Below, in pieces: positions 1 to 64,000 of a stretch of DNA of 64,000 nucleotides. Source of the stretch: Polyangiaceae bacterium. Its GTDB lineage: Bacteria > Myxococcota_A > Polyangia > Polyangiales > Polyangiaceae. Under the pieces are notes generated by a model. That model was not told the DNA's origin. It did no database searches and was given only the letters and a program-made list of their open reading frames with translations. The stretch lies in assembly GCA_019637265.1 (NCBI GenBank), contig JAHBVY010000001.1:1488001-1552000 (forward strand). The letters are read 5' to 3'. A program made the position numbers and the translations under genes. Numbering within the stretch: position 1 is the first letter of the stretch; every line of letters starts with the position of its first letter.

Positions 1-1121
1 GCCGTGTCGCTCGGCGCATCGCGCTCGGCGCCTTCGGCGTCACCCTGAGCGCCGCGCCGCCAGATGAACAGCTGCGCGAGCGCGATGGGGAACACCGCGC
101 TCCAGGGCAGCGCGCCGTGCCCCAGCTGGCGGATCACGGCGTCGAACGTGGGGCGCTGGCGCGCCACCTCCACCTGAGCGCCGAGCCAAATCGAGTAGTG
201 CGCGGTGTCGGCTCGAGCCAGCGCCTTCAGGCCGACCCACAGCGCGACCAAGCCGAGCGTCAGCGCGAGGGCGCCCGTCAGGGCACCGAACCATGACCGC
301 GATCGGGTGACCCCCGAGAGCACCCAAGCGAGGCCCACCGCCAAGCAGGGGACCGAGACCCCCAAGAGCGCCCCGCGCGACCCGAAGCCCGCCGCCACAC
401 CCAAGAGGCCCAGCACCAGCCAACCGACCTGTAGCCCCCGCGTCGCGCGCCGGTCGAACACGGCGAGCCCCAGCCCCGAGACGGCGAGCGCCACCGCCGC
501 GAAGGTCACGGCGTCCCCCAGCATGGTGCGCGCGTGGAGGAAGTACATGGGCGTGGTGCACAGGACCAGCGCGCTGAGCGCCGCCGCCTGACGCCCCATC
601 AGCCGCCGCACCAGGAGGTAAGTCATCGCGACGCCCACCAGCGCCCACAGCGCGAGCGGCAGCCTGCCTGCCCATTCGTGGAGCCCGAACAGCTTGAAGC
701 CGAGCGCCATCGAGGTGAGCGGGAGCTCCCCGCGCGACAGCTCGCCCAGGGTGGGCACCGCGTTGTTCGCGCCCTCGAGCTCGAGCCCCGTGGCGCCCAT
801 CACGTTCAGCGCGATGCGCCGCGCCTGATCGGCGCGGAGCAGCTCGGGCGGCTCCCAGATCCCCGCCCAACCGATCGGCAGCAGCAGGCTCACCAGCGCC
901 ACCACCGCGGCGAGCCACGGGAGCCAGCGGGGCCCCTCCCCCGCCTCACGCGCCGAACGTGGCTGCTTCGCGGCGTCCGAAGCCCCTGGATCGCCCTCTG
1001 CGTCCTCCTCGGCGGCCGCTGGCGAGTCGCTCACCTCGGGCGGCGCGCCCACAGGCGAAGCCTCGGGCGCCGCTTCGGACGCTGCCTCCTCCGAGGAGAC
1101 GGACGCGGGGCTCTCGCTCAT
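1..1121 (-). CDS. PMT/ArnT-type membrane glycosyltransferase, N-terminal part (runs off window)
   Basis: The ATG at 1121 opens a minus-strand frame that stays open to the window edge, so about 373 N-terminal residues are visible and the C-terminus is missing. A roughly 65-residue acidic, Ala/Ser/Glu-rich cytoplasmic tail precedes a first membrane helix (starting LPWLAAVVALVSLLL). Then comes the loop typical of GT-C dolichyl-phosphate-mannose mannosyltransferases: IWEPPE in place of the DE(P/A)R motif, then a GRLPLALWAL segment and several further hydrophobic helices. Family members transfer a sugar from a polyprenyl-phosphate donor to a lipid or protein on the outer face of the inner membrane. 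The acceptor cannot be told from this fragment. Its start faces era across about 115 bp. I am fairly sure of the superfamily, not of the substrate. Confidence 0.75.
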   Translation of the reverse strand, partial: MSESPASVSSEEAASEAAPEASPVGAPPEVSDSPAAAEEDAEGDPGASDAAKQPRSAREAGEGPRWLPWLAAVVALVSLLLPIGWAGIWEPPELLRADQARRIALNVMGATGLELEGANNAVPTLGELSRGELPLTSMALGFKLFGLHEWAGRLPLALWALVGVAMTYLLVRRLMGRQAAALSALVLCTTPMYFLHARTMLGDAVTFAAVALAVSGLGLAVFDRRATRGLQVGWLVLGLLGVAAGFGSRGALLGVSVPCLAVGLAWVLSGVTRSRSWFGALTGALALTLGLVALWVGLKALARADTAHYSIWLGAQVEVARQRPTFDAVIRQLGHGALPWSAVFPIALAQLFIWRRGAQGDAEGAERDAPSDT

Positions 1122-1238
1122 GGGCGGACCTTATCACTGGACCTCACTCCGTCAGCAAGCCCACGAGAGACGCGAGTCGGGCGAACGAGGCCCACGCTGG
1201 GGTGGCGTCGCGGTCAAAGCCATCCATACTCCGCGCCC

Positions 1239-2354
1239 ATGCGTTTCGGCAGTGTCGCGATCGTAGGCCGCACCAACGTGGGGAAGTCCACCTTCCTCAA
1301 CGCGGTGCTCGGCCAGCGCCTGGCCATCACCTCCCCCGTGCCCCAGACCACGCGAGACCTTTTGTTGGGGGTGGCGCAGCGTGAGGACGCGCAGATCGCG
1401 TTCGTCGACACCCCAGGCCTCCACGCCCCGCGCCACGAGCTGGGGCGCCGCATGAACGCCGCCGCGTTGGAGGCCCTGCGCACCCACGACCTGGTGCTGT
1501 TCATGACCGACGTGGGGCACCTGCCGAAGCGCCCGCCGCTGCACGGCAGTGACGCTGACTTGGTCCACAGCGCGGATCGGCGCCTGCTCTCGGAGCTTCC
1601 TCGAGGGACCACCGCCGTCGCCGTCGTCAACAAGGTGGACCTCCTGCGCGACAAGGCGCGGCTCTTGCCCTACCTGAAGGCGCTGTCCGAGGTGTACCCG
1701 TTCGAGGCCTTGGTGCCCACCAGCGTGCTGAAGCTGAGCGGGGTGGAGGCGGTGGTGGCGGAGCTCACCGCGCGGCTCCCCGAGGGGCCCCCGGGTTACG
1801 ATCCGGAGCTGCTCACGGATCGGCCGCTCACCTTCTTCGTGCGGGAGTACGTGCGCGAGCAGGTGATGCTCCAGTGCTACGCCGAGCTGCCCCACGCCGT
1901 GGCCGTCACCGTGGATCGCTTCGACGAGGGGGAGCGCCTGACGCGCGTTGAAGCGACTATCCATACAGAAAAAGTGGGTCAGCGGGGCGTGCTGATCGGC
2001 AAGGGGGGCGAGCGCATCAAGGCGGTGGGCACCGCCGCCCGGCTGCGGCTCGAGGAGCTGCTCGGGCGCCGCGTGCACCTCACGCTGTTCGTGCGGGTGA
2101 CGGAGCGCTGGAAGGACGTCCCGCGGCAGCTGAACGAGCTCGGCTACTCCATCGCCGAGACGGGGGAGGTCGCCGTGCGTGGGGGGCGAGAGGTGGAGCC
2201 TGGTCAGGCTGACGCGCCCGCGGACGCCGGATCGCTCCAGCCTGATGCGAGTCAGGATGGCTCACCGGCGGAGCACGTGGATGCTCGAGAGCAGGAGCCC
2301 GGTCAGGTGGGCTCACCGGTTGAGCGCGCGACCGAGGCCGAGGGGGAGCCGTGA
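1239..2354 (+). CDS. era: GTPase Era
   Basis: Era is a 16S rRNA-binding GTPase needed for 30S maturation. Visible motifs are G1 GRTNVGKS (residues 10-17), PQTTRD (35-40), G3 DTPG (57-60), G4 NKVD (131-134) and the KH-domain loop GKGGERIK near 254. The protein is 371 aa, about 70 longer than usual. The excess is a Gly/Ala/Glu/Pro-rich tail after residue 305 and a small insertion near 93-123. I chose the ATG at 1239 because the conserved start MRFGSVAIVGR begins there. A CATACT box 8 nt upstream could be a -10 for a leaderless message, though no TTG -35 is seen. The stop overlaps the der start by 4 bp (GTGA), so the two ribosome-assembly GTPases are translationally coupled. Confidence 0.95.
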   Translation: MRFGSVAIVGRTNVGKSTFLNAVLGQRLAITSPVPQTTRDLLLGVAQREDAQIAFVDTPGLHAPRHELGRRMNAAALEALRTHDLVLFMTDVGHLPKRPPLHGSDADLVHSADRRLLSELPRGTTAVAVVNKVDLLRDKARLLPYLKALSEVYPFEALVPTSVLKLSGVEAVVAELTARLPEGPPGYDPELLTDRPLTFFVREYVREQVMLQCYAELPHAVAVTVDRFDEGERLTRVEATIHTEKVGQRGVLIGKGGERIKAVGTAARLRLEELLGRRVHLTLFVRVTERWKDVPRQLNELGYSIAETGEVAVRGGREVEPGQADAPADAGSLQPDASQDGSPAEHVDAREQEPGQVGSPVERATEAEGEP

Positions 2355-3787
2355 GCGGCGACCGACCAGAGACGTCGAGCGCCACGCTCAGCGACTCGGC
2401 GCCTGACGCGGGAGCCGACGCCGAGGAGGCAACCGAGGAGGCGATCGCGGCGTCGCGCCCGCTGATCGCCGTGGTGGGCCGCCCGAACGTCGGCAAGAGC
2501 ACGCTGTTCAACCGGCTGGTGGGGCAGCGCGTGGCCATCGTCTACGACGCGCCAGGCGTGACGCGCGATCGCAACTACGCCGACGCCTGGCTCGCGGCGC
2601 GCCCGGTGACGGTGGTGGACACCGGCGGCTTCGATCCGACCACGGACGACCCCATGAGCCAGGGCATCGCGCGCCACGTGATGGCGGCGATCGCCGAGGC
2701 GGACGTGGTCTTGTGCGTGCTCGACGGCAGCGCGCCGCCGACGCAGGCCGACGCAGACGCCATCCGCCTCCTGCGCCGGAGCGGGAAGCCGGTGCTCTAC
2801 TGCGCCAACAAGGTGGACGGCCCCAAGCAGGAGGTGCTCGTCAGTGAATTGTACCAGCTCGGGGTGGACACGCTGCACGCGCTGAGCGCGCTGCACGGGC
2901 GCGGCTTGGGTGAGCTGGAGCGCGCGCTGATGGCCGCGCTGCCGCCCGTCGATCCCGAGGCGGCCCTGGCTCCGGCGGAGGACGCCGAGGTGCCCCGCGT
3001 GGCGCTGATCGGCCGCCCGAACGCCGGCAAGAGCTCGCTCTTCAACGCGCTGAGCGGCAGCGAGCGCTCCCTGGTGGACGACCGCCCCGGCACCACGCGC
3101 GACGCCGTGGACAGCCTGGTGGAGGTGGGCGGCCATGCTTACCGCCTGATCGACACCGCGGGGATCCGCAAGCGCGCCAAGGTGCATGAAGAGGTGGAGA
3201 GCCAGAGCGTGATGCGCTCGCTCAAGGCGGTGGGCCGCGCCGACATCGTGGTCCTGATGTGCGACGCCAGCTGTGGCATCGGCGAGCAAGAGCAGCGCCT
3301 GCTCGGCCTCGCGGCGGAGCGCGGCCGGGGCCTGGTGGTGGGGCTCAATAAGATGGACCTACTCTCGCCGCGTGAGAGGAAGGAGGCGCTCGCTAACGCC
3401 GAGCGCAAGCTGAGCTTCGCACGCTGGGCGAAGCTGATGCCGCTCAGCGCGAAGACGGGGGAGGGCGTCACCGCGCTGATGCGCCAGGTGAAGCGCACGC
3501 ACCGCGAGCTGCATCGCCGCGTGGGCACCTCCGAGCTCAACCGCTTCTTCGAGACGGTGCTCGAGCGCCGCCCGCCGCCGACCCGCGGCGGCAAAGCGCC
3601 GCGCATCTACTACGTGACCCAGGCGCAGACCAACCCGCCGCTCTTCGTCGCGATGTGCAGCGCGCCGGAGGTCATCCCCGAGAGCTACCAGCGCTTCGTC
3701 ATAGGTCAGCTCCGGAGCGCGTTCGGGTTCGAGTCGGTGCCGGTGCGCCTCGCGCTGCGCAAGCGCACGCGCCGCAGCGAGGCGTAG
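2351..3787 (+). CDS. der: GTPase Der (EngA), double-G-domain ribosome assembly factor
   Basis: This 478-aa protein has two tandem GTPase domains, the hallmark of Der, which acts in 50S subunit assembly. G-domain 1 carries GRPNVGKS at 43-50, DTGG and NKVD. G-domain 2 carries GRPNAGKS at 221-228, DTAG and NKMD. The C-terminal KH-like domain (about 375-472) has the typical YYVTQAQTNPP segment. A 36-residue acidic/Ala-rich N-terminal tail is extra compared with E. coli Der. The GTG start overlaps the era stop (GTGA). Era-Der adjacency is a sensible functional pairing. Confidence 0.96.
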   Translation: MSGDRPETSSATLSDSAPDAGADAEEATEEAIAASRPLIAVVGRPNVGKSTLFNRLVGQRVAIVYDAPGVTRDRNYADAWLAARPVTVVDTGGFDPTTDDPMSQGIARHVMAAIAEADVVLCVLDGSAPPTQADADAIRLLRRSGKPVLYCANKVDGPKQEVLVSELYQLGVDTLHALSALHGRGLGELERALMAALPPVDPEAALAPAEDAEVPRVALIGRPNAGKSSLFNALSGSERSLVDDRPGTTRDAVDSLVEVGGHAYRLIDTAGIRKRAKVHEEVESQSVMRSLKAVGRADIVVLMCDASCGIGEQEQRLLGLAAERGRGLVVGLNKMDLLSPRERKEALANAERKLSFARWAKLMPLSAKTGEGVTALMRQVKRTHRELHRRVGTSELNRFFETVLERRPPPTRGGKAPRIYYVTQAQTNPPLFVAMCSAPEVIPESYQRFVIGQLRSAFGFESVPVRLALRKRTRRSEA

Positions 3788-3842
3788 CTAGTCAGTGCCT
3801 GGGCGAGGTGCTAGGCCCAAGCGAACTGAAGAGGAGAGAGCC

Positions 3843-4046
3843 ATGGGCGCGATGAGCATGGGCCACTGGTTGATCGTGGCGTTGGTGGTGCTGTTGGTGT
3901 TCGGGCCGAAGCGGCTCGGGCAGGTCGGCAGCGGGCTCGGCGAAGGGATCCGCAACTTCAAGCGCGGCCTGAGCGAGCCCGAGGCGCGGAGCGACGCCAG
4001 CGAGCCCAGCGAGGAGCCCAAGAAGCTCCCCAAGCGCGACGCCTGA
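3843..4046 (+). CDS. tatA: Sec-independent translocase component TatA/E
   Basis: The 67-aa product has the TatA plan: a short N-terminus, one membrane helix (about residues 8-24, WLIVALVVLLVFGPKRL), the FGPK hinge, an amphipathic helix with GLGEGIRNFKRG, and a charged Glu/Ser/Lys tail. TatA oligomers form the pore that exports folded twin-arginine substrates. I chose the ATG at 3843 because a purine-rich Shine-Dalgarno (GAGGAGAGAG) lies just before it; an in-frame upstream GTG would add an implausible basic stretch. tatB and tatC are not nearby. The stop overlaps the next start by 1 nt (TGATG). Confidence 0.92.
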   Translation: MGAMSMGHWLIVALVVLLVFGPKRLGQVGSGLGEGIRNFKRGLSEPEARSDASEPSEEPKKLPKRDA

Positions 4047-4954
4047 TGAGCGCTCCGGCGTTAGGAGCGCGGCTCACGGCGGTGATGGCGCTGTCGATCG
4101 GGCTCAGCGCCTGCGAGCGTGAGCGAACCCCCCGATACCCACGAGCCAGCTACGGGCAACCCGGCTACTACCCCGGGCAGCCCTACCCGTCTGGTCAGCC
4201 ACACGGACAACCCCCGTCTGGTCAGCCGCACGGACAACCACCCTACGGTCAGCCTCCCGGTCAACCGCCCTACGGCCAGCCCCCGTATGGTCAGCCTCCG
4301 GGTCAACCTCAACAGCCGCCGAGCTTGCTGGGCACCGCGATCACCGGCTTCGGGGTGCTGCTGAGCCAGCTCCCGATGCTCCCCGCCGAGCTGCCGCCGC
4401 TGCCCACCTGGGATCCGACCCAGCCGTTCCCCTTCCCCTGGCCGTTCCAGCCCGCGCCCGGTCCCAGCCCGGGTCCCGCCCCTGGTCCTGGTCCCGCGCC
4501 CGAACCGCCACCACCCGCCGGCAACTGGCCTGCCGAGTGGGTCGCCTTCGAGGCCGAGGTGCTGCAGCTCAGCAACCAGCGGCGGGCCCAAGGCGCGGTC
4601 TGCGGTGGGCAAGCGATGGCGCCCGCGGGGCCGCTCGCCGATCACCCGGCGCTGCGCCGCGCCGCGCGCGATCACAGCCAAGACATGGCGCGCCGAAACT
4701 ACTTCGATCACACGAGCCCCGAGGGTCACACCCCGATGCAGCGCGCCCACGCCGCGGGCTTCCCGGGCTCCTTCGTGGGCGAGAACATCGCCGCGGGGCA
4801 ACCCACCCCAGCGCGCGTGGTGGAGGCTTGGGTGAACAGCCCAGGCCACTGCCTGAACCTGATGGATCCGCGCTTCACCCTGCTCGGCGTCGGCTACGCC
4901 TACGAGGGCGCGAACAGCTACGGGCACCACTGGACGCAGAACTTCGGACGCTGA
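4046..4954 (+). CDS. CAP/SCP-domain lipoprotein with Gly-Gln-Pro repeats
   Basis: The 302-aa protein has a lipoprotein signal with lipobox LSAC (Cys23). Next come a repeat-rich linker of GQPPYGQP/GQPHGQP units (about 35-95), a proline-rich segment, and a C-terminal CAP (SCP/PR-1/Ag5) domain from about 165 to the end. CAP marks are HPALRRAARDHSQDMA, YFDHTSPEGHTPMQRA, GENIAAG, VEAWVNSPGHCLNLM and HHWTQNFGR. Bacterial CAP proteins are secreted or surface proteins of mostly unknown activity. The linker probably spans from the outer-membrane anchor into the periplasm or beyond. It is translationally coupled to tatA. Confidence 0.88.
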   Translation: MSAPALGARLTAVMALSIGLSACERERTPRYPRASYGQPGYYPGQPYPSGQPHGQPPSGQPHGQPPYGQPPGQPPYGQPPYGQPPGQPQQPPSLLGTAITGFGVLLSQLPMLPAELPPLPTWDPTQPFPFPWPFQPAPGPSPGPAPGPGPAPEPPPPAGNWPAEWVAFEAEVLQLSNQRRAQGAVCGGQAMAPAGPLADHPALRRAARDHSQDMARRNYFDHTSPEGHTPMQRAHAAGFPGSFVGENIAAGQPTPARVVEAWVNSPGHCLNLMDPRFTLLGVGYAYEGANSYGHHWTQNFGR

Positions 4955-5049
4955 CGCTCCGCTGCCGATCGCCGACGCGCCGCGACCCCTCGAGGTCCGA
5001 ACGCGCTGTGAGCCTCGCTCCTGGTAACGAACGCCGTGGCGTGAGCCGC

Positions 5050-5086
5050 TTGCTCTGCTCGCGAGCGCGCGGCAGATTGCCGCCCC
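5050..5086 (+). promoter_or_regulatory. Candidate leaderless promoter of trpS
   Basis: TTGCTC (5050-5055), a 17-nt spacer, CAGATT (5073-5078) and only 8 nt to the GTG start at 5087. No Shine-Dalgarno lies in between. This suggests transcription starting at or next to the start codon. Confidence 0.45.
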
Positions 5087-6061
5087 GTGCAAATTTCCCT
5101 GACTGGCATCAAGCCCACCGGCACGCCGCACCTCGGTAACTACCTCGGCGCCATCCGGCCCGCGCTCGAGCTGACCGAGCGCTTCGAGTCGATTTACTTC
5201 ATCGCGGACTACCACGCGTTCACCGCCACCCACGATCCGAAGGCGCTCTGCTCGCACGTGTACGACGTGGCGGCGACGTGGCTCGCGTGCGGCCTCGACC
5301 CGGAGCGCACGATCTTCTTTCGTCAGTCAGACGTACCGGAGGTGTTCGAGCTCAGCTGGATCTTCCAGTGCCTCTTGCCCGCGGGGCAGCTCGAGCGCGG
5401 CCACGCCTACAAAGACGCGCTGGCGCGCGGCGATTCGCCGAACGCCGGGGTGCTGGCTTACCCGGCGCTGATGGCGGCGGACATCATCCTCTACGGCGCG
5501 CACGTGGTGCCGGTGGGGCGCGATCAGAAGCAGCACCTGGAGCTCGCGCGCGACGTCGCGGTGCGGGTGAACCACCTGTTCGGTGAGGGCACCGTGGTGG
5601 TGCCGGAGCCACGGATCCAGAGCGAGGTGATGGTGCCGGGCCTGGATGGGCGGAAGATGTCGAAGAGCTACGACAACTACGTGCCCCTGTTCGCTGGCGA
5701 GCGCGAGCTGAAGCAGGCGGTGATGAAGATCGTCACCGGCTCGGAGCCGCTCGAGGCGCCCAAGGAGCCCGAGGGCACCACCGCCTTCACGCTGTTTCAG
5801 CTGGTGGCGAGCGCCGAGCAGGCGGCGGAGCAAGCGGCGAAGCTCCGCGCCGGCGGCTACGGCTGGGGGCACCTGAAGCAGGCGCTGGCGCAGGCGCTCG
5901 ACGCCGAGCTAGGCCCCCAGCGCGCGCGCTACAGCGCGCTCCGCAGCGACGAAGCGGCGCTCGATCAGGTGCTGGCGCGAGGCGCCGAGAAGGCGCGAGC
6001 CCGCGCCCAAGAGACCATTATGCGCGTGCGGCGGCGCATCGGCATTCGTAAGCCTGGATGA
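5087..6061 (+). CDS. trpS: Tryptophanyl-tRNA synthetase
   Basis: This 324-aa class I synthetase charges tRNA-Trp. It begins with MQISLTGIKPTGTPHLGNYLGA, holding the HIGH-like TPHLGNY (12-18). It carries the Trp-binding region QLERGHAYKDA, the GRDQKQHLELARD segment and KMSKS at 190-194. The length fits the short bacterial TrpRS type. The GTG at 5087 is chosen because the conserved N-terminus starts there and a promoter-like element lies 8 nt upstream. Its last codons lie in the first copy of a 48-bp direct repeat. Confidence 0.96.
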   Translation: MQISLTGIKPTGTPHLGNYLGAIRPALELTERFESIYFIADYHAFTATHDPKALCSHVYDVAATWLACGLDPERTIFFRQSDVPEVFELSWIFQCLLPAGQLERGHAYKDALARGDSPNAGVLAYPALMAADIILYGAHVVPVGRDQKQHLELARDVAVRVNHLFGEGTVVVPEPRIQSEVMVPGLDGRKMSKSYDNYVPLFAGERELKQAVMKIVTGSEPLEAPKEPEGTTAFTLFQLVASAEQAAEQAAKLRAGGYGWGHLKQALAQALDAELGPQRARYSALRSDEAALDQVLARGAEKARARAQETIMRVRRRIGIRKPG

Positions 6062-6129
6062 CGTACCCACGCGAGGCCTCGCTGAGGTGATGTTCGTAAG
6101 CCTGGATGACGTATCCCCGCGAGGCCTCG
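6044..6129. repeat. Two-copy direct repeat at the trpS 3' end, 48-bp period
   Basis: TTCGTAAGCCTGGATGACGT followed by a CGCGAGGCCTCG palindrome occurs at about 6045-6081 and again at 6093-6129 with few mismatches. The trpS stop codon lies inside copy 1, so copy 2 looks like a duplication of the gene end. Confidence 0.8.
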
Positions 6130-6158
6130 TGATTCGACGCAGAGGCCATTTTCTCCGC

Positions 6159-6179
6159 GGGTTTTGGGGGTTTGGCAGC
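6159..6179 (+). repeat. C/G-run dispersed repeat, TGCCAAACCCCC type (copy in convergent gap)
   Basis: The + strand reads GGGTTTTGGGGGTTTGGCA, one of about 17 copies of a short dispersed element in this window. It sits between the convergent ends of trpS and the DHH gene. Confidence 0.7.
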
Positions 6180-6241
6180 TGACGCACGTCGCTGAAAGGG
6201 CTCGCGTCAGCGTCACTGACGAACGCGCCGTTCATGGAACG

Positions 6242-7582
6242 TCAGGCTGACGTCGACAGCGCGTCACGCTCGGGGGATGGGCCGTACAAGACGCCGCGCA
6301 CGTCGCTGCGGGTGAGGATGCCGACGAGCCGCGCGCCGTCGAGCACCGGGAGCCTGCCCACGTTGTGGCGCTCCATCTCGCGCAGCGCGTCCTCCAGCGA
6401 GGCGTCGGGGCGCGTCGTGTGCACGGGGCGTGACATGCAGCTCGACACCGGCAAATGCATGCGACCATCAGCCTCCGCGCGCTCCACGTCGCGCCGCGAG
6501 ACGATGCCCACCACGCCCCCATCGCGCACCACCGGCACCCCGGTGTGACGCCACACCCGGAGGCTGTGGCTGAGCTCCACGAGCGGCGTGTCGGGCGCGA
6601 TGGTGCGCACCAGCCGGCTCATCACGTCATCCACCCGGCGCGGCTTCGGCGGCTCGGCCTTGAAGCCGCGCACCAGCCGATCGATCAGCTCGGCGGCGCA
6701 GGCGCCCTTCACGTTGGCCGCGGCGGCGCCGGCGTGGCCACCGCCTCCGAGCGGCGCCAAGCGCTCCCCCACGTTCACCACCGGCGAGGTGCCGCGCGCT
6801 ACCACCTGCACCTGCTTGTCACCGATGTCGTAGAACACGAACAGCGCCAGGTGGTCGTCGAAGCCAGCGACGGCCGTGGTGATCTCGGCGAGGCCACCCA
6901 CCATCTTGTCGAGCTTCACGCAGGCGATCCCCACCGCGGCGCCGGCGAAGTCATGCGTCTCCACCGCGGTGAGCACGCGCTTGATCAGCTCGCGCTGACT
7001 GGCCGTGAACGCGGGGCGCAGGTAGCGGTTCACCGTCTTCAAGCGCCCGCCTTGATCGAGCAGCCAACCCACCGCGCGCGCGTCGCGCCCCGAGGTGCTG
7101 GCGTAGGTGAGGGAGCCGGTGTCGGCGTAGATCCCCAGCGCGAACAGCGTCGCCTCCTCCACGTCCACCGCGAGGCCCAGCGCCTTGATGCGCTCGACGA
7201 GCAACGTGGTGGCGGAGCCCACCGCCTCCACCAGCTCATAGGAGCCGACCACGTCGTCCGGGCCCACCGCCGGGTGGTGATCGAAGAGGTGCACGTCGAG
7301 CGTCTCGTCCCCCGCCTCCAGGCGCTGCAAGATGCCGCCGAACACCCCGAGCCGACTCTTGCGGCGGTGGTCCACCAAGATCACCCGGGTGACCGCGCGC
7401 TGATCGATGTCGGTGTAGCGCAGGGTGCGGAAGCGGTCGCGATGGAGCGCCAAGTAGTCGCGCAGCGCGGGCGCGACCCGCCGCCCGAAGACGATCTCCG
7501 CGCCGGGGTAGAGCTTCTGCGCCGCGACCGCCGACGCGAACGCGTCGAAGTCGGTCAGCTCATGGGTGAGGATGACCTCCAT
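6242..7582 (-). CDS. DHH/DHHA1 phosphoesterase with two CBS domains, no polymerase domain
   Basis: This 446-aa protein has an N-terminal DHH domain with DFD (11-13), DHR (71-73), DHH (101-103) and ADTG (153-156). A DHHA1 domain follows with GGGGHAGAA (279-287), then two CBS domains (about 315-370 and 380-435). DHH proteins cleave phosphodiester or pyrophosphate bonds with Mn ions, and CBS pairs usually sense adenine nucleotides. In many delta-type bacteria the same DHH-CBS block is the front half of a roughly 870-aa fusion with a CCA-adding/poly(A) polymerase. Here the frame stops straight after the CBS pair and no polymerase sequence follows. It may be a stand-alone nanoRNase-like enzyme or a truncated fusion. 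Confidence 0.85.
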   Translation of the reverse strand: MEVILTHELTDFDAFASAVAAQKLYPGAEIVFGRRVAPALRDYLALHRDRFRTLRYTDIDQRAVTRVILVDHRRKSRLGVFGGILQRLEAGDETLDVHLFDHHPAVGPDDVVGSYELVEAVGSATTLLVERIKALGLAVDVEEATLFALGIYADTGSLTYASTSGRDARAVGWLLDQGGRLKTVNRYLRPAFTASQRELIKRVLTAVETHDFAGAAVGIACVKLDKMVGGLAEITTAVAGFDDHLALFVFYDIGDKQVQVVARGTSPVVNVGERLAPLGGGGHAGAAAANVKGACAAELIDRLVRGFKAEPPKPRRVDDVMSRLVRTIAPDTPLVELSHSLRVWRHTGVPVVRDGGVVGIVSRRDVERAEADGRMHLPVSSCMSRPVHTTRPDASLEDALREMERHNVGRLPVLDGARLVGILTRSDVRGVLYGPSPERDALSTSA

Positions 7583-7672
7583 CGGGCGAGTATAGCGAAG
7601 GGGGCGCTGAGCACGCGACGAAGCGCGCCCTCACCGAAGCAGAGCACCCGTGGGGCACTTCGCGGTGACTAC

Positions 7673-7692
7673 CCGTCCAACCCCCCGAGCCC
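7673..7692 (-). repeat. Dispersed repeat, CCGTCCAACCCCCC type
   Basis: The + strand shows CCGTCCAACCCCCCGAGCCC in the 190-bp gap between the DHH and ArsA-like genes. It matches the second subtype of the window-wide repeat family. Confidence 0.6.
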
Positions 7693-7772
7693 GCTGAAAC
7701 ACTTCGATGATGCGGGGCTCATGACGCGCTACGTGCCTCGTCTGCTCACAGGGCACGGCGCGCGCGATCGGC

Positions 7773-8936
7773 TCACGCGGCGCGCGCGCTGGGCGCGAGC
7801 AGCTCGGCGATGCCGACCAAGGTGGCGATGTCGTGGACGTCGCTCGGCAGCGCCGGGATGAGCACCTGGGTGGTGGGCTCACCCTGCTTCGACTTGAGCG
7901 CGGCTTGCAGCGTCGCCAGGTGCCGCCGATCCAGATCGGCGAGCTGCTGCTCCTCGGTCACCGCGCGCACCAGGCGCTCCGCCGCGCCTTCGCCCAGCGT
8001 GAGGCCATGGCGCTGGATGGCGTCCTCCGCTTCGGTCAGGGTGGCTACCGAGCGCGGGGCGCGGTGCAGCCGGTTCACCACGAAGGCGTCCTGCGCCATG
8101 CCTTGCTCCGAGAGCCGCTCCGCGAAGTAGAGCACCTCACGGATCGCCATCGGCGCGGGGCTCGTCACCAGCACGTAAGCGAAGTCCGGCGAGCGGAAGG
8201 CAGCCGCCACCTGCGCCGCGCGCGACTTGAAGCCACCGAACAAGTCGTTCAGCTCCGTGACGAACTCCGCCATCTGCTCCAGGAAGCCGCCGCCCGTGAG
8301 CCTGCCGATCCCCTTCAGCACCAGCGCGACGCTCTTGGCCACCAGGTTCAAGCTGAACTTCCCGGAGCTCTCGAAGGCCTGGATGAACCAGCGCATGGCC
8401 GCGCTGTCGATGGCCTGGGTGATGCGCTCGGGGGCGTCCAGGAAGTCGAGCGCGTTGCTGGTCGGCGGGGTGTCCAGCACGATCAGGTCATAGGAGCTGT
8501 CTTGCTGCACCGCGAGCAGCTTCTCCATCGCCATGTACTCCTGGGTGCCGGCCAGGCTGGTGGAGACGTACTGGTAGAGCCGATTGTTCAGGATGCGATC
8601 GCGCGCCTCACGGCTCGACGCGTGGCGCGTGACGAGCTCGTCGAAGGTGCGCTTGGTGTCGAGCATCATCAGGGTCAGCTCGCCGCGCACTTGGACACCT
8701 GCCTGACGAAATAGCGCCTCGTCCACCCGCTGCGCCTCACCGGTCATGCGATCGAGCCCCAGGCTGTTGGCCAGCCGCCGCGCCGGGTCGATGGTGAGGC
8801 ACAGCACGCGGCGCCCCCGCTGCGCGGCGGCCAGCGCCAGCGCCGCGGCGACCGTCGTCTTACCCACACCACCACACCCCACGCAGAGCACCACGCGGCG
8901 CGTCTCGATCAGCGGCTCCAGGCTGGGGAGGCTCAT
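7773..8936 (-). CDS. ArsA/Get3-family ATPase with altered P-loop
   Basis: The 387-aa protein (ATG at 8936, start MSLPSLEPL) has an ArsA-type ATPase core: a P-loop at 20-28, switch segment DPARRLANSLG, and Walker B region YDLIVLDTPPTSNALDFLDAPER. The family includes arsenite-pump ATPases, Get3 tail-anchor chaperones and many uncharacterised bacterial members. No arsB, arsC or arsR is nearby, so an arsenic role is not supported. The P-loop reads GCGGVGKT: Cys21 replaces the signature lysine of GKGGVGKT, which in Get3/ArsA reaches across the dimer to the nucleotide. I chose the 8936 start because the upstream in-frame stretch is low-complexity. Only one ATPase module is present. Confidence 0.85.
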   Translation of the reverse strand: MSLPSLEPLIETRRVVLCVGCGGVGKTTVAAALALAAAQRGRRVLCLTIDPARRLANSLGLDRMTGEAQRVDEALFRQAGVQVRGELTLMMLDTKRTFDELVTRHASSREARDRILNNRLYQYVSTSLAGTQEYMAMEKLLAVQQDSSYDLIVLDTPPTSNALDFLDAPERITQAIDSAAMRWFIQAFESSGKFSLNLVAKSVALVLKGIGRLTGGGFLEQMAEFVTELNDLFGGFKSRAAQVAAAFRSPDFAYVLVTSPAPMAIREVLYFAERLSEQGMAQDAFVVNRLHRAPRSVATLTEAEDAIQRHGLTLGEGAAERLVRAVTEEQQLADLDRRHLATLQAALKSKQGEPTTQVLIPALPSDVHDIATLVGIAELLAPSARAA

Positions 8937-9078
8937 GGGCCGGTGCCTTAGCACGGGCCCGCCAGCGCCTGACCAGGGGAAACCGCCCCGCGTCCAGCGT
9001 CTCAACGTCGATGCGGGGCACCTCGCGCCGCGCGCCGCTCACTTGGCCGCGACGCTCGCGCTCTGCGATCCTTCGCCG

Positions 9079-9429
9079 ATGCCACGCCCCGAAGCCTCCT
9101 CATCAGAAGACCGGAGACAGCACCGCAGCGCCGATCCCGTCATCGCCCTGGGGCGCTTGCTCGACGCCGCGCGGCGCCGCAGCGGGGCGCGGTCCCTCGC
9201 GGTGGCTGACGCGAGTGGGCTCTTGATCGCGGGCGCGGGGCACATCCAGCGCTGTGAAGAGCTCGCGGCCCTGGCCGCCGCCGAGGGCTGGGCCAGCGCG
9301 AGTGATGGCCGCGCGCGGGCGCTGGGTGTGCGCGGCATGCCGGTGCTGCTGTGCGCCGAAGGCGCTGGCTCGCAGGCGGCGATCGACGACGCCTCGGCGG
9401 GCACGGTGCGCATCCTCATGAGCGCCTGA
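9079..9429 (+). CDS. Small conserved-looking protein, possibly Roadblock-like
   Basis: The 116-aa product starts at ATG 9079 after a charged 20-residue head (MPRPEASSSEDRRQHRSADP). The rest resembles a small alpha/beta domain: a helix (VIALGRLLDAARRR), a strand-turn with LAVADASGLLIAGAG, a helix, then GMPVLLCAEGAG and a final strand VRILMSA. The LAVADxxGLLIA pattern recalls Roadblock/LC7 or profilin-like folds, but I do not claim family membership. It has no signal peptide or membrane segment and lies upstream of the PHP phosphatase with a 35-bp gap, diverging from the ArsA-like gene. Confidence 0.6.
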   Translation: MPRPEASSSEDRRQHRSADPVIALGRLLDAARRRSGARSLAVADASGLLIAGAGHIQRCEELAALAAAEGWASASDGRARALGVRGMPVLLCAEGAGSQAAIDDASAGTVRILMSA

Positions 9430-9464
9430 CCTCGCCCCAGGGGTTCTGAGCTATACCCGGCGCG

Positions 9465-10193
9465 ATGCCGACGTCGTTCATCGACCTGCACTGCCACTGG
9501 GTGGCGGGGATCGACGACGGCGCGCGCAGCCACGCCGAGGGGCGCGCGATGCTCGTGCGGCTCGGCGAAATCGGCTTCAGCCGCGTGATCGCCACCCCGC
9601 ACATGCGGCCAGGGCTGTTCGACAACCAGCGCGCCGAGCTCCAAGCGGCCTACCAGCGCGCGCTCGAGGCGCTGGGTGGCGATCCGACGCTGCCCGAGCT
9701 GGGGCTCTCCTGCGAGCACTACTTCGACGACGTGGTGTACGGCCGCCTGCTGGCGGGCGAAGGCCTCCCCTACCCCGGCGGGCGCGCGGTGCTGCTCGAG
9801 TTCTATGATCAGGAGCTGCCGTTGACCCTCACGCGCCAGCTGTTCGAGCTGAGCCGGCGCGGGCTCCGCGCGGTGATCGCCCACCCGGAGCGCTACCGGC
9901 GGATCTGGGAGGACCCGGACACCCTCGAGCGGCTGGTGGACTCCGGCGCGGTCGCGCTGCTCGACGTGGCCTCGCTCGCTGGCAAGTATGGCCGCGCGCC
10001 GCGGGAGAGCGCCGAGCTGCTGCTCGAGCGCGGGCTGTATCAAGCGGCCTGCAGCGACGCGCACCGCCCGGCGGACGTGGACGAGGTGGCGCGGGGGATC
10101 GAGCTGGTACGGGCGCGCTACGGGGACGACGAGGTCACGTTCCTGCTGCGTGAGGGCCCGCTTCAGATCTTGGAAGGGCGCGTGGAGGCGTGA
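9465..10193 (+). CDS. CpsB/YwqE-family PHP tyrosine-protein phosphatase
   Basis: The 242-aa protein is a compact PHP-fold metal-dependent phosphatase. Motifs are DLHCHWVAGIDDG (7-19), ATPHMRPG, CEHYFDD, AHPERYRRIWEDP and CSDAHRP, which supply the His/Asp metal ligands. Relatives (CpsB, YwqE, Wzb-like) dephosphorylate bacterial tyrosine kinases that control capsule or exopolysaccharide export. No BY-kinase gene is nearby. It overlaps the next membrane-protein gene by 4 bp (GTGA), so the pair is cotranslated. A TATACC box 7 nt before the ATG hints at leaderless transcription, but no clear -35 is seen. Confidence 0.9.
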   Translation: MPTSFIDLHCHWVAGIDDGARSHAEGRAMLVRLGEIGFSRVIATPHMRPGLFDNQRAELQAAYQRALEALGGDPTLPELGLSCEHYFDDVVYGRLLAGEGLPYPGGRAVLLEFYDQELPLTLTRQLFELSRRGLRAVIAHPERYRRIWEDPDTLERLVDSGAVALLDVASLAGKYGRAPRESAELLLERGLYQAACSDAHRPADVDEVARGIELVRARYGDDEVTFLLREGPLQILEGRVEA

Positions 10194-11296
10194 GCGACCC
10201 AGCGCCGTGGCGGCGGCGCGCGCTCCTCCGGCTGGCGCTGTCGCTCCTCGCTGGCGCGGTCGCGCTGTGGCTCTTGAGCCGCGGCGCGCTGCCGATCGTG
10301 CCCTCGGCGGAGGCGCTGGCGCAGGTGCCGTGGTGGGCGAGCGGCGGTTACCTGCTGGCCTACGCTTTCGTGCACTGGATCCGCGCGGTGCGCTGGCGCT
10401 GGCTGCTCGCGCCGCTGGGTGAGGTGTCGCTCGCGCGGCTCACGCGGGTGTCCTTCATCGGGTTCGCCGCGATCGTGGTGCTGCCGCTCCGCGCCGGGGA
10501 GCTGGTGCGGCCGGTGCTGATCCGCCAGGAGACGTCCATCAGCGGGTGGGGTGCCGCGGGCACCATCGCCGCCGAGCGCGTGATCGATGGGCTGATGGTG
10601 AGCGTGCTGCTGGCGCTGGGGCTGGTGTGCTCGACGCCGCTCGATCCGCTCCCGACTCAGATCGGCGAGCTGACGGTCCCCGTCCGCTGGATCCCCAAGG
10701 CAGCCTACCTGACGCTCGCCTTGTTCGCCTGCGCCATGCTCGCGATGGCGCTGTTCTACGCGCGGCGCCAGCTCGCGCGGCGCCTGGTGAGCGCGCTGTT
10801 CGGCTGGCTCAGCCCGCGCCTCGGGCGCTTCATCTCGGCGCGCGTGGAGCAGCTGGCGCTGGGCCTCGGCTTCCTCCCCAAGGGGCGCTACGCGGCGCCC
10901 TTCCTCCTCTTGACCTTGGTGTACTGGCTCGGCAACGCCGCGGCGACCCAGCTGCTCGCGGTGGGCTGTGGGCTCACCGGGATGGACTACTTCATCGCGT
11001 GCGTGAGCATGGGGGTGCTGGCGCTCGGGATCTTGATGCCCAACGCGCCCGGCTATTTCGGCGCCTTCCAGATCAGCGTCTATGCGTCGCTCGCGCTGTA
11101 TTTCCCGCTGGACGAAGTGACGAACCGGGGCGCCGCCTTCGTGTTCATCCAATACGTGGTGCAGACCGGGGTGACGCTGCTCGCGGCGCTCCTGGCCTGG
11201 CTGCCAGGGCGCCGCCGTGAAGCGCCGTCCGACGGGCCCCCTTGCCCTCCCCCTACGAACGCCGAAAAGTTGCCTGAGCGCGACGTGGAGCGCTAA
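10190..11296 (+). CDS. Lysylphosphatidylglycerol synthase TM-region / UPF0104 family membrane protein
   Basis: The 368-aa integral membrane protein has about eight to nine hydrophobic helices. It carries the signature of the LPG_synthase_TM (AglD/UPF0104) family: YLLAYAFVHWIRAVRWRWLLAPLG, GFAAIVVLPLRAGELVRPVL, AAERVIDGL and MPNAPGYFGAFQ. The soluble aminoacyl-transferase half of MprF is absent, so it is the flippase-like half alone. Relatives are thought to move lipids or work in surface glycan pathways. The GTG start overlaps the CpsB-like phosphatase stop, which supports a shared envelope role. Confidence 0.88.
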   Translation: MSDPAPWRRRALLRLALSLLAGAVALWLLSRGALPIVPSAEALAQVPWWASGGYLLAYAFVHWIRAVRWRWLLAPLGEVSLARLTRVSFIGFAAIVVLPLRAGELVRPVLIRQETSISGWGAAGTIAAERVIDGLMVSVLLALGLVCSTPLDPLPTQIGELTVPVRWIPKAAYLTLALFACAMLAMALFYARRQLARRLVSALFGWLSPRLGRFISARVEQLALGLGFLPKGRYAAPFLLLTLVYWLGNAAATQLLAVGCGLTGMDYFIACVSMGVLALGILMPNAPGYFGAFQISVYASLALYFPLDEVTNRGAAFVFIQYVVQTGVTLLAALLAWLPGRRREAPSDGPPCPPPTNAEKLPERDVER

Positions 11297-11307
11297 CCCC
11301 ACTCCGA
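11270..11307 (+). promoter_or_regulatory. Candidate leaderless promoter for the 11308 gene
   Basis: TTGCCT (11270-11275), an 18-nt spacer, TAACCC (11294-11299), then 8 nt to the GTG at 11308. It lies in the last codons of the upstream gene. Confidence 0.4.
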
Positions 11308-11799
11308 GTGACGGTGAAGATCGAGCAAGGTGGGCTCCTTGGGCGCTGGCTGCGCCCACTCGGCCTGGCGTTGATGATCGCGAGCTCGCAGCTGGCGTCG
11401 AGCGCCACCGCCGACGCGCGCGTGGAGGACAGCTCGGCTTACTCCAAAGATCAGACCTTCAGCGGCGCGCTGCGCTACCTCCGGGTGGACCTCGGCTACG
11501 AGATCACCGAGCGCGACGCCGAGGCCGCGTACCTCTTGTTCCGCTACGTGCCCTCGGGTCAGAAGGAGCCCACCCACGGCTCCATCGAGATCATCGAGGC
11601 CGACGGGCGCGTGAAGGTGTACGTGCAGCTCCCGAAGATGCCCGAGTACCACGAGCGGGTGCTCTCCACCGGGCTGATGAAGAAGCTCCGCGCGGAGTAC
11701 GGCGAGCCCCCGAAACCGAAGCCGGACAAAAAGCCGAAGCAAGGCAAGAAGAAAGAGCGCGAAGGCGATGAGCGCCCGCGTGAAGGCGAAGAGAAGTAG
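11308..11799 (+). CDS. Secreted hypothetical protein with Lys-rich tail
   Basis: The 163-aa product has an N-terminal signal sequence (hydrophobic LRPLGLALMIASSQLASSATADA, cleavage near 37). A small alpha/beta region follows (YSKDQTFSGALRYLRVDLGYEITERDAEAAYLLFRY, then strands GSIEIIEADGRVKVYVQL). It ends in a tail of about 35 residues rich in Lys, Pro, Glu and Arg. The fold part resembles small secreted beta domains, but no family was recognised. It follows the flippase-like gene after 11 bp and has its own promoter-like element. Confidence 0.65.
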   Translation: MTVKIEQGGLLGRWLRPLGLALMIASSQLASSATADARVEDSSAYSKDQTFSGALRYLRVDLGYEITERDAEAAYLLFRYVPSGQKEPTHGSIEIIEADGRVKVYVQLPKMPEYHERVLSTGLMKKLRAEYGEPPKPKPDKKPKQGKKKEREGDERPREGEEK

Positions 11800-11920
11800 C
11801 CACGCGGGTCACGCGACGCCGGGCAGGGCCAGCGCCGTTTCGGGGGCGGCGCGCGCCTGACGCTGCGAGCCTGAGTTGTGAGCCCGAGGGGTGCTCTGGG
11901 TGTATAACCCCTGCCCCCGG

Positions 11921-13150
11921 ATGGATGAGCTACCGGAACGCATCGGCCGCTATCAAATCGTCCGCCCGCTGGCGAGCGGGGCGATGGGCCGCGTGTTGCT
12001 GGCGCACGATCCGGTGCTCGATCGCCCCGTGGCGATCAAGCTGCTGCGCAGCGACTTGGGCCTGACCCCTGACCAACGCGCGACGCTGCTCGAGCGGATG
12101 CAGCAAGAGGCGCGCGCCTCCGCGCGGGTGACCCACCCCAACATCGTGGCGCTGCACGACATGGGCGAGGCCGAGGGGCTGGGGCTCTACCTGGTGTTCG
12201 AGCACGTGGAGGGGAAGAACCTGAAGGAGCAGCTCGAGCAGGGGCCGCTGGGGCCCGACGCCGCGGCAGAGCTGGCGCTGGGGCTCGGCGCGGCGCTCGC
12301 GGCGGCCCACGCGGCGGGCGTGCTCCACCGGGACATCAAGCCCGAGAACATCATCCTGGCGAAGCACGGACCCAAGCTGGTGGACTTCGGGATCGCCAGG
12401 TTGCCTGACTCCACCCTCACCCACGAGGGCGGGGTGTTGGGGACGCCGGCCTACGCGGCGCCCGAGGCGATCGCCAATGGTAAGTTCACGCCGCTGTCCG
12501 ATCAGTTCTCGCTCGCCACCACGCTGTACGAGGCGATCAGCGGGCGCCGCGCCTTCCCTGGGGATGACGCCGTGGCGGTGGCGAGCCGCATCGCCACCGA
12601 GGAGCCGCCGACCATCGCCGCGGTGTGCGGTCTCGACCCGCACGTGGACACCGTGCTCGCCCGCGGGATGAGCAAGGTGCCGCGCTCCCGCTTCGATTCC
12701 ACGGAAGATCTGGGCCGCGCCCTGGCGGAGGCGCTGCGCCTCTTGCCGCGCACCGCCATCCCGACCGCCCCCGATCGTCTCCACGTGGAAAAAGCCGCGG
12801 GCCGCGGCTTGAGGGTGGGGGTTGGGGTCGTCGCTGGGGGCGCGGTGATCGCCCTGGGCCTGCTCCAGGTGAGCGGTGAGCTGAGCTCCAGGGAGCTCAC
12901 CACCGCGAGCGCCAGCGCCCCGGTGGCCATCGTCACCGCGGCCCCCGAGAGCCCCGACCAACCCGTGGCGGTGCTGGCCGAGCGCCCCCCGGATCGCAAG
13001 AAGCGCCCGAAGACGCGGATCAAGCGCACCGACGGCAGCAGCGCCGCGCTGGACGGCGGCGTGGAGCCCGAAGCAGGTGCCCCCGCCGCCAAGGCTCCCA
13101 GCCCCGAAGGCTCCGCGGCTCCCCCCGCCCCTGCAGCGCCCGCACCGTGA
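11921..13150 (+). CDS. Ser/Thr protein kinase with C-terminal membrane helix
   Basis: The 409-aa protein has an N-terminal Hanks-type kinase domain (about 8-275): glycine loop ASGAMGRV, VAIK lysine, HRDIKPEN catalytic loop, DFG (VDFGIAR), and GTPAYAAPE. A helix at about 299-316 (GVGVVAGGAVIALGLLQV) anchors it in the inner membrane. An exported tail of about 90 residues rich in Ala, Pro and Lys follows, without a recognisable sensor domain. I chose the ATG at 11921 since MDELPERIGRYQI is the usual kinase start. TATAAC lies 12 nt upstream. Substrates are unknown. Confidence 0.93.
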   Translation: MDELPERIGRYQIVRPLASGAMGRVLLAHDPVLDRPVAIKLLRSDLGLTPDQRATLLERMQQEARASARVTHPNIVALHDMGEAEGLGLYLVFEHVEGKNLKEQLEQGPLGPDAAAELALGLGAALAAAHAAGVLHRDIKPENIILAKHGPKLVDFGIARLPDSTLTHEGGVLGTPAYAAPEAIANGKFTPLSDQFSLATTLYEAISGRRAFPGDDAVAVASRIATEEPPTIAAVCGLDPHVDTVLARGMSKVPRSRFDSTEDLGRALAEALRLLPRTAIPTAPDRLHVEKAAGRGLRVGVGVVAGGAVIALGLLQVSGELSSRELTTASASAPVAIVTAAPESPDQPVAVLAERPPDRKKRPKTRIKRTDGSSAALDGGVEPEAGAPAAKAPSPEGSAAPPAPAAPAP

Positions 13151-13157
13151 GGTGCCC

Positions 13158-13206
13158 TGTCGATGAAGCGGCCGGGGCGCTGAAGCTCTGTCGATGGAAG
13201 CGGCCG
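13158..13206 (+). repeat. Imperfect direct repeat in the gap after the kinase
   Basis: CTGTCGATGAAGCGGCCGG (about 13158) recurs as CTGTCGATGGAAGCGGCCGG (about 13187). The 261-bp gap holds this and the lipoprotein promoter, with no other gene seen. Confidence 0.6.
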
Positions 13207-13376
13207 GTCGATGCCAGCTCGACTGACGGGCGCTCCACGGACACCACGCCAGCCAGTGGCGCGGGTCCTCGCGCCGTGAGGTGAAATGGCGCGCGGCGTC
13301 ACGAGCCGTTCTCGATACACCCTGAGCCACCTGGAGCCGCTCGAGCCCGACGCGTGGTGTCAGCCTGCGAGGACCC

Positions 13377-13411
13377 TTGACGGCAGGGGGCTCCCCGGTA
13401 CCCTCGCCGCC
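13377..13411 (+). promoter_or_regulatory. Promoter of Gly-rich lipoprotein 1 (leaderless)
   Basis: TTGACG (13377-13382), a 16-nt spacer, TACCCT (13399-13404), then 7 nt to the ATG at 13412. The same architecture and both hexamers recur at 14180-14213 before the paralogous gene. Confidence 0.65.
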
Positions 13412-14092
13412 ATGAAGCTCATCCCCCTCGCCATCTTCTCCACCTTCGCTCTGCTCGGCGTGTCCCTGGGCGCCTGCTCCGACTCGGACAGCAAGGGCGG
13501 CAAGTCGAACCCCAACTGCCAGGCCGCGACCGCATCGACCCCGGCCGACTGCAGCAAGTGCAGCACTTGCTATGAGGGCTGCACCTGCCAAGGCGGCACC
13601 CCGCAGCAGTGCGCGGACGTGTGTACCGCTGGGGCCGGCGCCACGGGCGGCACCGCCGCTACAGGTGGGAACGGCGCTACGGGCGGCACCGGCGCCATGG
13701 GCGGCACCGGCGCCGTGGGCGGCACCGGCGCGACCGGTGGCAACGGCGCTGGCGGCAGCGGCGCCGGCGGCACTGGCGCTGGTGGCAGCGGGGGTGGTGG
13801 CACCTGCGACGCGGCGGTGCAGTTCCCCAGCCAGGCGTGCGGCGACTGCATGATGGGCGCCTGCTGCAACGAGCTCACCGCGTGCTTCGGCACCATGAAC
13901 GATGCGCAGCCGCCCACGTGTGCCTATCTGAACGAGTGCCTCGGGCAAAACTGCGCGAGCGCCCAGACGCCCGATCAGTTGAACCAGTGCGCTCAGGCCA
14001 ACTGCAGTGACTTCCTCACACAGGACGCCGTGAACGGCCTGAACGGCATCAACAGCTGCGTGCAAGACAGCTGTTTGTCCGTCTGCCAGTGA
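13412..14092 (+). CDS. Gly-rich, Cys-rich lipoprotein 1
   Basis: The 226-aa protein has a lipoprotein signal with lipobox LGAC (Cys22). A short Cys-rich segment follows (DCSKCSTCYEGCTCQG), then a collagen-like low-complexity stretch of GGTGA/GGNGA repeats (about 70-125). The C-terminal Cys-rich module contains CGDCMMGACCNELTACF, CLGQNCA and CVQDSCLSVCQ. The many paired cysteines suggest disulphides in an outer-membrane-anchored or surface domain. Similar modular lipoproteins are common in myxobacteria; no function is known to me. The ATG at 13412 is preferred because the promoter lies 7 nt before it and the signal peptide starts there. Confidence 0.85.
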   Translation: MKLIPLAIFSTFALLGVSLGACSDSDSKGGKSNPNCQAATASTPADCSKCSTCYEGCTCQGGTPQQCADVCTAGAGATGGTAATGGNGATGGTGAMGGTGAVGGTGATGGNGAGGSGAGGTGAGGSGGGGTCDAAVQFPSQACGDCMMGACCNELTACFGTMNDAQPPTCAYLNECLGQNCASAQTPDQLNQCAQANCSDFLTQDAVNGLNGINSCVQDSCLSVCQ

Positions 14093-14179
14093 TCGAGCGC
14101 TGAAGCGGGCGCGCGCACGGTGGTCCTTCGGGGCCGCCAGGCGCCGCGGCCGCACCTTCGGCCCAGCGTTCGAGCGCCC

Positions 14180-14213
14180 TTGACGGCTGAAGGTGTCCCG
14201 GTACCCTCGCCTG
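14180..14213 (+). promoter_or_regulatory. Promoter of Gly-rich lipoprotein 2 (leaderless)
   Basis: TTGACG (14180-14185), a 16-nt spacer, TACCCT (14202-14207), then 6 nt to the ATG at 14214. It is almost the same as the element before the gene at 13412. Confidence 0.65.
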
Positions 14214-14882
14214 ATGAGGTTGCTCCCGCTCACCTTGCTCTCGGTCCTGGCGCTGGCCGGCGCGTCCATCGGTGCTTGCTCCACCCAGGAGCGACGAGAC
14301 ACCGTCCCCAACTGTCACCCGGCCACCACGGGTGCTCCCGCCGACTGCAGCGAGTGCGCGGGTTGCTATGAGCGCTGCATCTGCTTGGGGAACGGCCCCA
14401 ATCAGTGCACCGTCGAGTGTGGCGGCGGCAGCGGCGCGGCAGGGGGTATGGGCGGCACCGCGGGGATGGGGGGCGCAGGTGGGAATGGTGGGATAGGCGG
14501 TGCGGGGACCGGAGGTGCTGCGGGGACCGGAGGTGCTGCGGGGACCGGAGGTGCTGCGGGGACCGGAGGTGCTGCGGGGACCGGAGGGACGGGTGGACCT
14601 TGTAGCAACGTCGGCTTTGGCACCTCAAGTTGCGGCGAGTGTTTGGAAGGCGCCTGTTGCGCTGAGCTCGCGCGGTGCTTCGGCGAACCAGGCACCGCCG
14701 TGCCCGACTGCGGCGAGCTGCAATTCTGCCTGGACGAACACTGCGCCCAAGTGACGGACCCCACCGAGTTCGACCAGTGCGTTCAGGCTCACTGCAGCGC
14801 CTTCCTCAACCAGGAATCCATCGACACCTTCAACGCCTTCGGCGAATGCTACGGCGCTCACTGCACAGCCTCCTGCCAGTGA
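14214..14882 (+). CDS. Gly-rich, Cys-rich lipoprotein 2 (tandem paralogue)
   Basis: The 222-aa protein is laid out like its upstream neighbour: lipobox IGAC (Cys22), DCSECAGCYERCICLG, a Gly-Gly-Ala-rich middle, and a C-terminal module CGECLEGACCAELARCF, CLDEHCA, CVQAHCSAFL and CYGAHCTASCQ. The shared layout and promoter indicate tandem duplication followed by divergence of the glycine region. Here that region includes five near-exact 18-bp repeats coding GTGGAA. It is probably anchored in the outer membrane; function unknown. The ATG at 14214 is chosen over an upstream GTG because of the promoter position. Confidence 0.85.
   Translation: MRLLPLTLLSVLALAGASIGACSTQERRDTVPNCHPATTGAPADCSECAGCYERCICLGNGPNQCTVECGGGSGAAGGMGGTAGMGGAGGNGGIGGAGTGGAAGTGGAAGTGGAAGTGGAAGTGGTGGPCSNVGFGTSSCGECLEGACCAELARCFGEPGTAVPDCGELQFCLDEHCAQVTDPTEFDQCVQAHCSAFLNQESIDTFNAFGECYGAHCTASCQ
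14502..14590 (+). repeat. 18-bp tandem repeat, about 4.8 copies, inside lipoprotein 2
   Basis: The unit GCGGGGACCGGAGGTGCT repeats with an 18-bp period and codes for AlaGlyThrGlyGlyAla-type hexapeptides. The copies are nearly identical, so the array is likely to vary in length between strains. Confidence 0.9.
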
Positions 14883-15006
14883 ATGAGCGTCGCCATGCAT
14901 CGCGCCGCGCGGATCGCGTCGAACAGCTGCTGGGCCATCTCCACAGGTCAGTTAGTCAGAATCACGAACGGTTCTGCCAAGCCCGCTGGCTCAGAGCTCC
15001 CCTGAG

Positions 15007-16257
15007 GTGCGGCGGGTGACGTCGACGCGCGCCGTCTGGCTCGGGTGCCTGACCACCGCGCTCCTCTCGGGAGCCACCGCGCAGGCGGCCACGCTGCATG
15101 CCACTGCCTCCGCGCCGCCACCGCTCAGCTACACCCGCGTGACCACGGAGCGGGGGTTGGTGCCGCTCGGCGCGCGCGCGGGGGGCATGGTGCGGATCCC
15201 GGCGGTGACGTTCTCCATGGGCTCCACGCCGATGGACGTGGTGGAGGCGCTGCTCCTGTGCGGGCGCGAGGCCTACGGCGAGCTGTGCGATCAGGCGATG
15301 TTCGCCGACGAGATGCCGCAGCACACCGTCACCGTGTCGAGCTTCTGGCTCGACCGCACCGAAGTCACTGTAGCTGACTATCAGCGCTGCGTGGAGCTCG
15401 GGCGCTGCGCGCCGCTCGGCGCCGACGGCGGCGAGCGCTTCGAGCACCCCAGCTTCCCCCGCGGCATGGTCACCCACCGTGAGGCGAGCGACTACTGCCG
15501 CGCGCGCGGCGCGCGCCTCCCGACGGAGGCGGAGTGGGAGGCGGCGGCGCGCGGCCCCAGCGAGCGTAAATTTCCCTGGGGTAATTACTACCACTCGCGG
15601 CGCAGCAACCACGGCCGCCTGGGCTGGGACGAGACGGACGCGCGCGACGGCTTCGCGGAGCTGGCGCCCGTCGGCTCCTTCCCCTCCGGGGCGACACCCC
15701 TTGGGGTGCTCGACTTGGCGGGCAACGTGGCCGAGTGGGTGGCCGATCACTACGGGCCGTACGACACCACCCGCCAGCTGGATCCGCGCGGCGCCGCCTC
15801 CGGCGCGCGCATCGCGCGCGGAGGTCACTTCCAGAGCGGCGCGGCGTGGCTCCGAAGCGCCGCGCGGCTCGCCGCGGACGCCGACGTGCGGCGCCCTTAC
15901 ATCGGGTTTCGCTGCGCGAGGCCCGCGGTGGGGGTGCGCAGGGCGCGCTGGAAGCTGAGCTTCGAGAGCGACGGGCTGCATGGCCTGTCTGGGGGTGCGC
16001 CGAGTGGAGCGCGCCGAGCCGATGGGTCGAGCTTTGGCGCCGATGGGTTCGTTTGGCTGTCCAGTGACGCGGAGCGCCTTGGGGCGGGTGCCAGGCTGAA
16101 TTGGTTCGATGGGTTGTCCAACGACGTCAGCGGGGGCCATGAGTCAGCTCCACTGAGCATCAGGGCGCCTTCATCTGCCAGGGTGCCTCGAAGGGACGCC
16201 CTGAGCTCCCGCAAGGTGAGCGATGGTGCACGGCGCGGCGCGCGGAGCGCGCCGTGA
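15007..16257 (+). CDS. Exported FGE-sulfatase-fold (SUMF1-like) protein with unusual tail
   Basis: The 416-aa product has a signal peptide (cleavage near AQA-ATLHA) and an FGE-sulfatase/formylglycine-generating-type domain (about 60-310). Marks are MVRIPAVTFSMGS, FWLDRTEVTVADY, LPTEAEWEAAAR, FPWGN, GVLDLAGNVAEWVADHY and RRPYIGFRCARP, which normally ends the domain. The active-site cysteine pair of true FGE is not evident, so it is more likely a PvdO/Pkn1-like binding or modifying protein. After residue 312 comes a Ser/Arg/Gly-rich tail of about 105 residues with no family features. The GTG start is tentative. The stop overlaps the trmJ-like start (GTGA). Confidence 0.82.
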   Translation: MRRVTSTRAVWLGCLTTALLSGATAQAATLHATASAPPPLSYTRVTTERGLVPLGARAGGMVRIPAVTFSMGSTPMDVVEALLLCGREAYGELCDQAMFADEMPQHTVTVSSFWLDRTEVTVADYQRCVELGRCAPLGADGGERFEHPSFPRGMVTHREASDYCRARGARLPTEAEWEAAARGPSERKFPWGNYYHSRRSNHGRLGWDETDARDGFAELAPVGSFPSGATPLGVLDLAGNVAEWVADHYGPYDTTRQLDPRGAASGARIARGGHFQSGAAWLRSAARLAADADVRRPYIGFRCARPAVGVRRARWKLSFESDGLHGLSGGAPSGARRADGSSFGADGFVWLSSDAERLGAGARLNWFDGLSNDVSGGHESAPLSIRAPSSARVPRRDALSSRKVSDGARRGARSAP

Positions 16258-16868
16258 GTGACACGCCAAACCCCCCAAAACCCTCCAAGCAGGCGAGCAA
16301 GGAGCGCTTGGTGCTCCCCGTGGCGGCGGCCACGCGCTTCATCTTGGTGGGCACGCATTACCCCGAGAACCTGGGCGCCGCGGCGCGCGCCATGAAGGTG
16401 ATGGGGCTCACGCGCCTCACGTTGGTGGGCCCCTCACGGCTCGCGCGCCCGGAGCACCCAATGGCGGTGAAGATGGCGGTGAAGAGCTACGAGGTGCTCA
16501 GCCAGGCGGCGCGCGTCGACACCCTGGCGGAGGCGCTGGTGGGCGTCGACTTCAGCCTCGGCACCAGCGGGCGCACCGGGCTCCGGCGCGTGCTGCCTTT
16601 GACCACGGCGGCGCAAGAGCTGGTGCGGCGCGCCGGCGCTGGTTCTCGCGGAGAGGGGGAGCAGCTGGCGGTGGTGTTCGGCAACGAGAAGACGGGCCTC
16701 AGCGACGCCGACCTCGCGCTGTGCGACGCCTGCCTCCGGATCCCGATGGCCGCCGCGCAGCCTTCCATCAACCTGGCGCAAGCGTGCCAGCTGGTCGCGT
16801 ATCAGCTGTTCGTCACGGGGCTCGCAGAGCGCGAGGGAGATCACCGCTCGGCGCCGCCCAGCTGCTAG
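16254..16868 (+). CDS. SpoU/TrmJ-like 2'-O RNA methyltransferase
   Basis: The 204-aa SPOUT enzyme has motif 1 FILVGTHYPENLGAAARAMKVMGL, a LTLVGPSR strand, motif 2 LAVVFGNEKTGLSDADL, and motif 3 IPMAAAQPSINLAQACQLVAYQL. These form the trefoil-knot SAM site. It most resembles TrmJ, which methylates ribose 32 of tRNAs, though other TrmH-like targets are possible. The first dozen residues (SDTPNPPKPSKQ) are coded by a copy of the dispersed C-run repeat, so the native start may lie further in, such as a GTG near 16311. It is in line with the upstream FGE-like gene and ltaE. Confidence 0.85.
   Translation: MSDTPNPPKPSKQASKERLVLPVAAATRFILVGTHYPENLGAAARAMKVMGLTRLTLVGPSRLARPEHPMAVKMAVKSYEVLSQAARVDTLAEALVGVDFSLGTSGRTGLRRVLPLTTAAQELVRRAGAGSRGEGEQLAVVFGNEKTGLSDADLALCDACLRIPMAAAQPSINLAQACQLVAYQLFVTGLAEREGDHRSAPPSC
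16264..16283 (-). repeat. Dispersed repeat inside the 5' end of the trmJ-like gene
   Basis: CGCCAAACCCCCCAAAACCC on the + strand matches the TGCCAAACCCCC subtype and is read as ProAsnProProLysPro. Confidence 0.7.
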
Positions 16869-16878
16869 GCTGCGGCCG

Positions 16879-17945
<1,067 letters not shown>

Positions 17946-17949
<4 letters not shown>

Positions 17950-19037
17950 GGTGGCTCGTGGCGGCGCTCGTCGCCGCCTCGGTTTGGGGCTGCGCGCCGT
18001 CGTTCAGCGACGGCTTCGAGCGCTCGCGGAGCGCGGCGCTGCGCGCTTATGGCGCCGGGCGCTACCTGGAGAGCGCCGCCCATTGGGAGCGGGTGGCTGA
18101 GGAGGCACCCAACGCACGCCAGCGCTACGAGGCGCTCTACCGCGCCGCGGCCGCCTACAAGCGTGGGCGCCGGCACGATCAGGCGCGCGCCTTACTCACG
18201 CGCCTGCTCACCGAGGCGCCGAACACCGCGCGCGCGCCGCGCGCCGCTTACGACTTGGCCGATCTCCAGATCGAGATGGGCAACGAAGCGGCGGGCTACG
18301 CCCAGATGGCCCAGGTGATCGAGCGCTACCCGGCGCACGCCGCCTCGGCGCTGAGCCGCAGCCTCACCTGGCTGGAGGAGACTCAAGGCCTGCCGGCGGC
18401 GCGGGGCTGGCTCGAGTCACAGATCTCGAAGCACGGCGACGGCCCGCTCGGCGAGCGCCTCCACTACAGCTACGCGCGGCTGCTCGCCACCATGGGGGAG
18501 CGCGAGCAGGCGGTCAGGCGCTACCTGTGGGTCGCGGACAGGTACCCTTACCCCAAGGGCGCGCTGTGGGACGACTCGCTCTTCCACGCCGCCGAGCTGA
18601 AGGTCGAGCTGGGGCAACCCCGCGAGGCGATCGCGCTGCTCGAGCGCATGCTGCGCGAGCGGGAGCCTTCGAGCCTGTCGGGCAGCTACGAGCGGCCGCG
18701 CTACGGCGAGAGCCAGCACCGGATCGCGGTGCTGTACCGCGACGCCCTGAACCAACCGATGGAGGCCGCGCGCGCCTTCCGCGAGCTCCGCCTCGGCTTC
18801 CCGCACCACGTGCTGCGCGATGACGCCGCCTGGGAGGAGGCGAAGATCCACCACGCGCGGGGCGATCGGCGCGCCGCTTGCTCCGCCATGCGCTGGCTCC
18901 GCGACAACGACCCGAAGAGCCGCTACGCCGCCTGCGCGGGGCTCGTGTGCGAGGACTTACCGCCGCTCAGTCAGTCATGCCGACCGTACATCGCGCGCCA
19001 GCTGCAGCCCGAAGCTGAAGCCGAAGAGCGCCCCTGA
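17946..19037 (+). CDS. TPR-repeat lipoprotein
   Basis: The 363-aa protein has a short lipoprotein signal (VAASVWGC, Cys16) and then mostly TPR-like helical repeats: RYLESAAHWERVAEEAPNAR, DQARALLTRLLTEAPN, EAAGYAQMAQVIERYP, EQAVRRYLWVADRYP and PREAIALLERMLRER. A Cys-containing C-terminus has CAGLVCEDLPPLSQSC. The layout resembles outer-membrane TPR lipoproteins that scaffold envelope complexes; the partner is not known. The GTG start overlaps the ltaE stop (GTGA). Confidence 0.8.
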
Positions 19038-19085
19038 ACGGCGCCGCGCGGGGTGCTTGGCGCCACCCCAGCGGGGGTAGCGAGA

Positions 19086-19112
19086 TGCCAAACCCCCAAC
19101 CCCCCCAAAACC
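19086..19112 (-). repeat. Dispersed repeat in convergent gap
   Basis: TGCCAAACCCCC followed by further C and A runs lies between the convergent TPR lipoprotein and acidic-protein genes. It is the longest C-run copy on the + strand. Confidence 0.75.
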
Positions 19113-19155
19113 GCTGCAGCAGGCTGCTCAAGAACAAGGACGCCAGGCGGAACCC

Positions 19156-19539
19156 TTACAGGTCGGCGTCTTCCTCTTCCTCGAAGGCGTCGTCTTCGTC
19201 CTCCGCCTCGTCCTCGTCGTCGTCCGCCTCTTCCTCGGGCTCGTCCTCGTCCTCGTCCGGGCGCGGCTCCGTCTTCAAATCGATGCCCACCTCACCGAGC
19301 TGGGTCTCGAGCAGCTCGAACAGCTCGTCCGTATCGTCCCCATCCCACTCGTCGAGGATATCCGTGAGAAACTCGTAGAAATCGCCGCTATCCAGGCGAC
19401 GCTCGATCTCCTCGACCTGCTCCTCCGTGAAGCTCTCCAGGATGTCCTCGCGGAGGGACTCGGTGTCGCCCTCCTCGATCGCTTCCTGAGCGGACAACCG
19501 GATCTGCCGCACCGCACGCCTGTCGAGGTAGATATCCAT
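19156..19539 (-). CDS. Small protein with long Asp/Glu tail
   Basis: The 127-aa product has a helical N-terminal half (MDIYLDRRAVRQIRLSAQEAIEEGD, then FTEEQVEEIERRLDSGDFYEFLTDILDEW). The last 35 residues are almost only Asp, Glu and Ala. I recognise no family. The small acidic head resembles charged helical-bundle proteins. Strong codon bias, a good ATG and a promoter with TTGACG support it as real. Its tail recalls the acidic tails of ScpA, ScpB and the parvulin in this window. Confidence 0.7.
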   Translation of the reverse strand: MDIYLDRRAVRQIRLSAQEAIEEGDTESLREDILESFTEEQVEEIERRLDSGDFYEFLTDILDEWDGDDTDELFELLETQLGEVGIDLKTEPRPDEDEDEPEEEADDDEDEAEDEDDAFEEEEDADL

Positions 19540-19567
19540 AGAAGAGCTTCCCTGCGCTTTCGACCGG

Positions 19568-19597
19568 GCTTTAGACGAAGCTTCGCCAGGGCGTCAA
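19568..19597 (-). promoter_or_regulatory. Promoter of the acidic-tail protein
   Basis: On the minus strand TTGACG (19597-19592), an 18-nt spacer and TAAAGC (19573-19568), about 28 nt before the ATG at 19539. A purine-rich GGGAAG ribosome site lies near the start. Confidence 0.55.
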
Positions 19598-19637
19598 GAC
19601 CTCCCGAACACGCCCCAGGTTGGGGTAAACCACGGGC

Positions 19638-20288
19638 ATGCCAACGCGGCGCCGCAGAGGACGCTGGGGGTGGGGCCTCGCTGTGGTCACCGCCTCCACC
19701 TCCGCGTGGGCCGAAGAGCCGAGGCGTCAACCCCTGCCCGCCTCGCACTACGTGCAATACGGCGTGGGGATGACCACCGAGGCGCTGGCCCACGGGGGTG
19801 ACGTGTGCCCGCCCAGCTCACGCACGCCGTGCATCCTCGGCTCGGGCTTGGGGCTCGCGATCCGCACGGGCTATCGCGCGCGCGGCCCATGGTACGTGGG
19901 CGGTGCGTACGAGTTCTCGCGGCAAGATCCTGCCAACCTGATGCGCTTGGCGATCTTGCAGCAGCTGCGCGCGGAGACCCGCTACTACACGGCGCCGCTC
20001 GCGCGGCTCAGCCCTTACCTCACGGGGGGGCTCGGGATGGCGCTCTACGGCAATGAGTTCGGGAGCGACACCGGCGGCGTGACCACCTTCGTCGGCGCGG
20101 GGCTCGAGCTGCAGCTGAACCGCACCACGGTGGTGGGCGGCAGTCTGGTCTACCGGCCCCTGTTGCTACGGGGCTGGACGGACTCGGCGAGTCAGCGACG
20201 CGCCGATCGCTACCTCGGCTTCGGCCTGACCCACCTGGTGGGCCTGGAGCTGACGCTGGAGCTCCGGGGCCCGCTCGGCCGCTGGTGA
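19638..20288 (+). CDS. Outer-membrane beta-barrel-like protein
   Basis: The 216-aa product has a signal peptide (RGRWGWGLAVVTASTSAWA, cleavage after AWA). Amphipathic alternating strands such as YVQYGVGM, GLGLAIRTGYR, WYVGGAYEF, SPYLTGGLGMALYG, TFVGAGLELQL and VGGSLVYRPLLL follow, ending in a strand-rich C-terminus with a terminal aromatic Trp. This fits an 8- to 10-strand OmpA-like or OmpW-like barrel. Substrate or role is unknown. It diverges from the acidic-tail gene. Confidence 0.7.
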   Translation: MPTRRRRGRWGWGLAVVTASTSAWAEEPRRQPLPASHYVQYGVGMTTEALAHGGDVCPPSSRTPCILGSGLGLAIRTGYRARGPWYVGGAYEFSRQDPANLMRLAILQQLRAETRYYTAPLARLSPYLTGGLGMALYGNEFGSDTGGVTTFVGAGLELQLNRTTVVGGSLVYRPLLLRGWTDSASQRRADRYLGFGLTHLVGLELTLELRGPLGRW

Positions 20289-20308
20289 GATCCTCACCGG
20301 GAACACCC

Positions 20309-20345
20309 TTGACTCGAGTGCCGGGTAGTTGTCCTCTTCCCCGCT
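20309..20345 (+). promoter_or_regulatory. Candidate promoter of the FHA/PP2C operon
   Basis: TTGACT (20309-20314), a 17-nt spacer, TCCTCT (20332-20337), then 8 nt to the GTG at 20346. The -35 is good and the -10 is poor at its second base. Confidence 0.4.
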
Positions 20346-21662
20346 GTGAGGTGTGACCGGTGTGGGCGGGAGAACCCGGACCATGTGACGTTCTGCATGG
20401 ACTGCGGCCATCGCCTGAAGGCGGCGCCGGCCCCCGTGCATGGAGAGCCTGGCGCGCCGAGCGGCACCGCCTTCTTGGTGGACGCTCCACCTCCATCTCA
20501 GGCCTCGCGCCCGATGGCGCCTGACTTCGAGTTCGCGCCGCGCGCGGCGGAGAGCGCCTGCGGGCGATGCGGTACGCGGAACCCCAGCTCGAACCGCTAC
20601 TGCCAGGCCTGCGGCGAGACGGTGGGCGCGCCCGCCAACGCGCCGGTGGCGAGCCTCGCGACGAGCCCATGCCCACGCTGTCAGCAGCCGAACGACGCGG
20701 GCATGCGCTACTGCAAGCACTGCGGCGCGGCGCTCGGCCCCGAGCAGGGCGAGGCGAGTCGGGATCCGAGCGAGGCGCTGTCCCGCCCCGCCCCCGCGAC
20801 TCAAGCCTCGCTCCACGCTCCCCCGGCGCCGCCCTACCCTGCGCCGCTCGAGCACCCGCCGCTGCAGTACGTGGCCGCCGCACAGCCCGCCTCCCAGGCA
20901 GCCGTTTCACAGCAGCCAGCGCCCGCCACCGTCCCCCAGCCCGGCGTCGTGCGCGCGAGCGGGGCGCCGCCGAGTGAGCAGCCAGCACCAGTGGCGCGCG
21001 GCAAGCTGGTCGTCATCTCCCAGGACGGCAGCCCCGGTCGCGAGTACCCCATCTACGACGATCAGGTCGATATCGGCCGCCAAGAGGGGACCATCGTGCT
21101 GCCCAACGACCCCTACGTGTCGCCGCGGCACGCGCGGGTCCTGCTCCGGGACGGCCGCTACTACATCCGTGACCTGGGGTCGCTGAACGGCGTGTTCGTT
21201 CGCCTCACCCGTACGGAGCCGCTGCGAAATGGCGACTTGCTCTTGGTCGGGCTGGAGGTGTTAAGGTTCGAGGTGGTGAGCGAGGCAGAGGCAGGGCTGG
21301 GCCAAGCCATCGAGCGGGGGACCCAGGTGTTCGGCTCGCCGATCGCGCCCCGGTTTGCCCGCCTGAGCCAGCGAACGGTGGAGGGGGTGACCCGCGACGT
21401 GTATCACCTCACCCGCGACCAGACGGTGATCGGACGCGAGGCAGGTGATATCGTCTTCACCGCGGACCCCTTCATGAGCCGCCGCCACGCCGGCATCACT
21501 CGTGACCCCTCGGGCCGTGACTTCAGCCTACGTGACTTAGGATCGTCGAACGGCACTTACCTCGCCATCCGGGGAGAGCAGTCGCTCTCGGATGGAGACC
21601 ACGTCCGCATCGGACAACACCTATTTCGTCTGGAGACGGACCGGGCCACCAAGCTGATATGA
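20346..21662 (+). CDS. Zinc-ribbon protein with two FHA domains
   Basis: The 438-aa cytoplasmic protein starts with three CXXC-X10-CXXC zinc ribbons (Cys 3/6/17/20, 72/75/86/89 and 109/112/123/126), separated by Ala/Pro linkers. Two FHA domains follow, which bind phosphothreonine. FHA-1 (about 218-300) has IGRQEG, SPRHARV and DLGSLNGVFV. FHA-2 (about 345-435) has IGREAGD, SRRHAGI and DLGSSNGTYL. Arg, Ser and His of the GR/SxxH core are kept in both. It probably reads Ser/Thr kinase output. The GTG start is fixed by the first zinc ribbon, and the stop overlaps the PP2C start, so sensor and phosphatase are cotranslated. Confidence 0.92.
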   Translation: MRCDRCGRENPDHVTFCMDCGHRLKAAPAPVHGEPGAPSGTAFLVDAPPPSQASRPMAPDFEFAPRAAESACGRCGTRNPSSNRYCQACGETVGAPANAPVASLATSPCPRCQQPNDAGMRYCKHCGAALGPEQGEASRDPSEALSRPAPATQASLHAPPAPPYPAPLEHPPLQYVAAAQPASQAAVSQQPAPATVPQPGVVRASGAPPSEQPAPVARGKLVVISQDGSPGREYPIYDDQVDIGRQEGTIVLPNDPYVSPRHARVLLRDGRYYIRDLGSLNGVFVRLTRTEPLRNGDLLLVGLEVLRFEVVSEAEAGLGQAIERGTQVFGSPIAPRFARLSQRTVEGVTRDVYHLTRDQTVIGREAGDIVFTADPFMSRRHAGITRDPSGRDFSLRDLGSSNGTYLAIRGEQSLSDGDHVRIGQHLFRLETDRATKLI

Positions 21663-22852
21663 GCGACCACGGCGAAAGAGCGCAGGGCGAGATCCGCATC
21701 CACCTCTTCGGGCGCACGGATGTAGGTCAGATCCGCGAGCACAACGAGGACAACTTCCTGGTCGCCGATCTGACCCGCAGGAGCCGCAGCCTGATGGAGG
21801 CGGACCGGCACCAGGTCGTCGCGGAGCGCGGCACCGTGCTCGCGGTGTGCGACGGGATGGGCGGCGCGGCGGCGGGCGAGGTCGCCAGCCAGATGGCGGT
21901 CGACATCATCTACGAGAAGCTCGCCGAGGGCGACGCACCGACGGATCGGGACGACCTGGCGCGGCGCCTGGTGCGCGCCGTGGAGGAGGCCGGCCAGCGC
22001 ATCTTCAGCGAAGCGCGCGCCGACCGCAGCCGCCGCGGGATGGGCACCACCGCGACGGTGGCCGCGCTGATCGACTCGCGGCTGTTCATGGGTCAGGTGG
22101 GTGACAGCCGCGCCTACATCCTCCGCAACAACCGGCTCACCCAGGTGACCCGCGACCAGAGCCTGGTCAACCAGCTGATCGAGGCAGGGCAGCTGACGGA
22201 GGAGGAGGCGGAGACCTTCGAGCACAACAACATCATCCTGCAGGCGCTCGGCACCGCGGACTCCGTCCAGGTGGATCTCACCTACGCGGATCTGCGTCAG
22301 GGCGACGTACTGATGGTGTGCTCCGACGGGCTCAGCGGGATGCTGCGGGCGGACGACATCCGGGAGATCTTGGTCAGCCACCCTGATCCACTCGAGGCCT
22401 GCAAGGTCCTGACGGATCGCGCGAACCTGGCGGGCGGCCACGACAACATCACGGTGATCGTGGCGCGCTTCGAGGGTGACCTGCCCGAGCCAGGCCCGGA
22501 CGAGACCCTCGCCTACACCAAGTACGCCATCAGCAACCTGCCCAGCGCGGACGCCACCGTGCGCGCGGCGCCCATCCACGATCCGGACAGCGCCGAGCTG
22601 AGCGAGGAGGCGGCGCGCGAGTCACGGCGGCTGCGGGTCTCGCACACCATGGTCGGGGGGCTGGACTCCGCGGCGCTCCAGGCCGCGGTGCAGGCGCGCA
22701 CGTCCGACTCGAACACCCCGCCTCGCTACGACCCGAGCACCGATCCAATCGACATCCCCACCACCGGGCTGCCCCCGGCGGTGGTCGGGCTGCTGGTCTT
22801 GGGCGCGCTGTGCGTGGCGGCGATCGCGGGCGGGATCTTGGCGCTCAGTTGA
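21659..22852 (+). CDS. PP2C-family Ser/Thr phosphatase with C-terminal membrane helix
   Basis: The 397-aa protein has a PPM/PP2C catalytic domain (about 15-275): TDVGQIREHNEDN, LAVCDGMGG, GTTATVAALI, GQVGDSRAYI, VCSDGLSGML and GGHDNITVI. These carry the acidic residues for the two metal ions. An acidic/Ala linker of about 90 residues leads to a single helix at about 373-394, so the enzyme is tethered to the inner membrane with its active site in the cytoplasm. It is the natural opponent of the Ser/Thr kinases at 11.9 and 36.9 kb. It overlaps the FHA gene and lies 1 bp from the next gene. Confidence 0.95.
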   Translation: MSDHGERAQGEIRIHLFGRTDVGQIREHNEDNFLVADLTRRSRSLMEADRHQVVAERGTVLAVCDGMGGAAAGEVASQMAVDIIYEKLAEGDAPTDRDDLARRLVRAVEEAGQRIFSEARADRSRRGMGTTATVAALIDSRLFMGQVGDSRAYILRNNRLTQVTRDQSLVNQLIEAGQLTEEEAETFEHNNIILQALGTADSVQVDLTYADLRQGDVLMVCSDGLSGMLRADDIREILVSHPDPLEACKVLTDRANLAGGHDNITVIVARFEGDLPEPGPDETLAYTKYAISNLPSADATVRAAPIHDPDSAELSEEAARESRRLRVSHTMVGGLDSAALQAAVQARTSDSNTPPRYDPSTDPIDIPTTGLPPAVVGLLVLGALCVAAIAGGILALS

Positions 22853-22853
22853 C

Positions 22854-24263
22854 ATGCGCCGAGCGCTGCGGCGGGTCCTCTGGATCATCCCGACGCTGTT
22901 CGCCCTGAGCCTGCTCGGCTTCTGGGGCGTCACCTCGTCGCTCGGCACCACCGAGGGCCAGGCGCGCTTCTTCAACCCGCGCCCGGTGCATTTGGGTCAG
23001 CTCGCGGAGCGCGCCATGCGGCGCGTCGCGGCGGGCGGCGCTGACGCCGAGGCCGCCGCGGCGGAGCTGGTGGTCCTCGGCGGCGCGGCGCTGCCCACCG
23101 TGCTCCCGCTGCTCGACACCCTGAGCCCCACGGAGCGCGCCCGGGTGGCCGTGGCGCTGAAGCCGCTCGGTGAGCGCATGGGGGTTGGTGAGCCGGACGA
23201 ACTGAGTGACCCGGAGCAGGCGGTGCTGTTCTGGACGCGGCTGTGGCAAGATCGCGCGCTCGACTTCCGTGAGCAGGTCGCGGCGCGCGCCGTGAGCCGC
23301 CTGGCGCTGAAGGGCTCCGCGCTGCGCGAGGGCGACGTGATCGCGCTCGACACCTTCGCGCTGCCGGAGCTGATGCGTCAGCTCGGCGATCCCGCGGCGC
23401 GCGAGCTACCGAGCGACGAGCGCGTCGCGCGCACCGAGCGCCTGACCGCGGCCCTGGCGCACATCACTGGGCTCGGCTGGGAGCTGCCGAGCGACCGCGC
23501 GGAGGCGACCGAAGCGCGGGCGGACGCGCTGGCTGACGACTACGAGCGGTGGTGGCGCCAGAGCCGCGCGCGCTTCACGCCGCGGGAAGGCGGGGAGCGG
23601 CTGGTGGCCATGGTGCGCGACACGCAGTACGGCGACTGGCTCGTCGCCACCGTCTTCGATCGGTCAGAACATCTGACGTCAGAGCTCCGCGCCGCCTCGG
23701 CGCCGACGCTCAGCTTGGGGCTGATGGGGCTCGCGGGCGCGGCGGCGCTCTCGCTCGCGGCGCTGCTCCTCGCTCCCGCGAGGCCACTCGGCTGGCACTG
23801 GCTCGCGATCTCGGCGCTGCCGCTGATGGGGGTGGCGGCGCTCGGCTCCTCGGAGCGCGTCGCGGCCGCGCTCATGGCGCTGTACGGCGCGCTGCGCGCC
23901 TTCTTGGTCACCCGTCAGGCGGCCGCGGCTCACCTGCCCCGCGACGCCCCGCGCCTCGAGGCCGCGCTGGGCCTACCCCCGTGGCGTCGGCTCCTGCGCC
24001 GCGCGCGCGCGGGCGTCAGCTACCTGACGGCCGATCTCCCGACGGCGCTCCCGGGCTGGCTCTCCGCCTGCCTCGTGATCGAGCTCGGGACCGGGCGGCC
24101 AGGGCTCGCCGCGCGCACCCTGGAGGCCGTCAGTCAACGTGACGTCGGCTGGATGATGTGGCTGCTCTTGGCGCTCACCACCGTGGTGTGCCTCGCGCAA
24201 ATCATCAGTGACGCTGTCCTGGGTCGCCTCGACCCCAGGCTCGGCGCGGAGGAGGAGCCGTGA
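22854..24263 (+). CDS. Divergent DppB-like permease with large soluble insert
   Basis: The 469-aa membrane protein starts like an oligopeptide ABC permease of the DppB type (RRVLWIIPTLFALSLLGFW, helix 8-28) and ends like one (IISDAVLGRLDPRLG). Between the first helix and the next cluster (from about 285) sits a roughly 250-residue Glu/Arg/Ala-rich helical insert not found in DppB. Five or more helices follow. The EAA loop that contacts an ATPase is not obvious. With the next gene it forms a B/C-type pair, but no ATPase or solute-binding protein is nearby. It is coupled to PP2C by a 1-bp gap. Assignment rests on the ends and on the neighbour. Confidence 0.6.
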   Translation: MRRALRRVLWIIPTLFALSLLGFWGVTSSLGTTEGQARFFNPRPVHLGQLAERAMRRVAAGGADAEAAAAELVVLGGAALPTVLPLLDTLSPTERARVAVALKPLGERMGVGEPDELSDPEQAVLFWTRLWQDRALDFREQVAARAVSRLALKGSALREGDVIALDTFALPELMRQLGDPAARELPSDERVARTERLTAALAHITGLGWELPSDRAEATEARADALADDYERWWRQSRARFTPREGGERLVAMVRDTQYGDWLVATVFDRSEHLTSELRAASAPTLSLGLMGLAGAAALSLAALLLAPARPLGWHWLAISALPLMGVAALGSSERVAAALMALYGALRAFLVTRQAAAAHLPRDAPRLEAALGLPPWRRLLRRARAGVSYLTADLPTALPGWLSACLVIELGTGRPGLAARTLEAVSQRDVGWMMWLLLALTTVVCLAQIISDAVLGRLDPRLGAEEEP

Positions 24264-24928
24264 GCCTGCGCGCCGCGGCGCTGTGCCTGGGGCTCGGCCT
24301 CATCGTCAGCTTGGGGAGCCTCGCGGGCGGCGGCTCACATCAGCCAAGCGCTGGGCCGCTCATGGTGACCGCGGCGGGCGCCGGCGCCTCGCTCATGAGC
24401 GTCGGTTTGGGGTTCGGCTTGGCGCTGCTCGGCGCCATCGGTCCGCCGCCCGGGGCGCGCCTGCTCAGGCGCTTGGTGGAGCTCTTCGGGGTGCTGCCGA
24501 CGCTGGTCAGCGCGCTGCTGGTGCTGATGTGGAGCCCCCACTTCCTCACGCTGCTCGGGCTGGTGGGTCTCTTCCGCAGCGTGCGCATCGCGCGCTCCCT
24601 GGCGGGTGAGCTCCGGCGCCTGTCACGCCAGCCGTTCGCCGAAGCTTCGCGCGCCCTGGGTGCGCCGCTCGGCCGCCGGGTTCGGCGCGATCTCCTGCCA
24701 GGGGTGCTGCCGCTCTTGGCGGCGGAGGCAGCGAGCGGCATCCTGTGGACCCTCGCCTTGGTGGTCAGCCTCGATCTCGCGGGCGCGTCGCTCCCTGGGC
24801 TCGATCTCACCCTGGGCACCAGCGGTACCAGCGGCGGCGCGCGCATCGCCTGGCTCGGCGGCGCGGCCCTGCTCAGCCTGGGCCTGCTCGGCGTGCTCCT
24901 CCGCGTGCGGCGCCCCGAGCAGGGCTGA
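24260..24928 (+). CDS. DppC-like inner-membrane permease domain
   Basis: The 222-aa protein has about five helices and the ABC-permease inner-membrane core: GLGFGLALLGAIG, LLRRLVELFGVLPTLVSALLVL, then LVGLFRSVRIARSLAGELRRLSRQPFAEASRALGA with the EAA-like loop, and RRDLLPGVLPLLAAEAASGI. This resembles the C-terminal half of DppC or OppC without the N-terminal segment. It overlaps the previous gene by 4 bp (GTGA) and ends the operon. The FASRALGA loop is kept, so contact with an ATPase encoded elsewhere is possible. Confidence 0.7.
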   Translation: MSLRAAALCLGLGLIVSLGSLAGGGSHQPSAGPLMVTAAGAGASLMSVGLGFGLALLGAIGPPPGARLLRRLVELFGVLPTLVSALLVLMWSPHFLTLLGLVGLFRSVRIARSLAGELRRLSRQPFAEASRALGAPLGRRVRRDLLPGVLPLLAAEAASGILWTLALVVSLDLAGASLPGLDLTLGTSGTSGGARIAWLGGAALLSLGLLGVLLRVRRPEQG

Positions 24929-24938
24929 GGAGCCTAGC

Positions 24939-24968
24939 GGGTTGGGGGGGGGGGTTAGACGGCACCGC
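24939..24968 (+). repeat. Dispersed repeat, GTCCAACCCCCC type
   Basis: The + strand shows GGGTT, 12 or more G, TTAGACGGCACCGC. It is the reverse of the GCGGTGCCGTCCAACCCCCC core and sits between the operon end and the thioredoxin gene. Confidence 0.7.
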
Positions 24969-25070
24969 AGTGGGGCGCGCCTTCGAGACCAGGGACGTCG
25001 CTTTTGCGACCCGCGAACAAGCGCCCAACGAGCCTGGCGGCGGGCGAACCCGTGCTCTAAAGAAGCGCCC

Positions 25071-25712
25071 ATGGCGCTGCGCGAAATCACTGAGCAAGAC
25101 TTCGAACGAGAGATCCTTCAGAGCGAGCTCCCCGTGCTGGTGGAGTTCGGCGCCGAGTGGTGCGGCCCGTGTAAGACGGTCGCCCCGGAGCTGGAGGCGG
25201 TCGCCGCCGAGCTCGAGGGGAAGGCGAAGGTCGTCACCGTCGACATCGACCGCAGCAAGATGCTGGCCCGCGCGATGGGGATCCAGTCGGTGCCCACCTT
25301 CGTCGTGTTCCACCAAGGGCAGCCGGTTGGCGGGCGCGCCGGCGCGCTACGCCGCGCCGAGCTGCGGGCGCTGCTCGAGCCGCTGCTCCCTCGCGCCGCG
25401 GGCGCGCTCAAGCCGGAGGAGGTCGCCGAGCTCCTGCGTCGCGGTCAGGTGAGCCTGGTCGACACCCGAGAGGCCGCCGTCTACGCCCGCGCGCACCTGC
25501 CGGGCGCGACGCACCTCCCGGAGGACGAGATCGAGGGGCGCCTGGCGGAGCTCCACATGCTGCCGGGTGAGCCGGTGATCTATTGCCGGAGCGGCGACAA
25601 GACGAAGGAGCTCGCCGACAAGCTCGCGCAGCAAGGGGTGCCCGTCTCCTTCCTGGAGGGCGGCGTCCTGGGGTGGGAGGCGGTGGGCTTCGAGCTCGAG
25701 CGCCCCGATTGA
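25071..25712 (+). CDS. Thioredoxin-rhodanese fusion protein
   Basis: The 213-aa product starts at ATG 25071 (MALREITEQDF). Residues 1-105 form a thioredoxin domain with WCGPC (Cys31/Cys34) and the cis-Pro segment SVPTFVVF. Residues about 115-213 form a rhodanese domain with VSLVDTREAAVYARAHLPGATHLP and active-site Cys172 in YCRSGDKTKE. The fusion suggests reduction of a persulfide or sulfur-transfer intermediate by the adjoining CGPC pair. No signal peptide is seen, so it is cytoplasmic. TCTAAA lies 9 nt upstream as a possible -10 box, and no Shine-Dalgarno is seen. Confidence 0.93.
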   Translation: MALREITEQDFEREILQSELPVLVEFGAEWCGPCKTVAPELEAVAAELEGKAKVVTVDIDRSKMLARAMGIQSVPTFVVFHQGQPVGGRAGALRRAELRALLEPLLPRAAGALKPEEVAELLRRGQVSLVDTREAAVYARAHLPGATHLPEDEIEGRLAELHMLPGEPVIYCRSGDKTKELADKLAQQGVPVSFLEGGVLGWEAVGFELERPD

Positions 25713-25770
25713 TCATTTCCCTGAGGATATGTCTGCGAGCGCGCGGTTCTGACTAATCATTTCCTTGTTC

Positions 25771-25790
25771 TTTTTTTGGGGTTTGGCAGC
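25771..25790 (+). repeat. Dispersed repeat with T-run in convergent gap
   Basis: Seven T bases followed by GGGGTTTGGCAGC lie between the convergent thioredoxin-rhodanese and larC genes. The T-run could act in termination. Confidence 0.6.
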
Positions 25791-25828
25791 ACGCTGCGTG
25801 CGCCGCGCCAGACGACGCGCGGAGCACC

Positions 25829-27460
25829 TCACGGCGCCGTGAGCGCGCGCGCCGCGCCGAGCGCCTCCGCGATCACCTCGCGCACGCTCACCCCCGCCGC
25901 CGCCGCCAGGCGCCGACAATCCTCGAACTCTGGCTTGATCTGCGGCGCCCCGAACGGCCCCTCACCGATCTTCACCCCCACCTCGCCGTAGCGCGTCGTC
26001 ACGCGCTCGGCGCGCCGGGGGCGCTCCACCCGAGAGGCGCCGCGCCGGCGCACCCCGAGCGTGCTCGTCTCACGGATCAAGGCGGCGCTCACCCGATCGG
26101 CCAGCGCCGGCCGCGCCAGCGCCGCGATCACCCAACCGGGGCGCCCCTTCTTCATCGTCACCGCCGTGATCCACGCGTCGAGCGCGCCCGCCGCGAGCAG
26201 CTGCTCGAGCGCGTGCCCCGCGAGCTCCCCGGTGAGATCGTCCACGTTCGCCTCGATCAGCTCGACCGCGTGCTCCGCTTCAGCCTCCGCGCGCTCGAGC
26301 AACACCGCGCGCAGCGCGTTCGGACGATCCGTGAGCTCCCGCGTGCCCGCGCCCCAGCCACTCCGTAGCGGCGTGCCGCCGGGCCAACCGCGCACCGGCC
26401 GCGCCGTCGCCGCGACCAGCGCCGCGCCGGTGGGCGTCACCAGCTCGCCCTCGATACCCGCGTCCACCGTGTGAAACCCGCGGAGGCAAGTGAGCGTCGC
26501 CGGCGCCGGCAGCGGGATCCGCCCGTGCTGACACCGCACGAAGCCGCGTCCGAGCGGCAGCGGCGTGACCCAAACCTCGGCGCCCAGGTGCTCGAAGCAG
26601 GCGCTGGCGCCGACGATGTCGACGATGGAGTCCACCGCGCCCACCTCGTGGAAATGCACGTCCGCCACCGCCACCCGATGCGCGGCGGCCTCCGCCTCCG
26701 CCAAGATCCGAAACGCGCGCTGCGCCCGCGCCTTCACCGGCGGCGCGAGCTCGCTCGCCTCGAGCAGCTCGGTGATCTGAGCGTAGCTGCGCGCGGGCTG
26801 CGCGCTCTTCACCACCACCTCGAAGTGGGTCGCGCCCAACACACCGACCAGCACCGGCCGCGCGCGGAGCTCGTAGCCGCTGAGCGGGAGCGCACTGACC
26901 GCGCGCTCCACCACCGAGAGCGGCACCCCGAGGTCCACCAGCGCGGCGATCGTCATGTCGCCGGCGATGCCGCTCGCGGTATCCAGCAGGAGCAGCTTGC
27001 CGCGCCCTGCGCCCGCCTCGAGCGACGCGCGGTGCTGCTCGGCGTCTCCAGGCTGAAAACGGATCGCGAAATCGTGCGCATGGCCGTGCTCATGGCTGTG
27101 CGTGTGACTGTGGTCATGGCCATGCGCGTGCTCGTGGCCATGGTCATGACGGTGCGCGTGGCCAGCGTAGCTGTCTTCATGGTCATGCGCGTGCTCATGG
27201 CTGTGCTCGTGGTCGTGCGCGTCGTCATGGCTGTGCGCGTGCTCGTGGCTGTGCGCTCGGGGCGGTGCCGTCCAACCCCCCGACCCGCGCTCATGCTCAT
27301 GGCTGTGACTATGGTCAGTGTGGCTGTCCGCAGCGCCCTGCACGTGACTGTGACCCTGAGCCTGGTCAGTATGACTGTCCGCAGCGCCCTGCACGGGACC
27401 GTGCGCAGGGTCAGCGTGGCTGTGCTCATCCCCCGCGCCGGGCGGCGCCGAAGGCCTCAC
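25829..27460 (-). CDS. larC: Nickel insertase LarC with His-rich N-terminal extension
   Basis: LarC inserts nickel into the pyridinium bisthiocarboxylate mononucleotide, the last step of the nickel-pincer cofactor. The conserved domain starts near residue 155 (KLLLLDTASGIAGDMTIAALVDLG). It continues with HFHEVGAVDSIVDIVGA, CQHGRIPLPAPATL, TPTGAALVA, IEANVDDLTGE and MKKGRPG. Before it lies an extension with 38 His in residues 13-129, mostly HxH and HDH patterns, that could bind Ni. An in-frame copy of the dispersed repeat codes SGGWTAP (about 60-66). I chose the GTG at 27460 because it overlaps the larB stop (GTGA) and no closer conserved start exists. The 543-aa product is longer than typical LarC. 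Confidence 0.93.
   Translation of the reverse strand: MRPSAPPGAGDEHSHADPAHGPVQGAADSHTDQAQGHSHVQGAADSHTDHSHSHEHERGSGGWTAPPRAHSHEHAHSHDDAHDHEHSHEHAHDHEDSYAGHAHRHDHGHEHAHGHDHSHTHSHEHGHAHDFAIRFQPGDAEQHRASLEAGAGRGKLLLLDTASGIAGDMTIAALVDLGVPLSVVERAVSALPLSGYELRARPVLVGVLGATHFEVVVKSAQPARSYAQITELLEASELAPPVKARAQRAFRILAEAEAAAHRVAVADVHFHEVGAVDSIVDIVGASACFEHLGAEVWVTPLPLGRGFVRCQHGRIPLPAPATLTCLRGFHTVDAGIEGELVTPTGAALVAATARPVRGWPGGTPLRSGWGAGTRELTDRPNALRAVLLERAEAEAEHAVELIEANVDDLTGELAGHALEQLLAAGALDAWITAVTMKKGRPGWVIAALARPALADRVSAALIRETSTLGVRRRGASRVERPRRAERVTTRYGEVGVKIGEGPFGAPQIKPEFEDCRRLAAAAGVSVREVIAEALGAARALTAP
27262..27286 (-). repeat. Dispersed repeat inside the larC coding region
   Basis: GCGGTGCCGTCCAACCCCCC on the + strand lies inside the His-rich coding part of larC and is read in frame as GlyGlyTrpThrAlaPro. 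It matches the copy at 62591 base for base over 20 nt. Confidence 0.85.
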
Positions 27461-28224
27461 TGCGCCGCCCCTCGGAGGATGCGGAACGCCGCCAGCGCCG
27501 CGCCGAACCCGTTGTCGATGTTCACCACGGTGACCCCCGCGGCGCACCCCGTCAGCATCCCGAACAACGCCGTGAAGCCGGACAGCGCGGTGCCATACCC
27601 CACCGAGGTCGGCACCGCGATCACCGGCGCCGCGACCAGCCCGCCGACCACGCTGGAGAGCGCGCCCTCCATCCCGGCGATCACGATGACGACCGGCGCC
27701 GCGCGCAGCGTATCCAGGTGGCCCAGCACGCGATGGAGCCCCGCCACGCCCACGTCGTAGACGCGCTCCAGCGCCACCCCACAAGCGAGCAGCGTCTCCG
27801 CGGCCTCTTCAGCCACCGGCACATCGCTGGTCCCCGCCGTGACCACGCACACCGGCGCGTTACCGAGCGGCGTCACGTGGCGCGCCTCACTGACGAGCAC
27901 CCGCGCCGCCTCCTGATAGCGAAGCTCAGGCACCGCCTGACACACCAGCTCGGCCTTGGCCGCGTCCACCCGCGTGACGAGCACGTTACCCGTCCTCGCC
28001 AAGAGCGCCCGCGCGATCCCCACCACTTGCTCGGGGCTCTTCGACTCCCCCAGCACGACCTCGGGCATGCCTTGCCGAACCGCGCGGTGATGATCCACCA
28101 CGGCGTAACCGAGCTCCTCCACCGGCCACACCTCGAGCCGCTCGGTCGCGCTCTGGATCGACACCTCCCCCCGCTGTACGCCGAGGAGGAGCGCTCGCAA
28201 CGTTTCGGAATCCACCCTCGGCAT
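27457..28224 (-). CDS. larB: LarB, pyridinium-3,5-biscarboxylic acid mononucleotide synthase
   Basis: The 255-aa protein uses nicotinic acid adenine dinucleotide and CO2 to form the cofactor precursor P2CMN. It has a leading helix (ETLRALLLGVQRGEVSIQSATERL), DHHRAVRQGMPEVVLGESKSPEQVVGIA, and an AIRC (PurE-like) domain with VVTAGTSDVPVAEEAAETL, YDVGVAGLHR, VIAGMEGAL, VPTSVGYG and VNIDNGFGA. The ATG at 28224 gives the usual length; an ATG at 28284 is the alternative. Its stop overlaps larC. LarE and any LarA-type target enzyme are not in the window. Confidence 0.93.
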   Translation of the reverse strand: MPRVDSETLRALLLGVQRGEVSIQSATERLEVWPVEELGYAVVDHHRAVRQGMPEVVLGESKSPEQVVGIARALLARTGNVLVTRVDAAKAELVCQAVPELRYQEAARVLVSEARHVTPLGNAPVCVVTAGTSDVPVAEEAAETLLACGVALERVYDVGVAGLHRVLGHLDTLRAAPVVIVIAGMEGALSSVVGGLVAAPVIAVPTSVGYGTALSGFTALFGMLTGCAAGVTVVNIDNGFGAALAAFRILRGAAQ

Positions 28225-28297
28225 ATAGTCGAGATGCCGCGGGCTTCCCACCTCCCCGCGGAGGCGCGCGCGCTCACGCCACATCACCGGAGCTGCC

Positions 28298-28333
28298 TTG
28301 TGGCACCGAGAACCGGACGCTAGAACTCGGGCC
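28298..28333 (+). promoter_or_regulatory. Candidate leaderless promoter for the 28334 gene
   Basis: TTGTGG (28298-28303), a 17-nt spacer, TAGAAC (28321-28326), then 7 nt to the GTG at 28334. It overlaps the divergent larB 5' region. Confidence 0.5.
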
Positions 28334-28924
28334 GTGCCGGCGCTCCTCGGGCCCTTGGTTGGCTTCTGCCTCGGCGTCGCGTTCGCGTGGATCACCCTCA
28401 AGGCGGGCGATCACGACCGCGGCGCGCTGAGGTACCGCGGGCTCTTGGTGGTGAGCGGGTTCAGCGTGCTCGTCTACGCGCCGGTGACGGGCTACTTCCT
28501 GGCGTTCGCCGAGGACTGGGCCGTGGCGTACTGGTTCAACGCGGGGGAGCTCCCCGTAGCGGTGCCGCTCTTGTGGCTCACGCTCGACGTGTGCGCGCCG
28601 CCGCTCGGCTTCCTGCTCGCGATGCGCCCCGATCAAACGCGCACCCGCACCTTCCTCACCCTGGGCTCCGGCCCCGCGATCGCCGCGCTGGTGCTGTTCG
28701 TCGTGAGCGCCAAGCGCCTGCGCGTGTTCGGCACCTACCGTCAGTTCCACGAAGACTTCGGCGTCAACCAGGTGTGGGGCACCCAGCTCGGCTACGCGCT
28801 GGCTTGGATGCTCACCGCGCTCCTGGTAGGCGCCGCTTGGACCGCCCACGCGCTCACCCGCTTGCAGCCGCCGCAGCGAGCCATGCCCCCGCGTGAGCGC
28901 CGACCACGACCGAGCCTTGGCTAA
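28334..28924 (+). CDS. Hypothetical four-helix membrane protein
   Basis: The 196-aa protein has about four to five hydrophobic helices (LLGPLVGFCLGVAFAWI, LLVVSGFSVLVYAPVTGYFLAF, AVPLLWLTLDVCAPPLGFLLA, SGPAIAALVLFVVSA and LGYALAWMLTALLVGAAWTAHAL). The charged C-terminal tail has PPRERRPRP. I recognise no family. The GTG at 28334 is chosen since a TTGTGG-N17-TAGAAC element lies 7 nt before it. It is followed by pmbA on the same strand after 33 bp and may be cotranscribed. Confidence 0.65.
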   Translation: MPALLGPLVGFCLGVAFAWITLKAGDHDRGALRYRGLLVVSGFSVLVYAPVTGYFLAFAEDWAVAYWFNAGELPVAVPLLWLTLDVCAPPLGFLLAMRPDQTRTRTFLTLGSGPAIAALVLFVVSAKRLRVFGTYRQFHEDFGVNQVWGTQLGYALAWMLTALLVGAAWTAHALTRLQPPQRAMPPRERRPRPSLG

Positions 28925-28957
28925 CCGCCCACCCCCAATCCACGAGAGACCCGAGCG

Positions 28958-30319
<1,362 letters not shown>

Positions 30320-30334
30320 GCCGCGCTTGGCTCA

Positions 30335-30512
30335 TCTTCTTTTTTTGGGGGTGCACTCCCTCTTGGTGCGTGATGTGATCATTCGAGAGATGCTGCTCTG
30401 CGTCGCGCGTCGCTTGGGTCACGGTCGTCGACCTCATGGGCGTCTTCGTGCGGCCTCGAAGGAGCGCCGAGTAGAGCCTCGAGGTGTTGAAGAGCTGGTT
30501 GGACGGCACCGC
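30335..30512 (+). repeat. T-run and dispersed repeat in the convergent gap after pmbA
   Basis: The gap of about 240 bp between pmbA and the lamin-tail gene holds a TTTTTTTGGGGG segment (about 30341) and a GGTTGGACGGCACCGC copy at 30497-30512. Neither gene end shows a clear hairpin terminator. Confidence 0.55.
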
Positions 30513-30558
30513 ACCAGAGTCAGCCGCGCGCCGCGCTCATAGTACGCTGTACTGACAT

Positions 30559-32067
30559 TCACAGCGAAGGTGTCGGTCCGCCAGGTGACGCGCCTGGCGC
30601 TGGGTGCTCCACGAAGGACTCACGCTCATCCGGCAGCTCCGGCTCCCGCCGCACCCAGCTCTGGCCGTCTTTGCTGCTCTTCAGCGGCGGCACGCCAGAG
30701 ACAGCGCGCCCGCTCGGATCGCGGAGCAAGAGCGGCTCCCCCGCGTTGGACAGGCCTCCCTTGCCCAGCTCTGGCAGGCGGATCAGCTGGGTGCCCGGCG
30801 CTGGCGGCACATCGAAGGGGTAGCTGGCATCGTAAGCCTCCGTGACGAGCAGCGCGTACTCGCCGGGGAGCAGCCGCGCCGCCGGGAGCACCACCGCGCC
30901 GCCGCCGTCCTCCAAGGTGTAACCCTCGAGCTCCACCTCGGCGGCGCCGATGTTGAGCAGCTCCACCCACTCCTGCGCCCGCTCCGGGCCGCTCGGGTTC
31001 GCGAGCACCTCGCTGATGATGGGGAGCCCGAGCGGCGCCGCCGCTTGAATCCGCGCGGAATAACGCTGAGCCACGCCGCCGACGCTGAGCGCCGTGAGCC
31101 CCAGGTGCAGCGCCTCACCCGGCGTGAGCCCCCGCAAGATCCAGCGCGCCCCGGGGCGCACCAGCTCGGGCTCCTCACCACCCCGCTCGAGGAGCCAGAG
31201 CGACGGCGGGCCCACCCGGCTGACGCGCGCGAAGCGGTCAAACACCTCTGTGCAGCTGGGCCCCAGCGCGACGAGCGGCGCAGGGCACGCGGGCGGCTCC
31301 GGGGTCGGCCTCTCCAGTGCGGCGGCGAGCTCGCTCACCTCCAGCCAATGCCCCGCGATCTCGAGCGGCGCGAGGCTCGGCTCCTCACGCGGCGCCGCGC
31401 GCAGCGTGAAGCAAGCCCCCGCCAAGAGCCCCGTGTCGCCCACCCCAGGCAGCACCTCGAACGGCACCGCCCCGGGCGCGAGCGCGCCGCCCAGCGCCTC
31501 GGGCCCCGAACCGAGCCCTACCCCAGCTGGACAGTAAACCTGCTCATGACCCACGACGCCCGGCGGCGGCCACGCCGCCGCCAAGAGCTCGGGCGGCGCA
31601 GGCGAGACGTCCAGCTCCTGCACCAAGCCCAGCCCCAGCACACCGACGCTGTAGCGCTGCCCCGCGGCGAGCGCGCGCTGCGGCGCGAGCCACACCGCGC
31701 CCTCCTCCGCCCAGCTCCGCGAAGGCACCACCCGGCTCAGCAGGGAGTCAGGCAAGCTGCGCTCTCGCAGGCGCCGCTCGTGGTAGGCGCTGAGCGCGCC
31801 CTCGATCAACAGCCACTCTCCGGCGTCCAGCCCCTCGCCCAGCACCTCGATCCGGATCACTCGGCTCACCCCCAGCTCGCTCGGCGCGCCGTGGATCCGG
31901 AGCTCCAGCTGAGCGCTCCCCGGCGGCTCCGGCGGCGTGGGGGGCTCCGGCGGCGCGCAGCTGCTCAGCGTGAAAACGCAGGCCGCGCACCAGCCGGCGG
32001 CCCGGAGGGGCCGCAGCCCGGGCAGGATCTTCAAGGGACTCGGGAGCTTGGGGATAGCAGCAGGCAC
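30559..32067 (-). CDS. Lipoprotein with lamin-tail domain (LTD)
   Basis: The 502-aa protein has a lipoprotein-type signal ending LSSCAPPEPPTPPEPP. An Ig-like/CBM-like region (SAQLELRIHGAP ... RVIRIEVLGEG) and a middle with several Cys residues follow. The C-terminal lamin-tail domain (about 355-485) has PIISEVLANPSGPERAQEWVELLNIGAAEVELEGYTLEDGG and VVLPAARLLPGEYALLVTEA. LTDs often occur in exported or surface proteins that bind nucleic acids, polysaccharides or other proteins. The specific partner is unknown. The ATG at 32067 starts 31 bp before the window's HTH gene promoter on the other strand. Confidence 0.82.
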   Translation of the reverse strand: MPAAIPKLPSPLKILPGLRPLRAAGWCAACVFTLSSCAPPEPPTPPEPPGSAQLELRIHGAPSELGVSRVIRIEVLGEGLDAGEWLLIEGALSAYHERRLRERSLPDSLLSRVVPSRSWAEEGAVWLAPQRALAAGQRYSVGVLGLGLVQELDVSPAPPELLAAAWPPPGVVGHEQVYCPAGVGLGSGPEALGGALAPGAVPFEVLPGVGDTGLLAGACFTLRAAPREEPSLAPLEIAGHWLEVSELAAALERPTPEPPACPAPLVALGPSCTEVFDRFARVSRVGPPSLWLLERGGEEPELVRPGARWILRGLTPGEALHLGLTALSVGGVAQRYSARIQAAAPLGLPIISEVLANPSGPERAQEWVELLNIGAAEVELEGYTLEDGGGAVVLPAARLLPGEYALLVTEAYDASYPFDVPPAPGTQLIRLPELGKGGLSNAGEPLLLRDPSGRAVSGVPPLKSSKDGQSWVRREPELPDERESFVEHPAPGASPGGPTPSL

Positions 32068-32097
32068 CCGGGCTCCATCGTCCAGCGCCGCGCCCAG

Positions 32098-32135
32098 TTG
32101 TGAGCGTTCTGCCGCGCGCGGCTATAGTCCAGCGC
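32098..32135 (+). promoter_or_regulatory. Candidate -10/leaderless start for the HTH gene
   Basis: TATAGT (32123-32128) lies 7 nt before the GTG at 32136, with TTGTGA at 32098-32103. The 19-nt spacer is longer than usual. Confidence 0.35.
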
Positions 32136-32471
32136 GTGAGCCCCGAAGACATCCAGGCGCTGCGCGCCGAGCTGAAGTGCACCGCGCGTGAGCTGGCCGA
32201 GACGCTCGGCCTCGAGCAAAAAGAGGTCCTCGCTTGGGAGACGGGTGAGCTGTTCCCCACCAAGCGCTGGGTCACCGCCATGCAACGCCTGAAGGCAGCG
32301 GGGCCCACCTCGATCCAGCGCAAGCCGCGCGGCAAGCCCAAGGGCCTGACCGGCATGCAGCGGCTCTCGGATCCCGAGCTGTGGCTCGTGATCCGGAAGC
32401 TGTTGGCGCACCCCGCGCTGTTCGACGAAGTGAAGAAGCTCTCCGAGCGCTACGACGACGCGCCGAGCTGA
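32136..32471 (+). CDS. Small XRE-like helix-turn-helix protein
   Basis: The 111-aa protein begins MSPEDIQALRAELKCTARELAETLGLEQKEVLAWETGELFPTKR, an XRE/Cro-like HTH (about 4-45) with the typical AxxLGxxxxxVxxWExG pattern. A basic linker (IQRKPRGKPKG) and a helical C-terminus (ELWLVIRKLLAHPALFDEVKKLSERY) follow. It may be a DNA-binding regulator of nearby or distant genes. The GTG at 32136 is chosen because TATAGT lies 7 nt upstream. It diverges from the lamin-tail gene. Confidence 0.75.
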   Translation: MSPEDIQALRAELKCTARELAETLGLEQKEVLAWETGELFPTKRWVTAMQRLKAAGPTSIQRKPRGKPKGLTGMQRLSDPELWLVIRKLLAHPALFDEVKKLSERYDDAPS

Positions 32472-32637
32472 GCTTCGCCGAGAGTCCGTCCGGCACACGG
32501 ACGATCCAGCCTCCACCGGATCGGGTCGTTAAGGCTGACCACCAGGTCAATCCACCTGACGAGGACGCGACCCGCAGCGCTCGACGGCTCCCGCGCCGCC
32601 AGGACGACGAAACGGCCAACCGTGCGACTAGGCGCGC

Positions 32638-34620
32638 TCAATCGTCGTCGTCGTCGTCATCATCATCGTCGTCATCCTCATCATCGAGGTCGTCGTCGTC
32701 ATCGTCCTCATCATCGAGGTCGTCGTCGTCATCGTCCTCATCATCGAGGTCATCATCGTCCTCGTCGCCCCACAACCGGGCGGCGGCGGCCGCGTCCTCC
32801 GCGTCTTCGGGACCCTCCTCGAGCCCAGCGTCGGACGCCTCGCCCGCTGGTGAGTCATCCTCACCAGCGCCCAGCGCCTCCGCGTCGGCGTCCTCGTCAT
32901 CGAAAGAGAGCTGCTCCGGAGCGCGCGTCCCATCACCCGCGTCGTCGTCCTCACCCAGCTCGCCCTCGGCGCCCAGATCGCGCGCCTCGCCCAGATCCAC
33001 CGAGCCCGCGGCCTCTCCCGGCGCCTCCGAGTCCTCATCGGCGTCATCCACTTCGACGAAGGGCTCGAAGCGCGGCGGGTCCTCGTCATCGAACTGGATG
33101 GGACCGGCGGGCGCCTCCTCACCGAGCGTCGTCTCGAACTGCGTGCGCGACTCGTCGCTCAGCTCGGTGAACTCACGCAGCGTCGGCAGATCTTTCAAGG
33201 AGTCGAGGCTGAACAGCTCCAGGAACGCGTCGCTCGTCCCGTACAGCATCGGGCGCCCCGGCTCATCCTTCTTCCCGAGGATCCGCACCAGCTCACGCTC
33301 GAGCAGGCCCTTGAGCACAGGACCACAGTCCACGCCGCGGATGTCGTCGATCTCCGGGCGCGTGATCGGCTGACGGTAAGCGATGATGGCCAGCGTCTCG
33401 AGCTGCGGCCGTGACAGGCGCACCGGGCGCTGCGCCAGGTGGGTGCGCACGTAGTCACCGTACTTGGGGTTCGAGCGGAAGCTGAGGCCACCCACCGCCT
33501 CGTGGATCACGAGGCCGCGGCCCTGATACTCGAGCTTCAGCGCGTTCAGGATCTCCTGCGTGCGCTTCTTGTCGAGCTTCGCGGCGCGCGCCACCTCCTT
33601 CACGCTGAGCGGGCGATCGGAGACGAACAGCACCGCCTCCACCAAGCCGCGCAAGTAAGCCTCGGTGTCCTCCTCAGAAGGCTCGATTGGCTGACCTTCC
33701 GCGTCGGTCACCTCGAGCCGCGCGGCGCCCCTCCCCTCCTCGAAGTCGAACCCCAGCTCGCCCTGAGCCTCCTCCAAGGCGGCGTCTCCATCCGTCAGCT
33801 GAGCTGACACCCCATCAGTCAGCTCAGCTGACTCCAACTCCACCGACCCCTCGACGGACTCGGCGCCAGCCGCCGCAGCCTTCGCCCCCCTCCCCTTCTT
33901 CGCGGGCGCCTTCTTCTTCGCGCCCTTCGTCGGCGCGTCATCAGCCGCCACGCTCTCCTCCGCAGGCGCCGACTGCTTCGCGGTCGCGCCCTTCCCCTTC
34001 GCAGCCTTCTTCTTCGCGCCCTTCGCCGACACCTCATCAACCGCCGCGGTCTCTCCCACGACAGCCTTCGCCGGCGCCTGCTTCCCCTTCGCAGCCTGCT
34101 TCTTCGCGCCCTTCGCCGGCGCTAGCTCATCCGCCACGGCGGTGTCCTCCGCGACCTCCGCAGGTGCCCGCTTCTTCGCGGCCCGCTTCTTCGCGCCCTT
34201 CTCCGGCGCGTCATCGGCCGCGGCCATCGCGTCATCGACAGACTCACTGACCAACTCATCGGCAGCCTTCGCCGGTACCTCCTTGGCCTTCCCCTTCGCG
34301 CCCTTCGCCTTCGTGGGCGCCTTCGCCGCGCGGCCCGCTGGTGCTTTCGCCTGACGTTTTTTGGATTGTTGGGGGTTTGCCTGCACCGCGCCGGGCGGCT
34401 CCCCACCAGGCTCGTCCAGCGCAGCCGCCGCGTCAGCGCCCGCCGACTCCTCAGGTTCCCCGGGAGACACCTTCGGCGCACGACCCCGCCTGGCCTTAGG
34501 CTTCACTCCCGCGCCTTCGCTCGCCGAGCCCTCGAGCGCGGTGGGATCCCCACCGCTCCGTGAGCCCGCTTTGCCGCCCTTGGCCTGCCCCGCTCGACTC
34601 TGCCGCTTCGCCTTCGCCAT
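32638..34620 (-). CDS. scpB: ScpB, condensin accessory protein with H1-like and acidic extensions
   Basis: ScpB pairs with ScpA and SMC in chromosome condensation. The winged-helix core lies at about 310-490 ([55 protein letters not shown], and [14 protein letters not shown]). Before it sits a basic Ala/Lys domain of about 300 residues with [12 protein letters not shown]-type repeats, like histone H1 tails. After it lies a roughly 160-residue acidic tail that ends in a pure Asp/Leu-Asp repeat. Typical ScpB is about 190 aa, so most of this 660-aa product is extension. An in-frame copy of the dispersed repeat (QANPQQSKK, near 83-91) lies in the basic part. ATG at 34620 is preferred; a GTG at 34623 is one codon earlier. 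Confidence 0.93.
32642..32760 (-). repeat. Acidic-codon tandem array at the scpB 3' end
   Basis: GATGAC and GAC codons repeat, with a roughly 30-bp higher-order unit seen as three near-identical TCATCATCGAGG blocks on the + strand. It encodes an Asp tract with Leu-Asp breaks and is likely to change length by slippage. Confidence 0.85.
34356..34383 (+). repeat. Dispersed repeat inside the scpB coding region
   Basis: GTTGGGGGTTTGCC preceded by a T-run on the + strand matches the TGCCAAACCCCC subtype and is read in frame as AlaAsnProGln. Confidence 0.5.
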
Positions 34621-36494
34621 CACTCTCGCTCGTCACCCCGAGGCGCTGCCTCAGGGACCTCATCGTCAGGTTCACTGTTCTCTGCTGTGAGCGGCTCAGC
34701 GAGCCCCGCTCCCAGCGGCTCCGCGTCCTCCACGGGCTCCGTCGCCTCGTGAGCGTCCTCGTACGCTTCACGCTCACCCGCGTCCTCGTCATCGCGCGGC
34801 GCGGGCACCTCAGCGCCCGGCTGCTCAGCGGGCTCGTCACTCGAGGTCGCGTGAGCCGCCGAGGCCCTCAGCTCCGCACCGAAGGCGTCCTCGAAGTCCT
34901 CATCCGAGCGGCTGAGCAGCGCCTCGAAGTCCTCGAAGCTCAGGGAGTCTTGGTGGCTGGAGGCGCCGCCCGCTCCCTCGGCGGGCGCCTCGACGCCGGA
35001 GGCCTCATCGTCTGGCTCACTGTCGAACAACTCGAGCGTCGCGCCGCGCGGGGGCAGATCGGCCCCTCGGTCGAACAAGTCCTCGCTTGGCGACTCGTCG
35101 CTCAGCGGCTCATCGCTCGACGGTTCGTCACTCGCCGGCTCAGCGTCGCCAGGCGCCTCGAGCGCGTCCTCTGGGGCGCCCTCATCCAGCGCCGATTCGT
35201 CGGCACCGTCCCCCGCCCCGGCACCTCGAGGTGATTCGCCCAGCGAATCGTCTCGGGCTTCGGCGCCTGAATCGAATTCATCAAGGCGACGGTCCAGCGC
35301 CTCGGCGTCCGCTCCATCCAACGCGGTGAGCGCCTCACCCGAAGCGAGCTCGTCAGGGTCACCCAGCGCGGCGGGCTCTGAGTCGTCACCATCACTGTCC
35401 AGTGCCTCGAGCGCCTCGGCGCCCTCGGCGCCGGGCAGCACGGCCAGGCTGATGTGGATGGTCTCGAAGGGGCCCGCTTGCTCGATGCGGATCAGGCGCA
35501 GGCGCGTCATCTCGAGCAGCGCCAGGAAGGTCACCACGATCTCCCCGCGCGACTGATCTTCCTCGAACAGCTCCTCGAAGCGGACGTGCGGCCGCTCACT
35601 GAGCAGCTCCGACAGCTGGCCAATCTTCTCGGTGATCGAGAACTGCTCGTAGTCGATGGTGTGGTCGAGCGTCTTCTTCGCGCGGTCGAGCACCGCCTGG
35701 AAGGCGCCCAGCAGCTTGAACACACCGATCGGCGCGAGCGGCGCCGGGCCCTCCACCGTGGGCGCGTCGATCCCACGTGGGAAAATGTCGCGCCCGAGCA
35801 GATCGCGACCCCCGAGCTCCTCCGCCGCGGCCTTGTACTTCTGGTACTCGAGCAGCCGGCGGATCAGCTCGGCGCGCGGATCCTCCTCCTCACCCTCCTC
35901 AGCGTCCTCGTCCGCCTGGCTCGGATCGGGCGGCAGCAGCATCCGCGACTTGATGTAGGTGAGCGTCGCAGCCATCACCAGGTACTCGGCGGCGACGTCA
36001 ATCTCCAGCTCCGTCATCAGCCGCAGGTACTCGGTGTACTTCTTGGCGATGAACGCGATGGGGATGTCGAGGATGTCGAGCTCGTGCTGCTGCACCAGGT
36101 GAAGCAGCAGGTCCAGCGGCCCTTCGAAGCCCTCCAGCGTCACGCGGTAAACCGCGTGATCGGGCCGACCCTCGGCGTCAGGCGCCGCGAGCGCATCACT
36201 CGGCTTGCTCGCGGTCGGCTGATCGGGCGCCCGCTCCGCCGCGGCGCCGTCAGCCGTGGGTAGGGTGTCCACCGGTGGGCTCACCGCGCCATCGGCCACC
36301 GCGGGTCGATCGTCAGCTGATTCGCCGAGCTCACCACTTGGCGCGGCGTCCTGACCGGTGGGCTCGGTCGCCTCGGCACCCTCGTCACCCGACATCGCGT
36401 CGGCTCCGTGGGTGCTCGCGGCGTCACCCGACGTCGCGTCGGGCTCCTCCTCGGGCGGCGCGGACGGAGTCGGCTCGCCAGGGCCCCCGCTCAC
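34620..36494 (-). CDS. scpA: ScpA, segregation and condensation protein with charged tails
   Basis: ScpA is the kleisin-like partner of ScpB and SMC. The core is about 112-375: [60 protein letters not shown], and a C-terminal winged helix with [32 protein letters not shown]. An acidic Ala/Asp/Glu tail of about 110 residues precedes the core and a 250-residue very acidic tail follows it. The normal length is about 250. The GTG at 36494 has a GAGGAGG ribosome site. The stop overlaps the scpB start (TGATG). Confidence 0.94.
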
Positions 36495-36875
36495 CGCGCC
36501 TCCTCAGCGCTCGAGCGAGCGAGCACCGCACCCCGGGCGCTCGCCGCGTGCAAGCGCAGGCCCGCCCAGCGCGCGACGCGGCGCGACGAGCGGGGCGTCG
36601 CCTCCGAGAGGCACGCCGGGGGGGTCGGTGGATCAGCCGAGAACAAGGAGGCGAGAGCCTAGTACAGCGCCAGCCCGGGGCGGTGGATTCTGGAGCCGCT
36701 GGTTGCCACAACGCGCGCGCTCCGCGTACCCCCAAAACCCGCGTGAGCCACCGTCGGCTGCTGCTTCGATAGGTGGATCCCCAAGTAATCCACAGCCCAG
36801 GCGCCGCGCCGCTGGCGGCGGGCGAATCAACGCTCTAGTACAGGACCTGATGGCAGCGCGAGCGTCAGGGGCGTG
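36495..36875. other. Divergent intergenic region between scpA and kinase 2, with a repeat core
   Basis: The 381-bp gap holds no gene that I can support. It carries one dispersed-repeat core on the + strand (TACCCCCAAAACCC, 36727-36740) and presumably two divergent promoters. No convincing -35/-10 pair was found for scpA. Codon use in the open frames here looks random. Confidence 0.6.
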
Positions 36876-39002
<2,127 letters not shown>

Positions 39003-39067
39003 TCGATCGGCGTTCACCGCGCGCCGCGCGTTCGTTCGAGCGCCGATCCGCGCGGCGAGCGTGCCGG

Positions 39068-39862
39068 GTGAGCAGCGCAAAACACGGTGACTCCAGGCGC
39101 AGGGGCTCCAGGCGCGGTGACTCCAAGGTCAAAGGACCTGACCTTCGGGGTCTCGTGGGTCTGGTTGGCTGCCTGACGCTGCTCGGCGGTGGATTGCTCG
39201 CGCCGAGCGCGCGCGCGGAGTCGAGCACCTTGCCCGAGCCGCGCGACTTGGTCCGCCCGCACGGCGCCGCCGAGCTCGGCTTCGGCCTGCTCACCTTGCC
39301 CGAGGCGGAGCTGTGCGTGGACGTGAGCCAAGGCTGCGAGACGGGCGACACCAGCCTCGAGCTCCACGCGTGGCAGCTCTTCCGCGTGAGCCAGGAGCTC
39401 GCCCTCGGCGCAGGCCTCACCATGGCGCTCACCCCCTCCACCGACGCGCCCCGCCGCGACCCACCCGGCATCACCCGTGACCACGCGCGCCGCTACCTCA
39501 CCATCGAGGCCACCGCGCGCTACTACGCCGTGGTCCAGCGCAGCTTCGAGTCGTGGCTCGGCGTCACCTCGGGCCTCGTGGTCCTGAGCGATCGCTTCAC
39601 CCCGAAGAACACCGAAGACGACCGCGCCCTGATCGGCGCCCCCGGCGTGACGGTGCGCACCGAAGGCCTGACGGTCGGCCTCGCGGGGGGCGTGGCCATC
39701 GCGCTGGCGCCCAACTGGAGCCTCGGCACCAGCCTCCGCACCGCGTTCTGGTTCCTCCCCAGTGAGTCCGCGACGAGCCCGCTCGGTGACGAGGCCTCGC
39801 TCTCGGGCCGCGTGCTGATGTTCGACCTCGGGCTGAGCGTCGCCTACCGCTTGAACCTGTGA
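39068..39862 (+). CDS. Outer-membrane beta-barrel-like protein
   Basis: The 264-aa protein has a signal peptide (GLVGLVGCLTLLGGGLLAPSARA) after a basic n-region of about 28 residues built from GDSRRRGS repeats. Beta-strand-rich sequence follows: AAELGFGLL, LELHAWQLFRV, ALGAGLTMAL, YLTIEATARYYAVV, GVTSGLVVL, GLAGGVAIAL, LGTSLRTAFWFLP and FDLGLSVAYRLNL. The C-terminal strand ending in Leu fits a barrel. The GTG at 39068 is a tentative start; another lies at 39155. It sits in line with the kinase gene 65 bp upstream, so cotranscription is possible. Confidence 0.65.
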   Translation: MSSAKHGDSRRRGSRRGDSKVKGPDLRGLVGLVGCLTLLGGGLLAPSARAESSTLPEPRDLVRPHGAAELGFGLLTLPEAELCVDVSQGCETGDTSLELHAWQLFRVSQELALGAGLTMALTPSTDAPRRDPPGITRDHARRYLTIEATARYYAVVQRSFESWLGVTSGLVVLSDRFTPKNTEDDRALIGAPGVTVRTEGLTVGLAGGVAIALAPNWSLGTSLRTAFWFLPSESATSPLGDEASLSGRVLMFDLGLSVAYRLNL

Positions 39863-39888
39863 CTCCCAGCGCCTTGGCGTGCAGTGCC

Positions 39889-39907
39889 ATGCCAAACCCC
39901 CAAACCC
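39889..39907 (-). repeat. Dispersed repeat in convergent gap
   Basis: ATGCCAAACCCCCAAACCC on the + strand lies between the barrel protein and the SctT-like gene. The AT-rich stretch after it (39938-40010) has no gene. Confidence 0.75.
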
Positions 39908-40020
39908 ATGAGCTGCGATCTCAGCGCCTGGCGCGGATGATTTTCCACCAGGCAATTATACAGAGCGTCTGATAACCTACGTCGGCACCCATTCCGCACG
40001 GCAATTCAACCCTGTCCGGC

Positions 40021-40764
40021 TCAAGCGCCGCCGAGCGCCATCAGCGCGCTCGTGGACGCCACCAGGATGCGATCCAGGAGCAGCGCGACCAGCACGATCA
40101 GGGAGAGTGAGCGCAGCGGCTCGAGCACCGGGGACAGGTGCGCCGGGCTCGCGGCGCGGGTGATCAGCGCGGAGGCGAGCTGCAGCACCAAGGAGGCGGC
40201 GAGCAGCGGGGCCGCCAGCGCCACCGCCAGGCGGATCCCCGACGTGAGGTGCAGCACCGCGCGCAGCGCCGGCGTCGTCAAATGAACTGACTGCTCTTGC
40301 ATCAGCACGGCGGCGACCCGCGTGGGCCCCCCCGACTCCAGGAATAGCAGGCAGCCAAGCAACCCCAGCAGCATCCCCACGGGCCCGATGGGGCGCTCCA
40401 AGATCGGGCTCTGGAGCTCTGCCCGCGAGCCGCCGAGCTCATCCACCAGGCCGCCCACCATCACCAGCACCCAGATCCCGGTGGCCGCCACGATCGCCAC
40501 CGGCAGCCCGAGCGCCACCTGCCACAGCATCAGCGCCGGCCACGGCATGCCGCCGCCCTCGATGGGAGACAGCGCCGGCGCGATGGCGAGGCCCAGGGTG
40601 AGCCCCAGCAGGATGCGCGCTGGGCCGGGCACCGCGCGCATCCCGAACGCGGGGACCAAGGTGATGGTCGGCGCCACGCGCGCGTAAGCCAAGCCCCAGC
40701 CGCGCAGATCGGCGGCGGACAGCTCCACCACCGAGAGCCACGACTCGACCAGCCCCGGCGCCAT
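40021..40764 (-). CDS. SctT/FliR-family type III export apparatus protein (orphan)
   Basis: The 247-aa membrane protein has the FliR/SctT/YscT layout: a hydrophobic start with WGLAYARVAPTITLVPAFGMRAVPGPARILLGLTLGLAIAP, then LMLWQVALGLPVAIVAATG, LVDELGGSRAEL, GMLLGLLGCLLFLESGGPTRVAAVL, RLAVALAAPLLAASLVLQLASALITRAAS and a final helix. In type III secretion and flagella it forms part of the export gate with SctR and SctS (FliP and FliQ). No other type III or flagellar gene is in the window. ATG at 40764 starts the conserved segment. Family assignment is good; whether the system is injectisome or flagellar is not known. Confidence 0.82.
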   Translation of the reverse strand: MAPGLVESWLSVVELSAADLRGWGLAYARVAPTITLVPAFGMRAVPGPARILLGLTLGLAIAPALSPIEGGGMPWPALMLWQVALGLPVAIVAATGIWVLVMVGGLVDELGGSRAELQSPILERPIGPVGMLLGLLGCLLFLESGGPTRVAAVLMQEQSVHLTTPALRAVLHLTSGIRLAVALAAPLLAASLVLQLASALITRAASPAHLSPVLEPLRSLSLIVLVALLLDRILVASTSALMALGGA

Positions 40765-40898
40765 CGCACGGCGATACACGAGCCCACCTGCGGCGGCCAC
40801 TGGGATGGGGTGGTGACGCGGCCTCACGACGTCGCAGCGCGACACCGTGGCGGCGGGGCGCGCCGCTGAAGCGCACCGCGGGTGCGACATGGGCGCGA

Positions 40899-40927
40899 TT
40901 GACGTCCGTGACGGGCCTCACTAAACC
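40899..40927 (+). promoter_or_regulatory. Promoter of the MaoC-type hydratase
   Basis: TTGACG (40899-40904), a 17-nt spacer and TAAACC (40922-40927), followed by about 43 nt to the ATG at 40971 with an AAGGAG ribosome site. It is a normally spaced, leadered promoter in contrast to the leaderless type. Confidence 0.65.
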
Positions 40928-40970
40928 CCGACGTCCGCCGCGCTGCGCGGCCTGCGAAGGAGTAAGCCCC

Positions 40971-41810
40971 ATGGCCCTCGATCTGTCCGCTGTCGGCGCC
41001 AAGACCGACGTCTACGAGTACCCTTACGACTGGAAGACCCTCGCCACCTACGCCCTCGGTATCGGTGCCAAGGCTGACGAGCTCGGCTACGTGTATGAGG
41101 CCAAGGGGCCCAAGGTCTACCCGACGTTCGCGGTGGTGCCCTCCTTCGCGCCCATGGGCGAGATGGTGGCGAAGACCCAAGGGAGCCTCGCCAGCATCCT
41201 GCACGGCGGGCAAACCGTGCGGATCCACAAGCGCATCCCCTCGGAGGGCGTCGCCAAGACCGTCGCGACGCTGCAGGGGATCTACGACATGAAGAAGATG
41301 GCCCAAGCCATCATCAAGACGCGCACCGAGATCGGCGATCAGCTGGTGTTCGAGACGGAGTCTTCCATCATCTTCCGTGGGGAGGGCGGGTTCGGCGGTG
41401 AGCCGCCCCCGAAGCAGGACGTCCCCGAGATCCCGGATGGTCAGGCGCCCAGCTGGGTGCACGAAGAGACCACGAGCCCGGAGCAGGCGCTGCTCTACCG
41501 CATCTCCGGCGATCAGAACCCGCTGCACGCCGATCCGGAGTTCGCCAAGCTGGTGGGCTTCCCGGCGCCCATCCTCCACGGCCTCTGCAGCTATGGCTTC
41601 GTGGCGCGCGCCGCGATCCTGAAGTCGCTCGGCGGCGACGGGGATCGCGTGCGGAGCTTCTCCGCTCAGTTCCGTAAGCCGGTCTGGCCAGGTGAGTCGA
41701 TCCGCACGGAGGGCTTCGAGCTGGGCGGCGGCGTGATCGCGCTGCGCGCCTTCGCCGGTGGTCGCCCGGAGCCGGTCATCGCTCGCGCCTTCATGCAGAC
41801 CGAAGGCTGA
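40971..41810 (+). CDS. MaoC-like 2-enoyl-CoA hydratase
   Basis: The 279-aa protein is a two-hotdog enoyl-CoA hydratase-2 type enzyme that adds water to trans-2-enoyl-CoA. The C-terminal hydratase motif YRISGDQNPLHADPEFAKLVGFPAPILHGLCSYG (about 176-209) has the catalytic Asp and His in GDQNPLHAD and ILHG. The N-terminal hotdog half has YPTFAVVPSFAPMG and ILHGGQTVRIHKRIP. It fits peroxisomal MFE-2-like and bacterial MaoC proteins. The ATG follows AAGGAG by 8 nt, and an upstream promoter is visible. It is isolated but may work with the acyl-CoA dehydrogenase at 43.2-44.3 kb in beta-oxidation. Confidence 0.9.
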   Translation: MALDLSAVGAKTDVYEYPYDWKTLATYALGIGAKADELGYVYEAKGPKVYPTFAVVPSFAPMGEMVAKTQGSLASILHGGQTVRIHKRIPSEGVAKTVATLQGIYDMKKMAQAIIKTRTEIGDQLVFETESSIIFRGEGGFGGEPPPKQDVPEIPDGQAPSWVHEETTSPEQALLYRISGDQNPLHADPEFAKLVGFPAPILHGLCSYGFVARAAILKSLGGDGDRVRSFSAQFRKPVWPGESIRTEGFELGGGVIALRAFAGGRPEPVIARAFMQTEG

Positions 41811-42070
41811 GCGCGGCTCCGCGCTTGCGCTGACCCCCGTGCGCCGGCCGGAGCTGCCAGACGCGGCCGGGCGTCGGCTGACGCTCGGCGGCGCCACGTG
41901 GATCTCGAGGGTGAGGCGCTCGAGCGCCTGCGCACCGCAGCGCTGCCAAAAAGCTGAGCTATTTCCAATAGTTAGGCGCACCGTCCCGGCCCGATGGCCG
42001 TACGTGAGGGGGGTTTGGGGGTTGGACAGCGGTGGTTCACCCCCGCGCGTTCTGTTATCGCCCTCTGCGC
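41811..42070 (+). other. Intergenic region before the parvulin gene, with one dispersed repeat
   Basis: The 260-bp gap has no supported gene. A G-strand copy of the repeat (GGTTTGGGGGTTGGAC, in 42008-42030) lies 40 bp before the ATG. No clear -35/-10 pair was found. Confidence 0.55.
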
Positions 42071-42922
42071 ATGGCCAAGAAGAGCAAGCAAGAGCCAGTC
42101 GACGATCCCACCGAAGACCTCGACGACGAGCGTGAAGACGACGAGGACCTCGACGACGAGGACGACGAAGATCTCGACGAGGACGAGGACGACGAAGACG
42201 ACGACCTCGACGAGGACGACGAAGACCTCGACGACGAGGACGACGAAGACGAGGAGGAGCCTGCTTCCCCACGGAAACGCTCCGCCACCGCGCAGCCCGC
42301 GCGCGGTCGCCCCGCGAAGGCGCCGCCCGCCACCGCGAGCGGCCCCTACGATCCCGAGACGGACCCCACCTGGTGGGCGCCCTGGGCGGTGCTCATCGTG
42401 CTGCTCTTGATCGGTCTGCTGGGCTTCCTGGGGGTGTTCTCACGCGCCCCGGCAGCGGAGGAGGAGTCTCACGCCAAGGCGGAGCCAGCAGCGGCTACCA
42501 TCCCCACCTCGATCCCGAGCGTGCCGCAGCTGAAGCGGCCGCCGGCCGACATGCAGGCGATCTTGAAGCGCCGCGCCGAGATCGAGGCGCAGCGCGCCGC
42601 GGGCCCCACCATCTCGGCGTCGCACATCTTGATCCCGTTCAAGGGCGCCGAGCGCTCCACCGCGGAGCGCAGCAAGGAGGAGGCGAAGACCTTGGCGGAG
42701 AAGATCGCCAAGCAGGCGCAGGCGCCGGGCGCCGACTTCGCCGCGCTGGCGAAGGAGCACTCGGCGGACTCGAGCGCCGAGCGCGGCGGTGACCTCGGGA
42801 GCTTCGGTCAAGGCCGCATGGTGAAGCCGTTCGCCGACGCGGCCTTCGCGCTCGAGGTGGGGCAAGTGTCTCAGGTGGTGGAGTCGCAGTTCGGCTTCCA
42901 CATCATCAAGCGCACGAAGTAG
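42071..42922 (+). CDS. Membrane-anchored parvulin-type PPIase with acidic head
   Basis: The 283-aa protein starts with an acidic head of about 60 residues (Asp/Glu with LDD and DEDD repeats, 8-60), a basic stretch (PRKRSATAQ), and a membrane helix (about 104-124, WAVLIVLLLIGLLGFLGVF). A periplasmic parvulin domain follows (about 178-283) with SASHILIPFKGAERS, DFAALAKEHSADSSAERGGDLGSFGQGRMVKPFADAAFAL and VGQVSQVVESQFGFHIIK. Parvulin domains isomerise peptidyl-prolyl bonds and often aid outer-membrane protein folding. The N-terminal topology places the acidic head in the cytoplasm. Confidence 0.92.
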   Translation: MAKKSKQEPVDDPTEDLDDEREDDEDLDDEDDEDLDEDEDDEDDDLDEDDEDLDDEDDEDEEEPASPRKRSATAQPARGRPAKAPPATASGPYDPETDPTWWAPWAVLIVLLLIGLLGFLGVFSRAPAAEEESHAKAEPAAATIPTSIPSVPQLKRPPADMQAILKRRAEIEAQRAAGPTISASHILIPFKGAERSTAERSKEEAKTLAEKIAKQAQAPGADFAALAKEHSADSSAERGGDLGSFGQGRMVKPFADAAFALEVGQVSQVVESQFGFHIIKRTK

Positions 42923-42979
42923 CGGCGTATATTCCTACGTGGAAACGTACCGCGGGCGGGTTTGAAACCCGCCCCTACG
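42923..42979 (-). repeat. REP-like palindrome with GTAG head, copy 1 (57 nt)
   Basis: A 57-nt segment with a GGGCGGGTTTGAAACCCGCCC palindrome-like core and CTAC at its end (GTAG on the minus strand). It is repeated at 43138-43194 with one mismatch. Confidence 0.9.
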
Positions 42980-42983
42980 TAGC

Positions 42984-43018
42984 AACGTACAGCGGGGGTC
43001 TCAGGACCCGCCCCTACG
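42984..43018 (-). repeat. Related REP-like palindrome, variant
   Basis: GCGGGGGTCTCAGGACCCGC with a CCCTACG end has the same form as copies 1 and 3 but a different core, so it may be a paired REP of the BIME type. Confidence 0.6.
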
Positions 43019-43079
43019 GGGGGAGGCGCCGCGAGGGGGGTGCAGTGACTGCAGTGCCGTGGGGGGCGTTCAGGCTGTA

Positions 43080-43094
43080 CCAACCCCCGAACCC
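43080..43094 (-). repeat. Dispersed repeat core in convergent gap
   Basis: CAACCCCCGAACCC on the + strand lies in the 267-bp gap between the parvulin and the acyl-CoA dehydrogenase, along with three REP-like elements. Confidence 0.45.
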
Positions 43095-43137
43095 AGAAGG
43101 ATTACCATGTGGTAATTCTTGGGGGCTCGTGGCGCTG

Positions 43138-43194
43138 CGGCGTATATTCCTACGTGGAAACGTACCGCGGGCGGGCTTGAAACCCGCCCCTACG
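43138..43194 (-). repeat. REP-like palindrome with GTAG head, copy 3
   Basis: It is identical to 42923-42979 except for one base (T to C in the core). Its GTAG forms the TAG stop of the acyl-CoA dehydrogenase gene at 43190-43192. Confidence 0.9.
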
Positions 43195-44332
43195 CCAGCA
43201 GGTGCTTGGCGATCACCAGGCGCTGCACCTCGCTGGTGCCCTCACCGATTTCGCACAGCTTGGCGTCGCGCAGGTGGCGCTCGACGTCGAACTCCCGGGT
43301 GTAGCCGTAGCCGCCGTGGATCTGCAGGGCGTCACTACACACCGCGGTCGCCACCTCACTGGCGAACAGCTTGGCCATCGACGCCTCCTGACTGAAGGGC
43401 TTACCCTGATCGGCCAAGGTCGCCGCGCGGTGGATCAGGAGCTCAGCGGCGTCGAGCCGCGTCTGCGCGTCGGCGAGCATCCATTGGATCGCCTGAAAAT
43501 CCGCGATGGGGCGCCCGAACTGGCTGCGCTCCTTGGCGTAGCGCACGGCCATCCCCAGCGCGCCGCGGCCGAGGCCGAGCGCCATCGCGGCGATCGAGAC
43601 GCGACCCCCATCGAGGATCGACATCGTGTCGTAGAAGCCCTGGTCCACCTCACCGAGGCGCGCCTCGTCCTTCACCCGCACGTTCTCGAGGGTGAGCTCC
43701 ACGGTGTCGCTCGAACGGCAGCCGTACTTCTCGAGCTTCTTGCTGGCGCGGTAGCCGGGCGTCGTCTGCTCGACGATGAAGGCGGTGATCCCGCGCTGGG
43801 GCTTCACGGCCTTGTTGGTGCGCGCCAACACCACCGTGAAGCCGCCCACCGAGCCCTGGGTGATGAACATCTTGGTGCCGTTCAGCACCCAGTCGTCGCC
43901 GTCGCGCACCGCGGTCGTCTGCATCCCTGCCGAATCGGAGCCCGAGCCGGGCTCCGTCAGCGCCCACGCCGCGAGCCACTCCCCCGTCACCGCGCGCGAC
44001 AGGTAGCGCTGCTTCTGCGCCTCGGTCCCGAACGCCAGCACGTGCCCGGTGCCGAGCCCGTTGTGGCTGGCGACGGTGAGCGCCAAGGAGCCGTCCACCC
44101 GCGCGCACTCCTCCACCACGATGGCGTACGAGAGCATGTCCATCGCCGAGCCGCCGTACGCCACCGGGATCTTGATCCCGAGCAGCCCCAGCTCCGCCAG
44201 CTTGGGCACGATCTCATGCGGGAAGCGCTCCTCACGGTCCCACTCCCGCGCGTGAGGGCGCACCTCACGCTCGCAGAAATCGCGCACCGTCTGCCTCAGG
44301 ATGCGGTGCTCTTCAGGAAGCTCGAACTCCAC
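43190..44332 (-). CDS. Acyl-CoA dehydrogenase
   Basis: The 380-aa flavoenzyme oxidises an acyl-CoA to the trans-2-enoyl-CoA. It shows FELPEEHRILRQTVRDFCEREVRPHA, WALTEPGSGSDSAGMQTTA, GTKMFITQGSVGGFTVVLARTNK, SQFGRPIADFQAIQWMLADAQTRLDA and HGGYGYTREFDVERHLRDAKLCEIGEGTSEVQRL. Glu364 in GEGTSEV aligns with the usual active-site base. The GTG at 44332 is chosen, with a GAGAGG ribosome site upstream, because residues before it do not fit the family. The stop codon lies inside a REP element. Confidence 0.93.
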   Translation of the reverse strand: MEFELPEEHRILRQTVRDFCEREVRPHAREWDREERFPHEIVPKLAELGLLGIKIPVAYGGSAMDMLSYAIVVEECARVDGSLALTVASHNGLGTGHVLAFGTEAQKQRYLSRAVTGEWLAAWALTEPGSGSDSAGMQTTAVRDGDDWVLNGTKMFITQGSVGGFTVVLARTNKAVKPQRGITAFIVEQTTPGYRASKKLEKYGCRSSDTVELTLENVRVKDEARLGEVDQGFYDTMSILDGGRVSIAAMALGLGRGALGMAVRYAKERSQFGRPIADFQAIQWMLADAQTRLDAAELLIHRAATLADQGKPFSQEASMAKLFASEVATAVCSDALQIHGGYGYTREFDVERHLRDAKLCEIGEGTSEVQRLVIAKHLLA

Positions 44333-44557
44333 GCCAGCTGACCTCTCTACCGGGCGGGCTCGGCGCCGCCCGACCCGTTCGAGCGACGCGGAGCGCCATG
44401 AAAGTCGCCCCCAGGTACCACACCCCTCGGTCACGCGGCAGGGAAAGCGCCGCGCGCGGCGTCACCCAGCGCACCAAGCCGCAGCGCTGACCAGGGCGCT
44501 GCAACTGACGCGCTCGAGAGCACCTCAGCACCCAGTCCCGCTGGCGCTACGGCGGGC

Positions 44558-45643
44558 TCAGTCGCCGAGGCTCCGCTTCAGCTGCTCGAGCTTCTCGTCG
44601 GCGCTCAGCTTCACCTTCTGAGCTTCCTCCGCGGCCTGATCGGCCTCCAGCGCGAGCGGCTCATCGACCACCGCCAGCACCGAGTCGCCATGCACCGCGG
44701 CCACGCCCTCGAGCAGCGGCCCCTGATCGGCGTCGCGCCAGGAGAAGCTCACGCCCTCACTGCCCACGCCATCCAGCTTCTTCGAGCCGGAGAGCTTCTT
44801 CAGCGCACCGAGGCGGTCCTTGGCGCCCGCCTCGTCCGTCGCCGGCAGCACCACCACCCGGAAGCGCTTATCGCCCCGCTTATAGAAGCCCACGGCGCCC
44901 GCGCCGGTCCCGGCGATCCCGAGCGCGTCGGTCAGGAGGTAGCGCGTCCCCAGGGTGATCTGGTCCTGGCCCGGCAGCCGGGCGGCCGCCTTGGGGAGCT
45001 CCTTCGCGCCCTGGATCTGCTCGCCCAGCACGCTCGCCAGCATGGGCAGGATCTTGGCCGAGTTCTCCCGGAGCTTGTCCGGCGAGTCGAGCTCGTTGGT
45101 GTAGCTCAGCTCCGCCAGGTAGTTGCCGCGCCACACGTAGGCAATGCCGCTGCCGATCGACCCCGCGCCGCCCGCCTCGAGCGGCTTCGGAGCCTCCTCG
45201 GCGGGATCCTCGTCCCCGACCACCCGCTTCGTGAAGAAGCCGTAGGCCCCTTCGGGGGTCGCGTACTCCGAGAGGTTGATGTTGACGGCCCCCGGCGAGC
45301 CCTGCCCGTCGATGTAGCGCACCATCACCACCCGCTTCAGGCCGTGCTGCTTGTAGTTCTCGCACTCACCATCGAGCAGCTCGGTGCAGGCTTGGTCGAG
45401 GGTCCCCTGAGCAGCGTCCCCATAGCTGCGCGAGGGGTTGTTGGGGTCGACGCAGTACTGCCCCGAGACCCCCGGGAAGAAGGCCGCGGTCTTGCGATCG
45501 TCCACCTTACCACCGCCCGAAGCGCAGGCACCCGGCTTGGAGCTCTCGATCGGGGGAGGTGCCGAGCCTTCGCTCGCTTGCTTCTCCTGACAGCCCACCA
45601 GGAGCAAACCGCCGATCAACGCCCAGGTACGGAGTTCAACCAT
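44558..45643 (-). CDS. DUF6599-like lipoprotein
   Basis: The 361-aa protein has a lipoprotein signal (lipobox LVGC, Cys18), a Ser/Pro/Gly linker, and an exported domain. Features are AFFPGVSGQYCVDPNNPSRSYG, VVMVRYIDGQGSPGAVNINLSEYATPEGAYGFFTKRVVGD, YVWRGNYLAELSYTNE and GALKKLSGSKKLDGVGSEGVSFSW. The pattern of a mid-protein FFTKRV block and a C-terminal helix-rich tail resembles DUF6599 proteins of myxobacteria and relatives; the function is unknown. The ATG at 45643 is chosen at the signal peptide. Confidence 0.72.
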   Translation of the reverse strand: MVELRTWALIGGLLLVGCQEKQASEGSAPPPIESSKPGACASGGGKVDDRKTAAFFPGVSGQYCVDPNNPSRSYGDAAQGTLDQACTELLDGECENYKQHGLKRVVMVRYIDGQGSPGAVNINLSEYATPEGAYGFFTKRVVGDEDPAEEAPKPLEAGGAGSIGSGIAYVWRGNYLAELSYTNELDSPDKLRENSAKILPMLASVLGEQIQGAKELPKAAARLPGQDQITLGTRYLLTDALGIAGTGAGAVGFYKRGDKRFRVVVLPATDEAGAKDRLGALKKLSGSKKLDGVGSEGVSFSWRDADQGPLLEGVAAVHGDSVLAVVDEPLALEADQAAEEAQKVKLSADEKLEQLKRSLGD

Positions 45644-46058
45644 CGCGCCCCCATACCACCGCACCCCAGGTGAGCCTACCCGTCGCGAACCACCGGCCCC
45701 CCCGTGCCCGTCCCCCGTGCCTCCTCCTTCACGGTTTGGGTTGGGGGGGGTTGGACGGCACCGCGCTGCGAGCCGACTGGCGCGGGCCCTATGATCGGCG
45801 CCGGGTACTGCTGGGCAGGCAGGGCTCAGCGCCAGACGGCGCCGCGCACTGGGGGGCGCTCCGCAATGTTTTCAGGCTGGCGCAAACACTTGTTAGAGCG
45901 CCTCACCGGCGCCCTCAGGCTCAGAATACTTTCCCAATGATTTCGCATGGTTACACGCTAGTCGCCGACGCCTGGGCGCGGCTGGCCGCCCGCAGCTTCG
46001 GCACGGCCTTTGCTCAGCCGGCCCTGCCGAGCCTTCACTTTTTGAGGCACGTCACCGC
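45644..46058. other. Divergent gap before the pilin operon, with one dispersed repeat
   Basis: The 415-bp gap has no supported gene. It holds the longest G-strand copy of the dispersed repeat (GGTTTGGGTTGGGGGGGGTT and GGACGGCACCGC, 45733-45764) and an AT-richer stretch near 45870-45960. TTGCTC-N18-TTCACT about 22 nt before the fimT start is a weak promoter candidate. Confidence 0.55.
45733..45764 (+). repeat. Dispersed repeat, both subtypes joined
   Basis: GGTTTGGG, TTGGGGGGGG and TTGGACGGCACCGC follow each other. It links the two subtypes in one copy. Confidence 0.8.
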
Positions 46059-46766
46059 ATGCGTTCGCAAGCCTCCCCCTTCACTCGTCTCGCTGCGCTC
46101 CCGGCCTGGCTGGTCCGCACGGTCAGCCCACGGCGGCTAGCCCGCGTCGTCGCCCTCGCTGGCAGCCGTCGCCTGGCGAGCAGTGAGCGCGGGTTCTCCC
46201 TGATCGAGATGGTGGTGGTGGTGGTCATCATCGGGATCTTGGCGGTGATCGCGGTGCCCAACATCACCAAGCGCCTGAAGGATCGCCGCACCAACGAGCT
46301 GGCGCAGGTGGTCAGCATGACCTACCGCAACGGGCGGATGCGCGCGATGGGGCGCGGCAGCGCGGTGCTCGTCCGCTACCAGCGGGGGACGGCCGGGTCG
46401 CTCGAGGTGCGGGAGGGCGTGGTGGGCACCGGCGGGAGCTGCCCGGAGATGCCGTCGAACGGCTGCGCGCGGCTCTGGCTCGACGACGACAGCCGGCGCC
46501 TGTCGCTGCTCGATGTGGGGATCCGCGGGGAGTACGCCGACATTCAGGTGGTGATGCGGGACGTCGCCGGCAATGAGACCGACGAGATGGACATCTGCTA
46601 CACGCCGCTCGGCCGCACCTACGTGCGCTACGCGAGCTCGGGCAGCTTCGACCCACTGACGGGAGTACCGAACGCCTCCGTCGCTCGCTACGCCGGCGGC
46701 ACGCCGTTCGGCCTGGTGCGGCGGGTGGTGCTGCTCCCCAACGGCACCGCGAGGCTCGGCTTATGA
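46059..46766 (+). CDS. Type IV minor pseudopilin of FimT/GspH type
   Basis: The 235-aa product has a prepilin site ERG|FSLIEMVVVVVIIGILAVIAVPNI with Gly45, Phe46 and Glu50 (Glu5 of the mature form), and a long helix typical of pilins. The mature part has DDDSRRLSLLDVGI and DMDICYTPLGRTYVRY, as in GspH/FimT minor pilins. The leader before the cleavage site is 45 residues, far longer than the usual 5-25. It heads the pilV-pilW-pilX-pilY1 operon. A downstream start is possible, but none with a good ribosome site was found. Confidence 0.9.
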   Translation: MRSQASPFTRLAALPAWLVRTVSPRRLARVVALAGSRRLASSERGFSLIEMVVVVVIIGILAVIAVPNITKRLKDRRTNELAQVVSMTYRNGRMRAMGRGSAVLVRYQRGTAGSLEVREGVVGTGGSCPEMPSNGCARLWLDDDSRRLSLLDVGIRGEYADIQVVMRDVAGNETDEMDICYTPLGRTYVRYASSGSFDPLTGVPNASVARYAGGTPFGLVRRVVLLPNGTARLGL

Positions 46767-47374
46767 GGGCGCTGCGGAGCCGGCGTGGCTACACCGTGGT
46801 GGAGCTGATGATGGCGATCGGCGTATTCGCGATCGGCGTCTCCGGGGTGATCGCGATGCAGAAGGTGACCCTCGCCTCCAATCAGCACGCGAAGAACCTC
46901 GCGGTGGCGACCCACATCGCACAGGCCTGGATGGATCAACTGAACGCGGACGCCGCGCAGTGGAATTTCCCTGGCCCGCGCAACCCCTCGGCGGCGAGCG
47001 ATCTGGACGACACGGACTGGCTCGATCAGGTGAACAACACCAGCGCCTGGTTCCGGCCCGACTGGGTCGCGACGCGCGCCTTCGGCCCCGGCTTCGACGC
47101 GCTGGGCAACCCGGTGGACGGCACAGATCAAACCGTGTTCTGCGCGCACCTCCGGCTCAACTGGCTGAGCCGCGACAACCAGGGCAGCGTCGGCAACGGG
47201 CTGATCCGCGCGGAGGTGCGGGTGTTCTGGCTCCGAGAGGGCGTGCTCGGGGGCATCAGCAGCGAGCCGCTGTGCTCGGCGGCGGACGACCCCGCGCAGA
47301 TCGGTCAGCGCCCAGATCTTTATCACTTCGTCTACAACGCCTCGGCGGTGCGGCAGGAGGCCGCGCAGCGATGA
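46763..47374 (+). CDS. pilV: Type IV minor pilin PilV
   Basis: The 203-aa protein has the prepilin site RRG|YTVVELMMAIGVFAIGVSGVIAMQ (Gly9/Tyr10, Glu14) and the PilV-type run ASNQHAKNLAVATHIAQAWMDQLNA. The C-terminal domain has cysteines at VFCAHLRL and PLCSAADD. Minor pilins start and prime pilus assembly. The ATG overlaps the fimT stop (ATGA). Confidence 0.9.
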   Translation: MRALRSRRGYTVVELMMAIGVFAIGVSGVIAMQKVTLASNQHAKNLAVATHIAQAWMDQLNADAAQWNFPGPRNPSAASDLDDTDWLDQVNNTSAWFRPDWVATRAFGPGFDALGNPVDGTDQTVFCAHLRLNWLSRDNQGSVGNGLIRAEVRVFWLREGVLGGISSEPLCSAADDPAQIGQRPDLYHFVYNASAVRQEAAQR

Positions 47375-48615
47375 TCGCCTCACGTCGCGGTGCGCGGGGC
47401 TTCACCTTGGCGGAGCTGATGGTCGCCGTCACCGGCGGGCTGTTCATCTCGATCGCGGTGTTCTCGCTAGCGCGCTTCGGCTCTCGCTTCTACCAGCAGG
47501 AGACGCGGGTCGCGAACGCGACCCTCGGAGCGCTCGTGGGGTTCGAGCGCCTGAAGTCGGACGTCGCCCGCGCCGGGTTCCTCGGCAGCCCCAACATCGC
47601 GCGCGATCCCGCGCTGTGCGGCAGCGTGACCGACGCTGCCGCCAACTGGCCAACGGAGCTCGCGCACCTGGCCGCGATCCGGATCGAGACCGATCACCTC
47701 AAGGCGCACCCGGTGCTCGACACCGCGGTGAACGGCAACATCCAACCCGACGCCATCACCCTCGCTGGCTCTTACGACTCGGGGGATGAGTTCCCGATCC
47801 GGATGGTGGCGGAGGCGGGCTCTGGCTACGACGTCTACCTCCAGGTGCTGAGCGGCCCCATGGCGCGGCTCGGCCCGGAGAACCTGGCGCGGGTGTTCAA
47901 GGCCGGCCGCGGGATGCGCATCGTCGACTCCTCCGGCAAGCACCAGTACGGCACCATCGCGGCCACCAGCTACAACGGGGGTCAGCCCATCGTCTCCCTC
48001 ACCCAAGCGCCGCGGCTGATCGTCCGCGCCGACTCGTCAGCCACCCAGTGCGGCTTCAAGGGCTTCGAGACGGGCGGCCTCGCCAGCGTCGTCAACTTCG
48101 TGCGCTACGAGCTGCGCGACGTCAGCTCGGACGCCGCTCACGCGGCGCTGTTCGCCGACAGCGCGGCCGAGGTCATGGCCGATGACACGCGCGTCGAGCT
48201 GGTGCGCGTCGAGCTGGACACCGCCGGCGATGAGATCGACGGCAGCCTCGAGCTGGTCGCCGAGCTCGCGGTGGATCTGTCGTTCGGGGTCACCGCCAGC
48301 ACCGTCGGGCTCGGCGATGGTCACCAGGTGTTGGAGGTCGCCGAGCCGAACGACGCTCAAGTCGTCGCCATCGCGGGAGACACCCAGGGCACCAGCGCGC
48401 GACCGCAACACGTGCGGAGCGTGCGCGCGCGGCTCAGCGTCCGCTCTCGAGAGGGCGACCGCAGCGCCAACATCACCCCCTCGGCCACCATCGCCCCGGG
48501 CCTCTACCGCCTGGCCCTGAACCCCGCCGCTGACGCCGCGGAGCGCCGCTACGCGCGGGTGCGCACCGTACAAGCCGACATCGCCCTCACCAACCAGCTG
48601 GGAGTCACCTGGTGA
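47371..48615 (+). CDS. pilW: Type IV minor pilin PilW
   Basis: The 414-aa product has the prepilin site ARG|FTLAELMVAVTGGLFISIAVFSL (Gly10/Phe11, Glu15) and the long mature domain expected for PilW: FERLKSDVARAGFLGSPNIARDP, IRIETDHLKAHPVLDT and VELVRVELDTAGDEIDGSLELVAEL. The LRYxRVRTVQADIALTNQLG segment closes it. It lies between pilV and pilX with 4-bp overlaps. Confidence 0.88.
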   Translation: MIASRRGARGFTLAELMVAVTGGLFISIAVFSLARFGSRFYQQETRVANATLGALVGFERLKSDVARAGFLGSPNIARDPALCGSVTDAAANWPTELAHLAAIRIETDHLKAHPVLDTAVNGNIQPDAITLAGSYDSGDEFPIRMVAEAGSGYDVYLQVLSGPMARLGPENLARVFKAGRGMRIVDSSGKHQYGTIAATSYNGGQPIVSLTQAPRLIVRADSSATQCGFKGFETGGLASVVNFVRYELRDVSSDAAHAALFADSAAEVMADDTRVELVRVELDTAGDEIDGSLELVAELAVDLSFGVTASTVGLGDGHQVLEVAEPNDAQVVAIAGDTQGTSARPQHVRSVRARLSVRSREGDRSANITPSATIAPGLYRLALNPAADAAERRYARVRTVQADIALTNQLGVTW

Positions 48616-49355
48616 GGCGCTCCGCTGAGCTCCAAGGTGTTGCTCGCGCGGCCTCGCGCGGTGCTGTAGCTCGCGCTGCGGCGCGCGGTGCTGTAGCTCG
48701 CGCTGCGGCGCGCCGTGGGCGCGGCGACGAGCGCGGGGCGGCGCTGTTCGTGGTGGTGCTCGTCATCACCCTGCTCACCGCCATCGGCATCTTCTCGGCG
48801 CGCGCCGCGAGCCTGGTCAACGTCGCCAGCGGTTACAATCGCCAAGCCGTCCAGACGCAGTACATCGCGGAGTACGGCGTGCGCGGCGTCACCACACGGA
48901 TGGCGCGCGGGGAGGCCGACGCCATCCTGAGTGAGATGGTGGGGGGCGTCGACACCTGCGAGGCCAACGCCAAGCTCGCGGCGCTCACCGGGCAGCGCGC
49001 CAGTTGTTACAAGCTCTACATGCAGGAGGTCTCGGCGGCGCTCGAGACGCCGCTGCTCGAGCTGCCCACCACCACCGTGCCCGGCTCCCTCGGCCCCCCC
49101 TCGGACGCGGATGGCCAGATGCTCGGCAACTTCGTGGTGGAGCTCACCGAGCAAACCAAAGCCCCCGGCGCGCTGGCTGGCTTCCAAGTGGACGGTCAGA
49201 ACCCCTCATTTCAGCTCGTGCGGCTGACCCTCACCGCGCAAGGCGCGGTGCGCCCCTTCACCGCTGGCACCGCGTGCGACGACGGGAGCTCCCGCGCCGC
49301 TGGCGTCGCCACCATGCGCTCCCACGTCGTGACCCTCGTCGGAGCTCACCACTAG
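48612..49355 (+). CDS. pilX: Type IV pilus assembly protein PilX
   Basis: The 247-aa protein has the PilX_N segment DERGAALFVVVLVITLLTAIGIFSARAASLVN (about 38-68), then a body with two paired cysteines (VDTCEANAKLAALTGQRASCYKLY) and ACDDGSSRAAG near the C-terminus. The first 35 residues before the pilin segment are almost wholly made of RGAVARAAA repeats (27-bp tandem units). The true start could be further in. It overlaps pilW by 4 bp (GTGA). Confidence 0.85.
   Translation: MRRSAELQGVARAASRGAVARAAARGAVARAAARRGRGDERGAALFVVVLVITLLTAIGIFSARAASLVNVASGYNRQAVQTQYIAEYGVRGVTTRMARGEADAILSEMVGGVDTCEANAKLAALTGQRASCYKLYMQEVSAALETPLLELPTTTVPGSLGPPSDADGQMLGNFVVELTEQTKAPGALAGFQVDGQNPSFQLVRLTLTAQGAVRPFTAGTACDDGSSRAAGVATMRSHVVTLVGAHH
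48636..48714 (+). repeat. 27-bp in-frame tandem repeat at the pilX start
   Basis: Two full units, containing GTGCTGTAGCTCGCGCTGCG, start at about 48661 and 48688. A third degenerate unit lies before them. They encode AlaValAlaArgAlaAlaAlaArgGly. Confidence 0.8.
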
Positions 49356-49364
49356 CCACAGGCC

Positions 49365-52300
49365 ATGCGCATGAATGAGCTCACCCCCCCACTGCCCTCC
49401 ACCGCGGCGCCCAACGACCCGCTCACGCAGGTGCCTCTTGGGCAGCGCCTGGGCGCGCCCACGCGCGGCGCTCTACCTGCGCCCGGCGCCCTGCCTGCAC
49501 GCGGCGCCCTACTGAGCGACTCGACGCGCGCCACGGACAGTCATGCTGACGGTTTGCGCGCGGCGGCTACGAGCGGCGCGCGCGGCCTCCGGCGCGGCGC
49601 GCTGCTCGGCGGCGCGCTGGCGCTGCTCCTCGGCTGGCCCAGCGAGGCGCGCGCCCAGGCCGACGTCAACCCCCCGCTGCCGAACGTCCTTTTCCTCGTG
49701 GATACGTCCGGCTCGATGGAGTACCTCTCCTCCTCCTCCAGCTTCCCCACCTGCGTGCCAGGCAACAGCGCCGCCAGCGAGAAGAGCCGCTGGGCGGATC
49801 TGGTGGAGGTGATGACGGGCTCGGTCGCCAACTACAGCTGCTTCGCCCAAGACCGGAGCTCCACCGCCTTCGCGAACGAGTTCAACTTGGTCAGTGGCAC
49901 GCCCATCTACGACTACCAGTACACGAACCCCTACCACCGCATCCTGAGCGGCACTTGCACGCCCGGGCCCAACTCGGCGGTGCTCGGCGCGCTCACCTCG
50001 AACCCCTACTCCTACCCCGCCAACTGGCTCAGGTTCCACGAATACTCCAACCCGAGCACCACCTGCACCAACTTCACCCAGGCGCAAGACGGCCTGCTCG
50101 ACACCTTCCGTGGCCGCGTGCGCTTCGGCCTGATGACCTTCGACACCCACACGGACCCGGGCACCGGGCTGAGCGGCAGCTCGGCTAATTTCGGCACGGG
50201 AATGAACGGCACCTGGAGCTACTACGTCGGGAGCCCGCGGGCGGGCCGCCCGGCTGGCTGCGCGGTGGACTTCGATCAGGAGGTGGGCGCGCGCAACGCC
50301 GCGGCGCCGCCGTGGGAGGGTCGCATGGTGGGCTTCGGCGCCCCCACCGCGGGCGCGGTAGACGCCAACACCCGCGCCGATCGGATCCAAGACATCTTGC
50401 TCTCCACACGCCCTTACGGCGCGACCCCCATCGCGGGCATCCTGGCCGACGCGCACGCCTACCTCTACCTCGACAACTCGAACGACCCGCTCGACAGCGC
50501 CGAGCGCTTCGGCCCCGCGCACGATCCGTACGTGAGCCAAGGCTGCCGCAAGAACGTGGTGGTGCTGCTCACCGACGGTGAGCCGAACCTCGATCTGCGG
50601 CCGTTCTGTGAGTCGGGCGGCAGCTGCCCCTACGCCCGCGCGGAGGACATCGCGAAGCAGCTCTCCGACGCCGGCACCCCGGTGTTCGTGGTGGGCTTCG
50701 CGGTGAACCAGGTGACCTACGGCTCATCAGCCACCCCCATTGACTGCAGCTCGCTGAACCTCAGCACCCCCGCCTCGCAGACCATCTGCGCAGACAACCC
50801 GGGGGATCAAGCGCTGCAGGTGTGCTGCACCTTGAGCCGCATCGCCTACAACGGCGGCACCGAGCGCGCCTTTTTCCCCACGGATAGAGATCAGCTGCGC
50901 CAGAGCCTGTCGAACATCTTGTCCCAGCTGGTCCCCACCACCAGCCGCACGCTGCCCGTGTTCGCCGGCACCGCGAACGTCCGCAGCTCATTCGCTGGCT
51001 CGTACCGCGTCCACACCTCCTTCACGCCGAAGCAGTTCGATCTGTGGTCCGCCGTGCTCGAGCGTCAGCGCATCGTGTGTGAGCCGCCGGCCAACCCCGC
51101 CGACCCCATCGAGCCAGTGCTCCAGAGCATCGACGCCAACAAGGGTGACGATTTCGTCGCCAACGTGAACTCGGGCGTCGGCAGCGCGCGGCAGTTCTTC
51201 TCGGTGCGCGGCGACGTGCACGGCGGCACCGGCACCATCCAGTCGGAGTACTCCATCCGGCCCCGGGTGCTCAGCGACGACGGCGCCGGGGTGTACGGCG
51301 GCACGCCCTACAACGGGCCCGCCGGTGGCTTCGTCTCGAGCTCGGTGCCCGAGGCGCTCGGCATCTCGGCGGGGGACTGCGTGGGGCTCTCGAACGCGGT
51401 GCAGTGCCGCGACCGCGTGCTGAACTGGACGCTCGGGCTCGACAATGGGACTGTCTACTCACGCTGCAACAGCGGCGGCTGCAACTTGGTGGGCGACATC
51501 TACCACTCCACGCCGCGCGTGGTGGGCAGGCCCTCGGAGTTCGTGCGGGACGAATCCTACGACGCGTTCGTGATCGAGCAAGAGGCGCGCCCGCTGGTGC
51601 TCTACACCTCGACCAACGACGGCTTCCTCCACGCGTTCGACATGAACGTGGACACCCTCACCAACAACGAGCTGTGGGCCTTCGCCCCCCCCGCCGTGCT
51701 CACGGGCCTCAAGACGCAGTACCCCGGGCTGCACAAGCAGCTGCTCGACGGCGTGCCGGTGATCCGCGACGTGGTGGCGACGGTGAGCGGCAGCACCTTC
51801 AACCTCGAGCGCACCGCGGCCGAGGCGCAAGACGGCCTGGGGCGCTGGCGCACGGTCTTGGTGCAGAGCTTCGGCTCCAGCGGCACCACCGGCGGCTACT
51901 TCGCCATCGACGTGACCGATCCGGTGCCGAGCACCGACGGCACCAAGGGCCCGAAGTTCCTGTGGCAGCTCACCAAGACCTCGAGCGGCGAGCCGCTGTT
52001 CGGGCCCTCCACCCCCACGCCCCTCATCACCACGCTCTTCATCGGCACCACCTCCCCGAAGGAGGTCGCCGTGGCGGTGCTCCCGGGCGGCACCGGTGGT
52101 CAGCGCACCGCCGCAGACTGCACCCGCACCATCAGCATCCCCAACACCAACTTCCCCCAGCGGAGCAGCGTCCGCTGCTACACCGCGGAGGCCAACGCCG
52201 CGCGCTCAGTGACCCTCGTGCGCCTCGACACCGGTGAGGTGATCCGCAGCTTCCGCCCGTCAGGGCTCATCCCCGGCACCCTCACCGATCGCACCACGGA

Positions 52301-53207
52301 GGTCGACATCCAGTCGCCGATCACGGGGCAGCCGGTCGCCTACCCAGGCGACACCGGCACCATCGCCGATCGGATCTTCGTGGGCGACGCGGACGGCTCG
52401 CTGTGGCGCATCAACACCGCCTCCACCAACCCGGCGGACTGGACGATGGATCTGTTCTGGGACGCCTACCCCACGAACCTCGGCTTCGGCGCCGCAGCGG
52501 GGCAGCCCATCGTCATGCCACCTGTCTTGAGCGTGGACTCCATCGGGCAGATCACCGTCGCGCTGTCGACGGGCGATCAGGAGGTGTTCAACGCCGGCAC
52601 CCAGTCGAACTTCGTCTGGTCCATCACCGAGACAGTGGCCGCCGACGGCAGCCTCGGCTCGAAGGCGAACTGGTACACGCGGCTCGAGAACGGCGAGCGC
52701 GTGGCGGGGCCCATCTCGCTGTTCAACGGCTCGCTGTTCTTCTCCACCTTCCAACCGGAGACCAGCGCCAGCCAGGTGTGCAACACCGGCAACAGCCGGG
52801 TGTGGGGCGTGGACTACCTCATCCCCAAGACAGCGACCGATCCGTCGGATGGCGGCGCGCCGCGGATCCCGGAGGATCCTGAGGCGACCGTCCCGGTGTT
52901 CGCGCAGTTCATCAGCGCTGCCACCACGTCGCTCATCGATCAGGGCGCCACCATCTTCGGGGTGGGCGTGGCGCAGCTGCCGTCTTGCAACGAGGTGGAC
53001 ACGGGCTTCGCGGATCCGTACCTCGGCTCGGGCACGCACCGCTCCATCTCCAACGTGAACCCCGGTAAGTTCCAGCTCGTGATGCACACGGGCACCGCAG
53101 GCTCATCGGTCGGTGGCGGCAAGACGAACACGCTCTCGTTCGATCTCCCGTCGCCGCCAGCCATCGCGACCATCGACTCCTGGGCGGCGCTCGTCGAGGG
53201 CCTGTAG
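49365..53207 (+). CDS. pilY1: PilY1-type pilus tip/assembly protein
   Basis: The 1280-aa protein has a long, repeat-rich lead of about 75 residues, a signal peptide (ALLGGALALLLGWPSEARA, cleavage near 98), and a VWA domain with MIDAS DTSGS (113-117), GLMTFDTHTD and LLTDGEP. The C-terminal half is a PilY1 beta-propeller: VLYTSTNDGFLHAFDM, PKFLWQLTKT, FVGDADGSLWRIN (near 1005) and KANWYTRLENGERV. PilY1 primes pili and aids adhesion or mechanosensing. The DxDxS-type loop in the propeller may bind calcium. It ends the minor-pilin operon, with a small lipoprotein after it. Confidence 0.93.
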   Translation: MRMNELTPPLPSTAAPNDPLTQVPLGQRLGAPTRGALPAPGALPARGALLSDSTRATDSHADGLRAAATSGARGLRRGALLGGALALLLGWPSEARAQADVNPPLPNVLFLVDTSGSMEYLSSSSSFPTCVPGNSAASEKSRWADLVEVMTGSVANYSCFAQDRSSTAFANEFNLVSGTPIYDYQYTNPYHRILSGTCTPGPNSAVLGALTSNPYSYPANWLRFHEYSNPSTTCTNFTQAQDGLLDTFRGRVRFGLMTFDTHTDPGTGLSGSSANFGTGMNGTWSYYVGSPRAGRPAGCAVDFDQEVGARNAAAPPWEGRMVGFGAPTAGAVDANTRADRIQDILLSTRPYGATPIAGILADAHAYLYLDNSNDPLDSAERFGPAHDPYVSQGCRKNVVVLLTDGEPNLDLRPFCESGGSCPYARAEDIAKQLSDAGTPVFVVGFAVNQVTYGSSATPIDCSSLNLSTPASQTICADNPGDQALQVCCTLSRIAYNGGTERAFFPTDRDQLRQSLSNILSQLVPTTSRTLPVFAGTANVRSSFAGSYRVHTSFTPKQFDLWSAVLERQRIVCEPPANPADPIEPVLQSIDANKGDDFVANVNSGVGSARQFFSVRGDVHGGTGTIQSEYSIRPRVLSDDGAGVYGGTPYNGPAGGFVSSSVPEALGISAGDCVGLSNAVQCRDRVLNWTLGLDNGTVYSRCNSGGCNLVGDIYHSTPRVVGRPSEFVRDESYDAFVIEQEARPLVLYTSTNDGFLHAFDMNVDTLTNNELWAFAPPAVLTGLKTQYPGLHKQLLDGVPVIRDVVATVSGSTFNLERTAAEAQDGLGRWRTVLVQSFGSSGTTGGYFAIDVTDPVPSTDGTKGPKFLWQLTKTSSGEPLFGPSTPTPLITTLFIGTTSPKEVAVAVLPGGTGGQRTAADCTRTISIPNTNFPQRSSVRCYTAEANAARSVTLVRLDTGEVIRSFRPSGLIPGTLTDRTTEVDIQSPITGQPVAYPGDTGTIADRIFVGDADGSLWRINTASTNPADWTMDLFWDAYPTNLGFGAAAGQPIVMPPVLSVDSIGQITVALSTGDQEVFNAGTQSNFVWSITETVAADGSLGSKANWYTRLENGERVAGPISLFNGSLFFSTFQPETSASQVCNTGNSRVWGVDYLIPKTATDPSDGGAPRIPEDPEATVPVFAQFISAATTSLIDQGATIFGVGVAQLPSCNEVDTGFADPYLGSGTHRSISNVNPGKFQLVMHTGTAGSSVGGGKTNTLSFDLPSPPAIATIDSWAALVEGL

Positions 53208-53229
53208 TAAGAGGGGCGCAGCCCCGACG

Positions 53230-53751
53230 ATGAAGCGCCTCCTCTGCTTGCCCCTGATCCTCACGCTCGGCGCCTGCCAGCAGGAGTCGGCGAGCAGCGC
53301 TGTGCCCGATCTGAGCAGCCAAGTCGTCAGTGCCCCTGCCCCACCGCTGGATCACCTCGCGCCGGGCGAGCTGGCGGAGGGCAGCGACGCGCTGTTTGGT
53401 CTCACCCTGCCCCGCGCCCTCAAGGTGCAGCGGCGCTTCCGCGACAGCGCCCACGCCAGCGGCCCCGTCAGCCCGGAAGATCTCTCCAACTACGTGCGTC
53501 AACGCGTCGCGGTGGCCGAGGTGGAGGTCGGCGCCGCGCGCACCGTGTTCCCGCGCGCGCGCATCCTGGCGGGGGACGCCTCGAAGATCTACCGCTTGGA
53601 GGTGGCGCCCCGCCGCGGGGGCGGCTCGGAGCTCAGCGTCCGCGACGTGACGCCGGTCCCGCCCCCCGAAGGCCTGACCGACGCCGAGCGCTGGCGCCGC
53701 GCCGGGATGAACCCCGACGGCACCCCGCTGAACCCCAAAGCCCTGCAATAG
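53230..53751 (+). CDS. Small lipoprotein after pilY1
   Basis: The 173-aa product has a lipoprotein signal (MKRLLCLPLILTLGAC, Cys16) and a soluble body with LAEGSDALFGLTLPRALKVQRRF, LSNYVRQRVAVAEVEVGAARTVFPRAR and LTDAERWRRAGMNPDGTPLNPKALQ. The two-strand, two-helix pattern is not one I recognise. Its place 22 bp after pilY1 suggests it joins the pilus operon. A short GGGGC...GCCCC hairpin lies between pilY1 and this start. Confidence 0.7.
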   Translation: MKRLLCLPLILTLGACQQESASSAVPDLSSQVVSAPAPPLDHLAPGELAEGSDALFGLTLPRALKVQRRFRDSAHASGPVSPEDLSNYVRQRVAVAEVEVGAARTVFPRARILAGDASKIYRLEVAPRRGGGSELSVRDVTPVPPPEGLTDAERWRRAGMNPDGTPLNPKALQ

Positions 53752-53841
53752 CGGCGCTCCGCGTTGGCTCCTGAAAGGACGTCGCGCGGAGCCTCGAACA
53801 TCACCCAGCGAGCCAGTGCGATCGAGTAAGGTCCGCTCGCC

Positions 53842-54963
53842 ATGACCTCCCTCCGTGCCACCCCCCTCACCCTGCGCCACCGCGCCCTGGGCGCCCGCTT
53901 GGTCCCCTTCGCTGGCTACGAGATGCCGATCCAATACTCGGGCATCGTCGCGGAGCATCAGGCGGTGCGTGAGCGCGCCGGGTTGTTCGACGTCTCGCAC
54001 ATGGGTGAGCTGCGCGTCACCGGCGGCGCGGCGCTCTCGGAGGTGAACCACCTGATCACGAATGACCTCACGCGCGCCGCGGATGGTCAGGCGCTCTACA
54101 CCTGTTGTCTGCGCGAAGACGGCGGCATCTTGGACGATCTCATCGTCTACCGCACCGCCGAAGACGACGTGCTCATCGTGTGCAACGCCTCGAACTACGA
54201 GAAGATCTTGGCGCACGTGTCGCAGCACGTGAAGCGCGCCACGCTGAGCGACGAGACGGAGGCCACCGCGCTCATCGCGCTCCAAGGCCCGCGCGCGCTG
54301 CAGATCTTGAGCGACGCCGGGCTCGGCGTGGATCCGTCATCCATCCGCCCTTTCCGCTTCCAGCGCGCCGAGCTGGCCGGCGCGCAGGCCACCGTGGCGC
54401 GCACCGGCTACACCGGTGAGGACGGCGTGGAGCTGTTCTGCGCCGCGGCCGACGCCCCCCGCCTGTGGGACGCCTTGATGGCAGCGGGCGCGCCGCACGG
54501 CCTGCTACCCTGCGGCCTCGGCGCGCGCGACACGCTGCGCCTCGAGGCCCGGCTCTCGCTCTACGGCAACGAGCTGAGCGAAGAGACGCACCCGCTCGAG
54601 GCGGGGCTCGGCTGGACCGTGAAGCTCGACAAGCCGGACTTCATCGGCAAAGCGGCGCTGGTGGCGCTCGGCGGAGCGGAGCCCCAGCGCTCGCTGATCG
54701 GCTTCGAGTGCACCTCACGCGGCATCGCGCGCGGCGGTTACCCGGTGATGCAGGACGGCGCCCAGGTGGGCATCGTCACCTCGGGCGGCCCAGCGCCCAC
54801 CCTGGGCAAGAACATCGGGCTCGCCTACGTGCCGCCCGCGCTGTCCGCCATCGGCAGCGCGCTCAGCATCGACGCCCGCGGCCGCCTGGTGGACGCCGTG
54901 GTGGTCAAGACACCGTTCTACAAGCGGCCCGCCCCTCGAGCGCCAACCAGTAAGCCCAGCTGA
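53842..54963 (+). CDS. gcvT: Glycine cleavage system T protein (aminomethyltransferase)
   Basis: The 373-aa protein moves the methylene group from the lipoyl arm of H protein to tetrahydrofolate. Signatures are TPLTLRHRALGARLVPFAGYEMPIQY, GLFDVSHMGELRVTG, GGILDDLIVYR, ALQGPRA, RTGYTGEDGVELF and LEAGLGWTVKLDKPDFIGKAAL. TAAGGT lies 9 nt upstream as a possible -10. No glycine riboswitch is seen in the short leader. Confidence 0.96.
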   Translation: MTSLRATPLTLRHRALGARLVPFAGYEMPIQYSGIVAEHQAVRERAGLFDVSHMGELRVTGGAALSEVNHLITNDLTRAADGQALYTCCLREDGGILDDLIVYRTAEDDVLIVCNASNYEKILAHVSQHVKRATLSDETEATALIALQGPRALQILSDAGLGVDPSSIRPFRFQRAELAGAQATVARTGYTGEDGVELFCAAADAPRLWDALMAAGAPHGLLPCGLGARDTLRLEARLSLYGNELSEETHPLEAGLGWTVKLDKPDFIGKAALVALGGAEPQRSLIGFECTSRGIARGGYPVMQDGAQVGIVTSGGPAPTLGKNIGLAYVPPALSAIGSALSIDARGRLVDAVVVKTPFYKRPAPRAPTSKPS

Positions 54964-55000
54964 CTGAAGTGGGGAGCGCCATGACGCCACACGCAAGGCC

Positions 55001-55022
55001 ATGCCAAACCCCCGATCCCCCC
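55001..55022 (-). repeat. Dispersed repeat between gcvT and gcvH
   Basis: ATGCCAAACCCCCGATCCCC on the + strand lies in the 225-bp gap before gcvH. No other gene is seen in the gap. Confidence 0.7.
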
Positions 55023-55188
55023 ATCCACGGGTCCATCTGACGCTCCGAGCCTCGATGCGCCAGCTGGATCGCAGCCCGAGACACACCCACGAGACGCAGC
55101 ACCGGCGCACGCCGAGCGCTGCCGTCACCCCCCCGAACGACTCGCCGGGGCCCGACAGAGGACACCAGGCCCCAACTGGAGGAACGAC

Positions 55189-55566
55189 ATGAGCACAGCC
55201 GAGGTCAAGCAGGACCGCAAGTACACGAAGGACCATGAGTGGCTCAAAGCCGACGGGAAGATCGGTATCACCGCGTTCGCGGTGGAGCAGCTGGGCGACA
55301 TCACCTTGGTGGACGTCACCGTGAAGCCTGGCGACTCGCTCGAGGCGGGCGCGGTGTTCGGCACCGTCGAGAGCGTGAAGACGCTGAGCGACCTGTTCTC
55401 ACCGGTGTCCGGCACGGTGACCGCGGTGAACGCGGCGCTGGAGGACAAGCCGGAGCTCATCAACGAGGACTGCTGGGAGGCCGGCTGGGTCATCCAGGTG
55501 GAGAGCGTCAGTGGGGGTGAGCTGCTCGAGGCGTCGGCCTACGAAGCACAGCTCGGAGACGGCTGA
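55189..55566 (+). CDS. gcvH: Glycine cleavage system H protein
   Basis: The 125-aa lipoyl carrier has YTKDHEWLKADGKIGITAFAVEQLGDITLVDVTVKPG and the lipoylated Lys64 in GTVESVKTLSDLFSPVSG, with WVIQVE near the end. It shuttles the aminomethyl group between P, T and L proteins. The ribosome site GGAGG lies 8 nt before the ATG. It touches gcvPA with a 1-nt overlap. Confidence 0.97.
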   Translation: MSTAEVKQDRKYTKDHEWLKADGKIGITAFAVEQLGDITLVDVTVKPGDSLEAGAVFGTVESVKTLSDLFSPVSGTVTAVNAALEDKPELINEDCWEAGWVIQVESVSGGELLEASAYEAQLGDG

Positions 55567-56924
55567 TGCGCTACCTGCCGCAGACCGACGCCGAAATCGC
55601 CGAGATGCTCCAGGTGATCGGCAAGGCGAGCGTCGACGAGCTGTTCGACACCATCCCTGACGAAGCGCGCTTCCGGGGCCTGTTGAACGTACCCCCGGCG
55701 CTCGACGAGCCTATGCTGATGAGCCACCTGAGCGAGCTCTCGGACAAGAGCCAGGGCGCGCGCATGCTGTCGTTCTTGGGCGCGGGGATGTACGCGCACC
55801 ACATCCCGCCGGCGGTCGATCAGCTGCTGCTCCGGAGTGAGTTTCTCACCGCCTACACGCCGTACCAGCCGGAGGTGGCGCAGGGCACGCTGCAGGCGAT
55901 TTGGGAGTTTCAGACCATCGTCAGTGAGCTGTTCGGTCTGCCGCTGGCGAACGCCAGCATGTACGACGGCGCCAGCGCCGCGGCCGAGGCGGCGCAGATG
56001 GCGCGGAGGCTCACCAAGCGGGATCGCTTGGTCGTCAGTGAGACGGTCCACCCGGAGTACCTCCAGGTGACGCGCACTTACCTCGCGGGTCGCGGTGACG
56101 AGGCCAGCTGTGTGTGTGTCCCGGCGGCGGCCACGGGCGGCGATGATCTGGAGGCGCTCTCAGCGGCTATCGACGACGCCACGGCGGCGGTGATCGTGGG
56201 CTACCCGAGCTTCTTCGGGGCCCTGACGGATCTGCGGCCGCTCGCGGAGCGCGCTCACGAGCGCGACGCGCTGCTCATCAGCGCGACCTCGGAGCCTTAC
56301 GCGCTGGGCGTGGCGGAGTCACCGGGCGCCTTGGGCGTGGACATCGCGGTGGGCGAAGGTCAGGCGCTGGCGGTGCCGCCGCAGTTCGGCGGCCCCGGAG
56401 TCGGGCTGTTCGCGTGCCGCGACGACCGCCGGTTCCTCCAGCAGCTGCCGGGGCGCATCGCGGGGGAGACCACGGACAGCGCGGGGCAGCGCGGCTTCGT
56501 GCTGACGCTCGCCACCCGGGAGCAACACATCCGCCGTGAGCGCGCCACGAGCAACATCTGCACCAATCAGGGCCTGATCGCGCTCGCGTTGGCGATCCGC
56601 ACCTCGCTGCTCGGTAAGGCGGGCTTCCAGCGGGTGGCGGAGGCTTGCCTCGCGAAGGCGAGCTACCTCCGCGCGGCCATCCTGAAGCTCAGCGGTTATG
56701 AGCCGAGCTTCTCGGAGGCGCCGTTCTTCAACGAGTTTGCGGTGCGGGTGCGCGGCGGCAGCGCAGCGAAGGTGTGCCGGGCGCTCGAAGCAGAGGGCAT
56801 CATCGCTGGCTACGACTTGGGGCGCAGCGATCCCAATCGGTCAGCTGACCTACTCATCGCGGTCACCGAGCGCCACACGGTGGCCGACCTGGATCGCCTG
56901 GTCGCCGCCCTCGATCGCGTGTAG
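55566..56924 (+). CDS. gcvPA: Glycine dehydrogenase (decarboxylating) subunit 1
   Basis: The 452-aa product matches the N-terminal P-protein subunit: MRYLPQTDAEIAEMLQVIGKASVDELFDTIP, FLGAGMYAHHIPPAVDQLLLRSEFLTAYTPYQPEVAQGTLQAIWEFQTIV, LANASMYDGASAAAEAA, FGGPGVGLFACRD and GRIAGETTDSAG. The PLP-lysine is in subunit 2 (gcvPB), which is not next to it. Its TAG stop at 56922-56924 is part of a REP element (GTAG). Confidence 0.95.
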   Translation: MRYLPQTDAEIAEMLQVIGKASVDELFDTIPDEARFRGLLNVPPALDEPMLMSHLSELSDKSQGARMLSFLGAGMYAHHIPPAVDQLLLRSEFLTAYTPYQPEVAQGTLQAIWEFQTIVSELFGLPLANASMYDGASAAAEAAQMARRLTKRDRLVVSETVHPEYLQVTRTYLAGRGDEASCVCVPAAATGGDDLEALSAAIDDATAAVIVGYPSFFGALTDLRPLAERAHERDALLISATSEPYALGVAESPGALGVDIAVGEGQALAVPPQFGGPGVGLFACRDDRRFLQQLPGRIAGETTDSAGQRGFVLTLATREQHIRRERATSNICTNQGLIALALAIRTSLLGKAGFQRVAEACLAKASYLRAAILKLSGYEPSFSEAPFFNEFAVRVRGGSAAKVCRALEAEGIIAGYDLGRSDPNRSADLLIAVTERHTVADLDRLVAALDRV

Positions 56925-56945
56925 GGGCGGGTTTCAAACCCGCCC
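56921..56945 (+). repeat. REP-like palindrome with GTAG head, copy 4
   Basis: GTAGGGGCGGGTTTCAAACC continues as CGCCC. It is the + strand version of the copies at 42.9-43.2 kb. Its TAG is the stop of gcvPA. Confidence 0.85.
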
Positions 56946-56973
56946 ACCGTGTGGCGGCAAACTGATCGGCGCT

Positions 56974-57537
56974 CTAAAACGGCTCGTCGGGGCGGTACGC
57001 GGGGAATGGGTTCTTCCACCACGCGTCGCCGCTCCGGCGGTAGACCGTGAAGCGCGCCAGATCGATGCCCAGGGTGGCGCCGAAGGTGGTCGCGCCGTAG
57101 CTGCCGAACCCGGCGACGCCGCTCAGGGTGATGCCCCAGGGCGCGCCGATCCCCACCCCTACCAAGGCGCCCTCAGAGCCCGCGCCCCACCAGCGAAAGT
57201 AAGGACCCACGTCGAGCGCCAGGCCCCAGTCACCATTGGCGTAGCCGTGGGTAGTGCCGCGCGCGAGCAGCGCCAGATCCGTCCCCTCCCCGAAGTAAGT
57301 GCGCGTCTGCAGCACCCCGCCGAAGATGAGGCTGTTGGCCGGCGGCGTGCCCATGCCCGTCTCCAGCTGCAGCGCCGGCACCAGCCGGCCCGAGCTCCCA
57401 TCGTCGGACAACAGCCCGGCCCCGCCCCCCACGTAGAGCCACGAGGAGACGTCCGCCTGAGCGGTGCCCGTAAGCGACAGCGGCAAGGCGACGCAGGCGA
57501 GCGCCAAGAGCCTAACGGGGGAGATCACGCGCTGCAT
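56974..57537 (-). CDS. Exported beta-strand-rich protein
   Basis: The 187-aa product has a signal peptide (LLALACVALPLSLTGTAQA, cleavage near 28). Strands such as WLYVGGGAGLL, LVPALQLETGM, LIFGGVLQTRTYF, LALLARGT, WGLALDVGPYFRWW, GALVGVGIGAPW and TFGATLGIDLARFTVY follow. Its glycine-rich, alternating strands suggest an outer-membrane barrel or porin-like protein. It ends with WWKNPFPAYRPDEPF and has no known family that I can name. It is convergent with gcvPA. Confidence 0.6.
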   Translation of the reverse strand: MQRVISPVRLLALACVALPLSLTGTAQADVSSWLYVGGGAGLLSDDGSSGRLVPALQLETGMGTPPANSLIFGGVLQTRTYFGEGTDLALLARGTTHGYANGDWGLALDVGPYFRWWGAGSEGALVGVGIGAPWGITLSGVAGFGSYGATTFGATLGIDLARFTVYRRSGDAWWKNPFPAYRPDEPF

Positions 57538-57581
57538 CGAGCCGCGGCGTTACCATGCCCCAGCGCGCCAAACCACCCGCT

Positions 57582-58349
57582 TCAGGCGCAAGCGTCGCGG
57601 CGCTGCTGGATGCGCTGCACCACCAGCTCCGCGGCGCGCGGATCGAACAAGAGGCCATTGTGGCCACAGTTGGGGAGCACCACGTGGTCCCCCAACTCGG
57701 GCAGGTGGGTCGGCCCCGTCACCACCACGTCGTCCACCGCGGAGATGGACAGGTGCGGCACGCTGACCTGCGCGGCGCGCTGCCGCAGGCGCTCGAGCAC
57801 CGGGCTCCCAGGCTCGATGTCGCGACCCACGGTGGTGGGCATCAGCCGCGCGTGCTCGGTGCCGCCGAAGGGGCTACCCAAGCTGATGGTCTGCTGGACC
57901 CGCTCCGCGCCGCCCAGCTCCTGCACGAAATAACGCACCACCACGCCGCCGAAGCTGTGCCCCACCAGGTGCAAGTGCACGCCGAGCGGCAGCTGATCCA
58001 CCAGCTCCGCCAGCCCCAACGCCACGTGCGCCACGCCGGGGCCCGGGATGTAGCTGAAGCTCGCGGTGTGGGCGCCGGTCTCCCGCTCGATCCGCGCGCG
58101 CAGCGGGCGCATCACGCCAGCGGTGGCGAACAACCCGTGCAGCAGCACCACCACGTGATCGCCCCGCGACACGCGCGGCGGGAGCACCGGCCCGAAGTCG
58201 CGGTGGATGAGCGAGGCCTGACGCGCGAAGGCGAGCGCCTCACGGCCATGGCTGCGCAGGCGATCGAGGTGCTCCACACCCCGCTTCAGCGGCTCAGGGG
58301 TGGGGGTAGACGCGATCAGCCGGAGTACCGAGTGAGCCCTGTCGACCAT
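57582..58349 (-). CDS. Alpha/beta-hydrolase of lipase type
   Basis: The 255-aa product has the lipase/esterase layout: HVVVLLHGLFATAGVMRPL (oxyanion loop), GHSFGG with Ser132 as nucleophile, a likely acid SAVDDVVV, and His in PNCGHNGLL. SLGSPFGGTEHARLMPTTVG follows the nucleophile elbow. No signal peptide is seen from the ATG at 58349; a longer start would add a basic, repeat-poor lead. The substrate (triacylglycerol, ester or cell-wall lipid) is unknown. Confidence 0.88.
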   Translation of the reverse strand: MVDRAHSVLRLIASTPTPEPLKRGVEHLDRLRSHGREALAFARQASLIHRDFGPVLPPRVSRGDHVVVLLHGLFATAGVMRPLRARIERETGAHTASFSYIPGPGVAHVALGLAELVDQLPLGVHLHLVGHSFGGVVVRYFVQELGGAERVQQTISLGSPFGGTEHARLMPTTVGRDIEPGSPVLERLRQRAAQVSVPHLSISAVDDVVVTGPTHLPELGDHVVLPNCGHNGLLFDPRAAELVVQRIQQRRDACA

Positions 58350-58681
58350 CACCTCCCGATCTACCGCAGAATCAGCCGTCTTGGCACCTTCCCGACACCG
58401 GTTCGCAATGCGCCGCGTCATCCGCTTCGCGCCCCCATCGGCCGATCGACCGATGCACGACGGCAAAGGCGATGGGACCGACGAACGCCACGCCAATTCA
58501 CCTGCTCCCCCTCCTGGGGTCCCCCGCGGCGCCCCATGAGCGCCGCGCGCTCAGGATCGCGCTCCCCCGCGAATCAAGCTTCGCAGACGCGAACCGGAGG
58601 CCACGCAGGCCCACGGCGCCCGCGAGGCCCTCCGATCCGCGCGCGGGTCAGGGAGCGCTGCCGCTCAGGGAGCGCTGCCGC
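58350..58681. other. Gap between the lipase and Gly-rich lipoprotein genes
   Basis: The 332-bp gap has no supported gene, only the 17-bp tandem repeat at its right end. Promoter motifs for the lipase were not found. Confidence 0.5.
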
Positions 58682-58699
58682 TCAGGGAGCGCTGCCGCC
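58649..58699. repeat. 17-bp tandem repeat, three copies, across a stop codon
   Basis: CAGGGAGCGCTGCCGCT repeats at 58649, 58666 and 58683 (last copy one base off). The lipoprotein stop (TCA on the + strand at 58682-58684) lies within it. Confidence 0.9.
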
Positions 58700-59332
58700 C
58701 GTGGCGCCGCCGCTGCCCCCACTCGCGCCGCCACTGCCGCCACTGCCGCTCGCGCCGCCACTGCCACCCGTGCCGCCGCCAGTACCACCACTGCCGCTGG
58801 CACCACCACTGCCGCCACTGCCGCTGGTGCCACCCACGGTGCCGCCACTACCGCCGCTGCCGCTGGCGCCACCACTGCTACCCCCCGTGCCTCCGGCGCC
58901 ACCCGCGGTCCCAGCGTCCGCCGCGGGCATGTCTTGACAGCCCATCCCGACGTCGACGCCGCAGCTGTCGTCCTCAGGCTTGCAGCACGGCGTGCCCATG
59001 CCGTTGTTCGGGCAGAACGCGGGGTTGCAGCCACCGCTGCCGCCCTGGCCGCCTGCCGCGCTGGTGCCGCCCTGGCCGCCTGCCGCGCTGGTGCCGCCCT
59101 GACCGCCGGCCCCGGTGCCGCCTTGGCCGCCCGCCCCGTTGCCACCGCTGGCGCCTTGGCCGCCGCTGGCGCTGGTGCCACCCTGACCACCTTTCGCGCC
59201 GCTCGTCCCGGCGTCATCGAAGATGCCCGGGTTTTCTCCCTCGGCGCAGGCCAAGGCCAAGACGCTGCACGACACGCACACGAACCCCAGCAACCTTCGA
59301 GAAAAGCTCACCACACAGCCTCCGTTACGCAC
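58682..59332 (-). CDS. Gly-rich, Cys-containing lipoprotein 3
   Basis: The 216-aa product has a lipoprotein signal (CVSCSVLALACAEG, lipobox LALAC), a short acidic part, then long GGQGGTSAAGG and GGSGGASGSGG repeats. Between the two glycine blocks is a Cys cluster (NPAFCPNNGMGTPCCKPEDDSCGVDVGMGCQDMP). It resembles the 13.4 and 14.2 kb lipoproteins in style but has a different Cys pattern. Function is unknown. The ATG at 59332 is tentative; a GTG six codons later also fits. Confidence 0.8.
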   Translation of the reverse strand: MRNGGCVVSFSRRLLGFVCVSCSVLALACAEGENPGIFDDAGTSGAKGGQGGTSASGGQGASGGNGAGGQGGTGAGGQGGTSAAGGQGGTSAAGGQGGSGGCNPAFCPNNGMGTPCCKPEDDSCGVDVGMGCQDMPAADAGTAGGAGGTGGSSGGASGSGGSGGTVGGTSGSGGSGGASGSGGTGGGTGGSGGASGSGGSGGASGGSGGATGGSAP

Positions 59333-59527
59333 AGGACTCTAGCGCGGTCCCCGGCCTCTCGGCCAGCCATTCCGCACCCACACAGCTCACGTCTGTCGAT
59401 TGTTGAAGCCTCAAGCATCACGGCGCGACCCCGACGGGGGTGTCGCCGTGAGGCCGAACCTCCCGCGAGCGAGTCACGGGCTCGGTCAGGCCACTGATTC
59501 AGTCGTCCCTGGCAAGGCCAGACGGCC

Positions 59528-60748
59528 TTACTTCGTGCTCCGCCGCGCGCGCTCGCGCAGGGCGCGGATGCGGAGCCTCAGCGCGTTCAGACGGATGAAG
59601 CCCTCGGCGTCCGCTTGGTCGTAGACGTCGTCGCGCTCGAAGGTGGCGAACTCCTCACGGTAGAGCGACTCGGGGCTCCTGCGCCCCACGACCTGGATGC
59701 CGCCCTTGTACAGCTTGAGGCGCACCGTGCCGGTGACGCTGGTCTGGATGGAGTCCATCAGCGTCTGCAGCATCTCGCGCTCCGGCGAGAACCACAGCCC
59801 GCGGTACACGATGGTGGAGTACTCCGGGATCAAGCCGTCGCGGATCCGCATCTCCTCGCGATCCAAGGTGAGCGACTCGAGGGCGCGATGCGCGCGTTGG
59901 ATCAGCGCGCCGCCTGGCGTCTCGTACACGCCGCGCGACTTCATGCCGACGAAGCGGTTCTCCACCAAATCCACCCGGCCCACCCCGTGCGCGCCACCGA
60001 TCTCGTTCAAGCGCGCGAGCAACGCCGCGGGGCTCAGCGCCTCCCCATCGACGCGCACCGGGGTGCCGCGCTCGAAGTCGATTTCCACGTAGCAAGGCGT
60101 ATTCGGCGCGTCCTCCGGGTTCACGCTCAGGATGAACATATCGCTCGGCGGCTCCGCCCAAGGGTCCTCCAAGATGCCGCCCTCGAACGACAAATGGAGC
60201 AGGTTCCTGTCCATCGAGTACGGCTTCTCGGCGGTGGCCGTCACCGGCACGCCGCGCGCCTTCGCGTACTCGATGCAGTCCGTGCGGCTCTTCAAGTCCC
60301 ACTCGCGCCACGGCGCGATCACCCGCACGTCGGGGTCGAAGTGCATCGCGCCGAGCTCGAAGCGAACTTGATCGTTCCCCTTACCAGTGGCGCCGTGGGC
60401 GATGGCGTCGGCGCCTTGCTCCGCCACCGTCTGCATCATGCCCTGGATCATGCAGGGGCGCGCGAGCGAGGTGCCGAGCAGGTACTCCCCTTCATAGAGG
60501 CAGTTGGCGCGGAACGCCGGGAACACGAAGTCGCGCACGAAGGTCTCGCGTAGATCGGCCTGCACGTAATCGACCGCGCCGGTGGCGAGCGCCTTCTCGC
60601 GCAGCCCGTCGAGCTCCTCCGCCTGCCCCACGTCGGCGCACCACGCCACGACCTCCGCGCCATACTGCTCCTTGAGCCACAGCAGGATCACGCTGGTGTC
60701 GAGGCCACCGGAGTAGGCCAGCACGATCTTCTTCACACCCTTGCTCAT
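59528..60748 (-). CDS. argG: Argininosuccinate synthase
   Basis: The 406-aa enzyme joins citrulline and aspartate using ATP in arginine synthesis. Signatures are [15 protein letters not shown] (ATP pyrophosphatase loop), [72 protein letters not shown] and [12 protein letters not shown]. The ATG at 60748 follows GAGAG by a good distance; a GTG three codons earlier is possible. The gene is alone here, with argH and other arg genes not in view. Confidence 0.97.
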
Positions 60749-61050
60749 GACGTTCACCTCTCGAAAGTGGCGCGCAGGCGCCAGCAGCAGCGCGCACCCG
60801 GCGCTCGGCGGCGACCTCTAGCGAGCGTTGACGGACGCGGCAAACGGTTTACCGCTCCGGCGCAAAACCACCGACGACGACTCCGCGCAGCGCGAGCCTT
60901 CCGAAGCGGTGCGCTCCGTACAAGCGAGGGCAAGGGGGGAGGGGGGTTGGCTAGAGATGGCGCACGGTGCGCGGCGATCGCAGGGTGCGCTGGTTGGCGC
61001 TGGACGCAGGTCGAGGCGGCGCGACATCAGCGCGAGGCTGGGCGCTCGCG
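60749..61050. other. Gap upstream of argG, with promoter and one dispersed repeat
   Basis: The 302-bp gap holds the argG promoter candidate and a G-strand repeat (GGGGGGAGGGGGGTTGG, 60934-60951). No gene is supported; open frames here are GC-bias shadows. A + strand TTGACG (60828-60833), 16 nt and TACCGC (60850-60855) could start an antisense transcript. Confidence 0.5.
60815..60843 (-). promoter_or_regulatory. Candidate argG promoter
   Basis: On the minus strand TTGCCG (60843-60838), a 17-nt spacer and TAGAGG (60820-60815) lie about 67 nt before the argG ATG. A + strand TTGACG-N16-TACCGC overlaps it. Confidence 0.5.
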
Positions 61051-61719
61051 TCAACGCGAGCCGCGGCTCAGCGCGCGCTGGATGTCGTCGGGAGGCGCGC
61101 CACCATCGAAGCGCGCGATCGAACGCCCCGCGTGGTCGAGCACCACGAGCACCGGGACCGCGGTGACGTCCTTGAAGGCGCCGCCGCCGCGCAGGGTCGC
61201 GACGTCAGCCATCGCCACCGGGTAGGAGAGCTCGAGCGACTCCCGGAAGGCGATCGCCAGGTCGGCGTACTTGGGTGCTTCGAGCACCACCGCCACGGCG
61301 TTCGCGCGCGGGCGCTGGCGACGCAGCACCTCATCCACGCGCTTGGCCAAGGCCTGCGACGGGAGATCGAAGGTGGTGATGAAGAGCACCGCCGTCGCGC
61401 GGCCACGCAGCGCCTGACTCTCCACGTGGCCACCATCCGGCAGCGGGAAGCTGAAGCGCAGCGCGTCACCTGACGACTCGCTGCTCGGTGACGCCGCGCC
61501 CGACGCCCCCGGTGCGCCGCAGCCCATCACCAAGCCAGCGAGCACCCAACCGAGCGCCACCGCGGCCACGCGGCGCACGAACGGGACGTGCTCCGCGAGC
61601 CGAGCGCCTCGTGACGACACGCCGCCTCGCGACGACACGGCGCCTTGCAGCGACGCGGTGCTGTGTGACGACACGCCGCCACCTGAGAGCTCCACGCGCT
61701 GCACGGGCGCTGCCCTCAC
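61051..61719 (-). CDS. Thioredoxin-fold lipoprotein lacking the CXXC motif
   Basis: The 222-aa product has a repetitive lead (SSHSTASLQGAVSSRGGVSSRG, about 17-40), a signal sequence with lipobox VMGC (Cys67), and a TlpA-like thioredoxin-fold domain: RFSFPLPDGGHVESQALRGRATAVLFITTFDLPSQALAKRV, AVAVVLEAPKYADLAIAFRESL and YPVAMADVATL, VPVLVVLDHAGRSIARFDGG. Where TlpA has WCPPC, this one has FDLPSQ, so redox activity is unlikely. The start may lie closer to the signal, since the lead is a tandem repeat. Confidence 0.75.
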   Translation of the reverse strand: MRAAPVQRVELSGGGVSSHSTASLQGAVSSRGGVSSRGARLAEHVPFVRRVAAVALGWVLAGLVMGCGAPGASGAASPSSESSGDALRFSFPLPDGGHVESQALRGRATAVLFITTFDLPSQALAKRVDEVLRRQRPRANAVAVVLEAPKYADLAIAFRESLELSYPVAMADVATLRGGGAFKDVTAVPVLVVLDHAGRSIARFDGGAPPDDIQRALSRGSR

Positions 61720-61755
61720 CTGCTCCCGAGCGGCGCGCCCACCGCCGCGGCGCGC

Positions 61756-62472
61756 TCAGCCACGGAGCGTCTCCGGCTCCGGCTGCTGCCCGAACAAATC
61801 CGCGAAGATGCAGAGCGCCTCCGGCAGCTCACGCCCGCTGCGCTGGTGCGCCACGATGGCGTAAGCCAGCTCGTCGACCACCGGCTTGAGCGGCGTGGGC
61901 TCGAGCCGCACGCCGCCTATCTGATGGCCGCCGCGCGGCGCCATGCGATCGTCGACGATTGGGTCGTGCTTCACCCAGCTGAAGCCGCGCCGGTCGTCGT
62001 AGGCGCAGGCCAGCACCTGGACGAAGTCGAGGTAAAGTGGGCTGACGATCGCCACCACCCGCTGCCCATCCCCCACCTCACCCCACAGGCAGCGGAGCGC
62101 GACGCGCGGGCTCGCCTCGGCCTCCGCCGGGCCGATCGCCGTGAGCAAGCGCTGTCGCCGCACCGGATCGGCCTCCACCGACAAGAGCGGCGCGTAGACC
62201 GCGATGCGCGGCACCGACACCCGCGGCGCGTCCTGCTCGAGCACGTCGAGCCAACGCTCGCGCCCCTCCGCGTCCAGCGCCTTGTACGCCATCGCCGCCG
62301 CGAGCGCGGCCTCCGCGTCACTCGCGAGCGCGTCGAGCCAAGCACACCACGCGTCGACGACGCGCGGCTCGACCCCCACGCGCGCCGCGGTGGGCAGCGG
62401 GGTGCGATCCGCTCGCGACGAGCGAAGCTCGAACGCCGAACCTACGTCAGGGGCATCGGGGGGCTCGCCCAT
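61756..62472 (-). CDS. Hypothetical cytoplasmic protein
   Basis: The 238-aa product begins MGEPPDAPDVGSAFEL at 62472 (an in-frame ATG 17 codons upstream is less likely). It has a helical middle (RVVDAWCAWLDALASDAEAALAAAMAYKALDAEGRERWLDVLEQD) and strands RVALRCLWGEVGDGQRVVAIVSPLYLDFVQVLACAYD. The WVKHDPIVDDR, GHQIGGVRLEPTPLKPVVDELAYAIVAHQRSG and ALCIFADLF segments look conserved-like. No family was recognised. It has no signal peptide. Confidence 0.65.
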   Translation of the reverse strand: MGEPPDAPDVGSAFELRSSRADRTPLPTAARVGVEPRVVDAWCAWLDALASDAEAALAAAMAYKALDAEGRERWLDVLEQDAPRVSVPRIAVYAPLLSVEADPVRRQRLLTAIGPAEAEASPRVALRCLWGEVGDGQRVVAIVSPLYLDFVQVLACAYDDRRGFSWVKHDPIVDDRMAPRGGHQIGGVRLEPTPLKPVVDELAYAIVAHQRSGRELPEALCIFADLFGQQPEPETLRG

Positions 62473-62590
62473 GGAGGTCGTCACCGTAAGCGATGTGGGG
62501 TGGGCTCGCAACGCGCGCCGCACTCGCTCCAGTTCTCGCGGGAGTTCCAGGCTCTGCTTCCCATTGGCGCCGAGAGCTGCAGCACCTCAC

Positions 62591-62616
62591 GCTGCGGTGC
62601 CGTCCAACCCCCCAAA
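62591..62616 (-). repeat. Dispersed repeat, archetypal GTCCAACCCCCC copy
   Basis: GCGGTGCCGTCCAACCCCCC then AAACCC on the + strand. It shares its first 20 nt with the copy inside larC. Confidence 0.8.
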
Positions 62617-62746
62617 CCCGAACCTCCACGCTCGCGGGCTTCGAGCGCCTTCACCTTGCCTTGGCAAGGCGCGTGGCGGCCATCGATCAGGATCGCCACG
62701 TGTGTGAGGTGGTGTGTGGAGGTCTGCGCCGTGGTGCGCGCAGGGC

Positions 62747-62977
62747 TCACGTGAGCCGAAGCTCCTCACGCAGCTCACCGAGGAGCTCGTCGAGCTCCGC
62801 CTCGCGTGATGGGTGCACCACCAGCGTGACCTCGCCGCCTCGCTCCGCGAACAGCTGCGCGAGCCCCTCGCTCGCCTCGAGGATCCCCTTCAAGTACACG
62901 ACGTCGCGCGCGGCGATCCGTAGCCGCCGGAGCGACACCTCAGGGCCCGCCACGGGCGCCGGCAGCTTGCCTCGCAT
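62747..62977 (-). CDS. Small DUF4911-like protein
   Basis: The 76-aa product (VSLRRLRIAARDVVYLKGILEASEGLAQLFAERGGEVTLVVHPSREAELDELLGELREEL) has the DUF4911-like DVVYLKGILEASEGLA segment, seen in small delta-proteobacterial proteins of unknown function. It starts 26 bp from the divergent gene at 63004 and shares its regulatory region. Confidence 0.6.
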   Translation of the reverse strand: MRGKLPAPVAGPEVSLRRLRIAARDVVYLKGILEASEGLAQLFAERGGEVTLVVHPSREAELDELLGELREELRLT

Positions 62978-63003
62978 CGCGCCCGGCCGTACTACCCCAG
63001 CCG
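62967..63003 (+). promoter_or_regulatory. Candidate leaderless promoter of the 63004 gene
   Basis: TTGCCT (62967-62972), a 17-nt spacer and TACTAC (62990-62995), then 8 nt to the ATG at 63004. It overlaps the divergent small gene's 5' end; on the minus strand TAGTAC is also -10-like. Confidence 0.5.
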
Positions 63004-64000
63004 ATGCAAGGCAACACGGCAGCGCCCACGCGCTCAGCGAGCGAACCGGAGGACGACCTGATCTTGCCGGTGCTCCCGCCGCTCGAGGCAGACGACGAGC
63101 CGAGTGAGCTGCTCGATCCGAGCGAGCTGTTACAGCTGAGCTTCGACGACGCGGCGGACGACGATGAGCCGGAGGATTTCAGTCATGGCATCGAGCTCCC
63201 CGAGCTGATGGCAGGAGGCGATGACGAGCCGGACACCGCGCTGCCCCTCGATGACCTGGGGCTGATCCAACTGCCGCTCGCGAGCTCCACCGATGAAGAG
63301 GACGACGAGGCGCTGAACGTGGGTGAGCTCGTCGAGCTACCGGCCGCGGAAGATCCTGACGATCACGAGGGTCCGCTCGAAGCCTGGGCCCTCGACGGCG
63401 CGGCGCTCCCGGAGTTGGCTCCGGACGACGACGACGATCGGGAGCTGGATCTCAGTGAGCCGCTCACCGAGATGGAAGAAGAGCTGCCCGGGCTGTGGCC
63501 CGCCCGCGTGCTCTCGGAGCGACCCGTCGTCGCCATGTCCCCAGACGATCAGCCAACGGCCAACCACCCTTCGATCGCGCGCCTGGGGCACCGCAGCTTC
63601 CCCATGGTGGCGCTGGGGAGCGAGTACGAGCTGCTGCGCTCCCTCGACGATGGCGTCAGCTGGTGCCCCATCGTCAGTGACGCTGCCCCCGCCGCCTGGC
63701 TCCGCAGCAGCGACCTCAAGCTCCACGCGAGCGGCAGCTTGCTAGCGCTCGGCTCGGAGCGCCACGGCCTCGCGCTGTCCTCCGACGGCGGCCTCAGCTA
63801 CACCGAGCTGAGCCTCACCGGGGTCACGGCGCTCGCCAGCGGCCGGCCAGCGGGCGAGACCATGCTGCTGTTCGTCGCTTGTTACGATCCGCTGCTCGAC
63901 GAAGCGCGGATCCACGCGGTCGATCCGCTCGAGCTCGAGAGCCGCGTGATCGGCGTCATCCGCCCGCAGGACGCCGATCTCGATCTCCGGGTGCGCGATC
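63004..64000 (+). CDS. Acidic protein with propeller-like repeats (runs off window)
   Basis: The frame is open from ATG 63004 to the end of the window, giving 332 residues so far. The first 180 residues are very acidic with many Asp/Glu clusters (EPEDDLILPVLPPL, LSFDDAADDDEPEDF). From about 195, sequence such as YELLRSLDDGVSWCPIV, GLALSSDGGLSYTELSLTG and ALGSERHG shows BNR/Asp-box-like SxDGGxS patterns of a beta-propeller. No signal peptide is seen. The C-terminal part and the function are unknown. Confidence 0.75.
   Translation, partial: MQGNTAAPTRSASEPEDDLILPVLPPLEADDEPSELLDPSELLQLSFDDAADDDEPEDFSHGIELPELMAGGDDEPDTALPLDDLGLIQLPLASSTDEEDDEALNVGELVELPAAEDPDDHEGPLEAWALDGAALPELAPDDDDDRELDLSEPLTEMEEELPGLWPARVLSERPVVAMSPDDQPTANHPSIARLGHRSFPMVALGSEYELLRSLDDGVSWCPIVSDAAPAAWLRSSDLKLHASGSLLALGSERHGLALSSDGGLSYTELSLTGVTALASGRPAGETMLLFVACYDPLLDEARIHAVDPLELESRVIGVIRPQDADLDLRVRD

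Follow-up and report, generated by a model that had tools for sequence, protein, structure and literature searches.

In actinobacterial kinase clusters, PP2C phosphatases of the Stp1/PstP type have FhaA/FhaB-type FHA proteins as neighbours. Among peptide importers, the systems closest to the locus described here are DppBCDF of E. coli and OppABCD of M. tuberculosis. In E. coli DppB, a scoop at about residues 32-62 docks the binding protein, according to the E. coli study (PMC12136057). The locus studied here is situated in a window of 64,000 nucleotides of a Polyangiaceae bacterium (contig JAHBVY010000001.1, positions 1,488,001 to 1,552,000) and comprises four genes (Table 1). As in the actinobacterial clusters, the FHA gene immediately precedes a gene for a PP2C that has a membrane segment, whereas the operon lacks a kinase, the FHA protein carries zinc ribbons, and a permease pair (PermB, PermC) follows. 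Equally to the importers, PermB exhibits the OppB/DppB fold, with matching positions of the first transmembrane segment (TM1) and the coupling loop; in contrast to them, it contains a 233-aa helical insert at the scoop, the operon possesses neither a substrate-binding protein (SBP) nor an ATPase, and the group of permeases most like that of the window has mostly lost the ATPase contacts and the scoop.

Table 1. Features of the four-gene operon and its flanks (positions within the window)
Feature	Position	Strand	Basis
216-aa protein, no Pfam match; often upstream of FHA-PP2C in the order	19638..20288	+	
FHA protein, 438 aa, three zinc ribbons and two FHA domains	20346..21662	+	Pfam
PP2C phosphatase, Stp1-type, 397 aa, single C-terminal TM segment	21659..22852	+	Pfam, NCBIfam, hydropathy scan
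PermB, DppB/OppB-fold permease with helical insert, 469 aa	22854..24263	+	Pfam, fold comparison of model
PermB all-helical insert, residues 36-268, scoop position of DppB	22959..23657	+	
PermB degenerate EAA loop (ATPase-coupling), residues 352-390	23907..24023	+	
PermC, short DppC-like permease, 222 aa	24260..24928	+	Pfam
Thioredoxin-rhodanese protein; in the family, often the downstream neighbour of PermB-PermC	25071..25712	+	

The initial annotation described four genes that overlap or lie 1 bp apart, and all four open reading frames were found: the FHA and PP2C genes overlap by 4 bp (ATGA), PermB follows after a gap of 1 bp, and PermB and PermC overlap by 4 bp (GTGA). Neither a kinase nor an ATPase nor a binding protein is present among the four, as had been stated there; a kinase gene is situated 7 kb upstream (window positions 11891-13150). 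The Pfam scan returned the same domain counts for the supposed phosphothreonine reader (Zn_Ribbon_1 in three stretches, FHA in two). The phosphatase matches PP2C_2 of Pfam (3.7e-16) and exceeds the NCBIfam cut-off for Stp1_PP2C_phos (238.2 bits versus 230), and its proposed membrane location agrees with the one TM segment detected by hydropathy scan (residues 378-396). Across the order, PP2C is a separate gene that is often situated elsewhere in the genome.

Concerning the permeases, both proteins score above the curated cut-off (26.4 bits) of the Pfam family BPD_transp_1 (PermB 41.5, PermC 36.5). A sequence profile matches four chains of DppB/OppB (2.3e-34 or better), and the structure model of PermB aligns with solved OppB/DppB structures at Z 15.0-18.7 over 233-255 residues; with the fold taken from a model, DppB ancestry of PermB is firmly supported. 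The comparison shows that PermB and PermC derive from the two permeases, DppB and DppC, of a peptide importer in which DppB bore an additional helical domain next to the scoop. In PermC, described earlier as a DppC-like half, the likeness to DppC is retained in our analysis; it is, however, a short version of DppC and not half of a fusion. The gene following PermB in relatives adjoining phosphoglucomutase has a median length of 361 aa (15 rows, two of them not PermC).

An insert of roughly 250 aa had been noted in PermB, and as cut here it measures 233 aa. Its model is all-helical and confident (pLDDT 94). In the alignment with E. coli DppB, TM1 falls at residues 3-32, with the match picked up again at residue 65. 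The insert is predicted to be located on the periplasmic side, outside the inner membrane; by hydropathy, one of its helices (residues 69-87) qualifies as a TM segment. No Pfam family matched the insert of the window at 0.1, and a scan of 36 members gave stray matches only (best 0.00038, in one member). Searches with the insert gave no match better than 0.25 against PDB sequences and nothing at 0.001 or better with Foldseek; among solved structures, with HEAT/TOG-type helical repeats considered, the best Z was 6.5, over 79 residues. Across the phylum all matches to the insert fall within one class, and none was found on plasmids.

Within the family, PermB is found next to PP2C, next to PP2C together with FHA/trypsin-type genes, or next to phosphoglucomutase. 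Three groups are compared below (window-like, Polyangium-type and phosphoglucomutase clade), taken from a quick tree that does not resolve the deep window-like branches. At insert identities of 0.35-0.55, the identity of the transport core was 0.261 in window-like pairs (242 pairs), 0.390 in Polyangium-type pairs (23) and 0.527 in the phosphoglucomutase clade (112), the groups being those of the tree; grouping by context placed L052, L053 and L056 of the Polyangium clade among the window-like rows. Median scores against the DppB profile were, in the same order, 34 (24 rows), 104 (14) and 131 bits (20), the last depressed by the contig-end fragments L124, L125 and L149, which were excluded from the ATPase-contact counts. 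Of five ATPase-contact residues, means of 0.71 (24 rows), 2.21 (14) and 4.35 (17) are kept, compared with 4.67 outside the order (12 rows) and 4.57 in ordinary DppB (7); with similar residues admitted, the means are 1.29, 4.21, 4.65, 4.75 and 4.57, the window-like counts being lowered by some rows that break off at a contig end or have gaps in the contact columns. The coupling loop of the window PermB itself keeps one of the five. The linker between TM1 and insert is also shortest in the window-like group (medians 15, 30 and 32; lengths are hydropathy-based, with outliers of 3-70 in window-like and 16-147 in Polyangium-type rows), and it is short in family f8 as well (median 20, 3 rows). Low profile scores occur outside the window-like group in L071 of the phosphoglucomutase clade (39 bits) and in the two f6 proteins scored (20 and 16 bits).

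No drop like that of the PermB core is found in the Dpp1 permeases, the lone ATPases or the thioredoxin neighbour. In the four window-like genomes of a set of seven, identity in Dpp1 was 0.626 for DppB and 0.631 for DppC; the lone ATPases gave 0.455 and 0.654 in window-like pairs versus 0.457 and 0.619 in other pairs, and the thioredoxin-rhodanese protein 0.632 (11 rows, context groups) versus 0.604 (7). In the seven-genome set, window-like pairs (core identity 0.286) do not fall below the remaining pairs (0.281), a mixed set that spans the groups. Judged by these sequence comparisons, the transport core has decayed in the window-like genera while the insert was conserved.

Gene calling gave PermC in 18 of the 24 window-like rows, and three more were recovered by profile. 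Asn at the second contact site is found in none of the 18 window-like rows, in 10/14 of the Polyangium type, in 11/13 of the phosphoglucomutase clade and in all seven ordinary DppC proteins; L134 and L055, in which the gene after PermB is not PermC, were not relied on in PermC comparisons. The motifs GTD and GRD are each present in one of the 18 window-like rows, in 13 and 11 of 14 Polyangium-type rows and in 13 and 13 of 13 rows of the phosphoglucomutase clade, a contrast that holds within the family only; the combined pattern is absent from seven Dpp1/Opp DppC rows. The coupling-loop His is kept in 12 of the 18 window-like rows; a mere membrane anchor need not keep this residue, or PermC at all.

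As to gene order, of 63 distinct rows with the insert, 26 have PP2C directly upstream of PermB, often with gaps of few bases, and nine more have one or two FHA/trypsin-type genes in between. Outside the order, an SBP_bac_5-type binding protein gene is followed by DppB and DppC in 12 of 14 loci; no binding protein gene adjoins PermB-PermC in the family loci examined. Thus, of the four-gene order of the window, the position of PP2C before PermB recurs, but the permease pair is not tied to FHA-PP2C. The two pairs might be separate modules that share transcription alone, brought together perhaps by loss of FHA/trypsin-type genes. PP2C and PermB are apart in many genomes, FHA-PP2C is followed by an FHA/trypsin-like gene in six of the 15 loci where PP2C was called, each of these six belonging to another family, and PermB-PermC follows FHA/trypsin-type genes in Polyangium, Minicystis and Sorangium. 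We nevertheless consider this explanation somewhat unlikely, given the frequent and tight adjacency and the concentration of marked core decay, within the family, in the PP2C-adjacent set (with L071 as an exception). In most rows of the phosphoglucomutase clade, the core is canonical and FHA/PP2C is missing upstream; the Polyangium-type core is near-canonical although FHA-PP2C lies upstream, so that this neighbourhood alone does not go with decay.

The initial annotation had considered that the permease-like genes might sit beside dpp ATPase genes in relatives. No Dpp-type ATPase was seen among the called genes of 103 loci, a number that counts duplicates and short contigs. ABC genes beside PermB in L134, L140 and L146 were considered as partner ATPases and rejected: each contains the ABC signature more than once, and we take them to be soluble ABC-F proteins, not Dpp ATPases. 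Elsewhere the genome encodes a lone tandem pair of Dpp-type ATPases (DppD-DppF), as well as a DppC-SBP-DppB operon without ATPases of its own, such that ATPases in trans already occur in it. The lone pair could still drive PermB-PermC, and peptides would then be imported as before, with a genomic binding protein or the insert as receptor; the mostly canonical core of the phosphoglucomutase clade is in keeping with this. Such a split importer is, however, unlikely for the window-like rows, which have mostly lost the ATPase contacts and the scoop and alongside which the lone ATPases did not diverge; moreover, the three SBP_bac_5 genes found in genome G000 fall outside the outgroup operon-SBP groups in a quick tree. 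The lone binding protein SBP2 is not supported as a displaced partner, since it forms a lineage apart from the outgroup operon SBP (quick tree) and L161 holds both. In one family locus (L072), SBP2 lies about 6 kb from PermB.

dN/dS was below 1 in every comparison made, and the permease gene is therefore not a pseudogene. Ongoing loss under relaxed constraint, with the insert outlasting the core by chance, would fit the low DppB-profile scores, the short PermC and one 709-aa reading frame without Pfam match (L126), but is very improbable in view of two close window-like pairs (core dN/dS 0.246 and 0.130, insert 0.115 and 0.114, the core clearly above the insert in only one of them) and of an insert-bearing gene retained in 84 of the 89 family genomes searched.

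Among the explanations considered, we favour a change of function, its direction read from the distribution of the variants. The window-like pair mostly lacks the scoop and the ATPase-contact residues, as well as the N-terminal DppC motif of its relatives, and keeps the extra domain. PermB-PermC would no longer pump peptides but would serve as a membrane anchor for a periplasmic helical domain that may bind a ligand or partner; an amidase neighbour in f8 hints at the cell wall as target. More tentatively, the pair might act as receptor or scaffold together with the FHA reader and the membrane-bound PP2C encoded alongside. From sequence data, we give about an even chance to a membrane scaffold or receptor that is uncoupled from ATPases and encoded together with phospho-signalling genes. 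It is distinctly doubtful that, in one family, the importer pair became an ATPase-free receptor whose periplasmic helical domain senses the cell wall or a periplasmic ligand and signals to PP2C and the FHA reader. The earlier proposal of a phospho-signalled complex rather than a transporter thus gains comparative support in its second part for the window-like lineage, because the core decayed with the insert kept and the loci surveyed contain no Dpp-type ATPase; that the complex is phospho-signalled may be the case, gene order being the sole basis. The FHA/PP2C association is lineage-specific and could reflect mere co-transcription, and the Polyangium-type clade possesses FHA-PP2C without marked decay.

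The loci constitute a graded natural series with one extra helical domain as the constant. At one end stand operons of binding protein, DppB and DppC; next come permeases that are mostly canonical and have no binding protein gene beside them, and at the other end permeases that lack the ATPase contacts. Whether an ABC importer can take on the role of sensor or scaffold thereby becomes testable, and the series offers a starting point for finding what may be under the control of the FHA-PP2C pair, which is order-wide in these bacteria. Transporter-derived sensors are described, e.g., CbrA and the yeast transceptors; among the literature matches listed, judged by title and opening of the abstract, none is a type I ABC importer permease pair. 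If our reading is right, PermB-PermC would resemble these sensors in that a transport-protein fold is used in sensing.

All four open reading frames reported in the initial annotation, overlapping or nearly touching, are present in this genome (5.7 Mb, 98.5% complete; see table). Pfam detects three zinc ribbons and two FHA domains in the first, the second encodes a PP2C of the Stp1 type that carries a single C-terminal transmembrane (TM) segment, and the proposed permease-like pair, PermB and the short PermC, scores above the BPD_transp_1 cut-off. A literature search, mostly outside subscription journals, found no published account of the operon or of the 233-aa helical insert of PermB (residues 36-268; the rest is termed core). 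LarC- and LarB-like genes (Ni_insertion, AIRC) lie beyond the following thioredoxin-rhodanese gene, likewise in many relatives.

Coordinates of the operon and of other loci discussed in the text
Feature	Sequence	Position	Strand	Remarks
FHA gene	window	20346-21662	+	
PP2C	window	21659-22852	+	
PermB	window	22854-24263	+	
PermC	window	24260-24928	+	
Ser/Thr protein kinase gene	window	11891-13150	+	Pkinase 2.5e-36; 7 kb upstream of FHA gene
Ser/Thr protein kinase gene	window	36873-39002	+	Pkinase 5.1e-40
LarC- and LarB-like genes	window	25829-28401	-	
DppC-SBP-DppB operon (L088)	C1, same genome	540764-544210		no ATPases
Tandem Dpp-type ATPase pair (L091)	C1, same genome	1728789-1730296		lone
PermB ORF	L126	8001-10130		709 aa
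FHA+GAF+guanylate cyclase protein	L181 (G041)	8879-10681		
UvrA-like gene	L178 (G009)	2111-4633		
ABC-F-like gene	L179 (G013)	7489-9057		

The PermB model (AlphaFold2, 28-row alignment, pLDDT 89.4) matches solved OppB/DppB chains with Z 15.0-18.7 over 233-255 residues, and in HMMER alignments E. coli DppB matches with its TM1 (residues 3-32) ahead of the insert and resumes behind it at residue 65. In the account of E. coli DppABCDF, a flexible 'scoop' (around residues 32-62) binds in the DppA cleft and seals the cavity (PMC12136057). Since outgroup proteins (e.g., L155) retain a stretch of about scoop length ahead of the insert, the latter seems to be placed at the end of the scoop and not to replace it. 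The Arg-rich N-terminus and the coupling loop point to a periplasmic location of the insert; a hydropathy scan rates its helix 69-87 as a TM segment, which counts against a simple soluble domain. Modelled by itself (36 rows), the insert is all-helical (pLDDT 94.3). Foldseek returned no PDB matches at 0.001 or better, and the best VIA-align match (Z 6.5 over 79 residues) is among partial HEAT/TOG/MIF4G-like ones, which does not imply kinship. By profile search, the insert occurs in 121 of 289 genomes of the class (by our assignment of kinship, 84 of 89 in the window's family, own genome included, 15 in the rest of the order, 22 in other orders); in a phylum-wide sample, all 47 matched genomes among 377 belong to the class.

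Genes of relatives (43 named loci, with titles such as Polyangiaceae, Myxococcales or Polyangia bacterium, Polyangium, Minicystis rosea, and Sorangium cellulosum) were called by a custom script and labelled by phmmer, such that absences weigh less than presences. Among 63 distinct rows, PP2C is situated immediately upstream of PermB in 26 and separated from it by one or two FHA/trypsin-type genes in nine, and there is a divergent phosphoglucomutase within three genes of PermB in 16; the others have an amidase (3), ABC-F (1), other genes (5) or a contig end (3) upstream. In 24 of the 42 named loci with a called PermB, a thioredoxin-rhodanese gene comes no more than two genes after PermC (or after PermB if PermC was uncalled); several of the remainder reach a contig end there. 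The only binding protein (SBP) called across the family loci examined is a lone one (SBP2) in L072, around 6 kb from PermB, and no Dpp-type ATPase was seen among the called genes of 103 loci (duplicates and short contigs included).

Of 39 genomes, 37 have a match to the PP2C itself at 1e-50, and it was called in 15 of 16 regions drawn from this search where it does not adjoin PermB; of these, 13 have an FHA gene immediately before PP2C and six an FHA/trypsin-like gene immediately after it, all six in other families (Pfam FHA and Trypsin_2 confirmed in L181, and also in L057 of the Polyangium-type set). An FHA+GAF+guanylate cyclase protein follows the FHA-PP2C-FHA/trypsin genes in G041, and the gene after PP2C is UvrA-like in G009 and ABC-F-like in G013. 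The genome contains 95 Pkinase matches, two of them within the window; present data tie none to the operon, and the kinase upstream of the FHA gene could be a candidate partner. The link of the permease pair to phospho-signalling is putative, being based on gene order.

Of 15 loci retrieved from outside the order, one had hardly any called genes, which left 14 to be counted. PermC follows PermB in all 14, and an SBP-like gene precedes PermB in 12 (Pfam SBP_bac_5 confirmed in the one checked). In family f8, an N-acetylmuramoyl-L-alanine amidase gene is directly upstream of PermB in 4/4 loci (L074, L075, L076, L165), two of these genes containing Pfam Amidase_3. In family f6 (L077, L078, L166-L169), no PermC match follows the insert-bearing PermB-like protein in the six loci, and L078, the sole protein scanned, has no BPD_transp_1 match.

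On the insert tree, rows were grouped into a phosphoglucomutase clade (20 rows, SH-aLRT 97), which takes in the rows with that neighbour, a Polyangium-type clade (14 rows, SH-aLRT 98), and 24 window-like rows (remaining PP2C-context rows and L108), whose deep branches are not resolved. At insert identities of 0.35-0.55, core identity is 0.261 in window-like (242 pairs), 0.390 in Polyangium-type (23), and 0.527 in phosphoglucomutase rows (112). In the same order, DppB-profile scores reach medians of 34, 104, and 131 bits, the gene after PermB has median lengths of 232 (18 rows), 334 (14), and 361 aa (15, two of which are not PermC), and the TM1-insert linker has medians of 15 (23/24 rows), 30 (14/14), and 32 (14/17), compared with linker medians of 33 for loci outside the order and 20 for f8. 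Of the five E. coli DppB residues contacting the ATPase DppD in that account (D235, T239, K243, H254, N258; PMC12136057), on average 0.71, 2.21, and 4.35 are kept, respectively, compared to 4.67 outside the order (12 rows), 4.57 in ordinary DppB (7), 3.00 in f8, and 1.17 in f6. With similar residues allowed, these means are 1.29, 4.21, and 4.65 (outside the order 4.75, ordinary DppB 4.57); most of the loss in the Polyangium-type clade thus consists of conservative replacements. In PermC, the second contact site is occupied by Asn in 0/18 window-like, 10/14 Polyangium-type, and 11/13 phosphoglucomutase rows, compared with 7/7 for ordinary DppC. Since L071 of the phosphoglucomutase clade (39 bits) and two f6 proteins (20 and 16) also score low, decay occurred more than once. 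Of the 24 window-like rows, 18 have a called PermC, and a profile search adds L130, L143, and L051; L137 and L145 reach a contig end with PermC uncalled. The PermB ORF of L126 has no Pfam match and no separate PermC, which, judged by eye, may be fused into it.

In seven control genomes, four of them window-like, identities among window-like pairs (6) were compared with those of the other pairs (15, mostly between groups). They amount to 0.626 vs 0.528 for DppB and 0.631 vs 0.396 for DppC of an ordinary permease set (Dpp1), 0.455 vs 0.457 and 0.654 vs 0.619 for the lone ATPases, 0.486 vs 0.375 for the insert, and 0.286 vs 0.281 for the PermB core; we therefore regard only the core as showing no within-group gain. 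For thioredoxin-rhodanese, identity within the FHA-context group amounts to 0.632, against 0.604 within the phosphoglucomutase group. All dN/dS comparisons made yielded values <1. As the two close window-like pairs show (insert 0.115 and 0.114, core 0.246 and 0.130, PP2C 0.055 and 0.046), purifying selection still acts on the core, less strongly than on the insert in the first pair and about as strongly in the second.

Concerning transport, the genome holds one full Opp operon, one lone binding protein, a lone ATPase pair, and a DppC-SBP-DppB operon that has no ATPases of its own. It thus seems to harbour a split peptide importer, with the ATPases likely acting in trans, and this keeps alive the explanation that PermB-PermC is still an importer served by ATPases encoded elsewhere; in a quick tree, the three binding proteins of the genome fall outside the groups of the outgroups' operon SBPs. 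In the simplest functional reading, the pair would serve the predicted periplasmic domain as membrane anchor or receptor. The distribution suggests a stepwise series, in a direction inferred from it: an importer with SBP and extra domain would have lost the adjoining SBP in the window's family, would then, in some members of the family, have become joined to FHA-PP2C, and would finally have lost ATPase coupling in window-like genera, retaining the extra domain. PermB and PermC lack most ATPase-contact residues and the operon partners of DppBC-type permeases; by the fold of PermB and by profile, they belong to this type.
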